DNA of 64,000 nucleotides from NCBI GenBank assembly GCA_014871385.1, contig CM026421.1, positions 15,483,048 to 15,547,047 of the forward strand, written 5' to 3'. Origin of the DNA: Ceratodon purpureus (taxonomy: Eukaryota > Streptophyta > Bryopsida > Pseudoditrichales > Ditrichaceae). A model generated the notes under the pieces. It saw only the letters and a program-made list of their open reading frames with translations. It was not told the DNA's origin and did not search any database. Positions 1 to 64,000 of this stretch are shown piece after piece (the first letter of the stretch is position 1; every line of letters starts with the position of its first letter). Made by a program: the position numbers and the translations under genes.

Positions 1-539
1 GATACTCAACTCCGCCAAAACTAATCACTCCGAAAATATACTACAATTTCTCTGACCAAAGTCCTGGAACAATGAGAGGTGAGGTAACAACATTACCTGA
101 GTACTTAAACGATGTTTTTCTGTGTTGTCTTGGCATGTTTGACATCGTTCAAAAGTAGAATGTGCTGTGACCTAGGTTAGACTCACTTTGGACACATGAT
201 CTGGAATCCATCATTTTCTCATTCACAGTGATGGAAATAATATTCTACTTGTAACCCACATTCCAAAAATGTCTAAACAACAAAGAAATTGCAGATTTCA
301 CATTGTCACAACTCACAGTTTTCAGAATGACTCAAAAGTATATAAAACCATTACATGCTATAGTATTAATATTACAAATGTTACCGTGGGCACATTTTAG
401 ATTGTTCCAAATCTCTAGATATGGAAAGAGGTCCAGTCAGACACATTTATGTATGTAAGAATCATTCTTCTAAAATGACTCGTGTCTGGACCTCAAATAC
501 ACCTCTAATACAGTTATCATATTCTCAAACGATAATCAG
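1..539. other. Intergenic, no gene seen
   Basis: This stretch lies downstream of the stop codon of the minus-strand GARP gene and probably includes its 3' UTR. I see no open frame with coding character, no repeat and no RNA gene. Confidence 0.5.
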
Positions 540-3120
540 TTAGTCCTCAGCCAGTGGACTAGTGATGGAAGTGTTTGGATCGGTGACATCGGTGCAGCCG
601 ATATTCTTGGGTTGAAGCTCGGCTGCCTGGAGGCCTATTTCGTTGTTTCTTAGACGTACGGTCAGCTCAAACTGTTCAATCATCTCAAGGTTCTGCTGCT
701 GGATTTTTCGAGCCAACTCCTGGGATTGCTAGATTGAGGTCAAGCGTATGCAACAGAACATGATTGCAGGGGTTATTAGTAGCAACACTGATATCAAAAC
801 AGAATGTTCAAAGGAAGGACAGCATAGATTGTATGGAAGTTACGGTTTTTAATGCTTTCGGTTTTTAGATCCTACATACCTTGGTTAATTCAATCAGATT
901 GTCATGCTCCGTCTTGAGATCTAGAGTGGTTGGCGTGTTAGCAGCTGTAGTGGTTGGCGTGTTAGCAGCTGTACTAGATAGTTTCTGCCTCTTGGGTGCT
1001 GGGGGAGAATCAGCTTGCATGCGATACTTTTGCAGACGGCTCTTGACATTTAATATTGCAACGTCTGGGCAACCCATGAGGCGTTGAACCGTCTTTGGAG
1101 TCGATTTGATGGGGCCACCGAGTTCCTTAACTGCGTCCTCAAACTTCGTGACTAGTTCTGGAGTCCAACTTAAACGTGGCTTTTTGATCGCCGCCCTGTA
1201 AAGAAGTTCTTCAAGTACATCATCTTGATCATCGGGGGTTACCGGCTCGGAAATCACGTCAGTCGGGCTGATGGAGTCAGGGGAACCCGGTGCTTCTATC
1301 TCCGGATTTGAGCTGTTAGACGAAGGACTCGGGGAAGTAAGCTCGATGATCTGGCGTTCGGTATCCGGGCTTGGAGTTGGCGGTCCATCATTTTCCCCCA
1401 TTGACAATAGCTCCTGCTTCATCAAACTTAAACAATTCAGATCAAATCTGATACATACCAGACCCTTGATAGCCCTTCGCGCTCACAATTAGAACGACCC
1501 TCACAGGCTCATATGCAGGTACAAGTCGAGTTTCTAAACTTTCATATTTTTCTTGTTAAGAAATGAAATAGTAATATTGAAAAAACAATTAAATAATGCA
1601 TAGTATGAATACTGCAAAGTTATTTAATGTCTAAATAACACCATCGCATATCGAGTATTTCTGTGCCTACATTCTAATGGACATCAAGGAACAGCGCCTT
1701 GAAGGCAAGCGGCGACGCTCTCACCAGTGCATCATCATTGAATGGGCATTCGGTTTTCGAGTTCAGATAATTGTCGATTAGCTTCCATACACCCGGGCTC
1801 ATGGGAGGACCGTAATCGCCTGTGTCGCTGATGGTCGGCGAGCTCGGATGTTCAAAGTTTGGGTGGTATTCCGAAGCCATGCTCATTGTAGGTGCGGCAT
1901 AGTCGCCTGCGCTGATGGTTGGCGAGGTCGGATGATCAAAGTAAGGGTGGTTTTCCGAAGCCATGCTCATTGGAGGTGCGACATAGTCGCCTGCGCTGAT
2001 GGTTGGCGAGCCCGGAAAATCATAGTTGAACTTGGCGCATAATTCCAAGGACATGCTTGGCACGGGAGGTGCGTAATCGTTCATGATGTCGATGTTGGAC
2101 GAGCTCGGATGATTATAGTCTAGCTGGCGTTCCAAAACCATGTTCGTAGGAGGTTTATTCTGAAAGCCTGCCACCACTGAGTACAGGTCCCCTTCCTGCT
2201 TCACCACATGCAGTTTTTTAATTAAGAAATCTAAACATATATTAAAATCTTGAGAAAAAAATTAAGAATAAAAAGAATCTTAGGCAAATTATATTAGCTT
2301 CACAAATGAGACCTGTGCCGACACTGAACTTGGTTACATAAATGCAGTTCTGAACTTGAAGGCAAAGCGTTCTCACCTGCACAGGATGGTCGATCGGGCT
2401 GGTGCTGACTCTTGGCGCTGTTGATTCAACGTAATTGGGTGCTGAAAATGGTTGATGATGAGCTTGGATTGAAGGTCCAGCTTCTGGTACAATCGGTGCT
2501 CTGTTCAAAGCATACATGACGGGCACTATTGAGCCATCAAAAGGATGCCTTAGCCTGCTCGGATAATCTTGGATTACCATAGACGTGGGGTTCATGTCTT
2601 CCTGAGTTGCAAAGGGGGTCATGACAGGAAGGTAACCTCCTCCTAGCCAACGGCTCTGTGGATAACCACTGAAGCTCTGACGGGACGAGAGGCAGGGTTC
2701 AGGAGTCCTGGCGTTGCTGGGCAAACCTCCGAGTTGCTGTTGGACAGCTACCTGGTGGCCGAGCCCTCCGTTGACGTAACTCTCCATACTGCGTTCAGCG
2801 TATACTGGCCGCCGCATGATCCTCTTAACTGGCCGGCGCATCATTGATGAACGTCGCCGAACGGCCTCCGCATGAACTTCTTCACTGTGAGACGAATTCA
2901 GATCTCTCAGGAAGGTCGTCAAGATCTCTGCTCCTCGAAACTTACAATATTGCTTGGCGGCACGTACTATCGGACCATCTGTATCACGCGCAGTACTATC
3001 CCTGGAGCCTCCACTACCCGGCCGTGGGTTCGCAAATACTGTGCCTGCGTAGACCAGATCCTCGGTGATTTCAAACACTTTGTCCTGAGATGGGGAGTCG
3101 CACCGCTCAGAGTACGTCAT
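540..3120 (-). CDS. GARP (G2-like/PHR-like) Myb-type transcription factor with coiled coil, 4 exons
   Basis: Probable nuclear DNA-binding protein of the GARP family, which includes phosphate-starvation regulators of the PHR/MYB-CC type. Exons on the minus strand: 3120-2377, 2195-1725, 1413-880 and 728-540. All junctions are phase 0 with GT-AG ends, giving 645 aa. The Myb-like domain is at about residues 482-537, with KKPRLSWTPEL at its start and VKSRLQKYRM in the last helix; most GARP proteins have SHLQKY there, so His is replaced by Arg. The last exon encodes a Gln/Glu-rich helix (about residues 584-620) placed like the MYB-CC coiled coil but without the usual LHEQLE motif. The long N-terminal half has basic and Pro/Ser-rich low-complexity stretches and three copies of a 28-residue unit. 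The start is the first in-frame ATG at 3120. Exon 2 stays open to a stop at 1674, so two separate genes cannot be ruled out, but the phase-0 donor after codon 1725 favours one gene. Its exact subfamily is uncertain. Confidence 0.72.
1805..2060 (-). repeat. In-frame 84 bp coding repeat within the GARP gene
   Basis: The motif AGTCGCCTGCGCTGATGG recurs at 1901 and 1985, an exact 84 bp period, with a more diverged third unit on the low-coordinate side. Each unit encodes 28 residues of the pattern SPTISAGDY...MSMASE.HP. Because 84 is a multiple of three, changes in unit number keep the frame. Confidence 0.85.
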
Positions 3121-4383
3121 TGCCGAACCCTCCACCACAACTTACTCTCCTCACAAAACCAATCTGCGGAAAAGGATGAACTACTAGCAAGCCGCAACTA
3201 ATCCTCCAACACACCAATCTGCAACTTCTAACGGCTTCAAGCCGTGTACACTCTCCCACACAGAGACGCTATCGATCACCCGTCACCCAAACGCAAAGAG
3301 ATATTCCAGCCTTCGCCTCACATGCCCAGGGGTCTAGTATACATCCCAACCGCGATCAACGCATCGCAGCGCTTCGCTCGGGACACACACACATTAACCA
3401 GAGCTAGCCACCACGAAATCAGTGCATCATCACAGCCACCATGATTCTCATGAGTCACCTTGGTAACCTGTCATTCTCATGGTCGTGCACACACGTTCAC
3501 GAAGCTGCAATTGGCAACCTTCAGGTGCATCTTTCCCTAGCTTGGGCCCATGCAGCTGATTCATCAGCAAACCAGCACCTGCAGTACTGTTGCACTGTTT
3601 CCGATGGACACTTAGGGCAGCAAAATGGAGCATGATCCTCATTAAAGTAGTCACTGCGTAGTATGTTGTTCTTCCTGGAGGAAGATGCGTTTGCACGCTA
3701 AGTGAGGACGTGGTGGAGTACATGATCCTCCAAGTTCCGACCATGTTGCAGATATGTTCCGAAGAGATCCTTGCCTTCGTGTCTGTCTGTGTGTGAGTAC
3801 CAATGCTGTCAACTTGGGTAGCATATTGATGCTGTGATGCCCCCGAGTCAGCCTGATTGCACGGATTTTCTCAGCTTGGATGGAACACAAGGGATTTGGA
3901 GGCATGGTGTGTTTGATTCGGATGGTGGATGTGAGATTCTGGGGGGGCGGATGATTTGTTGTCCATGGTGTTTTATTTTTTTATTTTTTATTCTTTTAGT
4001 CCATGGTGTTTTACAGGAAATGCAACACCTCTTGGAGCCTCAAAAATTATCTAGAAGCTAGTATACAATTTTGTTTTAAAAAAAATAAATGTAGAATAGC
4101 ATGTTTTTGGAGGATTGGCTTACAATGGGTGCTTCCGTGTAATACAAAGTAACCACCGTGGTTTAATTGTCGCTGACACGTGTCCAGGAGATGCGACCCC
4201 CAGACATTGAAAATAAAATCTCCAAGTGATGAGAGCGTTGCTTGAGAACACTGTTTGGGAACATGGTGTTAAAAAGATGGTTGTTATGTAATAATTGAAT
4301 GATTTAGTTGTAAGTAAATATTAGATAAATGATGAGTTATTGAATTAAATATGAAGCCTACTTGTAAATGGATGGATGAAAGG
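3121..4383. other. Intergenic upstream of the GARP gene
   Basis: This stretch should hold the promoter and 5' UTR of the minus-strand gene. Several short frames exist but none has recognisable protein character. From about 3950 it becomes AT-rich. Confidence 0.45.
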
Positions 4384-5310
4384 TTAACCCCTAAAAATCC
4401 AGCCGGTTTTGGAGGTTCCAAAACCTAAAATAGCCATTTTTGACCACCTTGTGGGAACGACGGTTTGGACCAAAAATAGTTGCTTTTTTTAGAAATCCAA
4501 CCGTAAGATCTCGTACTTAACCTTCTTAAGAAATATTGGTAAAATTTTCAGCTGTTGAATGTTTACCTAAAATTAAGAGATTATGACATTCAAAATTGCA
4601 GCAAAACTTTTTTGGGCATTGCTCAAATGACATAGTAAAAATGGTGCAAAGGGAGAGTTGAAGATTTTTACCCCAAAAATTTTGCTCATATTTTTTTCCA
4701 TATAGTTAATCAAATTAGGTACCTCCATGCAAAATTTTAGAGACTCATTCCTTTTTTAAGACCTTCATAAAAATTGTTTTCTAGAAGCAGGTCTAAAAAC
4801 GTTGATATAGTAAAACATGTATGACGTTACATATACTTGGTTTTAGAAAAATCTAAAGGGTGGTTAGGTGTCTTTATAAAAAAATTATTTTTGAGCAAAA
4901 TTATTTTTGAAAAATTTCGAAATCTCAAATTTTGACAAATTTTGAAAGAAATAATTCAAAAATTTGAAGCTTGTCTTTGTAATTTTTGGAGGCTGTCCTT
5001 GTAAAATTGGTATATTTTTTGACTTAGGTCTCTTGGAATTTGAGTGGTGATTTGGTTATGAACATATTTCAAGAAAAAAAAATTTTAAAAAGCTTAATTT
5101 TAAGTTGCCCATTTTAGACTTGAAACCTAAAATTTCTAGATGAAGGTCTTAAAATTGGAATTTGGCATTGAAAATTTTACCACATACACTTGGCAGTATA
5201 GGGAGCATCCAGTAAAAATCCTAGGAAAAAATATTAATTTTAACCCCTTCATCTTGGCTGCCCAAAATCGCAAAAAGCCGTTTTGGCTTTCCTTGATTTT
5301 TAAGGGTTAA
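4384..5310. mobile_element. Non-autonomous DNA transposon with TTAA ends (piggyBac-like termini)
   Basis: The element is bounded by TTAA at 4384-4387 and 5307-5310. Inside these, the left end reads CCCCTAAAAATC and the right end, reverse-complemented, CCCTTAAAAATC: 11 of 12 bases match, and similarity then fades. A TTAA target duplication followed by a CCC terminus is the hallmark of piggyBac elements. The 919 bp interior is AT-rich and has no transposase frame. A fragment sharing the left end and an internal block lies at 56016. The TTAA could instead belong to a longer TIR of another superfamily. Confidence 0.6.
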
Positions 5311-5416
5311 TATTGAGAAAATGAAATTATTTGAGGATGGATGAAGTAAGATTCTTCAGACAACAAAAGACCGGTGTAGAATGTATGAGCCGGAATTTCC
5401 TCTGCACTGAATAATT

Positions 5417-5545
5417 AATATAATCTAGTGAAGAATCTAAGTCCGACAAAGAAGATATATTCTAATATAATCTAGTGAAGAATCTAAAAGGGCCTAATAT
5501 AGTCTAGTGAAGAATCTAAAAGGGTAGACAAGATATATTCTTAAG
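5417..5545. repeat. Three near-identical copies of a short AT-rich unit
   Basis: The string TCTAGTGAAGAATCTAA occurs three times, each preceded by a variant of TAATATAA. The third-copy context also repeats AGATATATTC. This looks like local slippage duplication. Confidence 0.75.
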
Positions 5546-5899
5546 CAAAAGTTCAGAGACTCTGAGAATGTTTCATGTACGGGCGCAATTCAAATATTCT
5601 GAAGTTGAGATCAATGATTTAGACACTGAAGAGTATGGGAGACTGAGACAGAAGTCTCCGACAAATCTAATGTATGAAAGTTGTCAATCAATTCAAGGCC
5701 AATATAAATCTAGTACGACATTCTTTCGTGTAAACGTTATTGTACTTCTATAGAGTCTAGATATTGTCGCACTTCTGTATTGTATTGGTGTCCATGTAAT
5801 GCTTAAATATGGTATTATCTCTACGTATACACATCCAATTCTTGCGACAGCAATCCATATATTCTAAAGTTGACACTGCCGATTTAGACAATGAACAAC

Positions 5900-6140
5900 A
5901 TGAGTGAATGAGACTGAGATGACAGTTTCAAAAAATCTTTTACTTGTCAACAGATCTAACAGTCATTCTAAAGTTGTCAAAAGATCTAACCTGGGAATGA
6001 GATTGACAAAAGATCTAACCTGGGAATGACACTAAGATGACAGTTTCAAAAAATCTTTTCGTTGTCAGTAGATCTAATAGTTATTCAAATGTTCTAAAGT
6101 TATCAAAAGATCTATATTGGGAATGTCAACAATTTCAAAA
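5900..6140. repeat. Degenerate ~118 bp duplication
   Basis: The block GATGACAGTTTCAAAAAATC occurs near 5918 and again near 6036. Both copies are followed by TTTTxxTTGTCA and AGATCTAA, and the phrase AAAAGATCTAACCTGGGAAT is repeated between them. It looks like a decaying tandem duplication with no coding potential. Confidence 0.65.
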
Positions 6141-7739
6141 GAGTTTTTCAAAGGATTTTTCAATTGTGAGCAAATCTAACAATGATCCAAAAATTCTAAA
6201 GTTGCATGTCCATAGATTTAACTGAGGAATGTTAAAGCTTTTAACAAATTCAAGACTTGCACATGTCTTTGACATTCACGTACTTATTGTACTTCTATAG
6301 ACATTTTGTCACTTCTATTTTGTACTTTTTAAAGCTTAAAGTAGACTATAATGCGATTTATGCTTTATATGGATGAGTCTAATTCTTTGATTTTTTACAT
6401 GTGATAGAAAAAACAATTAAAGCACTTAAAGTGAGCGTGGATATGAATTTCTTAAAGATAATACCGTAGCTTTTACCATATTTTGTCATTAAATAATTAA
6501 TTGTTTTCTAAAACAAAAATCTTTAAATTTTCAAACGTATAAACCGAAATCTTGCAAATTAAATGTGACAAGAAATGAAAATCTGAATGATTATGGATCC
6601 ATGGCATTTCCAATCTCACAATAACAAAGTGGTAAATTTCCAAAATATAACACAATTAATGGTTAAGGAACATGAAGGGTAAAAATTTGATGAATTTTCT
6701 TAAAACTTTCAGTTATAAAAAACAAAAAACAAAAACTCTAAATATATCGTGATGAAATCTATTAGTAAGAAATAATAAATATTTTGTTTCTACAAAACTG
6801 AAACCTGGTCGAGGTTACGGTAGAAGATAAATAAGGAAGGTTTAGTTTTTTATTTTTAGATTTTTTGTATAGAATTTGACTATTTCTTAATGGTTTATCC
6901 ATCTGTCTCATAATACAACTATATTTTCAAATACTCAAAAACTTCATTTTTTTTCTTGAACTATACAGATTGAGAGTGTAGAGTAACACATAGGGAATAT
7001 GTTTGAGGAGTTTGTGTTTCCTAATGTTTTGCAATCCGCACATAATAAAGGGATATTAATTGTCTAAGGGCTATTAATATAAGAGTTTTTCTTAAAGCGT
7101 TAATAATATTCATGGTGTGTTCTAGCATCTAGAGTTGTGAGCGTTTCTGAAATTCATATGGATACCATAGTGCAGTTGACACGGAGTTGATAAACATGGG
7201 ACCAGATTTTTGAAACAAAAACGCTTTGATCAATGAGTTAAAGGTGGTGAAGTCTCAGAATGCAATTGAGCCACCAAAGTATGCTTTATAATTAGCTGGC
7301 TTTCCAATTGACGCCACAATCCTATGTCTTGTATTTACTCCCATCCAATGTCTTCAACTCACATACCCATGCAAAACACAAGCAACATGCTTTGTCGTGC
7401 GGTTATTAACCCAGGCAACTGTATTTCAGGTTGTCACCTTGAAAGAATGATACATGATTCTTTTATTTGCAGACTATGCCAGTCACTGTAATTTACAGTG
7501 GGCAATGAGATACAATGTAACGAACCAGCAACCTCAACAATACGCTAGCTTGCAATCTTAAGGGATCCTCCATGTTCGGGCTTTCGAAGGGAGCTGTATC
7601 AAACAAGCTCTGCCCCAGGCTTTACAGCTATATGAATGCAGCGATTCCATTCAATAACATACTAGAAGCAGATTCACAAGCAGAGTATTGATGCACCGTT
7701 CAATAGATCTCCAAAGCAAGTCTATGGCTTCCTTCGGTT

Positions 7740-9171
7740 TCACTTTGCATTGAACGAAGCTCCACAACCACACCCGGATGCTGCATTCGGGTTGGTGGTG
7801 ACCTGCCACAAAATAATGAGAAAATGAGAACCAAACTAAGGCAATAGGAGATCGATTAGCGTCTAAGTTACTGTCCCAGATTTAAAACCAAAGTTCAAAA
7901 TATTAACAAATAAGGAGTGATCCTCCATTGACTACAATACTAGAGCTCTGCTGACATAGTCTTATTGGATATGTACAAACCAGAGCATATACTTAAGTGT
8001 GTTGTAAAAATGGATTTGCCGTTTAGTGATAAATGACCACAGGATTCCAGAATAATTAAGGACCAAAAGAAGCAAGCATCCATGAATCCACTTACTGCAA
8101 AAGAAGCTCGGATGAGCTCTTCGGTGAAATCCACAGTAGCGCCTTTGATGAAACCATATGAAATGTCGTCGACTACAAGCTTAGCTCCGTCCCTTTCAAA
8201 CACTCTGCGTGACCATAATAAAGTAAGGAATCGCCATCCAGCTCAAGATTCATCAACCATAAAAGACCATCCATTGCAAGAAGCAGTGCAGAGAATCCAA
8301 ACTTGACAAAGTCACCATTGCAACACTACCACAAACCGTATGTTCTGCCATATGAAAGCTCCACCATTCACCATGTCTTCAGGATTAAACATAGAGCAGT
8401 CTATCATATTGCAATTCTCCATCTAATGCTCAAGATTCACCCAAACCTGAACCTAAACCCAAATCCCAAACATCACAGCAAGAATGATAACCAGCGAGGA
8501 TCAGAAAAAATACCTATCATCCTTGTTCACTTTGTCGTCAAGAGCAAAATTGTAAAGAAACCCGGAGCATCCACCCCCTTCCACACTCAATCGGAGCATT
8601 TTATTGTCCCCGTCGGGTCCCTCTTCATTCTTAATTTCCTGTATCCTCTGTACCAACAGAAGCCCCAATCAATCCAAATTCCTCAACCCCACCCCAAATT
8701 CACCCAAGTGCAACCAACTAAACCCCATCCTCCCAAACCTCTCCACACATCCCACCCTTCCACCACCGCAACTCCATTAAACCCCAAACCAAACATCCAA
8801 AACCCCGAAAACCCAAACCCTACCCGAATACAATTATCCGTCAACGTAATCCCCTCCGCCACCTCCTCAGCTGGCTTGGAATTCTCACTGGTCGCAGTCG
8901 ACGCACGCCGAAACCGCCATGGCGCCACCACTCCATCCCGATCAAATTCATCCCTAAATCCTAACCCTACTCCCCTACCGAACGCAAATTCCCCACTGCT
9001 ACACAAACTCAAAAACTCCCGCGACGACGTCGATGATCCTTGCGTTGCTCCACAGTCGAAATCCAAAGCAGTGGTTGCGAAGCTGGTCGGTACTAGGTTA
9101 CGATGATGACGATGATGCAGGCTGCGAGCAGCGATGCGCCACAAGGTGAGCGCGTGGGCGCGGCTCGCCAT
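7740..9171 (-). CDS. ISCA2: Mitochondrial A-type iron-sulfur assembly protein, ISCA2-like, 4 coding exons
   Basis: A-type carrier of the mitochondrial iron-sulfur assembly pathway, which acts late in building [4Fe-4S] clusters. Exons on the minus strand: 9171-8824, 8647-8514, 8204-8096 and 7802-7740; phases close to give 217 aa. The N-terminal ~85 residues are rich in Arg, Ala and Ser with little acid, as expected for a mitochondrial presequence. The HesB/IscA domain starts at [14 protein letters not shown] (about residue 108). It carries the three conserved cysteines: C143 in GGGCSGF, and C208 and C210 in GCGCGAS near the C terminus. The segment [13 protein letters not shown] follows the family pattern. 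The ATG at 9171 opens the presequence and has no in-frame ATG before it in the exon. The cysteine spacing and the DNP/TNPNA-type tail favour ISCA2 over ISCA1. Confidence 0.93.
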
Positions 9172-10460
9172 TCCTATGAATCTTCAACAAGCTGCATCCA
9201 TCCCTTGCAACTAACTTAAGCTTCCACTGCAACAGTCCCTTGCAACTCACTCTGCCTTCGTCTTCAGCAATCTCTTCGTTTGGGTTGGCTTTGGCTTTCA
9301 TGTGGCTTCGTCTGCGGTTTCTGCTTCTCTTTTTTTCACGGGCTGCCCGGGTGTGTACGTGACCTTTGGTGACGCCATGAACCGCACCCGACGATATCTA
9401 AGTTATTCGAATTAGTGTGTCATTTGAAGTAGTGTGTATGAGTTTTATATTAATAAATGTACTTTTTTATTTATTTATTTTTTTGAAACACACAAATTAC
9501 TTTTCGCAATCCGTAGCAAAATGCTGACGAGTTGCTTTTTGCAGTCCATTCCTAGGGTTTTCCATCTAGTAAAGGTGAGATTTCACAGGCGATCGGAATT
9601 AAACTATTAATCATTTGGCCCCCCGGCAACAACCCTGGGTAACTTTTTTCATCATTTGGTAGTTTTAGGGTCATTTCGAACCAATGTACTATGTTTGAAG
9701 AAATGTATAAGTGTCCAAGTTTTTTTAGTTACGTTTTTTGAGTATTTCTAATGATGTATGTGGCATAAGATTTATGAATTTTTTATTGATAGTGTATTGA
9801 AATAAAGTGGAGCGTTTGGAATAGAATTTTTAGTGTAATGTTGCTTTTTGTTAGTTTGAAGTGAAGAGTAGAGTTTTAAAGAGGGGACATTTAGTATCTT
9901 TTAAAATATATAATTTTAAATTACATATATTTATATAATCTAAAAATATTATTTAATGATGGATTTTGGTTTAGAACTTAATTAAGGTGAACCTAGTTTT
10001 ACTTTTGGAATTGTGTTATTTCAACTTCTAAATATGTTAAATATCATTTATTGGTTTAAAACGTAATTATTAATCAAATAAGCCATTTTTCAAAAAAATA
10101 AATTTCTAAAGCCAAGATTTAGCACAAGTCAACTCATTTCCAATTCTCACATGAATGTAGGCAAACACATAGCGGAAGTCGCCGTTATAAATCTTTTCAA
10201 TCATATACAAAATCCTTAGAATACTTCTTAAATATGAATATACAAAATACTTTATATACTTCTCAGATGTGAAGCAAAATTCCCTGAATGCATAAAATAA
10301 ATGATGCTAAAATCAAATCCTACTTTTTTTGAAACAGATGTATGACGTATTAAATGGTCATTCATTTTACACACGTAGGGAGGAAATAATGTTGGTAAAA
10401 ATGGCGGTGAATAGAAAACGCTAACCAGTGAAAGCGCTCCTCATGTGTGTCATATAAAAA

Positions 10461-10491
<31 letters not shown>

Positions 10492-10755
10492 TGTATTAAA
10501 AAAAAAAAAAACAAACGCTGACCAGACCCCGGGCTGCCCGCCCAAAAACTCACTTCGGACGCTGGACAATGCACCGCACAAACAGAGCTCCAATGCTTCG
10601 GCTTCAACAATTCTGCAGCTCGGCTCCGATCGAGACCTTCAAATTCCGAATCATGGGTAAGCTTCAGAACGATGCAATCTAAGTGAGAGGCGCGGAATAC
10701 GAGCGCAAGTGGTTCTACGGGGAGGTTGTACGAGCTCGTGAAGCTGGTGTCCGAG
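9172..10755. other. AT-rich intergenic with homopolymer A tracts
   Basis: No gene seen between the ISCA2-like start and the small plus-strand frame. Two long A runs lie at about 10469-10492 and 10498-10511. GC rises after 10520, consistent with a promoter or 5' leader of the next gene. Confidence 0.45.
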
Positions 10756-11001
10756 ATGGTGTTCGAGCTCGTGAAGCTGGTGACGCCGCTGCAGGCAGGG
10801 ATAGCGGTGGTGGTGTGCATGGCGCTGTCTGCTCGGCACATGGACCAGTACAACCGCCACATGGAGAAGTACGGGCCTCTGGGGGGGCTGCTCATTGAGA
10901 AGCGAGAGCGCAACAGCAGCAGGGGAGAGGAGGCAGAGCAGGTTGTTGGGGGAGGTGCTAGTGGGGCGTCGTCGGAGAGCTCTGGGGATCGGGTTTTGTA
11001 G
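10756..11001 (+). CDS. Possible small membrane protein, 81 aa
   Basis: I do not recognise this frame. From the first in-frame ATG at 10756 it encodes 81 residues: an amphipathic start (MVFELVKLVTPL), one hydrophobic segment (AGIAVVVCMALSA, about residues 14-26), a charged loop (HMDQYNRHMEKYG) and a Glu/Gly/Ser-rich tail. The frame is open upstream to 10687 and encodes a near-copy of the first ten residues; the 18 bp GAGCTCGTGAAGCTGGTG occurs twice. An upstream exon is therefore possible. The opposite strand is also open but is Arg/His/Pro-rich and looks like an artefact. The size and layout would suit a small organelle membrane subunit, but that is only a guess. Confidence 0.35.
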   Translation: MVFELVKLVTPLQAGIAVVVCMALSARHMDQYNRHMEKYGPLGGLLIEKRERNSSRGEEAEQVVGGGASGASSESSGDRVL

Positions 11002-11080
11002 TGGGGAGGCTGTCGGTTGATGAAGCGGTGGCGATTGCACAGGTGGGTCGTTCTGGGACCTCGACGGGAGATTTAGCCTT

Positions 11081-11094
11081 AAACCCTAAACCCC
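11081..11094 (+). promoter_or_regulatory. Telo-box-like motif
   Basis: AAACCCTAAACCCC matches two overlapping plant telo-boxes (AAACCCTA). Such motifs are usually in the leader or first intron of translation-related and growth genes. Here the motif lies just after the small plus-strand frame, so it could sit in an intron of that gene. Confidence 0.45.
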
Positions 11095-12280
11095 ATGTCT
11101 TCGGTGGATGGCCTTCCATGGTTGCACTGGGTTTTTGTTCAAAGGAAGAGCGTGTGGATAGGGATTTGAGATTACAGGAAATTTTGAGGATGAGTTGCGC
11201 TTCAAGATACGAGGAGGTGTGTCTGAGAATTTTAGTTTAGGTTTATATGTTCAGAACAGAGCATTAGTTGATTGTGATAGAAGGTGCATTTTTAGTTTTT
11301 TTCCCCCTCCATTAAGGGTTATTGTGAATTTTTGTTCTGATGGACACCTGTTGTGGCGGAATGAGCTCAATATTTGCCGCAGAGAGTCATTTTTCTGTGG
11401 TGTGTATTGGACAGTGAGGTTGAACTAATTTTATTGGATGGTCCGAACATGAGCTTATGGTGGTCAGTTTGTAATTTCCTTGCTCATGTTTTGTTCAAGC
11501 CATCTCTGTTGACTGGAACATAGAAGCATCTGTGATTCTGCAGATAGTGCTACTTTAGTCGAAATGGGCTTTTCTCTACTTCGCATCCTATTTGCATCAT
11601 CCTGTTGTGGCCTGCATTCTGTTCAGGCCTCAGGGTGGTGGAGGCCCTGAGCTAGAATCGCCACTCGACCTAGTTCCCTTTGCCCTAAACCGTTCTCAAA
11701 TAGCGTCTGAAGATTTTTACAGTTATGAATAGAGTGACACATTAGAGGAACCAGTGCATGATTTATCTGAATTTGATGTGATCATGAGATTTTTTCTTCA
11801 ATCCCAAATCACTTTTGGTATCCAACCTTCATCTACGCTACTAGTAAGGCGCAAGGTTAGTATGAACAGGTGCAAGAATGAAATCTTTGTTTTTATGCTT
11901 TTTCCTATCCTCTTCTAGGCTGACGTCTGCATTGTGCTGGACAGTGCTGCTCCATACGGTACTTGCTGGTAAGTTACTTTGAATGTCGAAAACCATTCTG
12001 CTTGCATTCTCGGTCCATGTGTACGAAAGCGTCGTGGAGAAGGATTTTATTACGTACAATGGATATTCCGGATGCAAATGTCTTGTTTGATGATCACCGC
12101 TCTGCAACCGCTTGAGCAGCTCTGAGTCACTGACCCTGCTTTTGAACGACTGACGTAGAATGGAGACCTCTGAGGTACAAATGACCAAGGAGATTCTACT
12201 TCAACAAGATACTCAGGCTCCACAAATCATGCTCCCTGTTCAGTACAAGAATCTGCTACCTGAAACCCAGATTCTTACAG

Positions 12281-12353
12281 GGATGTCATTTCGTTACAAG
12301 AGCCAGACATCCATGACGAACTTGATGTAGAAGTGCGCATATACCAGAGTGCT
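12281..12353 (+). other. Isolated exon-like segment
   Basis: A good acceptor (ATTCTTACAG) precedes 12281 and a strong donor (GCT followed by GTAAGT) follows 12353. The enclosed 73 bp has one open frame reading DVISLQEPDIHDELDVEV then RIYQSA, acidic and protein-like. Neighbouring exons were not found, so this may be part of an unrecognised gene or chance. Confidence 0.3.
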
Positions 12354-13542
12354 GTAAGTATCTGTGCTGGTCTGCTTCTGTCAACTGTATTCCAGCCCTT
12401 TCTAAAATCTTTTCTTACTTTAGAACAACTCAGTTTGGAACTATCTCAATGTGCAAGGTGTTGATTTAGAACAATGTGCAAGATGTTGATTTAGAACAAT
12501 GTGCAGAAGCATTTTTCTCAGTCCAGGAAAATACGCTCTCTCCTACCTTGCAAACCTGTGGCATATCCTTCCATCAGCGTCTTCTTCTTTTCCGTTCCCA
12601 ATTTTTAGCTAAAATACTTAATCTGGATTCAATGAATTATTGACTTATGTTACAGATGTATATTCTTTCCTATTTGCCTATCGGTTGGAGGCAAGAAGAT
12701 TAGCTTCTTCTTTACATTGAAAACTTCTAGTGACCAGATATTGTCAATTGATGTTTAATTCGAGTTTTATCATAGATCTGTTGACACCTCATGTCAATGC
12801 ATCATACGCTTGATACTCATCTTGTCAGTAAACGCGTCATGCTAGTGGGATCAATGGATAATGGAGTTCCGGGTACTGCCTCCAGTGACCGTGACTGTCC
12901 AAATTATTGTTCTCACATTATGCTTCGTGTTGGACATGTGAAATTGCATCCCGGTTACGTTTGTACTACCGTGGTCGAGTAGAGTCCGGAAGAGATAAGC
13001 TTTGAAGTAGCTGAAACGTTCCAACTCCTGATGAGGGTGTCTGGGAAATACTGGAATAAAGTCCAAATTGCTCCATAAAGTTTAGTAAAAGTTAAGGTAG
13101 CACCGGTGTTCCAAACATTCAACTTACAAGACAGCAATAATATACCTCTGGCTTGCAAAGATGTAAGGAGGCCAGCTAGAGGGAAAGATGCAAACAAACA
13201 CAACTTTGCCTCTGGACTCAAGTATGCAAATTATTCAAATCAAAGTAACACATATAGACAAATAAATTAACTTTACACTTAATCATTTTAATGGAGGGTA
13301 TCAAACAATGTGATGCTCAATTTGTTAAGCCTACATTAAATAGATTTCCATTCTCAAATTCTCTGGATTTCTTTAATCTGAATTGCAATGAAGGACTTAC
13401 AAGAATATGTTCGAACTTAGGTTGTCAAATTGTGTGGGCTATAATATTATAGCTTAAATAATGTAGGTTTCTCAATTGAAGTCAGCCACAGTATTAAAGG
13501 GGTTTTCAAATCATATAGATTGTTAAACATTGTCATGTGGTC

Positions 13543-13956
13543 TACACTAAGGTAGAAGGCTCGTGAAACAGTTTGGGCATTAAGAACCGCCCCTTAGATG
13601 GGTGTGAAATGGACATGAGTTGGTTCTGAAATTGACTAGTACAGTTAGTGAATGAACGAAGAAAAAAAGGAAATGAGCCAATCATTCTCTTTGTTTTCCC
13701 CATTTTTATTTAGAATTGCAAATGAACAGTATATGAAAGACCTAGGGACACAAATAGGGACCTACAACGCAACTCGTTTGAAAATTCATAAGTAATTCAA
13801 AATTCTTTGGAAAAATATAAAACTACTTGGGTTAGATTCTTCATCAATTCTTCTTTGTTTCAAAAATGAGCTTAAAATATTCCCACCTAAGGAAATACAT
13901 GAAAAAGGCCAACCAGCCCTTAGATGAGCGCTTATTGAGCCTTCTACCTTAAGTAG
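13543..13956. mobile_element. MITE-like element, about 410 bp
   Basis: The left end reads TCTAC then ACTAAGGTAGAAGGCTC; the reverse complement of the right end reads TCTAC then TTAAGGTAGAAGGCTC. That is about 20 matching bases with one small indel. A second internal match, CCCTTAGATG, also lies near both ends but in direct orientation. There is no coding capacity. Confidence 0.65.
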
Positions 13957-15038
13957 AAACTAAAACTTAAAAACTGTTAATGCCATTGCATGATCCAAAG
14001 TTACCTCTGGCACACTGATCTACGTCACGGTTACGGGATTGAAGTGTGGGAGTGTGCCCTGCGCTTTGGGTAGTCACGGCAGGGGCACTTAACACCGTCT
14101 ACACTGGCATTTGCATGCGACTCAGTACTACTTAATAACTTATTGCATGCTGGGAGTCAGTTACTAACTCGATCAACACCGTCTACCTGAGACTCTGAGA
14201 GGTGCCAAACTCAAGTCGTCAGGACTCAGATCATTTCTTCATTTTTGAAAAACTGTCTTCTGAACACAGTCCAGAGCTAAAGCTGGGCCTCCCATGCAAC
14301 AGTGAAAATATCATAAGCTCTCTTAGTATTCTCTCTGAGCATCACTAGAATAATATGGTATGCATGCCCCAATGCGTTTTCTAGTTTCTTTCTGTCGCTC
14401 AAAGGACATCAGTTTTCATTGCAGAAAACAGGTACCAACAGGCTCAAGAGTACAGGAACTGTATGTACGTGTACCACATTGGCCGGTAGTCCTTCCTCCT
14501 GAAAATGAACATTAAATTCGGCAGGACTGATTCACAGAACCATCGAGTGTGTCTGGATTCAGGATTAGATATTCAGTTGAATCTCTACATGCAGCACCAG
14601 GTGGGTCCAGAATATTATGATCCTTCTCCTCACAGATAACTCTTATTGCAAGGAGACTCATTTCAAGTGAACCACTGGCAATTTGCGAGTGTAGCTGAAA
14701 GTGTATTAATATTCACAGAGCAGGAAGCAAAGCTAGCTCATTCAATAACATAAATGGGTGAGCTACAGTCTCCTAATTAAGCAGCAAAATGAGTGATTCA
14801 TAGAAAGAATCAGTGTTGGTGACGTTGGTTTTATTCCTTTGAACAAAATTGACAAATTCGACGGACCGACAGACCTAACAGAAGCTCGATTACTGCTGCG
14901 GATCCCTTTGGATCCAACCAATTGTAACCTGATTCAGTAGACTGTAGTTTTGGCGATAACTCTGCCGATCGTCTAGCGTTGATGAAATTTTAATTTGAGA
15001 AATAAGAATATTTAACTGTCCCGGAACAATATCATGTC
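13957..15038. other. Intergenic downstream of the ABCG gene
   Basis: No gene seen. The part nearest 15038 is the expected 3' UTR of the minus-strand ABCG gene. Confidence 0.45.
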
Positions 15039-17093
15039 TCACTTCCGCCGCTTCACCAGTCGGTAATGCAACGCAACGAAGCTCAAAATGCGGTACGCAA
15101 CAGCGAACCCCCCCATGATGGCCACATCCACCCACTTGTTCTCCTGGTCCAGAAACATACTCTCCAACACATTCTCCCCGGTGATGAAACATTTCCCTCC
15201 ATAAACAGGACCGAAGCACCGATCAGCGACATGGGAGTACTCATTGATCAGGAGGGCGTCGAGTGGGTACTTGAACAGAGACAAGTAGTGCATCCACAAC
15301 CACGCCTTCGGCATGTAATCCTTGGCAATGAAATACCCGGAGAATAAGAAGAACGCCCCCATCAGCCCTGTCACCACCGTGTTGCCCATGATGAAGTCCG
15401 ACACCAAGGCACTGCAGAAGCTCACGAACGAATTCGCCGTCACGAGCACCAGCCAGATCACGAGGAGGAAAAACAGAAATGCCTCGAATGGAGGCGCTAG
15501 GCCCACCATGTAGTACACTGGACCTGCGTAGAGAAGCGCCACGAAGAAGAGGAAAGGAAGGAAGACGATGGTTGAGCTGAGCACGTAGCTGGACACGCGG
15601 TACGCGCCGCGAGAAGTCTCCCGGGTTAGGATGTTGCGCTCTTCGAGAAAGATTGGGAGGACTTCGATTGAGGATGTGAGGAGGAAGGTTAAGGTGAAAG
15701 CCAAAAATCCAACTCGTTTCTGCATTCCCGGCGTCCCGTAGCCCATGTGAAGATAGATTGTGCCGAGGCCGGTGCCGCAGATGACGGCTTGGAGCGTCCT
15801 TGCTAGGAGCAGCTGGCGAGTGCGGATGATGTTTTTGATGAAGCGGTGGGAGAGGATGCCGATCTCCTTTGCTCTTGAATTGGCGAATGAGACGACGTCC
15901 GGAGTGTCGTGGTCTGGATCACGGCTAGGTGATGCGTCGGAGCTCGTGGTGTCGTAGTTGAGGGGCGTGGGCGGGGCGCGAGTTGGATCGAGCTCGAAGA
16001 GGGCTTGGAGGGAGAGGACAGGCAGGTCGGTTTTCCCTCGGACTGAGAAAATTGAGCTTCGTTCTGTGGTGTCGAGCGTGTCGATGCTGTCGATGGCGTA
16101 TTCGAGGACATTCACTTGCGCAGGGATCTTATGCCCAGCAGCCGCGAGGCGGGAGGTGAGGAGGTCGAGGGAACCATGGTGGACAACTGCGCCTTGTGCG
16201 AGGATAAGCACCGCGTGGAATTGTTGGAGGATTCGGTAGCCTGGTTGATGGATGGAGAGAATGATCGTCCGGTTGCGGGAGACTGCCATCGATCGCAACA
16301 TCGAGCAGACATGAAGGGCAGCAGCCGAGTCAAGCCCGGAGGTCGGCTCATCAAGGATCAGCACCGCCGGGTCGTGAATCACATCCACACCGATCGAGAC
16401 GCGCCGTCTCTCTCCACCTGACACACCCCGAATGCTCTCGTTCCCGATTCTCGACCCAGCAACATGGGTCAGCCCGAGCTCAGCCATCAGGGCTTCCACT
16501 CGCGCCATCTTCTCTGCCATAGGTACCACACTCGGTAATCGCAACCGTGCAGAGTAGAGCAGCGTCTCCCGCACCGTCAGCATCGGGAAGAGCGCGTCGT
16601 CTTGCATTACGTACCCACTTATCCTTCGAAAATGCTGCCTGTCCATGGGCTGCCCGTTCACTAGAATGCTCGTAGATGGCGAGCTGGGCCTAATCTTGCC
16701 TGCTAGAACCTCCAGCAAGGTGGACTTCCCAGCTCCGCTCGGCCCTGCAACTGCCATGACCTCACCCGGGCGCGCATCGAAGGTGATGTGCTTGAGGATG
16801 TACTGGGAAGGCTTCGCATTGAAGGGCGCGCTGATGGAGTCGGCTTTGTTGGATGTCCCTACTTTCTTCTTGTTAACGATCTTGTACGCGAGGTCGTTGA
16901 GCTCAAGGGTGTAGGTCTTGTTGCGTGAAGGGGAGGGAGAGGGGGATGGAGGGATGGATGCAACTTGGGAGGCTTTGATGTAAGGCTTGTCACCGCATCG
17001 GGAGCTCTTCAAACCGGTGCAAGTGCCGGTGCAGCAGCACACGACATGGTTGCTGCGAGCTCCGCCATCTCTTCGTCTCTCGAAGTCTGCCAT
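15039..17093 (-). CDS. ABCG (WBC) half-size ABC transporter, intronless, 684 aa
   Basis: Membrane transporter of the ABCG half-size class, which dimerises and exports lipids, waxes, hormones or other small molecules. The order is the reverse ABCG order, nucleotide-binding domain first. Walker A GPSGAGKST is at residues 117-125, the Q-loop in GYVMQDDALFP at about 161-171, the signature VSGGERRRVSIG at about 224-235 and Walker B LILDEPTSGLD at about 245-255. The H-loop sits in ILSIHQPG. The C-terminal ~250 residues hold about six hydrophobic spans, with the family-typical GYFI and a Cys-containing last loop (RCFGPVYGGKCF). A short Cys-rich N-terminal stretch (CCCTGTCTG) is unusual. I start at the ATG at 17093; a longer frame upstream lacks an ATG. 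The lack of introns and the GC-rich codon use recall ABCG5/ABCG8/ABCG10-type plant genes. The substrate cannot be told. Confidence 0.93.
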   Translation of the reverse strand: MADFERRRDGGARSNHVVCCCTGTCTGLKSSRCGDKPYIKASQVASIPPSPSPSPSRNKTYTLELNDLAYKIVNKKKVGTSNKADSISAPFNAKPSQYILKHITFDARPGEVMAVAGPSGAGKSTLLEVLAGKIRPSSPSTSILVNGQPMDRQHFRRISGYVMQDDALFPMLTVRETLLYSARLRLPSVVPMAEKMARVEALMAELGLTHVAGSRIGNESIRGVSGGERRRVSIGVDVIHDPAVLILDEPTSGLDSAAALHVCSMLRSMAVSRNRTIILSIHQPGYRILQQFHAVLILAQGAVVHHGSLDLLTSRLAAAGHKIPAQVNVLEYAIDSIDTLDTTERSSIFSVRGKTDLPVLSLQALFELDPTRAPPTPLNYDTTSSDASPSRDPDHDTPDVVSFANSRAKEIGILSHRFIKNIIRTRQLLLARTLQAVICGTGLGTIYLHMGYGTPGMQKRVGFLAFTLTFLLTSSIEVLPIFLEERNILTRETSRGAYRVSSYVLSSTIVFLPFLFFVALLYAGPVYYMVGLAPPFEAFLFFLLVIWLVLVTANSFVSFCSALVSDFIMGNTVVTGLMGAFFLFSGYFIAKDYMPKAWLWMHYLSLFKYPLDALLINEYSHVADRCFGPVYGGKCFITGENVLESMFLDQENKWVDVAIMGGFAVAYRILSFVALHYRLVKRRK

Positions 17094-18319
17094 TGTGGGC
17101 CGGAGTATCACAGCGCTGTTTAAGTTAATCTGTGACTACCTGTTCCTCTATAATCCTACTAATCTCGCAAGCTGCTGATGTGCTTCAATCAAACAATAAT
17201 GTCAAGCTCCGGCCCAATGTTGTTGATAGTACTGTCATTGACATCTGGACATCCGCTGTTTTCGGCAAGACAAGAAAAACCCCAGTGCAATAGCCGAACC
17301 CGATCCCATCGCTTAGCCTGCGGAGGCTACAACATCGGCAATGGAGGGCAGAAGCTATCTGTTGAAGTCACCCTCTTGACCCGCATTCCGTCTTCAGCTC
17401 ATACTCATCTCCTTAGTGTTTGTCCATGCACAATGCAATTGTGGATAGTTCAGCTGCCAAGTCTATCAATGCAACATTTCCCTTCATCCATCGGAGAAGG
17501 TTTCAGCAATGCTGGCTGAGAGGCTAATGCACAGAGCTGCAAACCACAAATGCAAGAGCGCGTAAGTCCATGGCCACGGTTTACATACAGTTCTTAAGAG
17601 AAAGCAAACATCTATCTATTACAGCAAAGTATAATGCAACGAAGCAGAGAATGCTGAGTAGCACGACAGAAGCTCTAAACTTCTCACAGCCTAGCATGGC
17701 TGCCATGGCTAAACATGTGCAGCTCTACAATGCTTGCGTCTACGTGTACCGAACCGCCGGAGTCTACAGAATACCTTGCGGTAGCGCTGCAACACATGAG
17801 TAGAAACTACTACATTGTTAAAATGATCATCCATAAGAAGGGCAATGTAGATCCAAACTCTTCCCAGACATACCAGCTCTACGCAAAAGATCAGCTGCTG
17901 GTCACTCCACGAAAGCGCTGCACGTACATTGCGACAGAAAGCGACACCAATGCGCTATGGCGAGCCATCCCTACAACTCCACACACAGAACCACACTCAT
18001 TTCCACTCCAGCTGCAACATATCCCATCCGCCAAAACCAACTCGACCACCACAACAACCTACACCACCCCCTCGTCGTCACTCAACACACACATCCACGG
18101 CTTCGAGAAGACCCGCCAGCAGCATCAATACATGCAGCCCCAATGCAGGGAGAAAGCGTCACCCCAACAGCTCCACTCCCTCCCCAACGTCCCAGCTACT
18201 GCAATATATGACCGTGACCTGCAACGCTGCACCTTTAGCTAGAACTCACACCGCCATGAGCTGCACCCAATCTAACTACAGTCCGAAGCAATGCACCTTC
18301 CCCACAAGTTGCGAACTAG

Positions 18320-18487
18320 GCCAGCTCTCCGCAAGGTGTAACGCGCATTGGCATTGACCCTCCCAACCTGGTTCCAAAAGTCTACGAGTATGGTCCACCG
18401 CTGGTCAGAAGAAGTGATGCAACAATGCTAGTGGAGATCGAGAAGGAACACATCACCACTGCAGCACACTTCTTCAAACTCAATTAG
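18320..18487 (+). other. Possible gene fragment or terminal exon
   Basis: A 55-codon frame between stops reads naturally as protein from about 18330: TRIGIDPPNLVPKVYEYGPP, then LVRRSDATMLVEIEKEHITT and a short tail ending at a TAG at 18485. There is no ATG at its start, but acceptor-like AG sites precede it. I do not recognise the family. It could be a last exon or a relic. Confidence 0.3.
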
Positions 18488-18685
18488 GTGACCTTAACAC
18501 TGATCAAACCGTAACTTAAGCTGTGGCAATTAGCTTTCCGAGAGGAGCGTGGGAGAGAGGGCATTGAAGGAGACGCCCTCCCCACCAGTGTCATTAATTA
18601 AGGCAGGGCAGTAAAGGAGTCTGGAGATGGTGGGTGGCGAGGTCATACTGGTTGGTTTGGTGGAGCAAACGCGGGAGTTGGCAAG

Positions 18686-18722
18686 CTCCTTCTCCTCTCT
18701 CTTTCTCTCTCTCTCTCTGATC
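18686..18722. repeat. CT-rich microsatellite
   Basis: Near-perfect (CT)n tract, interrupted by TTT, ending in TCTCTCTCTGATCTCTG. It makes the minus-strand frame over it encode an Arg/Glu run, which I treat as an artefact. Confidence 0.85.
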
Positions 18723-20210
18723 TCTGTGTCTGACAATGTAGCATTCAATGCAGTACCGCATTCATTTCTCCACTTCCCACTTCCCCAGTGCTCCACCTGA
18801 TCTCTCTGGTCCCGAACCCTGATCTCTACGTACGCATGGGTTGCACCATCCTTTATTTCACAGAGCCCTTTCTTCGCTTGTGAGTTCAAAGTTGTGATGA
18901 CACCATTCAACCGAATCATGCATGCACAATGAGCCCAGGTAATTCCCAGTCCTGCTTTCATTATCATTTCCTGTATGTAGATTAGTTTTATGTAACTTGT
19001 ATTTCTAGTCATGTCTGATGAGTAGAACTGTGTCTAGAAATACATACATACTATTAATTTTTATTCATATCAGAGAGTGTAGCCTTGTGGCTGGTGTCAG
19101 GTAGTGTCTGTGGTTATGGTGTGCGTTGTGCAACTTAAGTTGATTGATTAGTGCCACTTCGAGAATTCAATGCGAATCTCCGGGGTCGAGAGAGATTTAA
19201 TTGCAGCTCCTAACTACTCCCAGCGACTCACCGAGATCGCCTTCGGCCAGGCACTTCTTTACAGAGCTAGAATACGGTAGCTGGAGCTTCAAAGTGGTGA
19301 CGTTGATGACGTTCGGTTGCTGGTGCAGCGGTGCCACAGTGTGTATTTAGAATCAGTGTTGTAACATGATGGGATTCTACGATGAATTTAATAAAGTTTT
19401 AGTGTGTTTGATATACATTTAAATGATCTAAATTATCAATGGGAGAATTCGATTTGCCAGAGTTTGGTGCTTTACTTCGCCTTTAAAATTGAACATTGGA
19501 AGTCAAACCACATTGGTCTTGAAATTCAGTGTGATTTCTGACTGAGAGATTTACGTGTGGGATTTGCTATGTTTTAAAATAATTTTCTCAAGGGTTGAAT
19601 CTAACAATATGAATGAGTAAAATGTTGAGTTTAAGAGGATGAACAGTGAACTTATGAACCTAATTTTTTGAACAGGACCATCTTGACACCTCAGCACCTG
19701 CTCACTTGTACATAGGTGACATTATTCTTAAAGAAAATCAGAAATATGTGAACAGGAAAACTTCACTGGGCATTTAAATATTGGTCTTGTGGCTCTGTCA
19801 CAATTGCAATTGAGATGATTCAAAAGCCAAGCAACTTGATTCTCACCAGGACAGCCAATGATAAAGTTCAAGATTGTGATGTCCATACAACAAGTTGATG
19901 TCTGACCATTTGAAGCTGGAAATGACATACTGAAATGGAAAAAAAAAATTAAACCTAGATGTTGCTGGCAGAACTGATGGCTTCAACTGATCATGAATCA
20001 TGATCAACTGATCCGAATCTCTCTGCATCTTACCATGCTCCGCCGCATGCTCCACAATGCCACATGCATATTAATATTGCAAAATGCAGCTGAGTTCCAA
20101 ACTCAACCCCCAACTGTTCAAAGTTGGAACCTGGAACTTGTACTCAAGGGTTTGGTGATCTACTGTTGTACTGAATCTCATGTGAATTCTGGCTAACAGT
20201 GTTGTCCTGA

Positions 20211-20475
20211 TACCGTAACACCATAGCTTGTTCAACACCTGGTAAACAAATATCAAATTTTCTGGGAAAAAATAAGGTTCACCTTTCAAAAACTGAGTTT
20301 CTCAATTTCCAGTTTTTAGCCCAAAAAAATCAGTGATGAATGACCTTAATTTGGTTTAGAAATAATAGAATATTGCAAAAAATAATTTATTCTATTTATT
20401 TATTTTGTTTTCCAAAAAAAAATGTTTTTTGTTTTTAGAATTATTTTTGGCCAAACCTGTTGTGGTACTACAGTA
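20211..20475. mobile_element. MITE family A, copy 1 (265 bp)
   Basis: The left end is TACCGTAACACCATAGC; the reverse complement of the right end is TACTGTAGTACCACA. The interior shares long blocks with copies at 28783-29049 and 55468-55736, such as GTTTTTAG followed by a run with AAAATCAGT and ATGACC, then AATATTGCAAAAA and TTTTTAGAATTATTTTTG. Non-coding and AT-rich. Confidence 0.75.
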
Positions 20476-23400
20476 CTTCTGTAACTAAGAGTAAGACTGG
20501 CCAAGAGTCTTTCAAGGAATTTTAGTATAATATGAGCACTGCCAACAATTTAATTGTTGGCCCCACAATAATGTATTTAGGGCCTTTTGGCAGCACTCAC
20601 CAAGAGTTAGCCGAAGTCAGAGTAAATTGCGGTAAACGGTTTCAGACATTATTCATTCTCTCTACTCTTAGATATTTTATAAATTTAAAATTCTCAAGTT
20701 ATCTTTTAAACAAAAAATGAAATACTTACATTCTACAGTTACAGAGTAGGGTTGTCATTTTTCCACCAAAAAAAATTCATATTTTCAAATGAAATTTTGT
20801 AGACTTGATAAGAAGCAAAACTCATTAATCCAATTTTTTGTCCTTGTAGAAAACTATTTTTTTTAAATGCTGTATCTCACATTTTGGTATGTAATTATTA
20901 AACATCGTTAGTTGTTTATGTTCAAAGCTGTCAACTAGTGAATGACCAAAACACACGTTGGAGTGGAATGAGCTGATATAGGCATTTCTTGTTTAAGATC
21001 CAAGCAATCATAAATTAGTGAATGGACAAATTCAGCTAACATGGGCATCTCTTGTTTTGTCAAGGTTTTGGATGCTTAAAAAAACCTGCATGAATTGGAT
21101 ACCTAGATTTGGGTCCTGGAATAAACTTTTAAGAAAATCATATGATCCAATGACTCATGAGGTTGAATTTTGGCTACAAATTTACAGTACCTTCTCTTTC
21201 AGGTAACTCTTGTTCATGAGTGCTCCAAATTAAGAAAATGACCACCATAATTTGTTTTACCAATAGGAGAACGAGAATAATTGAATGCAATAATCATGGA
21301 CCAACACAAGGGAGAGATTGTTCTACAAAATTATTGGAGGTGAGAAGCTACTTATAGCTTTACACCTATTCTAGATTATCTCCAAAGGTCAAGATGATGT
21401 CAAATTCCACCAATCAAATTGTAAGAACATTCAAAATCCAGCCTTTTGGCCTTTGCACTTGAAACCATAGTCCAACGACCATTATCTTTCATTGTATTTA
21501 GAGAGAAGCATTTTGGAAGAGTTTTGGTGCCAAGAAATTAGCCTCTCAAACAAAACTTTGGTCCTTATTTCTAGGTGACACAAACTTCCCTGAATCCCTA
21601 GGAATTTGTCAATTTTTTTTAATAAAATATGCACAAGAAGACAAGGTTCTTAGATTATTTGGGATTGGTCATGCTACACAAGTCTTGTTGTACTTAATTA
21701 ATCAACCTTTTGACAATCATTGGCTTTAGAATTATGTTGATTCAAAATAAGTTCAATTTCAATTAATCATAACTTTATCATATCAATGAATTTATTGTTG
21801 AAATTATTTCACATGTTCTTCATTAGTGTATTGGCTTTCTTTTAATTATTTATTTTGAATTAAAAATTCTTTGATATTCAAAATTTTCAAATATTTGGTT
21901 CACAGCTCTTGGCTTTTGGACTTCACCTATGGAGCTTTACAATATGACAACTTGCCAAACCATTTAATTTATAGACCCTGCATTAAATTTTAAATATTTA
22001 AATGTATTTTTCAGCCCACGACTACGAACTCTCGCCCTTGTTGAGTCTGAAATTTTAACAATCAACCTCTCAACTTGGTCATAGTGTGAAGCGGCCCTTA
22101 TATTGTATTAATATGAATATGATGCTTACTTTTGGGTCTTACAAATATCATTATCAGAAAGGGCAGTCACTGGAAGTATCTTTCCTCATTCACACAGCCA
22201 ACATTATGTTATGAAGAGGCTAATACTATGATAGGTTGACTAATGTACCGTAACAGTTGAGCCAGATGCAGTACACAAGTATATCAACCTGAAGCATATG
22301 ATTCTGAAATTTTCCATACATGCTTATTGTGTGTGTGCGGATAAACAGTAGATCAAGATACTGAATACTTGAAGACATTTTGTATCCCATTCCACAATTG
22401 TATTACTGTATGTGGATAGCAGGTTCGTTCATGAATAATTCTTAAAATAAAATTAATTTAAAAATCAAAGAGTCAGATTTTTAATTTTGAAGATACTTCT
22501 CTAATTCAAGTCATTTAAAACTACTTTCAATGTGTATTTATTATATTTCCAAGTATTTGCAATATTTTTGAGTTCCTGTTCACAGGTATTTGATAGTTAC
22601 ACAACTCCAAATTAATTTATCTTTTTTGAGAAGGTGTATAATGTAAATTTCCAAATTTGAACTTCAAAATTAAAGCTCCAATTCTTCACGGATTCCATGC
22701 TATTTTCATTTTCAACATTGCAGTGATCATTCAGTGGTCACCTAGGTAGGAAAGGGTTAACAGAAATCCTCCCTCTGGAGAATGGAGAATTTGTGCTCAA
22801 AGCTCTCACAGATTCTCAGGTATGCAATATGCGCTCTATGTGTTAGAAAGTGCAGGTCAAGTAGTCCAGATTGGTGTGTTGTGTTTATCTGAATTGTTTG
22901 CATGAGAAAACGATTATGTTTACAAAACAAAGCAAGATGAATAGTTTGGATGGGAAGCCTTATCAATGAAATAGTTTGGATGGGAAGCCTTATCAATGTC
23001 AGCTCAAAACCTAGTCCACAGAGCTAGACATTTTTGATGTAGCAAGGTCTGTGAATGTACACTGCGTGGGAGCTTAGGAGTTAAATGTACCCTAACCATG
23101 AATCATATCATGTAGGTGGAGAGCATGTTTTGCTTATGATGTCATGCAAAGATTTGCCCCTCAGCACAGCATTTTGGCTTGGCAACTACTCTACCATTCT
23201 GCATTGACTGGAACCTTGTTGAAATGGGTCCTATTCAAGTGATGAAGCTGCTCAATATGCAATTTCAAGACACCAGATGATCATAGAATCAGGTTTGCAG
23301 AGACTTTAGATAGTACTATGATACTAAGTACCCATTGTGATTAAACATCATAGAAGTATCGCTTAGAAGAAAATAGTAAAAGAATGCAATGAAATATTTT

Positions 23401-25227
23401 ATTTTATTTTATTTAGGTTCCATTCATATACAAACTAATTTAACTGAAGATTCAGATTCAGGCAGGGCAAGGCGATATTTTCTGGTTAGATGTCGGGTGC
23501 AGACTGTGCAGCAAGACAGGCGCAGTGCTCACTGCTCACTCCTCAAGTGCAGCTCTTAAATGACTCTATGACAAGATCTGACACCAGAGCTGTGTTTTTC
23601 CGATCTAAAGCTGGAGAGAGTTCCATCTCCTATGCACCCAAAATCTACAAGTAGTGTACATAACCATTTGCATGTGAGGCTTGTGGTTTCAGTTAATGCT
23701 CACAAACTCGTGAGATGGAGAACAGGAACAAGCCACATCTGCACTCAAATCCCTGTTACATACCCATAGTCAGAATGCCGGAGTTGTCATGATGTTATAC
23801 AATGTTTTTAACATTGTGATACTGGGAGTATCATACTGGAGAGCACTTATTTGGCAGTTACATACAGTTGGCTGTGTGTTGTAGAAACTTCAGCTTGGGT
23901 TGTCATGATCCCTCTCATCAAAAAAAATATCTACGATTTCCTGTCATTGCTCAATACATCATAACGGCACCTCCTCTGCCACCTAGAAATTCAAGCAGAG
24001 CAGAAGTGGGAGACCGCTAGAGAGGTTCGTTTTTAGGTCACCTTGCTAAAAGAAATTGAAGTGTAATAGGACTATTGGCAGAATTGAGTATGAGGACCAT
24101 GGTGATTAATTTATCCTCACGACAACATGATCCACTGAGAAGTACAAAGAGTACTCACGGGTTTTTAAGCACACAATAATCTTCGGCTGTCCTAGGTCAC
24201 ACGCAATGAATGATCTTGAAATCGCTCTGTTAACTTTAAGCCCGTAGCAAAAACGTGATGTCTCCGATGTCAGTGATAATGACTACCAGTCTCATACAAT
24301 GTTTTGACAAGCACGTAGACTTGAAAATTGCCGGGGTCGACAAGAGAACACATGTTATCCACCCTAACAATGCTATTTACAGGGCAGGTCAAGTTTACAT
24401 GGGAAGGAGAAAGTCAGTTGCAAGATAAGGCATAATCATATTGCAACAATATATTGCAAGTCTGCCAATAACAATGCCCTTAGACTGGCTTTGCCCCTGC
24501 TCTAAGGAATGTCAGAGTCTAGTACATTTGAAGAAGATCGTTTCTTCGTAAACCAGCGTGAACCACACACGGCGACAGAAGGTAGTCTGTACATACAATA
24601 CTAAGTCCACAATATTCTCGTCTATCGTTTTTTTTCAGAATATGTTGTTATTGTATCCTGTAATACGACCGGGATCTACCCCTCAATCACAATTTCTGTA
24701 ACATGTAGTGTTCTATGTAGGGAGGCGGATACTAATACGAGACAGCAAGTGGAGTGATCATGTCTTCGCCTGTACTTTCTAGTTCGAGTTTCTCTCTTCC
24801 ATGTGAGTTAATATAGTAAGCTATAAGCTAAGACAGAAGAATGCAGGTTCACTCGAGTCAAATGTTCACGATGAGAAACGGGATCATATTCTACTTTCAT
24901 AAGTAGAACAATTCTTCAAATCAACTGGCTTCAGTAAGAAACGGTACGCTTCAAATAACTGTGAAAATTTGTAAACATGCTTAACAGGGTTTCCAAAAAA
25001 AAAAACCCCCAGAACTTTACTCGATATTCGACAACACTAGCGATTAAAACTCGAAAATCAAAAAGTAAAAAACAAAGAAAGAAAATAGACGAGTATCAAT
25101 CAATACACAATGTAGCTTACTGACAGGGAGGCACACATGAGATAATATATGTTGATGGCAAATAAGACGTTTTACTAGGTAAATCTTATAATTTGGAAAC
25201 AGGGTATATTGACTCAGGCCATGGTAC
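20476..25227. other. Gene-poor intergenic DNA
   Basis: About 4.7 kb without a supported gene. It holds AT-rich sequence, the 30 bp tandem duplication at 22941 and several weak similarities between neighbouring segments (for example around 20971 and 21033). The part just below 25228 is the 3' flank of RPS23. Confidence 0.45.
22941..22999. repeat. 30 bp direct tandem duplication
   Basis: The unit beginning ATAGTTTGGATGGGAAGCCT occurs at 22941 and again at 22971 without a mismatch over about 28 bases, so it looks recent. Confidence 0.9.
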
Positions 25228-26589
<1,362 letters not shown>

Positions 26590-26720
26590 GGTGGCGCGTT
26601 GGGGGTGCGAGAACCCGAAGGGCGATGGCGATGGCGGTGCGCCTGAGCTCCGGCGTCGAAGGCAGACTCGAGCAAAAGACCTCCCTCCTCGCCCTCCGAA
26701 CCCTTTAGGGCTACCCCTCC

Positions 26721-27120
26721 GTTCCTTTTTCTCCCTCTTCGTTACTTTTTGTCTCTCTCTGTTCCTTTTTCTCCCTCTTCGTTCTTTTTTCTCCCTCTTC
26801 GTTCCTTTTTCTCCCTCTCGGTTCCTTTTTGTCCCTCTCCGTTCCTTTTTGTCTCTCTCCGTTCCTTTTTGTCCCTCTCCGTTCCTTTTTGTCTCTCTCC
26901 GTTCCTTTTTGTCCCTCTCCGTTCCTTTTTGTCCCTCTTCGTTACTTTTTGTCTCTCTCTGTTCCTTTTTCTCCCTCTTCGTTCTTTTTTCTCCCTCTTC
27001 GTTCCTTTTTCTCCCTCTCGGTTCCTTTTTGTCCCTCTCCGCTCCTTTTTGTCTCTCTCCGTTCCTTTTTGTCTCTCTCCGTTCCTTTTTGTCCCTCTCT
27101 GTTCCTTTTTGTTCCTTTTC
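26721..27120. repeat. Minisatellite, 20 units of 20 bp, with a 200 bp higher-order period
   Basis: Units follow GTTCCTTTTTSTCYCTCTYC with few changes across 400 bp. The variant order repeats: the rare GTTACTTTTT unit occurs at 26741 and 26941, and the following units match across an exact 200 bp shift. One strand is almost pure pyrimidine. All frames stay open through it, which produces false proteins of Phe/Leu/Ser/Pro or Lys/Arg/Glu repeats. Confidence 0.95.
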
Positions 27121-27611
27121 TCTCCTTTTCGTTATCATTGGTTCCCAGTTCATGGTTATCATCTACTGTAGTACGGATTCATGAATGATTTAAAATTAAG
27201 AAAACTTAAAAAACAATAATTCTAAATATAGACATATGAACTTAAGATGATTTTTTTTAGTGATATGTGACTTTTAGTTATCTGACTTTATTTTTAGCAT
27301 TTTTAAAAATAGTAGAATCAGTGAATTAACTTTTGAGAAATGAACCTTATGTTTTAATTTGAATTTAGATGTTGGTAAAATTGAATTTTTAGTTAGATAT
27401 TTTCCTTATTGAATCTAATAATACGCTTTGAGATGTTTATATTTTATGTTATAAATTTAATAACTTCAGATGATTTAATTTTATCGTTCTATAGAATAAT
27501 TATTATATAAAAGAATTGTGTTAGAGTACTGTATTATATTATTCAATGATTTTATTATTTTCAAAATAAATTGTAATATTTCTAAACAGTAAAATTCGTC
27601 CTTTCATCAAG
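27121..27611. other. AT-rich intergenic upstream of the orphan gene
   Basis: Very AT-rich, no gene. It should contain the promoter of the plus-strand frame at 27612, but TATA-like strings are too common here to choose one. Confidence 0.4.
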
Positions 27612-28406
27612 ATGGCAAGAAATAATGAAACTGTTACTGTAAAACGTCTTGGATTTTTACTGTTTCTTATTTTGATGTGTCTTGATTTAATTGCTATTAT
27701 TTGTACTGTTATAATAGTAATAAGTTTTGACCAACGTGATGAAGGTTTTGCAAAAGGAGGTAAGAGGTTTGTGGAAGGAGTTGGACGTCAAATATATTTG
27801 ATAAATTATTACATTTTAAATTTTATTATTTTGCATGTTGTGCTTCAACTGATTAAAAAATACAAACGGAAAACACATGCAAAAGCTGATGAAGTTGAAA
27901 GTTTTGTCCAAGTTAATGAAAGTTTTGATGAAGGAGATGAAAGTTTGGCCCAAAGCGATGAAGGTTTTGCACAAAGAGATGAGAGTTTTGTCCAAAGCTA
28001 CGAAGGTTTTGCACAAAGAGATGAGAGTTTTGTCCAAAGCTACGAAGGTTTTGCACAAAGAGATGAGAGTTTTCTCCTGGACAAAATTCAGGGTGGAGAT
28101 TATTTTTTGGCTCAATTAGAAGATGTTTCTCATGATAAAAAAATCCTAGATGATGTCATTGAGGTCTTGTTTTTAGGAAATGAAATTACAGCTCCGACAT
28201 GTGAGGAAATGGCTCAATCATTCAACAACAGGGCTCAAACTTCTTATAACATGGCTCAAACATATTTAAATTTGGCTGATACATGTTATCACTTAGATCA
28301 AGTTGAAGAATCATCAAATTTGGTCCAAACATACAATGATTCGGCAAAAAGAAACAAAAGATTATATCAAATATACGATAAATTGGCTCGAAAATATCAT
28401 AACTGA
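27612..28406 (+). CDS. Orphan two-TM protein with two heptad-repeat arrays, 264 aa
   Basis: I do not recognise this protein. A single uninterrupted frame in AT-rich DNA runs from an ATG at 27612. It has two hydrophobic spans (about residues 13-38 and 61-82) separated by a short charged loop, then a basic stretch (KKYKRKTHAK). Residues 94-155 form about nine heptads of the pattern [D/Y]E[G/S]F[A/V]Q[R/S]. After an acidic linker, residues 199-262 form a second array of units like MAQTYLN and RAQTSYN. The expected topology is a membrane hairpin with a cytosolic helical or coiled-coil tail. Codon use is AT-rich like the surroundings, and the array expanded at DNA level. Lack of introns and location beside repeats suggest a young or lineage-specific gene. 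A spurious long frame is possible but unlikely given its ordered layout. Confidence 0.65.
   Translation: MARNNETVTVKRLGFLLFLILMCLDLIAIICTVIIVISFDQRDEGFAKGGKRFVEGVGRQIYLINYYILNFIILHVVLQLIKKYKRKTHAKADEVESFVQVNESFDEGDESLAQSDEGFAQRDESFVQSYEGFAQRDESFVQSYEGFAQRDESFLLDKIQGGDYFLAQLEDVSHDKKILDDVIEVLFLGNEITAPTCEEMAQSFNNRAQTSYNMAQTYLNLADTCYHLDQVEESSNLVQTYNDSAKRNKRLYQIYDKLARKYHN
27957..28073 (+). repeat. 42 bp coding repeat in the orphan gene
   Basis: A 42 bp unit starting TACGAAGGTTTTGCACAAAG is present in two almost identical consecutive copies with a diverged copy before them. Each unit encodes 14 residues, that is two heptads (YEGFAQR and DESFVQS), so copy changes keep both frame and helical register. 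Confidence 0.9.
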
Positions 28407-28782
28407 ATAACCCTCATGAGAACTTAGTTTTAAAACATGTGGGGAGCCTTATAGTATAAACAACCTTCTTTGTAAAATCAAAAGATGCAATGATCATACT
28501 ATTGCATCCATATTGAAATTTTGAAATAAAGTAAGTGTTTTTGATAAAAAGATCATAATATTTGGATTGTTGTTTTGTCAAGCACCTCAAAGTCCACATG
28601 ACACTTATGTAGACATTAGTATAAACTAAAAAATTGATGTGAAATGTACATATTAATTACATATGTTTAGGACTTCTGTCTCCAAGCTATGAGCTGAGAT
28701 ATGTTAGTTAGAACAAGTCTGTCATAAAAAATTCTCAATTGCTAAAACATTCAGAGACTTATTTGACCAACTGTTTGTATAA

Positions 28783-29049
28783 TACCGTAGCCTACTAGCA
28801 GCTTCGTCATGCACCGTCGTATATTTAATTATTTTGAAAAAATGATGTTCAACACCTCCAAAATGAATTTTTCAATTTTCGTTTTTTAGCGAAAAATCAG
28901 TAAAAATGACCTGAAATGGCTTAGAACCAACAAAATATTGCAAAAACTAATTTATTCTTATTTCGATTTTATGACTTCATAATTTTCTAAATTTTTTGTT
29001 TTCTATTTTTAGAATTATTTTTGAACGAAGCTGCTAGTAAGCTACACTA
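28783..29049. mobile_element. MITE family A, copy 2 (267 bp)
   Basis: The best preserved termini of the family: left GTAGCCTACTAGCAGCTTCG from 28788, right end reverse complement GTAGCTTACTAGCAGCTTCG, one mismatch in 20. The interior is shared with copies 1 and 3. It has no coding capacity. Confidence 0.82.
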
Positions 29050-29211
29050 ACGAGTTGCTTGGCACTACTGGGTAGAAGGCTGGAAAAGTATGAGTTCTGT
29101 TGTACATCATTGAATATAGATGAATAGAGAAGGATACCATACTGTACACATGGCACTAAGAGTCTAAGACCAACCGCTCTTGACAAATAAAAATAAAAAT
29201 AAATAAAAATA

Positions 29212-29391
29212 AATCCCTCCAAGTGGTATAATTCCTAACTGGTTGTGATGTTTTCTCTTTTACATGGTTCAGAATTCAGAAGTCTGCCATCGCCCTAGAC
29301 TTTTGTCCGATGAGGGTTGTACTTTAAATTCTTTGCTATGAAATTCGTTCATTTGCTCCAAAAAAAAAATTAAAAAAAATTAAAAATAAAA
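29212..29391 (+). mobile_element. Short non-LTR retroposon, copy with poly(A) tail
   Basis: About 148 bp from AATCCCTCC to TTTGCTCC, followed by an A-rich tail to about 29391. The body is about 85 percent identical by eye to the reverse complement of 54844-54984, including TGATGAGGGTTGTACTTTAA and TTCGTTCATTTGCTCC at the 3' end. It is a SINE or a 5'-truncated LINE tail. Confidence 0.75.
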
Positions 29392-29453
29392 ACATGAAAA
29401 AATTCAAAACGTGAATATGTAAATCATGGAGTCTCTATTGTAAAGCACTAATT

Positions 29454-29802
29454 TAAGGTAGAGATGGGTATTCTTGTCAGGGTTCTGAATCCGTGCCCTA
29501 TCATACCACCAATATTCCTAACAGCACCTAACTACTACACTAAGTAGATTTCATAACAACTTATCATGTTCTCGATGCAAGAATCTTTGTATTACATGTG
29601 TCTACTCACGGAAATAGTGGTCTACGCTGTTGCACTTCAAATATTCATGAAAATTTGATAAATTTCGGAAAAAATAAATTCAAAAAATCATATCTGTGAT
29701 TTACAACCTAACATCTATTTGTATAAAGTTTATCCCGATAATTTTCTCAATCCCATATATGCTGAATGGCTTATACTGACGGAAATACCCATCTCTACCT
29801 TA
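29454..29802. mobile_element. MITE-like element, 349 bp
   Basis: The left end TAAGGTAGAGATGGGTATT continues to CTTGTCAG; the reverse complement of the right end is TAAGGTAGAGATGGGTATT continuing to TCCGTCAG. That is a terminal inverted repeat of 27 bp with three mismatches. The interior is AT-rich and non-coding. The first bases TAAGGTAGA are shared with the element at 13543. Confidence 0.85.
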
Positions 29803-32800
29803 CCTTGTAGCGCAGCATCTGGGGATGGCATTGCCATGTGATGATGAATCTCTGGACCCTGGCAATGCCCAGTGAATATGGACAATGCCATACCCATGAT
29901 ACAGGCACTAGTTTCTCAATAAGTATTAAGTTGGTTGTGGCAGTCTCAACAAATTCATTAAGATTTAGTATTACTTTACTACTGACCCGGGGTAGACAGG
30001 TCCTCAGAAAGTCATAATTGTACTGTATTTTATTTCCAAGTAAGGCCATAGTACTGGTAAGCATTAATCAAACCATGAGTTTGTCATGATATTTTGAAGT
30101 GCCTCGGAACAGCTAAAGCCCACTGTAAGGTTGAGTTGATAGTACAGGTTGGGTTCATACTAAAGGCAGGTTTACATGTGTGATCGAAGTCAAGTTGAAG
30201 CCAAGAAGGGGTTGAATTATCTTGACTCTTTGGTAGAGAGGTTAAAATTGGTTTTTGCCTATGTAAATGTAATTAAGGGTCTTGATATAATGTGGGTTTA
30301 TTGTTTATCAAATTAGTTTGTTTCATTTCAAGGATTGTGTGTGTAAGATGGTTCCATGAAGTAAAAAGTGAATGTATTATTTTAAAAAATTGTTTAGATG
30401 ATGTTGGAGGCTATGATGCATACCATATTAAGGTTGGTACAAGATATTGATAGTAGATGAAAGAAAAAGAAAACAAGAGAAGGGATGTGTTGACCATGAT
30501 CCCATGTGGAAAATAGCCTCAAGTTGTCCCAGAAGGAATGAAGGAAGAAAATAGACAAGAAAACCTTATGTTTCTAGAGAAGGCTTGTTAATGAAATTTA
30601 ATCACTTCTGCACATTCCTTTGAAAATAGCAATTAGGATATTGTATAATTTTTTGGATTTGTTTTTTTGCTGAATTTGTTCCATAAGAATACAACAAAAT
30701 CTTCTACATGACTGTGAGTCCAGTTCACATGAAAATGAATTTGAAATTCTGTAATTTCTCTGTCCAGTACAATGGATTACCAGATCATATTAATCTTCTT
30801 GAACTTGTTCAATTTTCCCCTGAACAAAGAACTCGTCCAATCATCCAACCCAAGCAGGGTAGTCAAGTTAACCCTCACACACTCTAGCAAAAATTGCAGC
30901 GCTGATGATGGCCACTTGTACATAAAGTTAAGAAAAGTACCAAAATCAAAGCTGTCAAGGTCAAGTACATTTTATGTCCATAGCCTCACACATACATGTT
31001 TAACCCTTCTGTGCATCAACATAAATTCCGCCACGTTCAGATCCTGAAGTGGCAAACCAGGAATATATTTTCCACCCCTCCAAATTCACCAACTCAACAC
31101 AACTTACATCTAACACAGAATAACAATGAATTCTCATGGAATTTCACATCCAATATTTTAAAAATATGCATGCTCAGTGAGACTAACTTTGTGGCATTGT
31201 CCCACATGATGCAGAATGCCATGACATAATTTCTCTTCCACTATTATAGAACAAGACATTGAAGACACTCTGACACTCTCATCAAATCTCTTGCACACCT
31301 CTTTACTCCCCTCATTTGCTTGGCAATGGCCATGCTCCTCCACCTCCAAGGCTCTATTTTCTCCCAGAGAAAGAGCAACAGAAACAAGTGCCTCATGCTC
31401 ACAGACAAGCCTCTCTCTTATAATCTGCCGGTTGTGCTCCCTGTCATCTGCTGCTGCCACTGAATAATTTTGTCATGCACGTTGAAACCATTTCTCCAGG
31501 TTGAGGACAAAGCATATATGTTATGTATGCATCCTCCACCAGATTCTACCGAGTCAGTTTGTTGAGCTAGAGCTCAGGCAGGTGCAGGTGAGCATTGAAA
31601 GCTTGCTTCGGTTCATGGTTGTGAGTGTGGTTGCTTAGGTCTTTCACTTGAGTCAGTTTTGAGGATATAGCTGCAGGAAAGGAACTTGGTTTTGGAGGTG
31701 TATCTGTGATGTGTTTTTTTAAAAATATTTTAAAAAATAAGGTGGAAGTTGTGGAGGTTGCTGGTTACGATGAGGACTTGGAGAGGGAAAAACCGACTAG
31801 TTTCTGTTTGGAGTGATTGTTACGAGGGATTCCGATGTTGGTTTTTGCATTGTGAAGAGAAGTGAGGTGGTTGAGAGAGTATAGTTTTCATGGTGGCCAT
31901 GCCCACTTGTGAACTGATTCTAGAGTGGTGTTGAACGGGTGGTGTCTTCGTACTGTGTCTGAACTTGAAGAGGCTTGGTTTTATAGTCCAGCAAAACTGA
32001 CTTAAAACATGTCAACAATGGAGGTGTGAGAGGGAGTTTTTGAGTTGGGGCGAGGTTTGTCGCTCACACTTTCAGCTGCGCCAAGCTCCGCATCAAACTC
32101 ATTTCTGTTCATCAAAACTATAACTTGTATTATCGAGGTGGTAACTGCTTTTCTAGAGAATTTTCTGGACAAAATGTCCTCGCATAGCCAATGCAGAGTT
32201 GAGGGTTTAAGAGCACTTTGTGAAGTTCTTACTTGGAAACAGAAAACTTAAAGATTTGTGCAGTTCCTTCTGCTTCGGAGATAGTTCTGGGATGACTAAC
32301 TCATATAGAAATGATGTGGCGAGCTGTTAAATAGAAGAACACTAGTGGGGTGCTCATTTTCTGATGATTTTGAAGTCGTAGTTATTCCAGCTGGTTTTAC
32401 AATTTTTAAAGTGACGTATTTCAAAATCCACTCCTGTTCCCTTCTGAAAAGATACATGATCAATTTCTGGAGAAGAAACCTAACCATCTTTTCGAAGGAT
32501 GTTAATGAATTACGCTTGATGAGCTTCTGTAATGTGGCAGATGAGAAGATGTGGATATTACAGTGGACATTGTGGAATTGATTAAAAGCAATAGTCATCA
32601 GACACACATTCTTGGTGAAGTTTCGGTCAGAAAACATGGGGGTAAGTGGCAAACATGATCAATGGTCTTACCAAAATTAATCTTGTACATGTAGTACTCT
32701 CAGAGCAAGTGAGACCATATTTCAAAGCAAAAATTGTTGTCGTATATTTATCCACTGATTGTCCTCTTGAAAAATGGAACGGAATCAGGTTGACATATGA

Positions 32801-32925
32801 AGAATTACATCAATAATTCCTCCATTTTCATACTCATTGTAGATTTAAAGCTTTTCGAATCGTTAGAACTGACACTGTGCGTCTTGTAATTTACGTTGGG
32901 GCAGCTCGGTGATGCATATCGGCGA
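29803..32925. other. Intergenic upstream of the Patched-like gene
   Basis: No complete gene. One coding-like minus-strand segment lies at 31188-31459. The final part, up to 32925, should hold the promoter and 5' UTR of the Patched-like gene. Confidence 0.4.
31188..31459 (-). other. Coding-like segment, possible exon
   Basis: On the minus strand an acceptor (AATTATTCAG) precedes 31459 and a donor (AAA then GTTAGT) follows 31188. The enclosed ~90 codons read AAADDREHNRQIIRERLVCE and onward, with charged helix-like composition, two conserved-looking Cys/His pairs and no stop. A short segment reading DLNVAEFMLMHRR after another acceptor further down could be the next exon. No start or family was found. 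Confidence 0.3.
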
Positions 32926-35900
32926 ATGCTGTACAGATACCATTTGGTTATGAATGAAATTTTCTCAGGCTATGGATCATTTGTTGCCCGAAAACCATGG
33001 ATTCCCTTCACGTAAGGCTTCCAACAATACCAGACTGTTATTAAAAATGTCGCTTGAATGTGCATATTTTTAATTGATCCTATCTTGAGAAATAGTCAGA
33101 GTCACACCAAATACTCCTCTGTTATACTGTGATCTTGATAGCCATACCTGTGTTCAACAACCATGTCATCAAAGCTGCTGAAAACTAACTAACGCGCATC
33201 TCTGTGATCCTAACGGCTGTTTCTTAATTTCACTGGCGCTGTAGAGTTGGGATTCTGCTTTTAGGAGGCATGACAGTGGGTTTGGTCAAGCGAACAACGG
33301 AGACAGACTTGGAAAAGCTGTGGGTAGAGCACAACTCGCGTGTTGTAGAAGAACGATTGTATTTCAACGAAAGGTTTATGATCATCTTCCTACACTCTGA
33401 ATTCTAAAAATGAAGAAGAGAAACATCATCAATAACTCTAGTACAATTCTACGCTGTATCATCTTGAATCAGTTCAGGCTGCGGTTCTAGATGTCATGTC
33501 AAGTATCTAGAAAAGAAAAATCATGTCACAATGATCTTAATAAGGTTAGCATTTTGTGGTTGGCCATCATGTAATGCGGCCATCGAATGCTGAATATTTT
33601 TGGTGACAATCTTGGCACAACAGATTTGGAGGCATTCCACGGAAGCAGTCGGTCACCATAACATCTCGAGCTTCGCCGGATGCTCAAATCGATCTGAAGC
33701 GATCAATGGATGCCCTGTCTCTAGCTGTGGCACCTCTTTATGACTCGCTGACTATGAAGAAGGTTGTAGGCGGTGCAAAGCAAGAGCTGGGAGAAGTAAG
33801 AACGCTGAAGTTTACTCTTCCTCTTGCATGAATGTTGACTGATCAAGGAACATGCAACTTTCTTCTATTTGAATTGAGTGAGGGTGATGCTTCGAGAATG
33901 CAGTAGAGCAGCATCTCCTCGATAGAATTGATACATATTTTTCTTTTCTAGGAATTTTATCTGGTTTTTGGGATGTCAGGTTGATTTCTGTGAGAGACCG
34001 ATTGTGCCCACCTCGTTGAAGCCCGGGAAGAATCCAATTAAGGATAACAACTGGGGAGCATGGGGACTACAATTTCTGTCCACTTGTTCTGTGTTTTGGG
34101 CATACACAGGAGTAGTGCCGTCGTCAGCCGCACTTCCTGAAGGATGGGGTATTACAAGGTTTCCATGCACCAAGCTCACACCAATGGACTGTTTCAAAGA
34201 AGGTGGTGACTTCGATTACCCCGAAGAGATGAAGCTTCTGGAAAGGCCTCTACCTGACCTTGGCCAGCTGAAGAATCTCACCCTTATTGATGTTATACTT
34301 GGTTTGTTCCAAATGACAACGGCGCCTGTTAAATGCGTGAATCTTTTGAAAACAAATATCACTGCTCAGTTTAAAGAAAGTGGCAGGCCCGTTGCTGAAG
34401 TTAATTCGGTACGAATTTCTAGACTACACTTTGGTCTCATTTTGTGATGCTGATGACATTGTGATTTTTTTGGTTAACAGGCACCATCTACTGTCATTTT
34501 CAGTATAGTACTTCTTGTGCTTAACGAGCAATGTATTGAAATGAAAAAACTTGTTCATAAACCGTATGAAAGCCTTCGATGGAAAAAAAGAATACCACTT
34601 TTCAACTATGTCTTGTGTATCTGGACAGATTTTACTCGAGGTTGTGTCGACGATGGAATTAGCCTTCACTTGGGGTTATCGGTGGCGCAAACCTTACTCT
34701 GGGATGAAAAATAACGAAGAGGTAAGAACACCAATGGGGCAAATAGATGCATCTAGTATGATTTTGTTACTCAAGGAATGCGAATCCATTGCTATAACGG
34801 ATCGACCTTTCTTTGACTCAATCAATTCTTGGGCGGTAAATATCACAGTGCTAGAACGAAGCCAACTTTCCTTGACTCTATTCAATTCTGTTTTAAGAAT
34901 CTACTCATCCAGCAGCTTAATAGGGTAGAACACAACTTGGTTACAGACAATGGCTGATATTTCTTTCATTCTGATGCAGATAATAGACCATATCAACGCT
35001 GCTGTTGAAAATGGTCGGCACAGAAGTCCTGATCCTGGCAAACCTCAGGTTAGTCAATCGGTACCGACCCGATGAATCAAGACAATGTCGCACATTCTCG
35101 TCGCGGTGAATTGAAATTTTCGTTTAATGTGGATAGAAGCTATTAGAGCCTATAACAGACAGAGTGCACTTCTTTGGTAAAATCTGCGTTCACTAGATGA
35201 TAAGCAAGCCTAGAGTTACACTCTAATGCTTAATGATCAATTCGATCATGGTCGGGTTGCAGATCTTGGACTGCATCCTTCAGAAGATGCCTTGCTGCAT
35301 GACATGGTTTGGGGGACACATTCCGATTTACACAGCCCTTGGGAGCGTGGAGTATGATCCGTCGGGAAGAAATATTACTAAGGTTTTCTCCTGCTACTTT
35401 TCTGTCGAATAATTTCATATTCCGTGTAGTGAACATCAATTATGTGCACTTCCATCGCATCGCAGTTAGTGCACAAGAAAAACCTGGATTGCATGCAGAA
35501 AAATGATAATAATTCACAGAGACTAACAAGGGCCATTTCCACTTCATTGGTTCTTGCAATAACTTTATTCTTATACAGCTTGGAGGCGTGCGCTGGGGTT
35601 CGAACAACTATCACCATGACCACCCTCTATTTGCAGAATACATCAACAGTAGATTGGGAGCCACAACAGACTCAAATGAAAGGGATCACTTAGTGAAAGA
35701 ATGGGAAAATGTCATGATTCACGATTTAGATCCCTTAAGACGGCACGCTAAGAATACTTCATTCGGAGATGGGGAAGTATATGGAGACCTACAGCTCGAA
35801 TTCAACATGTGGGTATGTTATTTTCCCTGGACAATGATGTTCCTATTTAATGCCTGGTTCTCTGTGACCAAATTAAATACTGTGCATGCTTCAAGAGATT

Positions 35901-38900
35901 CACGCATTACAGCTTGTTCAGTCTGTGTTAAACCTATCTGTGAATGAAAGATTTGGAAGCAAATATGATGTTCTAATGCTTGATGATCAAATACAATTAC
36001 TCATGATCATCTAATGCTTGTTGCAGAAATCTACTGAGGACATTATTGCTGATGCAAGCAAATCTCCTCTATGGCAAATCATCCTCGGCGTAGTGCTCGT
36101 CTCCATATATGCTTTCATAGCATTCCTCAACTTCCGAGATCCAGTGCATTCACACACCGGTTTAGCGGCTGTGGTAAGAGTTAGTACTTAGGCGCTTGCT
36201 TGACAATGCTTCATAATGCTGAATTGCAGCTGTTCTGAAGAAGGAATGATGCCTGTGACTCCGCTTTCTTCACTTCTCTGTGTAGAATATCTGTTGCTCA
36301 TACTTTGCTTATTTTGATTATTTTGGTCAGAGTACTATATAGCTTTTATGAAACTGAATGCATTAAAATCATATTTGCATTGACCATGATTATGTGTGTG
36401 CATCGATGCAGGGAATGGCGGTGGTAGGATTTGCTGTTATAGCTGGATTTGGTCTTACTGCACTTTGTGGCATTTCCTTCTCTCCGTTAGCAGGCTCGGT
36501 TGTGCCCTTCCTTGCGCTTGGTTTAGGTAAGAATTTCTCACTCAAAAATTAGCTCATAGAAGTTTGCTAGAACTTTAGGATTGTACTATCACAAATTTTA
36601 CAGTGATAGAATGTGGAAGGATTGCAAGAAAGAGTGATGATGGTATTGATCATGTAATGTTATATGTGCAGGTATCGATGACGTTTTTGTTCTAGTGAGC
36701 ATCTTGCGGAATTTCTTGGAAGATCCAAAACTGCAAGCACTCAGCAGGCCAGGAGACTTGGTTCCAGAACGTGAAATGAGACTAACATTAGCTCTTGCTG
36801 GCCCCTCCGTTGTCCTCACAACATTTTCTGTTCTAGCAGCCTTCTTCATTTCTTCTTTGGTAATGAGCCTTTCCTAATTCAATCATGATTTGATTTAAAC
36901 TCAAAATCAGGGCAATTGTGGAGTATAATTCGCCATTTGAATTCCTTTCAATTTCAATCACCTTGTTCCTGCTTGATCTAATTATGCACGTGAAGTTTCT
37001 TATCAAATTCTCATTTTAATGAACAGAATCCCATGCCAGTGGCACAATGGTTTTGTTGGCAAATGGGCTTGACTGCCACTGTACACACACTTGGCATGAT
37101 TCTCATCTTCATGCCCATTATGGCTCTTGACGCCCGTCGCGTTAAGGTATTGTTCTGGTTAACCTCTCTTCACAAATATTCATCTATCTCGATTCTACCT
37201 ATTCCTTGCCTGTAGCTCAAATTAAAGAAAGTCAGTGCAAAATTCAGCTTAAAATTATGTTGTAGATCTTAGTACATAATTTGGAAGTTAGCCTTAGGGT
37301 TGAGCTAAGACCGGGACTGGCCCTGTTCAGGCTCGTTACAATGATCCCAATCTATGGCTCTTCTGCGGCATCCGCAATAAGAGCAGCAAGGCACCTGAAG
37401 GTGAGATATCCGAGCACTTCTTCAATTTGATGCCCTTTGAATTATCCTTCGTAGGCAGGACAAGAACAAAGGTTGATCTTGTAATGTGTTGAGCTATGTG
37501 TGTAACAGCCCCGTACAAGGAGCCAGCTTTCAATGGAGATAGCTTCGATGTTTCGGATCCTTCATTCCAAGAGAGCTCAGGCAGCTCCGTAATATCTCGT
37601 TGGGTGGCGAAATATTACGCACCTCTATTTGAAAGCAATATTTTCAAAATATCTGTGGTAAGATAAAAGCTACAATTTACTAAAAACTTCTCAGAGATTG
37701 ACAAGTTTGTTCACTCGCTTGTCACAACCTCTAGCTGCTTGAGTGCTTTTGAAACCTCAACTCCTCTCAACTTATGTATGTGAACTGCCTACTTAGTTTT
37801 CATGGAAAGTAAGAATAAATTCCTTACAAGGTATGTCTAACTCTTTTGAGTCTTTTCAACAATTGGGCAGGTTATTGTGTTTGCGGGGTTGCTTGTATCC
37901 ATGACCTACTTGGGTTTTGAGAAAGTGGAGCATGGACTAAGGCTATCAGACATCACATTAACTGGTGACCTTTCTTCATAGCCGCGATGTTTCAGTCCTT
38001 ATCATTTTTGTGAAAAATCGATGAATCTGTTTCATTCACTTCTGCTCCTATGCAGGGTGAGCTGATTAAAATGCAAGCAGATAATGAAAATCGACGAATA
38101 GCTGATGAGAAGCGAGTGTTGATATTGCAGGTTCATATCAAAATACATTTGCCATTACTACGGAGGACAGATTCACAAGTTACGATGTTGTAAGTATCTT
38201 CTAAACTGGATCTGATAAGGACTATAGTGGTCTAGTATATCACCATGAAGAATGCGACTAATGTTTCGCCACCTTGTTCCTTAAATCAACCTGGATTGAG
38301 ATATGTATCCTTCGTTGCTAATTTCTTGTGTACAAAAGTTGCTGCAAGTCTAGCTCTGGTTTGCTGTGTACGTCGCTCAATAATCATGCACATTCAAGAA
38401 GAAAGCATAGACTTGATAAGTTCTTTGGGTTGGTTGCAGTGGATTGTTACAAGAGACATCGATTATGCGAAAAACCAGAAAAATTTGATTGAGATATATG
38501 GCGCTCTTGAAAACACAAGCTGGAATCCACCACAACCAGGGGTAATTGAGTAGCCCATGTACTTTCAGAACGAAATACTTTCAGGGTGATGTTTCCCATG
38601 CGTAGCAAAGAACATTCATTTGCTCTCATCTTCTACTTGAAATTAATCTGCATGGGATTGCTTGTGCTGTTTTTTTCTACTTAGAAGCCTTTGTTCTCAT
38701 ACATGATGCTGGGGCAGATATTGGAAGGATCAGCACTTGGAACCCTCTACCTGTGGAACAAGATTGTGTTTAACGCCAGCTGGCCTCTTCCTCCAAACAA
38801 TGAAACATTGTTCTACGACTATACCAAGATCTGGTCAGCAGGACCATTGGGTACGTCCACTGATTCATTTAATGTTTCCAGGAAAGATATGTCAATTGTG

Positions 38901-41037
38901 TCGCACCTGCACACAGTTATATGTTGAAATGGTTACTCACCTCGTTGTTCTGATGTACTCTGCTTTCCTCTTGCTTTGAGAGGTTAACTGGGCAACTTCT
39001 AATGATTTCTGCCAATTCACACATTGCACGGTAATCTTATAAAATGTTTCTTTTGAACAGGAATTGTTTCCCTGCAAGATCTTTACTGTGACGATGGTGT
39101 AACAAAACAGCCACTCAGCTGTCTCCAAGACTCACATGCTCCAGGATACAAATCCAACCCGAATTTCCGCATTGCTGCTAGCAAAGCTGGGGTATGGCAC
39201 TGTCAAAGATGTGTGACTCATCTCTAAATTTTCTCATTTTCATCTGTAATGGAAGTCAAATTCATTTACATAACTTCCATAATCAAAGTGCTTCTTAATA
39301 TCACTCTTATGCCAATTGAATGGGCTACCGGGGTTTTATTCTTCCTGATCAGAATCATTTTCTTTACTGCAGATGTTTGCACTACACTTGGGTTCTAAGA
39401 CATCATCCAACCTTGCAATGATAAAAGAAACAAGAAAGATCGTTGACGACATGAACACAAAATTTGGTGAAGATGTTGCATTTATGTACGGGTTTCCGTT
39501 CCTCTTTTATGAGCAATATCTTCACAGCTACCGCGATCTTTACCTTGTTGTGGGCTTGGCCTTAGGTACGAACTTTCACCCAACCATCTCCTTTCTAAAA
39601 ATGTTTGGGAGGCTTGGGAGTTTTGTCAATGCCGCTAATTTATATCTTTACCAGGTTTTTCCTCTGAATTTGAATCTATGCTTTGCTTGTGACCGTGCCA
39701 CTTCCTGATGTGTTTTCAGCTGACGTTGTTGTGATGGTTGGCTGAATCAGTTGGTGTGTTTATTGCCGTTCTCATCTTCCAGTTTAGCATAACCATGTCG
39801 TTGATCATCGTCGGTGTATTGCTTATGGTTGATCTCGAAGTCTATGGGTTCATATATGTAATCGGAGCTAAATTGAATTGTAAGTTCACCTTTCCATTTT
39901 GAAAATCATTGTAACTACAAACAATCTCCGTTTACCAAGAGAGTAAAATTAACGAGGAAAATAAATAATGAATTTTTAATTTATGCAAATTCAATTTGAA
40001 ATAACGATTCTTCTGAAATGCTGAACAATTTAGAAGTATATTATCAATGTGATGGACTGTTCATGAGGGACTCTGTCAGCCTTTTCACCTGATAACAAAA
40101 TTTTACATCAGAGTTTTTTTGTGGCAAAATTTCTGACATGATTCGTTGGGATGCAACCTCTGATGCAACCTGGCAGCATTATCGCTTGTCAACCTTGGCA
40201 TTGTTGTAAGTTATCTCTCATTCCACTTGGTCATACCTTGAGCGAAGTGTTCAATGTAGAACTTGTATATCTTTGGACATCATTATGTGCAGGCTGTTCT
40301 AGAAAATGCAATTACAGACTTTCTACTACTTATTCAGATTGGGTCTCAATAATAATTCTGAAAGCATTAATTTTCCATGGTTTCAGGTTGGAATGTCGTC
40401 TGAATTTACCTACTTGGCAAGATCATTCCTGGTGGTTGATGGCACTCGCAACTACAGAGTCAGGAAAGCATTGGAGTGGACATTTGAACCACTTCTACAT
40501 GGCTTTGGCACTCAAATCGCTGCCACCATTCCCCTTATTTTCGTCAAGTAAGGCCCAACACAACCGTCATCTAAGCCCTTTCCATTCCATATTCTGCATT
40601 CAGGTTAATTCAATTTAGCCATTTAAAATTTAACAGATGTAACTAGCTTTTTCGTTATCTGCATGTGCAAAGTCGCTAAAAAACTTAACCCAGACTTGGT
40701 GTGTCAATATATTGTATTGATGAATTGTGTTACCTAACATAAAGTTTTGATCATTTTCATTTTCGGTTTTGAATTTATAACCTTCCTCTCTTTAACTTGT
40801 AGATATCATGCATTCCGGCTGTACTACTTCGCCATGTTCACCATTATGGGCGTGCTGGGATTCTTAAATGGCTTTGTGCTGCTTCCGGTAATTCTTTCTT
40901 GGATTGGCCCTCCCACTCTCCCCCATATCAAGAAGCTGAGTCAAAAGGGAGTTGCCCAAGATTCAGGCTTCAGAGCAAGTCCTTACCATGGTGGTGACAC
41001 GCCCATGATGACCCACAATGGTATCACTGTTCCTTAG
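32926..41037 (+). CDS. Patched/NPC1-like RND permease, 24 exons, 1139 aa
   Basis: Multi-pass membrane protein of the Patched/NPC1 branch of RND permeases, which move sterols or other lipids. Exons: 32926-33011, 33245-33373, 33624-33795, 33980-34408, 34629-34721, 34980-35048, 35263-35382, 35579-35812, 36027-36173, 36412-36526, 36672-36859, 37027-37146, 37331-37400, 37509-37657, 37871-37964, 38131-38189, 38440-38541, 38685-38850, 39061-39191, 39373-39565, 39751-39879, 40177-40205, 40387-40547 and 40803-41037. All phases close (3420 bp). TM1 follows residue 28. A first lumenal domain reaches about 455. The sterol-sensing-type five-helix bundle spans about 458-640 and has the RND proton-relay motif GLGIDDVFVL near 530-539. 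TM7 is at about 708-724, then a second lumenal domain, then a final bundle with NSLSLVNLGIVVGMSSEF around 999-1014, like the NPC1 SLVNLVM...GISVEF block. The N-terminal cysteine-rich sterol-binding domain of NPC1 is absent. The ATG at 32926 is the first in its exon; an upstream coding exon cannot be excluded. Ligand unknown. Confidence 0.9.
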
Positions 41038-43786
41038 CTTAAAAAAGCTCACCTCTGATGTCAACCATAGTAGAATGGGAGCTATACCGGAGTGCGGTAA
41101 GGATCTCTTTCTCATTGTGGAAAGATTCTGAAAGCAAGCAAATGGATAAAAATTGCGCCTCTTAAGCTGGACGATTACTGCAGGGGGTGTTAGTTTAGGA
41201 GAGATGTAAGAATTACACAATTGGGCTGTAGAATGTACTACGATTAAATTACTAGTGTAGATTAATAAGATACCAGCTTGATGCTGAAGTAATTTACATG
41301 TTGCAATTTAGACGGCTGTAGTGTAACACTGATTGTAACTTACATTTTCTTTACCATGCACGACCGTAATGCGGATGATGCATGTTTTGGCTGTTTGTAT
41401 GGTCGGTGTAATGTGCCTCTTTGAACTGCAAATGTCATTTAGTACCCTTTCCCAGATGCTACCAGATTTTACATGGCGTTGACCGCGATTGTATCAATAC
41501 TATAAGTAATCTAGGGTCAAGAATGTTTTGAAGAGGATAAGTATAAGATATCATATTTCGCTGAAAAAAATGGTTGCAGAAGCCGAGACGATTACTGGAG
41601 TTACGGACAGGTTGTTACATAAGATGTATAGTGTACTTGTTTGCTTGGAATTAGTTCCGGATATCCTGATTCATTCAGGTGTCCTAGTTGCAGTGGTTGT
41701 GCACTGCGTTGTGGATGTGTGCAGATACTTTGATTCCTGCCTTCCTTTTCCTCCCAATGTGCATGCCAGAGGCCGCGTATACTTCAGAGCACGTTGAATG
41801 CTGAAATGTCAGACACAAGCCGGTTCTTAAGTGTTTTGATGAAACGCAGGGCAAGCAACAGACACTACAAGAAAACCCGACGTCCTTTCTAGAACTTGCA
41901 TCTTGATGTTGATGAATGGCACTGCTAACAATGTGTTGTGTTTGGTTCAATGATGGAAACATGACTGGTTCGTGACCAGTTCCGGTGACACTTTCCATGA
42001 ACTCAGCTCAGCATTTGGAATATATTTGAGGGTATTTGGAAGTCACAAATGAGCCAGGAAGCACTAGTCCGATTTAAATCATATGACTTCGCTGATAATG
42101 GAATTTACACATTTGAAATGAATTAGTGGTAAAAGACTTTTCTAGAGTGCTCTTCTGTACTAATTGCATGGGTAGAGTAAATAATTTAGAGTTGTTTTCC
42201 ATTGGACTTGAACTTCCACACACTAGCTGATGTACTGTAGTATGTGTTAACTTACATAGGCCAATTGACCCATTCCAGAAACAATTATTAAAGTAGAGGC
42301 TACATTTTGTCAACGGGCCCACTGATCATGAGTCAGCAAGCATTGAAAATTCAGATTCCAGAATCATACTATGATCTATCGTCTTCTGTTGCAGTGAGTC
42401 CACCATCAAAGTCAACTTCAAGCCTGCAGCCCTGAATGATAATGGGTTTAGGGTTCTTCATAGCTGTTGTCATCTTTGTCAACTCCATGCACTAAAACCG
42501 AAACCACAGACTGGCTTGTTTGACTAATGAGTGTCGCATTTGTTAATTTGATCGGCCATAAGTAACTCATGTAACTAAACTGTACCTGTTTTTACTTCTC
42601 ATATTTCCCTCACACTTGATCCTGAACAAGCAGCGCAAGAGCAATTTTTAAGCACGAACATACTATAATCGTTGATATTCTGCTATTGATTCGAGCTCGT
42701 GTTTACAAGCAGACTTTGAGGTAAATGTGCACGTCCAGGGCAACATGTGCGAGTGATTCCGGGTTATATTTTGCAGATTTAAAAAAATAAAATTGAATGC
42801 ACTTGAAAAGGATTTTTGAAGTGTCTACCCATTGCCCATCGCTTCTGATCGACAATCCTTTGTATCTCTAAAGAGCAGGAGAAGACTCGCCCAGGAAAGA
42901 TAATTTTTAAGTGATGAATTGTCTTGATCATACTGAGCGATTCATATTAATCAACATTGAGTGAAGCGCATGCGTTCAAGCGCACAACTTAAAACTGTGC
43001 CTCATGCTTCTGAATATTAGTGTTGTGGTTACAGAAGTCAACATGGCTGTTCCAGTAGATACTCAGCTGCAACAAGGTCAGCCTCTCTGATCAAAACCAC
43101 GAAACACCACCAGTCAGGACTCAGCTTCCACTCTGCTAATAATAAATTGCTCCACCAGGGGGAGGAAATTCGGCACCGGGCCACTGGCCAGTCAGGAGTA
43201 GAACCTGGCCTGGCAACATCTAAGTCTTGGTTTCCGGGCAGCCAAATTCTGAACGCACTTGGCCACCAGCTGGGTCGAAAATATTTACTCCCCTGGCCAG
43301 GCTGCCGCCAGAAGCACCCGGCTGCAGGTCCTCCGCATCACACAGCTTACGCAATCCTTGAGGGAACACAAAGTCAACTATGTCATGGTTACACTTATCC
43401 AAGCTGCACTGCACATGAGTCTCCGACTCTAACTATATAACTCATCTTCTTCCACATGGTTAATCACACTGATATATCTTCCTCAGCTACTACAACCATC
43501 CAGCAGCTTGGATTTCAAGTCCAGTTTGTATTTAATGCTCAACCATCTGAATTGAAGTCTTGGTAGGTGAGAGTTTCCCGGCTGTCCAGCGTCGGCAGTC
43601 GAAGCAGGTTCTTCTTAGAATTCAAGCAAGGATTCAGTAGTAAGTACTGACAAGAGTACACCACTAGAGCTGCATATATCACTTCGGAGCTCTGGGGTAC
43701 AGTGAACCACTGAATTGGCAGCTCGGAGGTCTCTTTGTGCCTGTGCATTTGGAGAGTGAAGATTTCGAAGGTGAAGATTTGCCAGA
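41038..43786. other. Intergenic between the Patched-like gene and peroxidase A
   Basis: About 2.7 kb without a supported gene. It contains the 3' UTR of the permease and the peroxidase promoter. Short frames on both strands are not protein-like. Confidence 0.45.
43434..43440 (+). promoter_or_regulatory. Candidate TATA box of peroxidase A
   Basis: TATATAA lies 347 bp before the ATG at 43787 in otherwise mixed-composition sequence. This would imply a leader of about 300 bases. Other start sites are possible. Confidence 0.3.
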
Positions 43787-45234
43787 ATGGCTGTTCGAGG
43801 TCGGGGAGCTGGAGTTCGCCAACTGCTGTTACTGATGGTGAGCTTGATGAGCATTGTGCATGGCTCAGCGGCATTGAAGGTGGGATTCTACAACACCATC
43901 TGCCCCAAAGCTGAGGCCACTGTCAAGGCAGTGATTCAGGGGAGATTCAATTCGGACAAGACCATCACCCCTGCTCTGCTGCGCCTTTTCTTCCACGACT
44001 GCTTTGTCAGGGTAAGCTCTAGTTAATTTTACACCAAAATCTGGACGCCAGGAGATGCTTTTAGCAGCTAGACTTTCAACATAACTGAGATTTCAAGCTC
44101 AGTCACTAGAGTGCCTTGACGTTATTGAATTGATATTCTAGATGGGACATATGTAAGACTCTCTGGTTGTATGTTAACATTCAGCGCTAATCGATAAATC
44201 TCTCTGTTCAGGGATGCGATGCGTCATTGTTGATAGCATCTACACGCACAAACTCGGCAGAGAAGGACGCTGGAGCGAATTTGACAGTCCGGGGATTTGA
44301 TATTATTGACGCTGCCAAGGCTGCTGTTGATAAGTTGCCTGGTTGCAAAGGCAAGGTGTCTTGCGCAGACATCATCGCACTGGCCACCAGAGACTCAGTT
44401 GCTCTGGTACACATACTGATCTATTCACCAATTCTAGTGCAACCAAATCTTTCCCTTCTGAAACACTTTCTGTATTCCAGTCTAGGCAGTCCTAAATCAT
44501 CTGAAACATGCAAGTGGTTGAACTAATTGCAGGCTGGAGGCCCAGCTTTCGCAATGCCGACTGGTCGTCGAGATGGGCGGGTGTCCAAAGCGTCGGAGGT
44601 GAACTTGCCAGGCCCCACTTTGAGCGTTGCTGATGCAACCAGGGCATTCACTGCCAAGGGCATGTCCCAAGCCGACATGGTCACCCTTCTAGGTACTCCC
44701 TGAAATGAAATTCAACTTCTATGAATTCTCAATTTACATCTAGTATTGAGAATGAAGGTTAATATTTGATGCTAATTGCCTGATCACTAACATGATGACC
44801 TCTTTCATTTTTTATTTTTTGCAGGAGCTCACACTGTGGGCATCACCCACTGCAGCTTCTTCGACGACCGACTGTGGAACTTCAAGGGAACCGGCAGAGC
44901 TGACCCATCCATGGACGTTAACCTTGTGAACCAGCTGAAGAAACTGTGCCCTAAACAAGGAGTTGGGCTCGGAAAGGCGGTGAACTTGGACCAAGGCACT
45001 CCTGCCCAAGTTGACAAGAGCTTCTTCAACCAAATTCTTGCCAAGAAGGGAATCCTGCTGCTTGATCAATCTCTGGCCACCGACAGGGCCACGTCTGGCC
45101 GAGCCAATTTATTGGCTGGACCCAGGTCTCCGTTTACTGCTGATTTCATGGCTGCTCTTGTCAGGCTGGGTAATGTGGGCGTCCTGGAAGGCACCAAAGG
45201 AGAGATCCGAAATATTTGCAGCAGAATCAACTGA
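43787..45234 (+). CDS. Class III secretory peroxidase A, 4 exons, 329 aa
   Basis: Secreted haem peroxidase that oxidises phenolics with hydrogen peroxide in the cell wall. Exons: 43787-44011, 44212-44406, 44533-44692 and 44825-45234, with phases 0, 0 and 1, the standard intron positions of plant peroxidases. A signal peptide covers about residues 1-29 (hydrophobic [16 protein letters not shown]). The distal haem motif [17 protein letters not shown] contains catalytic R66 and H70. The [14 protein letters not shown] block lies in exon 2, and the proximal haem ligand is H196 in [10 protein letters not shown]. The eight structural Cys appear to be present (C39, C72, C77 and others). The protein ends RNICSRIN, without a vacuolar extension. 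It faces peroxidase B tail to tail. Confidence 0.96.
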
Positions 45235-45754
45235 ATTCAAGGAATCCAGAACATTAGATTGGCAGGATGATGGATTCGGATGATGGTTTCGGACGGAATA
45301 ACTTTCCTTAAAACACATGTTTGTGATGGAGTTGGCTGTGAATTTGAGATAATTTGGTACCCTGGAAAGCTTGATAACAAAACTCAGTTTTAGAGTGAAG
45401 ATGACTAATCAAATTGGGATTTAATAAGCATGATTAGATCATACAATGTTGTTGAGACCTGCATACTAGTTGCACTCTGGACTCCTTTTGTTTTCTGAAT
45501 AATAAATTGCTATTTCAAATCAACTTCTCTTCCTTTCAAAGTGCTTCAAAATGCATGCTCTACAAGCAGTTGAATCCACATTCATGGCCGGTCAATGTGC
45601 CGGGCCCTCTCGCATGTTCTATTTCTTGCAATTGTAATTCTGAATGTGGTGATCTCTTATCCTTTCAAAAAGAACACACATAAACCCCGTCATTATGCCA
45701 GACAGTGGCGCCTCAGAACTTCAAGGCATTGTAGGATTTTGGTGGTAAATCAAG
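45235..45754. other. Short convergent intergenic region between the peroxidases
   Basis: About 520 bp between two stop codons. It should contain both 3' UTRs and polyadenylation regions; AATAAA-like strings are present (for example AATAATAAATTG near 45500). No gene seen. Confidence 0.5.
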
Positions 45755-47617
<1,863 letters not shown>

Positions 47618-47744
47618 TGCTTCACTATGCAGCTGAGATGATGCTATGATACCCCGAGAGAGATGAAGTGGAAGGTATTAAATGCATACCTGGCTTTAGC
47701 TTTCTAGGCTGAAACCAGTGTGGTGCTGGGTCAGAAAGCTCAAG

Positions 47745-47751
47745 CTTTATA
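47745..47751 (-). promoter_or_regulatory. Candidate TATA box of peroxidase B
   Basis: On the gene strand TATAAAG sits in CCTATAAAGC about 130 bp before the ATG, a normal distance for a short leader. Confidence 0.5.
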
Positions 47752-48663
47752 GGCCGAAATCATGCTCAATGGTCTCCTCATGGTGACCCCATTTTGGCTG
47801 TTGGGTCAACTTCTCAAGTCAATGGAGGTGCTTGATTGCGGCAAAGACATTACAGGATGGACAATTGCTGTTTTCTTGAGAGGTTTGGGTTTTGGGATCA
47901 GTTTTTTGATCAATCTCTTGTGCAATTACCAGTATCTGGCTTCGCTCATTTGACATCACTTGGTCTTTCAATTGGTGGGTCTTCATAGTGCGGTTCTTAC
48001 CTGTCTGGATTGTCCTTGGAGACCACATGCTTCATGACGTGTTGGTGGTACCAGGCAACGTTTAGAGGGATAGTAAAACTAGGTTGACAAGCTATGAAGC
48101 ATGCGGATTTGGTACACGAACTGGGAACTCTTCAGGACAATTGTCTGTGTGGGATAATATGGCCTGAAAAGAACTTGAGTGGACCACATACACAGAAAAC
48201 AGTCCATTGCTGTTCATGATAAGACCTTCCACACAAAAAAGAGGGACAAGAAAAAGTTCGTGAAATAGCCTTCAAGACGCTCTTTATACATAATGTACAA
48301 CTTTAGTACTGTATGCTGATACCCAATATCGGTATTGGAACACCAAGACGTAACGAGTACCTTCACTGTCACCTGGAATTAAGGACATATACATACCTGG
48401 ACAAGAGCTTTCTACAACCAGCTTTGTTTAGCTGAATAGCACATGTGTACATAGGATTTGTACAGACGGTACCAGTGCCATCCAGACTGTAGTCCCTTAC
48501 AATACAAGGATCATGCGCCAGGCAATACTTAGGAAGAAGCCCACGGCCGAATCCAAAAATCAGCATAGAAGGGATGGACGCAGCTGTGGCTGGTCTCTTC
48601 CCCTCACCTCCGAGTAAGTGCAGTTATCTGCCGTGAATCGTGGTGGAGATGGCTCCACATGAA
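47752..48663. other. Intergenic between peroxidase B and the LRR gene
   Basis: This contains the upstream region of peroxidase B and the 3' UTR of the LRR gene. No gene or repeat seen. Confidence 0.45.
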
Positions 48664-51600
48664 TTAAGGAAGGCGGATGACTGTAAGGTTGGGCAAGGCG
48701 GTCGCCTGAAGGTTGTTCACTGCGAACAAAGTCACCTTGCAACCTTGCAATGCCAAGGATGTCAAATTGGTCAATGGCCTCAGATGCTGAAGACCAGCGT
48801 TTGTCACCCTGGAATTTGCGAGGTTGAGAGACACCAGATTCTTCATCCCTGCATCGTCACCCATGCCACCAAAGTCAGGCACTTATAATTGTAGAGAAAT
48901 GTTCTGGAAGAACCCCTTTTCAGAGATACCCCAATTTACACCCATTAAGTTGAATCTTAACTTCTAATAACGCAACTTCTACTTTATCTCACTAATAAAT
49001 TACAGCAATCTCCCAACTATTACCAAGATGAAAATCAAGACTTTGACTCGATCACTTTCAATGAGTAAAACACACTCACCGGAAAGATATTGCAGGGCAT
49101 TGTCTGTGAGACGCATGTTTTGTGACAGGTTGAGGGAGGTAAGTGACGTGAGATCCTTGATACTTCTCACCCCTGCATCTGTGATACCACCACCGCAAAG
49201 CTCCAGGGTTTGCAGTTTCTTGAAATCTATACCACAGATGCCCACCAGGCAGCTTCAGATAGGAACGATTTAATAGGATGAGACAGAAAACTTACTGCCC
49301 CCAATACAAGGCTTACACGATACTGAGAATCTCTATTGGAAACTTGTATACCAGTTAGAAACTAAAACATGTGAAAATCTGAGAGGAAGGCAGAGAGTTT
49401 CATTTAACGACACTGTAAATGAACCTCAAAGGCAATAGAGAGAGTTAAAAGGAGGTCTCACGTCGAAGGCATGCCATGCCATAATCAGTGATCTTTGCAC
49501 CGAAAAGATCCAGTGTTTTCAGACCCGTCAAGCCTGCAAAAGCAGTTTGCCAACTTTCAGTACATTCAGTTCCAAATAGAAAGCATAAATAATCAAGAAA
49601 GATTGGCATCGTCAAAATGACATGCTATAACCACTCACCTGTCAGAGCAGCAAGACCTGTATCAGTGATCTGCTTCGAGTCAAGGTTCAGAGAGGTCAAA
49701 GACGTGATGGTTGCAATTGTGCGCAGCCCACTGTCCATGATATGTTGTGTGAAGGAAAGATTCAAGCTCTCCAATTTCTTCAAACCTGACACCCACCTCA
49801 ATTATTTAAAAACCAAAAAACAAAGAAGAGAGACTCCGCTATGTTGGAGACTGTAAAAGCCAGACTAGTTCGTACAAAGTCATGAAAAAATGCATGTTAA
49901 GTACAGACTCTACTCCTTGGCTCAATAATACGCTTGCATAAGTTGTGGGCTTAAATCCATGTGCAATAAACTACACTTCGGTACAAAACTTGTATTGTCA
50001 ATTCCAGCTCGAAGGTTTACCAGTGAGAAAGCGCAAACCGGCATTCTCGATCTCCGAATCGGAAAGGTCCAACATTTTCAGGTTCACAAGCCCTGTAATT
50101 TCCAGATTCACGTGTCAGTTTAGACCTAAATATTCATATGTACATTATGGTTAGTGAAATCGGTTTTATATATTCGAAAACTAATAACGGCAACCCCCAG
50201 TAGAAAGAAATTGACGACTATAGAAGCTGAAATTTGTCCACTACTGTACATATACTTGCAAATAGTTTAGTATCACCTTTGACATTCTCAATCCCCTCGT
50301 CACTGATTTTGCATGAGTCAAGATTCAAACGCTCCAGATTGGTCAACCCTGTATTGCAACAGAACTTTTCATCGTAAGCACCAAATTATTACTCTTGGTT
50401 TTTCTTATGTCCTAATGTTGTGCTCCCAAACTGGACTCAAGCAATCGGATTTGCAAATGCACGACGTGATGTCATAAGCTAGAACAGTCAATATTCAGTC
50501 GTGCAACTCCACGTTTGAGGATGTCATTAGCAGCAATATTATACTTGTATGGGACTGATTAGAGCAAATAGGTGCTTTCAAATTCTACTAAATATGTCAT
50601 ACTCTACTTAAGCATCTGTTGAGGACTTCTCTAAACAATTTAGTTTCTTTTTGAAACAGTCCTCTGCAATTTTCATGCGAGGAAGAAGCAGATATGCAGT
50701 GGCAAGTACCTTTCAGAAAGACCATGCCAGAATTTGTGACGTTGTTATAACCCATGTTTAGGGTCCGAAGGTTGATGAGACCTGTGTCATTCATTCGACA
50801 AGAAGCAAATATCAAACCACGTGAAAACACCAGCTTCAAAGTCTATATTAAAAACAGTATGCCCGACACAAAAGAAGATGGGACAAAAAGTCTACATACT
50901 TGTTCACTGCAGAAAAAAGGATCCTGCAGACCAAAACAAAAATGTTTTGATAAAAAATTACCCTAGAATAACTGACCTTCCAACTTCTGGAAACCGGAGT
51001 CAAGGAAGTAGCATGAGTTGATATTCAAATGCCGCAGCTCAGTCAGGCCTGTGCAAATGGCCACGAAGGTCGATAAAACATCCGGTCCATGTTCTAAAGA
51101 ACGACAATGAACTGTTTAAAAGCTAGCAAAGAACAAACGTACCAGCAATGCTTTCCAGCCCTTTTGAAGTGACAGACTGACAACCTTCCATGCTAAGGCT
51201 CCGAAGCTTCGTAAGTCCTGCCAGTCACCAGGTAACAGAAGAGTTAGCATTACATTACATCAACAGCCTGCATAATGAAGACTCATGCACATGGGCAACT
51301 TCACAGTTTCTCAAAATTCGAGGATCCTTTCGACAGTTGCTGCTAATGCATGACAAGAACAATCCCTAAAAAGAATCTCACGCGGGAGTACTAATGAACT
51401 TATTATTAAAGAGAAACGGAAAAGGGAAAAGAAAAGCGCAATTACTCACCGGTCAAAGCTGCAATACCAGGATCGCCCACTTTGCTCCTGGAGATTTGGA
51501 GCTCCTCCAGATTCATAAGCCCTGACATTCATTAACAAAGAGAAAGATTGAGCACTCTGTAATGCCGCCCAGAATTGACAAATTATCTAGCAAACAAAAA

Positions 51601-53614
51601 ATCGGTACCAAGGAAATGCTTGAGGACTCGGTACCAGCAAGATGCTTGATATCCGAGTTCCGAACACCGATGCACCACCCAACGTTCAACTTCTCCAAGG
51701 TGGTGAGACCTGCCAACAGTAACAAACGAACAAAGGCGTTACTAAGGAGAGCTAACACGAAGGGTTTGCACTCAAGAACAATTCGGCTCGTACTGCTTAA
51801 ACAACCCAAAACAGCCCAAAATAGAGCCCCTCAAACAACCAAGGAGCGATTACAAAAAAATAAAAATTCGTAAGTTTTCCAGCAAAGGTTGATTCTACAA
51901 TCTAACATAAGCAACTTTCAATTATCTAAAATTAAAACTAATGTTCTCTACAGTTGAAGAGCCTTAACGTCACAAAGTTATGAGGCTGAGAAACGAGCAT
52001 CTTTGCAAAGGTGCCACGTTGAACCCATCTTCTTCTTCTCGTCGGCGAATGAAATGGCACAAAATTAGATTCAACCTTAAAAATTGAGAAACAGTAGGTT
52101 CAACTTTCTCACTTGCGTGTACAGGAGAAACTCCAATACATAACAAAATGCTGAATAAATTGCATTAGGTGTCATCTCCAGAGGAGAAACATCACAGAGT
52201 CCCACCTTTCAGATGAACTAGACCGCCCTGAATAAGTGGACAGCGCTCCAGATCGAGGTTCTTGAGGCTAACAAGATGGACGAAGCTACTCATTCCAGCA
52301 GCTGTGATCAAATTATTGCTGCAAAGACTTAGCGTTGTGAGGTTCGATAATCCTGAATCAAGAGCACAGAATTAGAGTCAGAAATCCAGAAACCTCTACT
52401 GAAAATCTAGAAAATAGGAAGCTTGCTAACATGACATTCAACTTCAAATATTGATGTCATATGGAGAAGTAATTCAGGCACAGCAATGAGAAACAAGTTG
52501 CGTAAAGATACCTGACAACGTGAGGAGCCCGTCGTCTGAGATGTACTCACAAGAATTCAAGCTCAAGGACTGCAGGTTGGTACATGATTCAATAAAAGCG
52601 AGCCCTTCATCCGAGACTGTTGAGCTGGAGACGTCCAATGCAAGGAGTGACTTGCCCTGAGAACCGATAACCTCCAGCCAAGAATCCTCAAGGCCAGGGT
52701 AATCTGCAAGCAAAACATCCTGCACAAAACCATCCCACATCTTAAACGAAGAAGCCATCTACAAGGGTTCCAAATCACTAGAAGCAAGTTGCAAACACTA
52801 TCCTCCCCACGACTTGCTCAAAAACCCCCTCCTTATAAAACATCACTCTCAATCACTCCCAAAAGTATGTTTCGATCGCTAAATAAGCTGCAGACACTTC
52901 CAATCAGTACCTACACGATGCAGATCTTCAGGAGCCTCTGCCAAAATCGTCATGAACTCATCAGTATTAAAATCAATTGTACCTGCAATGAGCAGTCTGA
53001 GAAGAGCTCCAACGTCGCAGGAGAAAGAAGCTGCCTTCTCACAAGCTCATCCAAAACCTGCTGAACTAGGTCGCGTGGTACTCCAGAGAAAGATTTCTGC
53101 CTTGCAATATTCTGCAGAGAAGAACATTCACCAATTTCAGTGACGCTATTGCAATTTTGAGCATAGATCGCAGTTCAATTTGATGCAATTCAGTTCCTCC
53201 GGTGAATCATTCCAGGGGTAACGAATCACGTCTTATGCATTACAGATTCTCCTAAAATGCTCAATTTGACAATCTCATTCAGTGGGAAACTACTGAAGAA
53301 CCACGTGCGCGACGGGAATACATTTGGATAAACCCCTGAGTATCCCAACAACCATCTCAAACAAAATGATGTGCATGGCATAGAAGGCGAAAGTGCAGAT
53401 GGAGCACCTTGACGATCTCCCGGACACAAATCTCCAACAGCGACGGCGGAGGCCTCGCTCCATGCGGACCAGATGCCAGGGTTTCCAGAACTTGTGGTGG
53501 CTTGACCGGCCATCGCAAGCTCACGCTTCGACTCAATCTTCCGGAGCGGCTGCTCTGTCCATCATCCGCTTCCACAGTGTGCTGGTCTCTCTTGCGTGAA
53601 CACGCACCCCCCAT
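48664..53614 (-). CDS. Conserved plant LRR protein (At1g15740-type, AMN1/GRR1-like repeats), 15 exons, 583 aa
   Basis: Leucine-rich-repeat protein that closely follows the Arabidopsis At1g15740 type as I recall it, usually about 585 aa. Biochemical role unknown; the repeats resemble those of F-box/LRR proteins but no clear F-box is present. Exons on the minus strand: 53614-53408, 53111-52983, 52719-52512, 52352-52206, 51709-51635, 51521-51450, 51217-51143, 51048-50977, 50781-50710, 50348-50277, 50092-50021, 49785-49639, 49533-49462, 49226-49080 and 48848-48664. All phases close. The N terminus MGGACSRKR fits N-myristoylation (Gly2, Ser6) with a palmitoylatable Cys5, so a membrane-attached location is likely. 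About 17 repeats of 24-25 residues follow the pattern GLTNLxxLNLxxCxITDxGLxxL. From exon 5 on most exons encode exactly one repeat with phase-1 borders. The start is the only ATG of exon 1. Confidence 0.95.
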
Positions 53615-54800
53615 GGTTCCAGCGCCTCAATGGCTGACCGTGTTCTTCCCCCTCATTCTGTTTCCATCTGCACAATCACAACCAAAATCACCCAAACCTC
53701 AGAACATAACAAAGAAACAGAATTCCATCCACCATGTCATGGAAATCCCATCCCCCAAATAACGACGCACATAGAGTAATCGCCCATGACCAAGTTCAAG
53801 AGCAAACCAGCAAAAAGAGCTACCAATTGCAAAGAATCGTGACAATCGAGAATCTCACCATTCTGCATCAATCGAAGCGATTTAAAACTAGTCCACTCAC
53901 ACAAAAACCAACCAAACTCCGGCCCAAATTCAACACCACATGAACCTTCAAAACTCTCTAACACCCTCGGAAAAAACGCTACACTCCCACTTCAAAAGCT
54001 GCGACCAAAACTTGCAAAACTTCGAAACTAGAAACCAACAAGAATCCCCATGCCACCCATTCTAGACCTAAGACAGAGACCTTGCAACTCCCAACCAAAC
54101 AGAAGTGGTTGCAATCAAGCCGCCAATTCTAACACAGAAACACATGATTATAACAGAAACATACATACAGCCATCCCAGGTGGTTACTCAACAACAACAA
54201 CTCTACCCACTCAATAACTGCAATTCCCTCAAAACAAACTCCATCACCTACTCCCAGCAACCAAACTCCAACTTAGTACTCCATGACCATCATCCACAGC
54301 CCAATTGCACACACAACAATTGTAAAAAAAAAAACACCAACCCCCACTCCCTCACCATCCCTTCAAACCAAACCAAACCAAAACAAGAGATCGCGTAATC
54401 AGCATAACCTCCCCAACTTGAAAATTAAGCAACCATCCTCAACACACAAACACCAACCTTTCCAAAACAAAAAAACACCAGCCAAAAGTGGCAGTTTTGG
54501 GACCAAAAGTGGCACCTTTGGGGTGGAGACTGGTGTCTACGACGGAGGGAATGAGAATTTGGAGGAGATGGGGGCTCAGATGGGGGCAATTGGGGGAGAA
54601 GGTGCAGCCATGGCTAAGTTTTAAGGTAGTGAGAGTGGCTTGTGTGCCTTGTCTTCCTGGTGCACAGGCTGCACGGGAATGTGTTCGATGGCGTGATGCG
54701 CTGGAAGAGTGAGTCTACACATGGCCTTCTCTTCCGGGCTCTCAGTTGCCGAGGCTCAGGTGTGGGGACAGGTAAACTTAGTTAGTGTGGGCTCCGTTAA
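53615..54800. other. Intergenic upstream of the LRR gene
   Basis: Promoter side of the LRR gene. It is C- and A-rich on the plus strand to about 54480. Several frames exist on the plus strand but their Pro/Thr/Gln/Asn composition reflects base composition. No gene supported. Confidence 0.45.
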
Positions 54801-55062
54801 TTTGGTGGAGGTTTGTTTTTTTTGTTTTTTTTTTTTTTTTGGGGGGAGCAAATGAACGAATTTCATTGCAAAGAATTTAAAGTACAACCCTCATCAGATA
54901 AATGTCCTGGGTGATGATAGACTTCTGAACCATGTGAAAAAGAAACATCACAACCAGGTAAGAATTATACCACCTGGAGGGATTAGTTTCCAGCTAACTC
55001 TAAGACCTGTTCTGTGACCAAATATATGTCTATTTAACCATGTAAAGTTTAGTGGAGGTTTG
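54801..55062 (-). mobile_element. Complete short non-LTR retroposon with target-site duplication
   Basis: Flanking direct repeats TTTGGTGGAGGTTTG (54801-54815) and TTTAGTGGAGGTTTG (55048-55062) match at 14 of 15 bases. The 232 bp insert is in minus orientation: a T-rich run at 54816-54840 is its poly(A) tail, and its body is shared with 29212-29359. Poly(A) plus a 15 bp target duplication is the mark of LINE-driven retroposition. An internal GGTTCAGAAGTC resembles a pol III B box only weakly, so it may be a SINE or a 5'-truncated LINE end. Confidence 0.8.
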
Positions 55063-55467
55063 GAGGTTTGGTCCGGAGAGCAGTTGGGTTGCGGAATCAG
55101 TGGTTTGGGCGAAAGTGTCAAGGTTCTTTTGCCATCTTTTTGATGCCTTTGAGGCGATTCTGGATTGAGTCGGGTCTTTGTGACGAGCTCAGTCGTGGTG
55201 CTGTTGCTTTTGAGCTATCCTTTTCTCTTTCTGCTTGTGCTTGTGCTAAGTCATCACCGGCTATTTTGTGGAGATATATGGGAACCTGGGTGTGCATGGA
55301 TAATTGGATTTGTTCTCAGAGTTTTGTTTTGACAGGGGGGAGTGAATGTTAGCGTGGCAGTTGTTGTTTGTGTTGTTTCGGATGTGGATGGATATGGGTT
55401 GTCTGAAACACCCAAATTTGTTTGCCAAAATATTACTGGTGGATCTGAAGCGTATCATTCATTAGTT
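55063..55467. other. Intergenic, no gene seen
   Basis: G/T-rich plus strand with open frames lacking recognisable content. No repeat was recognised. Confidence 0.4.
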
Positions 55468-55736
55468 TACTGTAGCACCATAGCAAGTTCGTCACTTGTT
55501 GGACATTTAATTAATTTTTCTGGAAAAATAAGGTTTGTCTCCTCCAAAATGAATTTCTTAATTTTTGTTTATGAGCAACAATGATCATTAAAAATGACTT
55601 CAAATGCCTCGCAAACATCAAAAAATTCAAATAAAAAATAAATAAATAAATTTGTTTTTTTTGTTTTTACACTTTTCCTATTTTATTTTATTTTAAATAT
55701 TTAAATTTATAACAAGCCTTCTAGGTTGTTACAATA
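55468..55736. mobile_element. MITE family A, copy 3 (269 bp)
   Basis: The left end is TACTGTAGCACCATAGC; the reverse complement of the right end is TATTGTAACAACCTAG. The interior shares CTCCAAAATGAATTT, TTTTTGTTT and AAAATGACTT blocks with copies 1 and 2. It is the most diverged copy. Confidence 0.7.
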
Positions 55737-56015
55737 GCAATTGTGAGTGTTTTAATGTGCTTGAGAAGTTATCAATGTGTAAAATAGAAGGTTGTAGGAA
55801 TTGAGATAGAAGTGCCTCTCTATAATTACTTTTTGAAGGGCAGCTTTTACTTTAAAAAGAATTGTGCTTCTCGTAACCTAAAACATTTGTCATTTCATTC
55901 ATGATTTTTGGATATTTAAGCACAGTATACTTGGGTAAAATATTCATTAGTAGTTGAACATCTTCAATGTTTACATTAAGTTGTGGAGATTTGAAACTAA
56001 TGTAGATTGTTTACA

Positions 56016-56170
56016 TTAACCCTAAAGTTTTTGGCCATTAAATCCCAAATTCTGCCTCAATTCTGCCCTGTTTTAGTTCAAGGTAAAATTCTGCAAATTC
56101 AAACAAATTTTAAAAAATCTAACCGTAGGATCTAGTACCTAACTTGTACATGTATGTGTACACAATATTT
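56016..56170. mobile_element. Left-end fragment related to the TTAA element
   Basis: TTAACCCTAAAG at 56016 resembles the 4384 left end. AATCTAACCGTAGGATCTAG at 56116 matches AATCCAACCGTAAGATCTCG at 4495. The block sits about 100-110 bp from the TTAA in both copies. No matching right end was found, so this copy seems truncated. Confidence 0.55.
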
Positions 56171-56502
56171 TAGATTGTAACTCCTCACCGTTTGGAAGAT
56201 CATAAGGTTTGAACTTGAGAGAAAAGTTTTTTTTGGTATTGCGTAGCAGGGACAGCCACCCTTCGGAGAGTGAAAGAGCCAATTTTTGAGATTGTGTGGT
56301 TGGAGGCTCTTCAGTTTTGGATTCTAATGTGAATTGGGAGTATGTTCAAAAAAATTGAAGACAATACAGCACACAGAAGCATTGGAAAACTACATTTCCA
56401 GTGACGGGAGTCAAATAACGATGAACTCATCCGAAACAAATGAATAATTTGCAAATGAACAAAGCAAATTTCAAATGAAATGATGAATGGCACTACTACA
56501 TG

Positions 56503-56799
56503 TCAAATTAAATCATTGGGATTAGAAAGCTCAGGTGAAAAAAAAACGGCTAATGAAACCTCTAGAGCTACTTGCAAGCCATGGCCACGGAGATTAGGTT
56601 GAAACACATATATGGCTTTTGCAAGCCATGGCAGGAGCCACGCGGTAGCATCTTTGTATAGATATTTCGGAGGACTGAACCCCTCAAGGGCCCTTGGGAT
56701 TGGATCATACGGCCCGTAGAGTAGCTCATACGGCAACTGAAATTTTGTAGTAATTGAAAACAGTATATACCATTGGATGCATTTTTTTGTCGCCGACAA
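56503..56799 (-). other. Possible gene relic or exon
   Basis: After an acceptor-like TTTCAG the minus strand reads LPYELLYGPYDPIPRALEGF, then SPPKYLYKDATAWLLPWLAK, compact and protein-like, before fading. There is no start and no partner exon. The 13 bp GCCATGGCTTGCA occurs twice in it. I do not recognise the family. Confidence 0.25.
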
Positions 56800-57335
56800 T
56801 ATTGAAGTTACTCACGGAAAGCTTTGAAAAGTGCTTGTTGCTCAAATACATGAAAATAGCTTATAGTATATACGGCCGGGAAGGGCTCTCAGGCCCTTCA
56901 GGGTTAACTGAAATTTATGCCGCTGTGTAGAGCGACTTCACTAGGGCGCTCCGGTCATTAAGGGATCTTACCTCCAATATCTCTACAAGATTCAATGTAA
57001 GTTCTTGACTAGTTTCGTTCGCTTGTTAAAAGACACTGTTCTTAGTGTAGGGTTGATTTAGAAATAGGGAAGATTGTGTTAGCCATTTTATGTTTATATT
57101 GTGCCCCTACATGCCCTCTTCATAAGCCATGTTACTTATGCAGGAACAAATGTCCAAAGCAACGAGCAGGTTGCCATGAAGATGGTATGTTAAGATTCGC
57201 AAATGTCTCATTTTGTATCTTCATTCCACGGATTACAACCGCAGAGTGTGTGTATAAGTTTGGTGTAGTTGAGATGGTTTGGCCTTTATCTGTGGGGGAC
57301 AAGAGATGATGTCCGTAAGTCTGTTATTTTACTTC

Positions 57336-57585
57336 GCACAAGTGTTCATCAGATATAAATTCTGCTTTTGAATGGAGTCCCTTAGTGCTTCATTTCGAAG
57401 AAAACTCTCTCGATGTCTGATTGCTAATGTGCAATGCATTAATGCACCAAGACGGAGCTTCCACAGCTAAAGTTTGAGACAAAGTTGTACTGGATCCTAA
57501 AAAGAGGACATAAGAATTACAAGCTTTCAGTTTGGAACTCTACTAGAGCGAGGCACAAGTGTTCATCAGATATAAATTCTGCTTT
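57336..57585. repeat. 33 bp exact direct repeats 217 bp apart
   Basis: The string starting GCACAAGTGTTCATCAGATA is identical over 33 bases at 57336-57368 and 57553-57585. The DNA between them has no clear structure. This could be a segmental duplication or insertion footprint. Confidence 0.85.
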
Positions 57586-58339
57586 AAGTTTTTCAGCAGT
57601 AAGGTATTTAGATTTGAGTTTCATGACAACTTATTTGGATTACTCGATTGATCGAGACAGAAGCTTGTGTTGAAGGCAACAGATAGCAAAGATTAAGAGA
57701 CCGTTTCAAATATTTACAAATTGGTTATTAGTATTGTATTGTCCCACAACATTTTTGCTAACTAATAATCGTTATTTGGATTGTACAGTGGCGGTGTTTG
57801 GAGTCAGCCTTTTGGTGACAACTAGATAATTCCTCTGAAATTGTGGATGTGTCAATTGGATTCAAATATGTTTCTGTTGTAATCACTCACCTTGCACAAT
57901 GCATTGACTTTTAAAGTTTCAGTGTTTGCATGAGTGAAAGTCTATCGAGTCTTACATTTGAGAGTTGATTGATCGGCGTGTTTAAATTGCTATTTGTTTG
58001 AGTAGCTTTGGTGTAAGTTTTGTGATGGTTTTCTACGTAACAGGGTCTAAGATATGACATTTGAGGTGGGGCACTGAATTTCCAAATTTGGAGTGATGGA
58101 GAGGGGTAAATTGGAGAGAGGGAAGGAGCCATGGTTTGCAATGGAGGTTTCTTTGCCCAATTGGGAGCTGGATCTTCCAGAGATTGCAACCATGTGCAAA
58201 ACAAGGAGTTGAAAAGGATGTTTGGTGAGAGATAGAAGAAGAAAGGATATTTCTATCCAAGTGCTAAATCTGATAGGGTTAGACAGCGGCTAGAGAAATT
58301 ATATCCTGCCATTACTAGTGTACTAAGATGCCAAAAAAT

Positions 58340-59422
58340 GAGTGTATCTCAGAGTCCTTGGCCAGAGCTATAGTATCTGAGGTGTGCCACGGCCACCCAA
58401 TGAATTGGGCTCAATACGCTGAAGAGAGATGGATGGCAAAAAGAAATGGGAAAAAAAAAAAACAATGATAAAGTATGGAGCTAAAGAGTCCAAGGATTCG
58501 TACTATGGATTGGTGAAGGCAAAAATTGAGGGAGAGTTAGCAAAATCAGAACTTCAACACAGCGAGGTGGAGGCCAAATATAGCGATTGACATATTTTCA
58601 TCAGTCAGCTAATGTCAAAGCCAAAGAATCCTTCCATTGGAGCCGAGGAAGGGCGAATCAAGAAACAAATATCAAGGCTGCGTGGTCAGTTGCAAGTTTC
58701 GGAGGGTGTTCTCAAAAACATCGATGAGAGTGGAAAACAAGTGGAAGATAGGAAGAGAGAGGAAGACCGACTTGTGAATCTGAAATACATGATTAATCCT
58801 TTATCGACACGAAAGGTGAGATATTCGAAGCAATGGAGGAACTCCAGGGTCTTCAATCTGTAATTGAGGACCTTCAAGAGAAATCTAATTGATTGAGAGA
58901 GAAACTCAAAAAGATGGCTGAGACACTTCAGATTCTCTTTACCTTGCGTATTAGTCAACATGTTGAAGAATATCAATCTGGTCGGAGTAGCTTCTAGGTG
59001 AAAATCAAACCATGCGCTTTGTGTGATTCCACCTTTCTTCAGATGGACATTATAGTCGCACCATGCTAATGCACATATCACCCGTGGCGTGTTGTCATGC
59101 AAAGCATGCTACCAGACAAATGTGCCGACAGGGAATGTTATGAGAAGTTCACCGAAACTTGGAAGAGAAGTCTTGGCCTCCACAAAACGCCAGGTAAAAA
59201 AAGAGAAAACCATCGAAATATCATTCTATTGAAGTAGGGTTGATAATCATGCTTTCTTTCATTTACATTACTTCTATTGCTTCTAACCCCATTTGAACCT
59301 TTGAATTGACAGAATATTACTTTGAATCGTCACCGAGAGAAGGTCAACAGTTGACAAGGAAGCGTAAACATCTCAGCTTAGATATTAGGGGCGTTAACTT
59401 TTCCAAAAGAAAGAGAAAGTAA
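58340..59422 (+). pseudogene. Decayed gene: coiled coil plus RING-like zinc finger and basic tail
   Basis: The plus strand keeps protein-like stretches that cannot be read through. Fragments include HPMNWAQYAEERWMAKRNG near 58400 and a charged coiled coil (KKQISRLRGQLQVSEGVLKN) near 58650, continuing in a shifted frame as EAMEELQGLQSVIEDLQEKS. A Cys/His stretch CALCDSTFLQMDIIVAPC is followed, across a stop, by YHPWRVVMQSM and CADRECYEKF. A final exon after an intron (59199-59312) ends in KRKRK and TAA at 59422. In-frame stops lie at 58588, 58890 and 59067, and there is at least one frameshift. The C-x2-C ... YHPW ... C layout recalls a repetitive RING-like family I associate with moss and other non-seed plant genomes, but that is from memory. 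Confidence 0.6.
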
Positions 59423-61030
59423 ACAATATATTAGATGAGCAAGATCTAAACTGGTAAGTATAAAATCTGATCTGATTGATATTATGCTGTTTAGTAGGAT
59501 GGGCACTTTTGAAACCAACACAGTTATTAAGATGCGTTGTAAACACTTTTTCAATTTTGCCTAATAAGTTGTTTCAAAATCGACATCTAAGACTGTCAAG
59601 AAGTTTAGAATTAGTAAGTGAGATTTCACACTAATCAGTAGTTGACATAAACTGTATCTACCACAATGTTACCATATTATTGTATAACACGTATGCTTCT
59701 CATGTGCATGTTGGTTTCAATGTCCGTCATTTGAATCAATGAGTGTATGTTGCCAATTTAGTAAATTACAAAAAGTAGTTCAAGATGAAGTGAATCATAT
59801 CAAAGGTTTTGAAGATCACGTATGATAGTTCATGGCTGCTTTCGAGGAACACATTGCGGAAATAGTGATCACATTGATGTTGAAATTAGTAGAATTAGAA
59901 ACAGGATCTAAGAATTAATGCTTGATTAAAACAATTCCATAGAAGTAGAATATATGTCACCGCTTTACGCATTGAATTGAACCAAAGTTTTGGATAGAAG
60001 TGATTTTAAATCTTAGTACTAATCTTCATCTCACATTTGGTTACTAAATTCATACTAAGTGGTTTGGAGTGCTAATGCTAAAGTATTGGATGCATGAATT
60101 AAATTTACTTGTTTCCTACCCATTCGGCACCGAATGACTAACTTGATGCCAACCAATGAATTTGAATTGTTCTCAAATCAATTCCTTTGTACCTATTCGG
60201 TACAGACTCACTACATTGAAACCAAATAATTAAAAAGTAGCGATCCAATTGCATGTAACTTTCTTCAGTTCTGAAGTCAGGTCGATAATTCATAAATCGA
60301 CACAATACAGAATTAGTACAGACTTGAAGCTACGGTGGCAGGAGATGACGTAAAATAGAACCTGGTAAATGTGAATGACAAATAATAAGTCAGGACTCAA
60401 ATCAATAGCTCTGCACCCGTTCGGCACCGAACCAGTTCATAGAGGCCAGACTTTGTTTATTGGTAGATGATACATGTCCTAAGTTCCACAAATACCAACA
60501 TTAAAAATTCGGTAAGAACAAATTCTAAAAATCAAATTGAATTTGGTCCAGACTAACACTTCAACAGAGTATATTTCAATCAGGGTCTATGTGCCCATTC
60601 GGCACAGAACGAGGTGTGGGGTCCTCCTTGGTTGGACTACTTTGGCCCTAGCCAAAGTATACTAGATTTGTACCAAACGGAGAGGTTAAAGCAACATGCT
60701 AAACCTTGTTCTGTACAGAACGCCTCCTTTCGCACCAATTTGCCAAAGAATCGTTTTCCAAGTGAAAAGGTTCAGGCTACAACCTAAATTGAGAGTGAAT
60801 GACCTTGTTCTTGCCGAGCTGGTGGTTCAGTCCCTAATTAAATTAGTATAACCTATTGCTTAATTGACAAAGAGAACATTTTTTACATAATGCTTTCACA
60901 CAATTTATACTGAAGGCCGAGGAGATTTGGTTATTTACACACTATAATAACACCGTAAATTCTGCTGCAGTATTTATTAAACTTAAGTTTGTAAACAGTA
61001 TAAAACTTATATTATAATATTATATTATAT
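59423..61030. other. AT-rich intergenic DNA
   Basis: No gene seen. It holds the first cluster of the palindromic TTCGG motif (60123-60722). Confidence 0.45.
60123..60722. repeat. Cluster 1 of the palindromic TTCGG-NA-CMGAA motif
   Basis: Five copies lie at 60123 (TTCGGCACCGAATGAC), 60196 (TTCGGTACAGA), 60421 (TTCGGCACCGAAC), 60598 (TTCGGCACAGAACGA) and 60709 (TTCTGTACAGAACG). Four are preceded by a variant of CCCAT or CCTAT. The core is a 12 bp inverted repeat, perfect at 60709. Spacing is irregular (73-225 bp). Confidence 0.75.
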
Positions 61031-61032
61031 TA

Positions 61033-61228
61033 CTCCCTCTGTTTCACTAAAAGAGCATGGTTTGGTAAAATAATCTGTCTCAAAAAAATAGTGGTTTCTA
61101 AATTTGGCCAACTTATTTCAAAATTTGACTACTTATTTCTGAATTTGTCCAATTTGTTTCTAAATTTAGAATTGTCCTTAACTCTGCCATTTTTAGCAAA
61201 CCATGCTCTTTTAGTGAGACGAAGGGAG
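61033..61228. mobile_element. Stowaway-like MITE, 196 bp, TA target duplication
   Basis: TA at 61031-61032 and 61229-61230 flank the element. The left end starts CTCCCTCTGTTTCACTAAAA; the right end, reverse-complemented, starts CTCCCTTCGTCTCACTAAAA. The 32 bp termini differ at three positions and continue with GAGCATGGTTTG. CTCCCTC termini and TA duplication define Stowaway (Tc1/mariner) MITEs of plants. Confidence 0.93.
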
Positions 61229-61333
61229 TATTATAGAAGTTATATTATTATATGGACATACATCTACATTTATACGCAAAACAAATCATTTGGATGTAAA
61301 AATATAATGAGCATCTTAATACAAATACATATA

Positions 61334-61337
<4 letters not shown>

Positions 61338-61376
<39 letters not shown>
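61338..61376. repeat. (AT)n microsatellite
   Basis: Uninterrupted AT dinucleotide run of about 38 bp. Confidence 0.95.
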
Positions 61377-61379
<3 letters not shown>

Positions 61380-61651
61380 ATTTTAAATGATATCCATAAA
61401 TAATTGTATAGATATACATCGGCAAATATAAATTTTAAAATTTTACAACATATATTGAAATGTGTATGTCATGATCATATATCCTAATGAATAGATAAAG
61501 AATTAAACAAGGGTATAGAGCATCAATGTATACATTTATATATTCAAATCCATAAGTTATGAATTAAGAGTAATTGAATTCAGACTAATCTTTGTAAATA
61601 TTTTTAATGAAATTTGTTTTTGTGAATACATATCTATATTCATACTTATTA

Positions 61652-61654
<3 letters not shown>

Positions 61655-61728
<74 letters not shown>
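61655..61728. repeat. (TA)n microsatellite
   Basis: Uninterrupted TA dinucleotide run of about 74 bp, long enough to extrude a cruciform and likely to vary in length. Confidence 0.95.
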
Positions 61729-61729
<1 letters not shown>

Positions 61730-63113
61730 TTTGTTATATAAACAACAACATTAATTATTATGAAATATATAAATATATATTAGTATAAAATATATCTAGA
61801 AAATACTTAAATGTATTGTTGTATATGCTTAATTGAATTATTTTATGATAACCTTAAAATATATTTTTTATATAATATTATTTATTTATTTTAGATTTCT
61901 TTATGAAGTGGATGCATGAGCATTACTTCGAATGTTAAATTTTGTTTCGTTATTATAATATAAAATTATTGCGTTTGATGAATTAAAAAACTATTATGAA
62001 AACGAAATATATTTGTTATTTTGAATAATATTTTGTATTAATATGTAGAATATTTTTATAAGTTACAAACAACGATGAACTTATTTATACATGGATACTA
62101 AAGCAGAAAAAATAATTAATGAAAATATATTTATACTTACAATGTTAAAATATATAGATTACTTTGTCAAATGATTGTTAATTTGAATAATAAAATTCAT
62201 TATATATTTTATAAATATTCAATGAATAAACAATATCTTTAAATAGATATTTTATAGGTTCATATATAATACCAAATGAATGAAAATTTAAACACTACAA
62301 GATTTGTTTTTGTGCAATCACAAGATTTAATATATGTATTTAAAATGGAGTATTTATAAGAGATTTTAATTGTTCTTTTGCATAATTTTAACAATCATAA
62401 TATAACATATTTTTTGGATCAAAATATGAATGATTTTATATTGAAATTAAATTTTTAAATATTTGTATAGATTTGATCAAAAAAACAATGGTCATTTTTA
62501 TAAGTATGTGTCCTTTTATCAATCGGAAAAAAAATATTATCCATATGCATTATTTTGAATATTAATTATTTTTCTGTTATTATAATATGAAATAATGCGT
62601 ATAATGAAAATATATATTTAATATCTTATGAATGAAAATTTGAATCCCACAAGATTTACTTTTGTGCAATTACAAGATTTAATCTATGAATTTAAAATGG
62701 AGTATTAGTTATAAATTCTAACCGATCTTTTGCATAATTTTAACAATCATAATACTATTATTTTTTTAGATCAAAATATGATAAATTCAACATTGAAGTT
62801 ACATTTTTAAATATTTGTATCGAATTGACAAAAAAAAACAACAGTCATTTTTATAACTATGTGTCTTTGATTCAATCGAAAATCCTTATATTCCAAACTC
62901 TAAGATGAATTTTTATTATTATACGTAACACATTAACATAGTAAAAATCTTAAAAACATCTATTTAATGCGGTATAGAGCGGTTCATGCACGCGTGCTTC
63001 ACATCTATATTGTGTATAATCCTCACTGTTATTTTTGGCGTTCACACCGCTCAAGGAAACTTTAATGGTGTTTGAACGATATTTGGATCGGGGGATCCGA
63101 AAGAGAAAACGGA
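61729..63113. other. Extremely AT-rich region with degenerate large repeats
   Basis: No gene. It includes the ~351 bp tandem duplication at 62278-62890 and an earlier weak copy of part of it around 61905-61985. GC rises abruptly after about 62960. Confidence 0.5.
62278..62890. repeat. Tandem duplication with ~351 bp period
   Basis: TGAATGAAAATTT begins at 62278 and 62629. Both copies then share ACAAGATTT, TTTTGTGCAAT, ACAAGATTTAAT, TTTAAAATGGAGTAT, CTTTTGCATAATTTTAACAA and GTCATTTTTATAA in order. Divergence is moderate. No coding function or TIR is seen. Confidence 0.85.
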
Positions 63114-63353
63114 ATGGAAGGAGCAAACATGCCGGTTCTATTGGTCAATGGCTCTCGAATGTCATATGAAACAACTCATAAAAGCAGAACTTCAACTAAT
63201 CCATCTGAAGCTTTATCACGATTACCGGAAGTCAAGATCAAAGTCGGACGCAGATGCAACTACGGCGTGGTGGTTTCGTCTGATGCGGTTATCGAGGGGT
63301 CGTTGAAAGAGCTCCGTGACCGGATCAACTTCTGGCATTTTAGATTCCATTAG
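63114..63353 (+). CDS. Small hypothetical protein or gene fragment, 79 aa
   Basis: I do not recognise this frame. It runs from an ATG at 63114 (MEGANMPVLLVNG) to a TAG at 63351 and is open about 14 codons further upstream. The middle has EVKIKVGRRCNYGVVVSSDAV, which reads like an ordered domain piece, and it ends in FWHFRFH. Its base composition is clearly richer in GC than the flanks, so this is an island in AT-rich DNA. It could be a fragment of a captured or decayed gene. No promoter or partner exon was found. Confidence 0.35.
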   Translation: MEGANMPVLLVNGSRMSYETTHKSRTSTNPSEALSRLPEVKIKVGRRCNYGVVVSSDAVIEGSLKELRDRINFWHFRFH

Positions 63354-63440
63354 TGAAATTCTTATGTCTCAGAAGTAAATAACCATAATACCTCAAGAAT
63401 TCCATTTTTTAATCTTTTCATTTTATGATCTAAAATGCGA

Positions 63441-63610
63441 CGTTCGTTAAAGAACGACCATTTATCTTGTCCTAATTTGACCCATTTCGGTACAAAACGA
63501 CGACTATCCATGCCTTACCTTCTTAGATTCGATATAGAACGACTACTTACCTTGCCCTAATATATCTCGTTCGGCACAGAACGACCTTCGTTCCAGACTG
63601 GAAACGTATA
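63441..63610. repeat. Cluster 2 of the palindromic motif as a ~43 bp tandem array
   Basis: Motif starts lie at 63443, 63486, 63528 and 63570, so spacing is 43, 42 and 42 bp. Units follow TTCGNNAHAGAACGAC followed by a variant of TACTTACCTTGCCCTAAT. Further single copies are at 63655 (TTCTTTACAGAACCAC) and 63761 (TTCTGTAAAGAATGAC). The unit is shared with the cluster at 60.1-60.7 kb. Confidence 0.8.
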
Positions 63611-64000
63611 TTTGTTGTAGTTACATTTTTTGGAAAATTAGCATGTTTTTCAAGTTCTTTACAGAACCACATACTTGCATCTAAACTAATGAAAGAATGG
63701 TATTTAGTGTACATTAATGATCGTTTTAAATTACTCGGCCATTTAGCATGGTCTTCATTGTTCTGTAAAGAATGACGTACTTGGTGCTGATTTGTTGAAT
63801 GCTTTGTTTGTAATTTATTCTCTAACTTGTTTTATTTTAAAACTAGTTGACTTGTTTTAGGCTGTACGGTATAAAACTACATAGTTGCAGCTAACTCAAT
63901 GAATATACTATAAATTTTTCATTGTCATTATTTTCTTAGAAAGCCATATTTGTAGATGTATTATGTATAGAAGCGTACAATATGCATTTAGTTTCTTGTA
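63611..64000. other. Intergenic to window end
   Basis: AT-rich, no gene. It carries the two or three scattered motif copies noted with cluster 2. Confidence 0.5.

Follow-up and report, generated by a model that had tools for sequence, protein, structure and literature searches.

Does the RND permease gene found in the moss Ceratodon purpureus encode a Patched-type protein, or is it one more member of the plant NPC1 family? Patched is known chiefly as a receptor in an animal pathway, and the genome of this moss also carries two NPC1 genes, NPC1-A and NPC1-B. The gene, designated PTC1, was analyzed within a stretch of 64,000 nucleotides (the window), and its gene structure, domain content, relationship to Patched and NPC1, and possible partners were compared.

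The original prediction described a 24-exon gene encoding both RND transmembrane bundles. The coding sequence from 32926 to 41037 of the forward strand was reproduced with 24 exons, no in-frame stop, a TAG codon at 41035-41037 and a product of 1139 amino acids, and all 23 introns had GT-AG borders. The two bundles matched PTCH1 at 93.6 and 92.3 bits, the latter across residues 895-1098 in the 1139-aa model, in agreement with the prediction. The protein had also been proposed to start directly before TM1, and this was borne out only in part: no NPC1_N domain was detected, but the ATG at 32926 lies too far downstream and is probably internal. Comparison with a paralogue in the same genome placed the likely start at 32636, because the paralogue keeps the exon 2 acceptor, the AYRR codons and a tiny upstream exon (ATGGGG/gtaag). 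The resulting model has 25 coding exons and 1148 amino acids, including nine additional residues (MGLGDAYRR), with an open frame and GT-AG borders at 24 of 24 introns. Indels located 5' of the exon 1 ATG shift the frame between the two copies, as in a 5' UTR.

The paralogue, located on a different contig (C4), is 83% identical to PTC1 and has all 24 intron positions in common with it. The dN/dS ratio between the two was 0.098 (bootstrap 0.079-0.122, 200 resamples), with dS of about 1.0. These results indicate that both Patched-like copies are maintained and that the PTC1 model is not due to chance. The features of the locus are listed in the table.

Table. Features of the PTC1 locus (positions in the window; residue numbers of the 1148-aa model)
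Feature	Position	Strand	Evidence
PTC1, Patched-like RND gene, 25 exons, 1148 aa	32636..41037	+	GT-AG introns, open frame; paralogue built alike
Exon 1, proposed coding portion: ATG GGG, donor gtaagt	32636..32641	+	Block 32604-32646 conserved with paralogue (E=3e-4), donor within block
Exon 2: AYRR helix ahead of TM1, TM1 start; holds ATG 32926	32905..33011	+	Conserved with paralogue from acceptor on, 80% DNA identity, E=9e-30
Remainder of TM1 plus extracellular domain 1 (ECD1)	33245..35812	+	Local ECD1 alignment scores: PTCH1, 61 (p 6.6e-4); human NPC1, 49 (p 6.6e-3)
ECD1 motif FPCTKLTPMDCFKEG	34160..34204	+	Resembles PTCH1 YPCLIITPLDCFWEG; paralogue has FPCTKLTPLDCFKEG
Sterol-sensing domain, TM2-TM6	36027..37146	+	PF12349, PF02460
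Ile-Asp-Asp of GIDD (Asp543, Asp544), putative ion-relay acids, TM4	36674..36682	+	Aligned with PTCH1 GVDD
TM7, extracellular domain 2 (ECD2), TM8 start	37509..39565	+	ECD2 scores: PTCH1, 80 (p 2e-6); human NPC1, 52 (p 1.2e-3)
ECD2 end, TM8-TM12 bundle, C-terminus	39373..41037	+	92.3 bits to PTCH1; dN/dS 0.011 between paralogues in TM8-12
Glu1023 in TM10 (motif GMSSEF), last of three putative ion-relay acids	40402..40404	+	Aligned with PTCH1 GIGVEF

The sterol-sensing domain (SSD) of PTC1 matched PF12349 and PF02460 with 82.7 and 62.9 bits, respectively. Twelve TMs were assigned by aligning PTC1 with PTCH1. A crude hydropathy scan returned 15 windows, of which some were merged and two fell within ECD1, and it does not establish the number. 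The GIDD motif named in the original prediction is present in TM4, where the two NPC1 genes of the genome have GVDN and GVNN. The Asp-Asp pair in TM4 and the Glu in TM10 serve as an ion relay in Patched, and all three acids are kept in PTC1 and its paralogue.

The absence of an NPC1 N-terminal domain, as originally predicted, could be an artifact if the model misses an upstream exon that encodes it. One small exon is indeed located upstream of the start first proposed, and genome scans proceed exon by exon, so that split genes may escape them. The small exon, however, has its ATG only six bases before the donor. The genome scan with PF16414 yielded seven matches, five of them above the cut-off and none near the window. 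In tblastn searches with the N-terminal domains of NPC1-A and NPC1-B, no hit in the window went below E 1.6, although the same queries recovered the NPC1 loci, including each other's. In the 5.7 kb fetched upstream of the paralogue, apart from two conserved blocks, only matches with E of 0.046 or worse were found. On this evidence a missed N-terminal exon was rejected as very improbable.

Comparison with known systems showed that PTC1 shares with Patched-1 (PTCH1; TIGR00918; PDB 7v6z, 9ms8) an RND core with SSD and without the NPC1 N-terminal domain, the GxDD motif in TM4 and Glu in TM10, a PCxxxTPxDCFxEG motif in ECD1, a colinear ECD2, and FLF(W/Y)EQY before TM8. The ECD2 of the two proteins aligned end to end, whereas the ECD1 of PTC1 is about 100 aa longer than that of PTCH1 as cut for comparison, and PTC1 was 29% identical to the 947-aa joined PTCH1 in a two-sequence alignment. 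The NPC1 proteins (TIGR00917; human NPC1, yeast NCR1, NPC1-A and NPC1-B) likewise have the RND core and SSD, but differ from PTC1 in their N-terminal domain and extra TM, their extracellular domains and their introns. For both ECD1 and ECD2 of PTC1, PTCH1 gave better scores than did human NPC1 or NPC1-A. Dispatched (DISP1, PDB 6xe6) shares the RND core and the GxDD motif, but is only about 20% identical over the core columns compared, and no Dispatched chain was present among the 32 PDB sequences matching PTC1 at E up to 1.

The best matches of PTC1 over PDB chains were 198.6 bits for PTCH1 and 138.2 bits for NPC1, whereas the 884-aa core of NPC1-A gave 644.4 bits for NPC1 and 227.8 bits for PTCH1. 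With the family models, PTC1 scored 266.9 bits against TIGR00918 (Patched) and 201.7 bits against TIGR00917 (NPC1), and the paralogue 260.0 and 203.4 bits, respectively; both remained below the NCBI curated cut-offs of the two models (1120.4 and 1016.5 bits). The NPC1-A core reached 1097.8 bits with TIGR00917, but its 267.2 bits with TIGR00918 were level with PTC1, and thus only the gap to the NPC1 score speaks for Patched. Since the curated Patched cut-off was missed, PTC1 is best described from its sequence as Patched-like and not as a certified Patched.

In the tree, PTC1 grouped with PTCH1 with support of 93.5/93, among only nine sequences in which PTCH1 alone represented animal Patched and DISP1 formed a long, partly missing branch. 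A position of PTC1 within canonical plant NPC1 was rejected by the AU test in all three runs (p=0.0003 in the first, 6e-6 and 3e-4 in the second, and 0.00026 and 0.00077 in the third). A basal position was borderline (p=0.033; 0.079 and 0.051; 0.039 and 0.066). Placement as the sister group of all NPC1 was never rejected (p=0.183; 0.063 and 0.112; 0.066 and 0.123). Only one of the 23 introns of the 24-exon model was exactly shared with NPC1-A and none with NPC1-B, whereas NPC1-A and NPC1-B shared 21.

These results bear on where the gene came from. That PTC1 is a duplicate of a plant NPC1 gene that lost its N-terminal domain might be suggested by the common superfamily and the two NPC1 genes in the genome, but the introns and AU tests led to its rejection, and with a TIGR00917 score far below that of NPC1-A it is scarcely credible. 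An animal or fungal gene acquired through contamination or recent transfer may come to mind, given that Patched is best known from animals. PTC1 lies, however, close to peroxidase and ABC transporter genes, read as plant type, on a 29-Mb contig, and it contains 24 introns; together with the second copy on another contig, diverged to a dS of about 1.0, this led us to reject contamination, and such an origin is highly unlikely. An ancient transfer of the gene is still conceivable.

A stronger competitor is that PTC1 branched off early from the NPC1 lineage, as the sister of all NPC1, and either never had the N-terminal domain or lost it, its likeness to Patched being a retained ancestral character. 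The AU values for the sister position and the equal scores of PTC1 and NPC1-A with the Patched model fit this reading, but the ECD1 motif, ECD2, GIDD and both profile scores lean toward Patched over NPC1, as does the tree support, and we consider it unlikely, though worth serious weight. The original view of PTC1 as a Patched-type member stands insofar as the gene lies outside plant NPC1 and is closer to Patched in sequence, in family-model scores, in its extracellular domains and in the tree; it falls short at the curated cut-off and at the sister-to-NPC1 position.

In summary, PTC1 appears, with good though not full confidence, to be an RND permease built like Patched, of an old lineage apart from plant NPC1 and most likely on the Patched side of the Patched/NPC1 split, of which the moss kept two copies. 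With 12 TMs by alignment, an SSD and two extracellular domains, and without the sterol-binding N-terminal domain and first TM of NPC1, the protein would most likely use Asp543, Asp544 and Glu1023 to draw on a cation gradient, and would most likely shift a sterol or another lipid between the membrane and its own extracellular domains.

The original prediction also held that plants have no Hedgehog pathway. A genome scan for SUFU gave no match, such scans being liable to overlook split genes, but the statement needs a qualifier: three Hedgehog-type Hint ('Hog') loci (HogA, HogB and HogC) are present in this genome, and Hog domains were reported in 2008 from Physcomitrella and Selaginella in PMC2362128, which names Patched for animals only in the passages covered. 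The Physcomitrella Hog protein has a signal peptide according to the same passages (PMC2362128), and the three proteins of this genome likewise appear to be secreted. Their approximate models, all with the Hedgehog-type self-cutting domain, scored 95.8, 99.6 and 90.0 bits with PF01079 (cut-off 29.7), start with the Cys of CFPG and have TxxH as TPLH/TALH. Asp46 and Cys143 of the Hedgehog Hint domain have been tied to sterol transfer and folding in the part of PMC8529194 considered. The corresponding places were located by aligning HogA with 6tyy, and HogB and HogC via HogA. In all three proteins, His occupies the place of Asp46 and Ala or Ser that of Cys143. This His equals the fly D46H variant, which reportedly takes more sterols. 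In Physcomitrella, stigmasterol is the main sterol (PMC6447690). The Hog proteins are possible partners of PTC1 and not its relatives, and plants are not known to have a Hedgehog N-domain.

It may be speculated, as a rather improbable extension, that mosses retain a relative of the animal module with two parts: secreted self-cutting Hog proteins, perhaps capped with a plant sterol, and Patched-like permeases. The permeases would receive the sterol-linked product or the same sterol, extract it or clear it, possibly on flagellated sperm.

Pattern scans matched 4 and 62 stretches in viral contigs and 49 in contigs from bacterial and archaeal genomes, none of them a relative by tblastn. The window gave no match in an Rfam scan at the gathering threshold or in a tRNA scan. 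Among the literature matches listed, which in the two largest sets were 25 of 521 and 25 of 916, no bryophyte Patched-like protein was described; given this coverage, this is weak evidence of absence. Subscription journals were mostly outside the search. In the portions of the texts concerned, PMC6447690 brings up Patched and Hedgehog only for comparison or within its references, whereas 'patched' in PMC4143559 refers to mended gene models.

A maintained and duplicated Patched-like gene, together with Hedgehog-type Hint genes in a moss, would date the Patched/NPC1 split, and perhaps also a link between Hog proteins and Patched, to a time before animals; if the two-part moss module is true, a sterol-linked ligand and Patched would predate animals. 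The moss offers a genetically tractable non-animal system for studying what Patched moves without a Hedgehog ligand, and a plant relative of the animal Hedgehog/Patched module becomes testable.

The gene model of the original prediction was reproduced by three-frame reading and exon joining, in which all 23 introns were GT-AG and no internal stop was present, confirming a 24-exon Patched-like RND gene. The DNA directly 5' of its ATG was kept in both the window gene and its paralogue on C4, with conservation starting at the splice acceptor, and a further upstream block ending in ATGGGG/gtaag was matched in the paralogue; the remaining matches in this upstream comparison had E values of 0.046 or worse. 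The resulting model has 25 coding exons.

Coordinates of the features (window positions, or contig coordinates where a contig is named)
Feature	Position	Evidence and reading
Window gene, 25-exon model	32636-41037 (+)	1148 aa
Window gene, 24-exon model	32926-41037 (+)	Originally predicted exons
Upstream block	32604-32646	Match to paralogue, E 3e-4
Exon 19 piece (24-exon model)	38884-39417	534 bp, with flanking introns and first bases of exon 20
Paralogue	C4:17952166-17960282 (-)	Span including small first exon; 1144 aa
NPC1-B	C9:4.752-4.772 Mb	L005-L006
Peroxidase frame	44191-45234 (+)	PF00141 profile match; probably one of two peroxidase genes, presumably class III
Peroxidase frame	45755-47677 (-)	PF00141 profile match; probably the other, presumably class III
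698-aa open frame	15039-17135 (-)	ABC domain (PF00005), then ABC-2 membrane domain (PF01061); probably a half transporter, which we take to be ABCG
Myb-like DNA-binding domain	865-1482 (-)	Weak, under Pfam cut-off; possibly a factor of a type we assume to be GARP
Low-complexity stretch	~26580-27190	Long frames that overlap on the two strands, with RDKKERR-like repeats; probably tandemly repeated DNA, not a gene
Hint gene, Hedgehog-type	C9:15.304 Mb	L020
Hint gene, Hedgehog-type	C12:13.350 Mb	L021
Hint gene, Hedgehog-type	C7:0.400 Mb	L022

The genome (362.5 Mb, 151 contigs), in which the window occupies C1:15483048-15547047, was scanned by profile and protein searches. The search with the window protein returned 48 stretches, comprising the window gene, the C4 locus, and three fragments of a single exon. 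Spliced alignment recovered 24 exons at the C4 locus, and the introns of the two genes were alike in position and phase at 24 of 24 sites; the paralogue model was built on the window protein alignment, which helps this agreement, but the splice sites are nonetheless present in the DNA. The two genes share 83.0% identity over 1138 aligned codons, with dS of 1.00, dN of 0.099, and dN/dS of 0.098 (bootstrap 0.079-0.122). Constraint was strongest in TM8-12 (dN/dS 0.011) and the sterol-sensing domain (SSD, 0.066); the extracellular domains were looser, yet remained at about 0.10-0.14 (TM7 with ECD2, 0.098; ECD1, 0.136), and values of 0.209 and 0.265 were obtained for the N-terminus with TM1 and the C-terminus, respectively. 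Separately, the exon 19 piece has copies at three other places (L037, L038, and L039 on C8, C6, and C1) with 85-89% identity. These places resemble each other at ~90-98% over long stretches and are read as a repeated element that carries a fragment of the gene.

The predicted lack of the NPC1 N-terminal domain was borne out near the window by PF16414, tblastn, and HMM searches. The PF16414 genome scan gave seven stretches, none near the window; the five over the cut-off all lay on the two NPC1 loci, and the two below it were at the C9 NPC1 locus and on C6. In tblastn against the window, the N-terminal domains of the two NPC1 genes reached a best E value of 1.6, and the same queries did find the NPC1 loci, including each copy from the other. 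Both strands of 24001-33100 were also searched by HMM, with a best E value of 2.9, the positive control being that of the tblastn queries and not of the HMM. The genome profile scans were read exon by exon, and the Patched-SSD family scan (PF02460) detected two places, both NPC1 loci, missing both Patched-like genes; therefore, an empty genome scan is weak evidence.

Among PDB chains, the window protein matched PTCH1 best (198.6 bits), followed by NPC1 (138.2), NPC1L1 (126.1), yeast NCR1 (69.2), and the Niemann-Pick type C1-related protein 8v0g (55.9), presumably from Toxoplasma; Dispatched was absent from these matches at E up to 1. NPC1-A, an NPC1 gene of the same genome, scored 644.4 bits with NPC1 and 227.8 with PTCH1. 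Against NCBIfam, the window protein scored 266.9 bits for Patched and 201.7 for NPC1, both far under the respective cut-offs, and the paralogue 260.0 and 203.4, whereas NPC1-A scored 1097.8 for NPC1 (over the cut-off) and 267.2 for Patched. In absolute terms, an NPC1 therefore scores as well for Patched as the window protein does, and what points to Patched is the gap between the two scores of the window protein. In shuffle tests (300 shuffles with a Gumbel fit), ECD2 scored 80 with PTCH1 (p = 2e-6), 52 with human NPC1 (1.2e-3), and 47 with NPC1-A (7e-3). The ECD1 signal was modest, as the corresponding scores were 61 (6.6e-4), 49 (6.6e-3), and 47 (8e-3); without its first 40 residues they were 60 for PTCH1 and 49 for human NPC1.

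The window protein grouped with PTCH1 in a seven-sequence tree of 428 columns (support 87.8/84), after addition of NCR1 and the TM1 block (485 columns, 93.5/94), and after further addition of the paralogue (93.5/93). In the last tree, a place inside plant NPC1 was rejected (AU 0.00026 under LG+F+G4 and 0.00077 under LG+C20+F+G4), a basal place was borderline (0.039 and 0.066), and a position sister to all NPC1 was kept (0.066 and 0.123). The basal and sister positions gave 0.033 and 0.183 in the seven-sequence tree, and 0.079 and 0.051 versus 0.063 and 0.112 with NCR1 and the TM1 block. Of the 23 introns in the 24-exon model, one coincides exactly with an intron in NPC1-A and none with an intron in NPC1-B, and this agrees with a putative origin of the window gene separate from NPC1. 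NPC1-A (26 introns) and NPC1-B (23 introns) have 21 in common, although their splice sites were set by a simple script led by their mutual similarity and hand-adjusted afterwards, a procedure that biases them towards agreement. The observation behind the original prediction holds, and the Patched-type direction it proposed is probably right. TM4 reads GVNN in NPC1-B and GVDN in NPC1-A, a possible ion-site change.

The PF01079 (Hint) scan gave six stretches, three of them over the cut-off, at three loci. The approximate models HogA, HogB, and HogC scored 95.8, 99.6, and 90.0 bits, respectively; in each, CFPG opens the Hint part, TPLH or TALH lies within, and the start appears hydrophobic and signal-peptide-like by eye. 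In its Cys-rich N-terminal part HogB differs from the other two, and the STIG1-like and CPL1-like matches of this part were weak and under the cut-off. The HogA Hint part matched Protein hedgehog 6tyy (32.2 bits), SHH (7e2i, 31.4), and 1at0 (28.0). The place of Asp46 is His in HogA, as in the printed letters of 6tyy, a position at which HogB and HogC line up with HogA; the place of Cys143 is Ala or Ser in all three. According to a passage of a review, the fly domain accepts a broader range of sterols as substrates when it carries D46H (PMC8529194); excerpts of PMC9599816 mention a D46H construct and no more, and those of PMC7299128 name hedgehog in the reference list only. Hog domains were already described from Physcomitrella and Selaginella (excerpt of PMC2362128). 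A SUFU profile scan of the genome, read exon by exon, gave no match. The Hog proteins and the window protein co-occur in one genome.

Excerpts of PMC2698682 describe an ancient RND origin of Patched-family proteins along their whole length, with sterol-like molecules as candidate substrates, and state that they may still be proton antiporters. Sections of PMC6447690 list two Arabidopsis NPC1-like proteins among candidate sterol sensors and give stigmasterol as the major sterol in Physcomitrella, and NPC proteins are cited for anemone symbiosis and mammals in part of PMC8172173. An oomycete NPC1-like SSD protein is reported to be enriched on flagella (excerpt of PMC12223298); it has the NPC1 N-terminal domain and is therefore no match to the window protein.

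The find is limited by the sparse tree and a comparison set without orthologues of other plants, and is strengthened by the second copy, purifying selection, and the Hog genes. The window gene belongs to a divergent lineage and is Patched-like rather than a certified Patched. It is intact and under selection, has RND architecture, and conserves the acids Asp543, Asp544, and Glu1023. As has been proposed for Patched, these residues would carry cations, whose passage may drive sterol or lipid movement towards the extracellular domains, and the constraint pattern in TM8-12 and the SSD is compatible with such a putative transport role.
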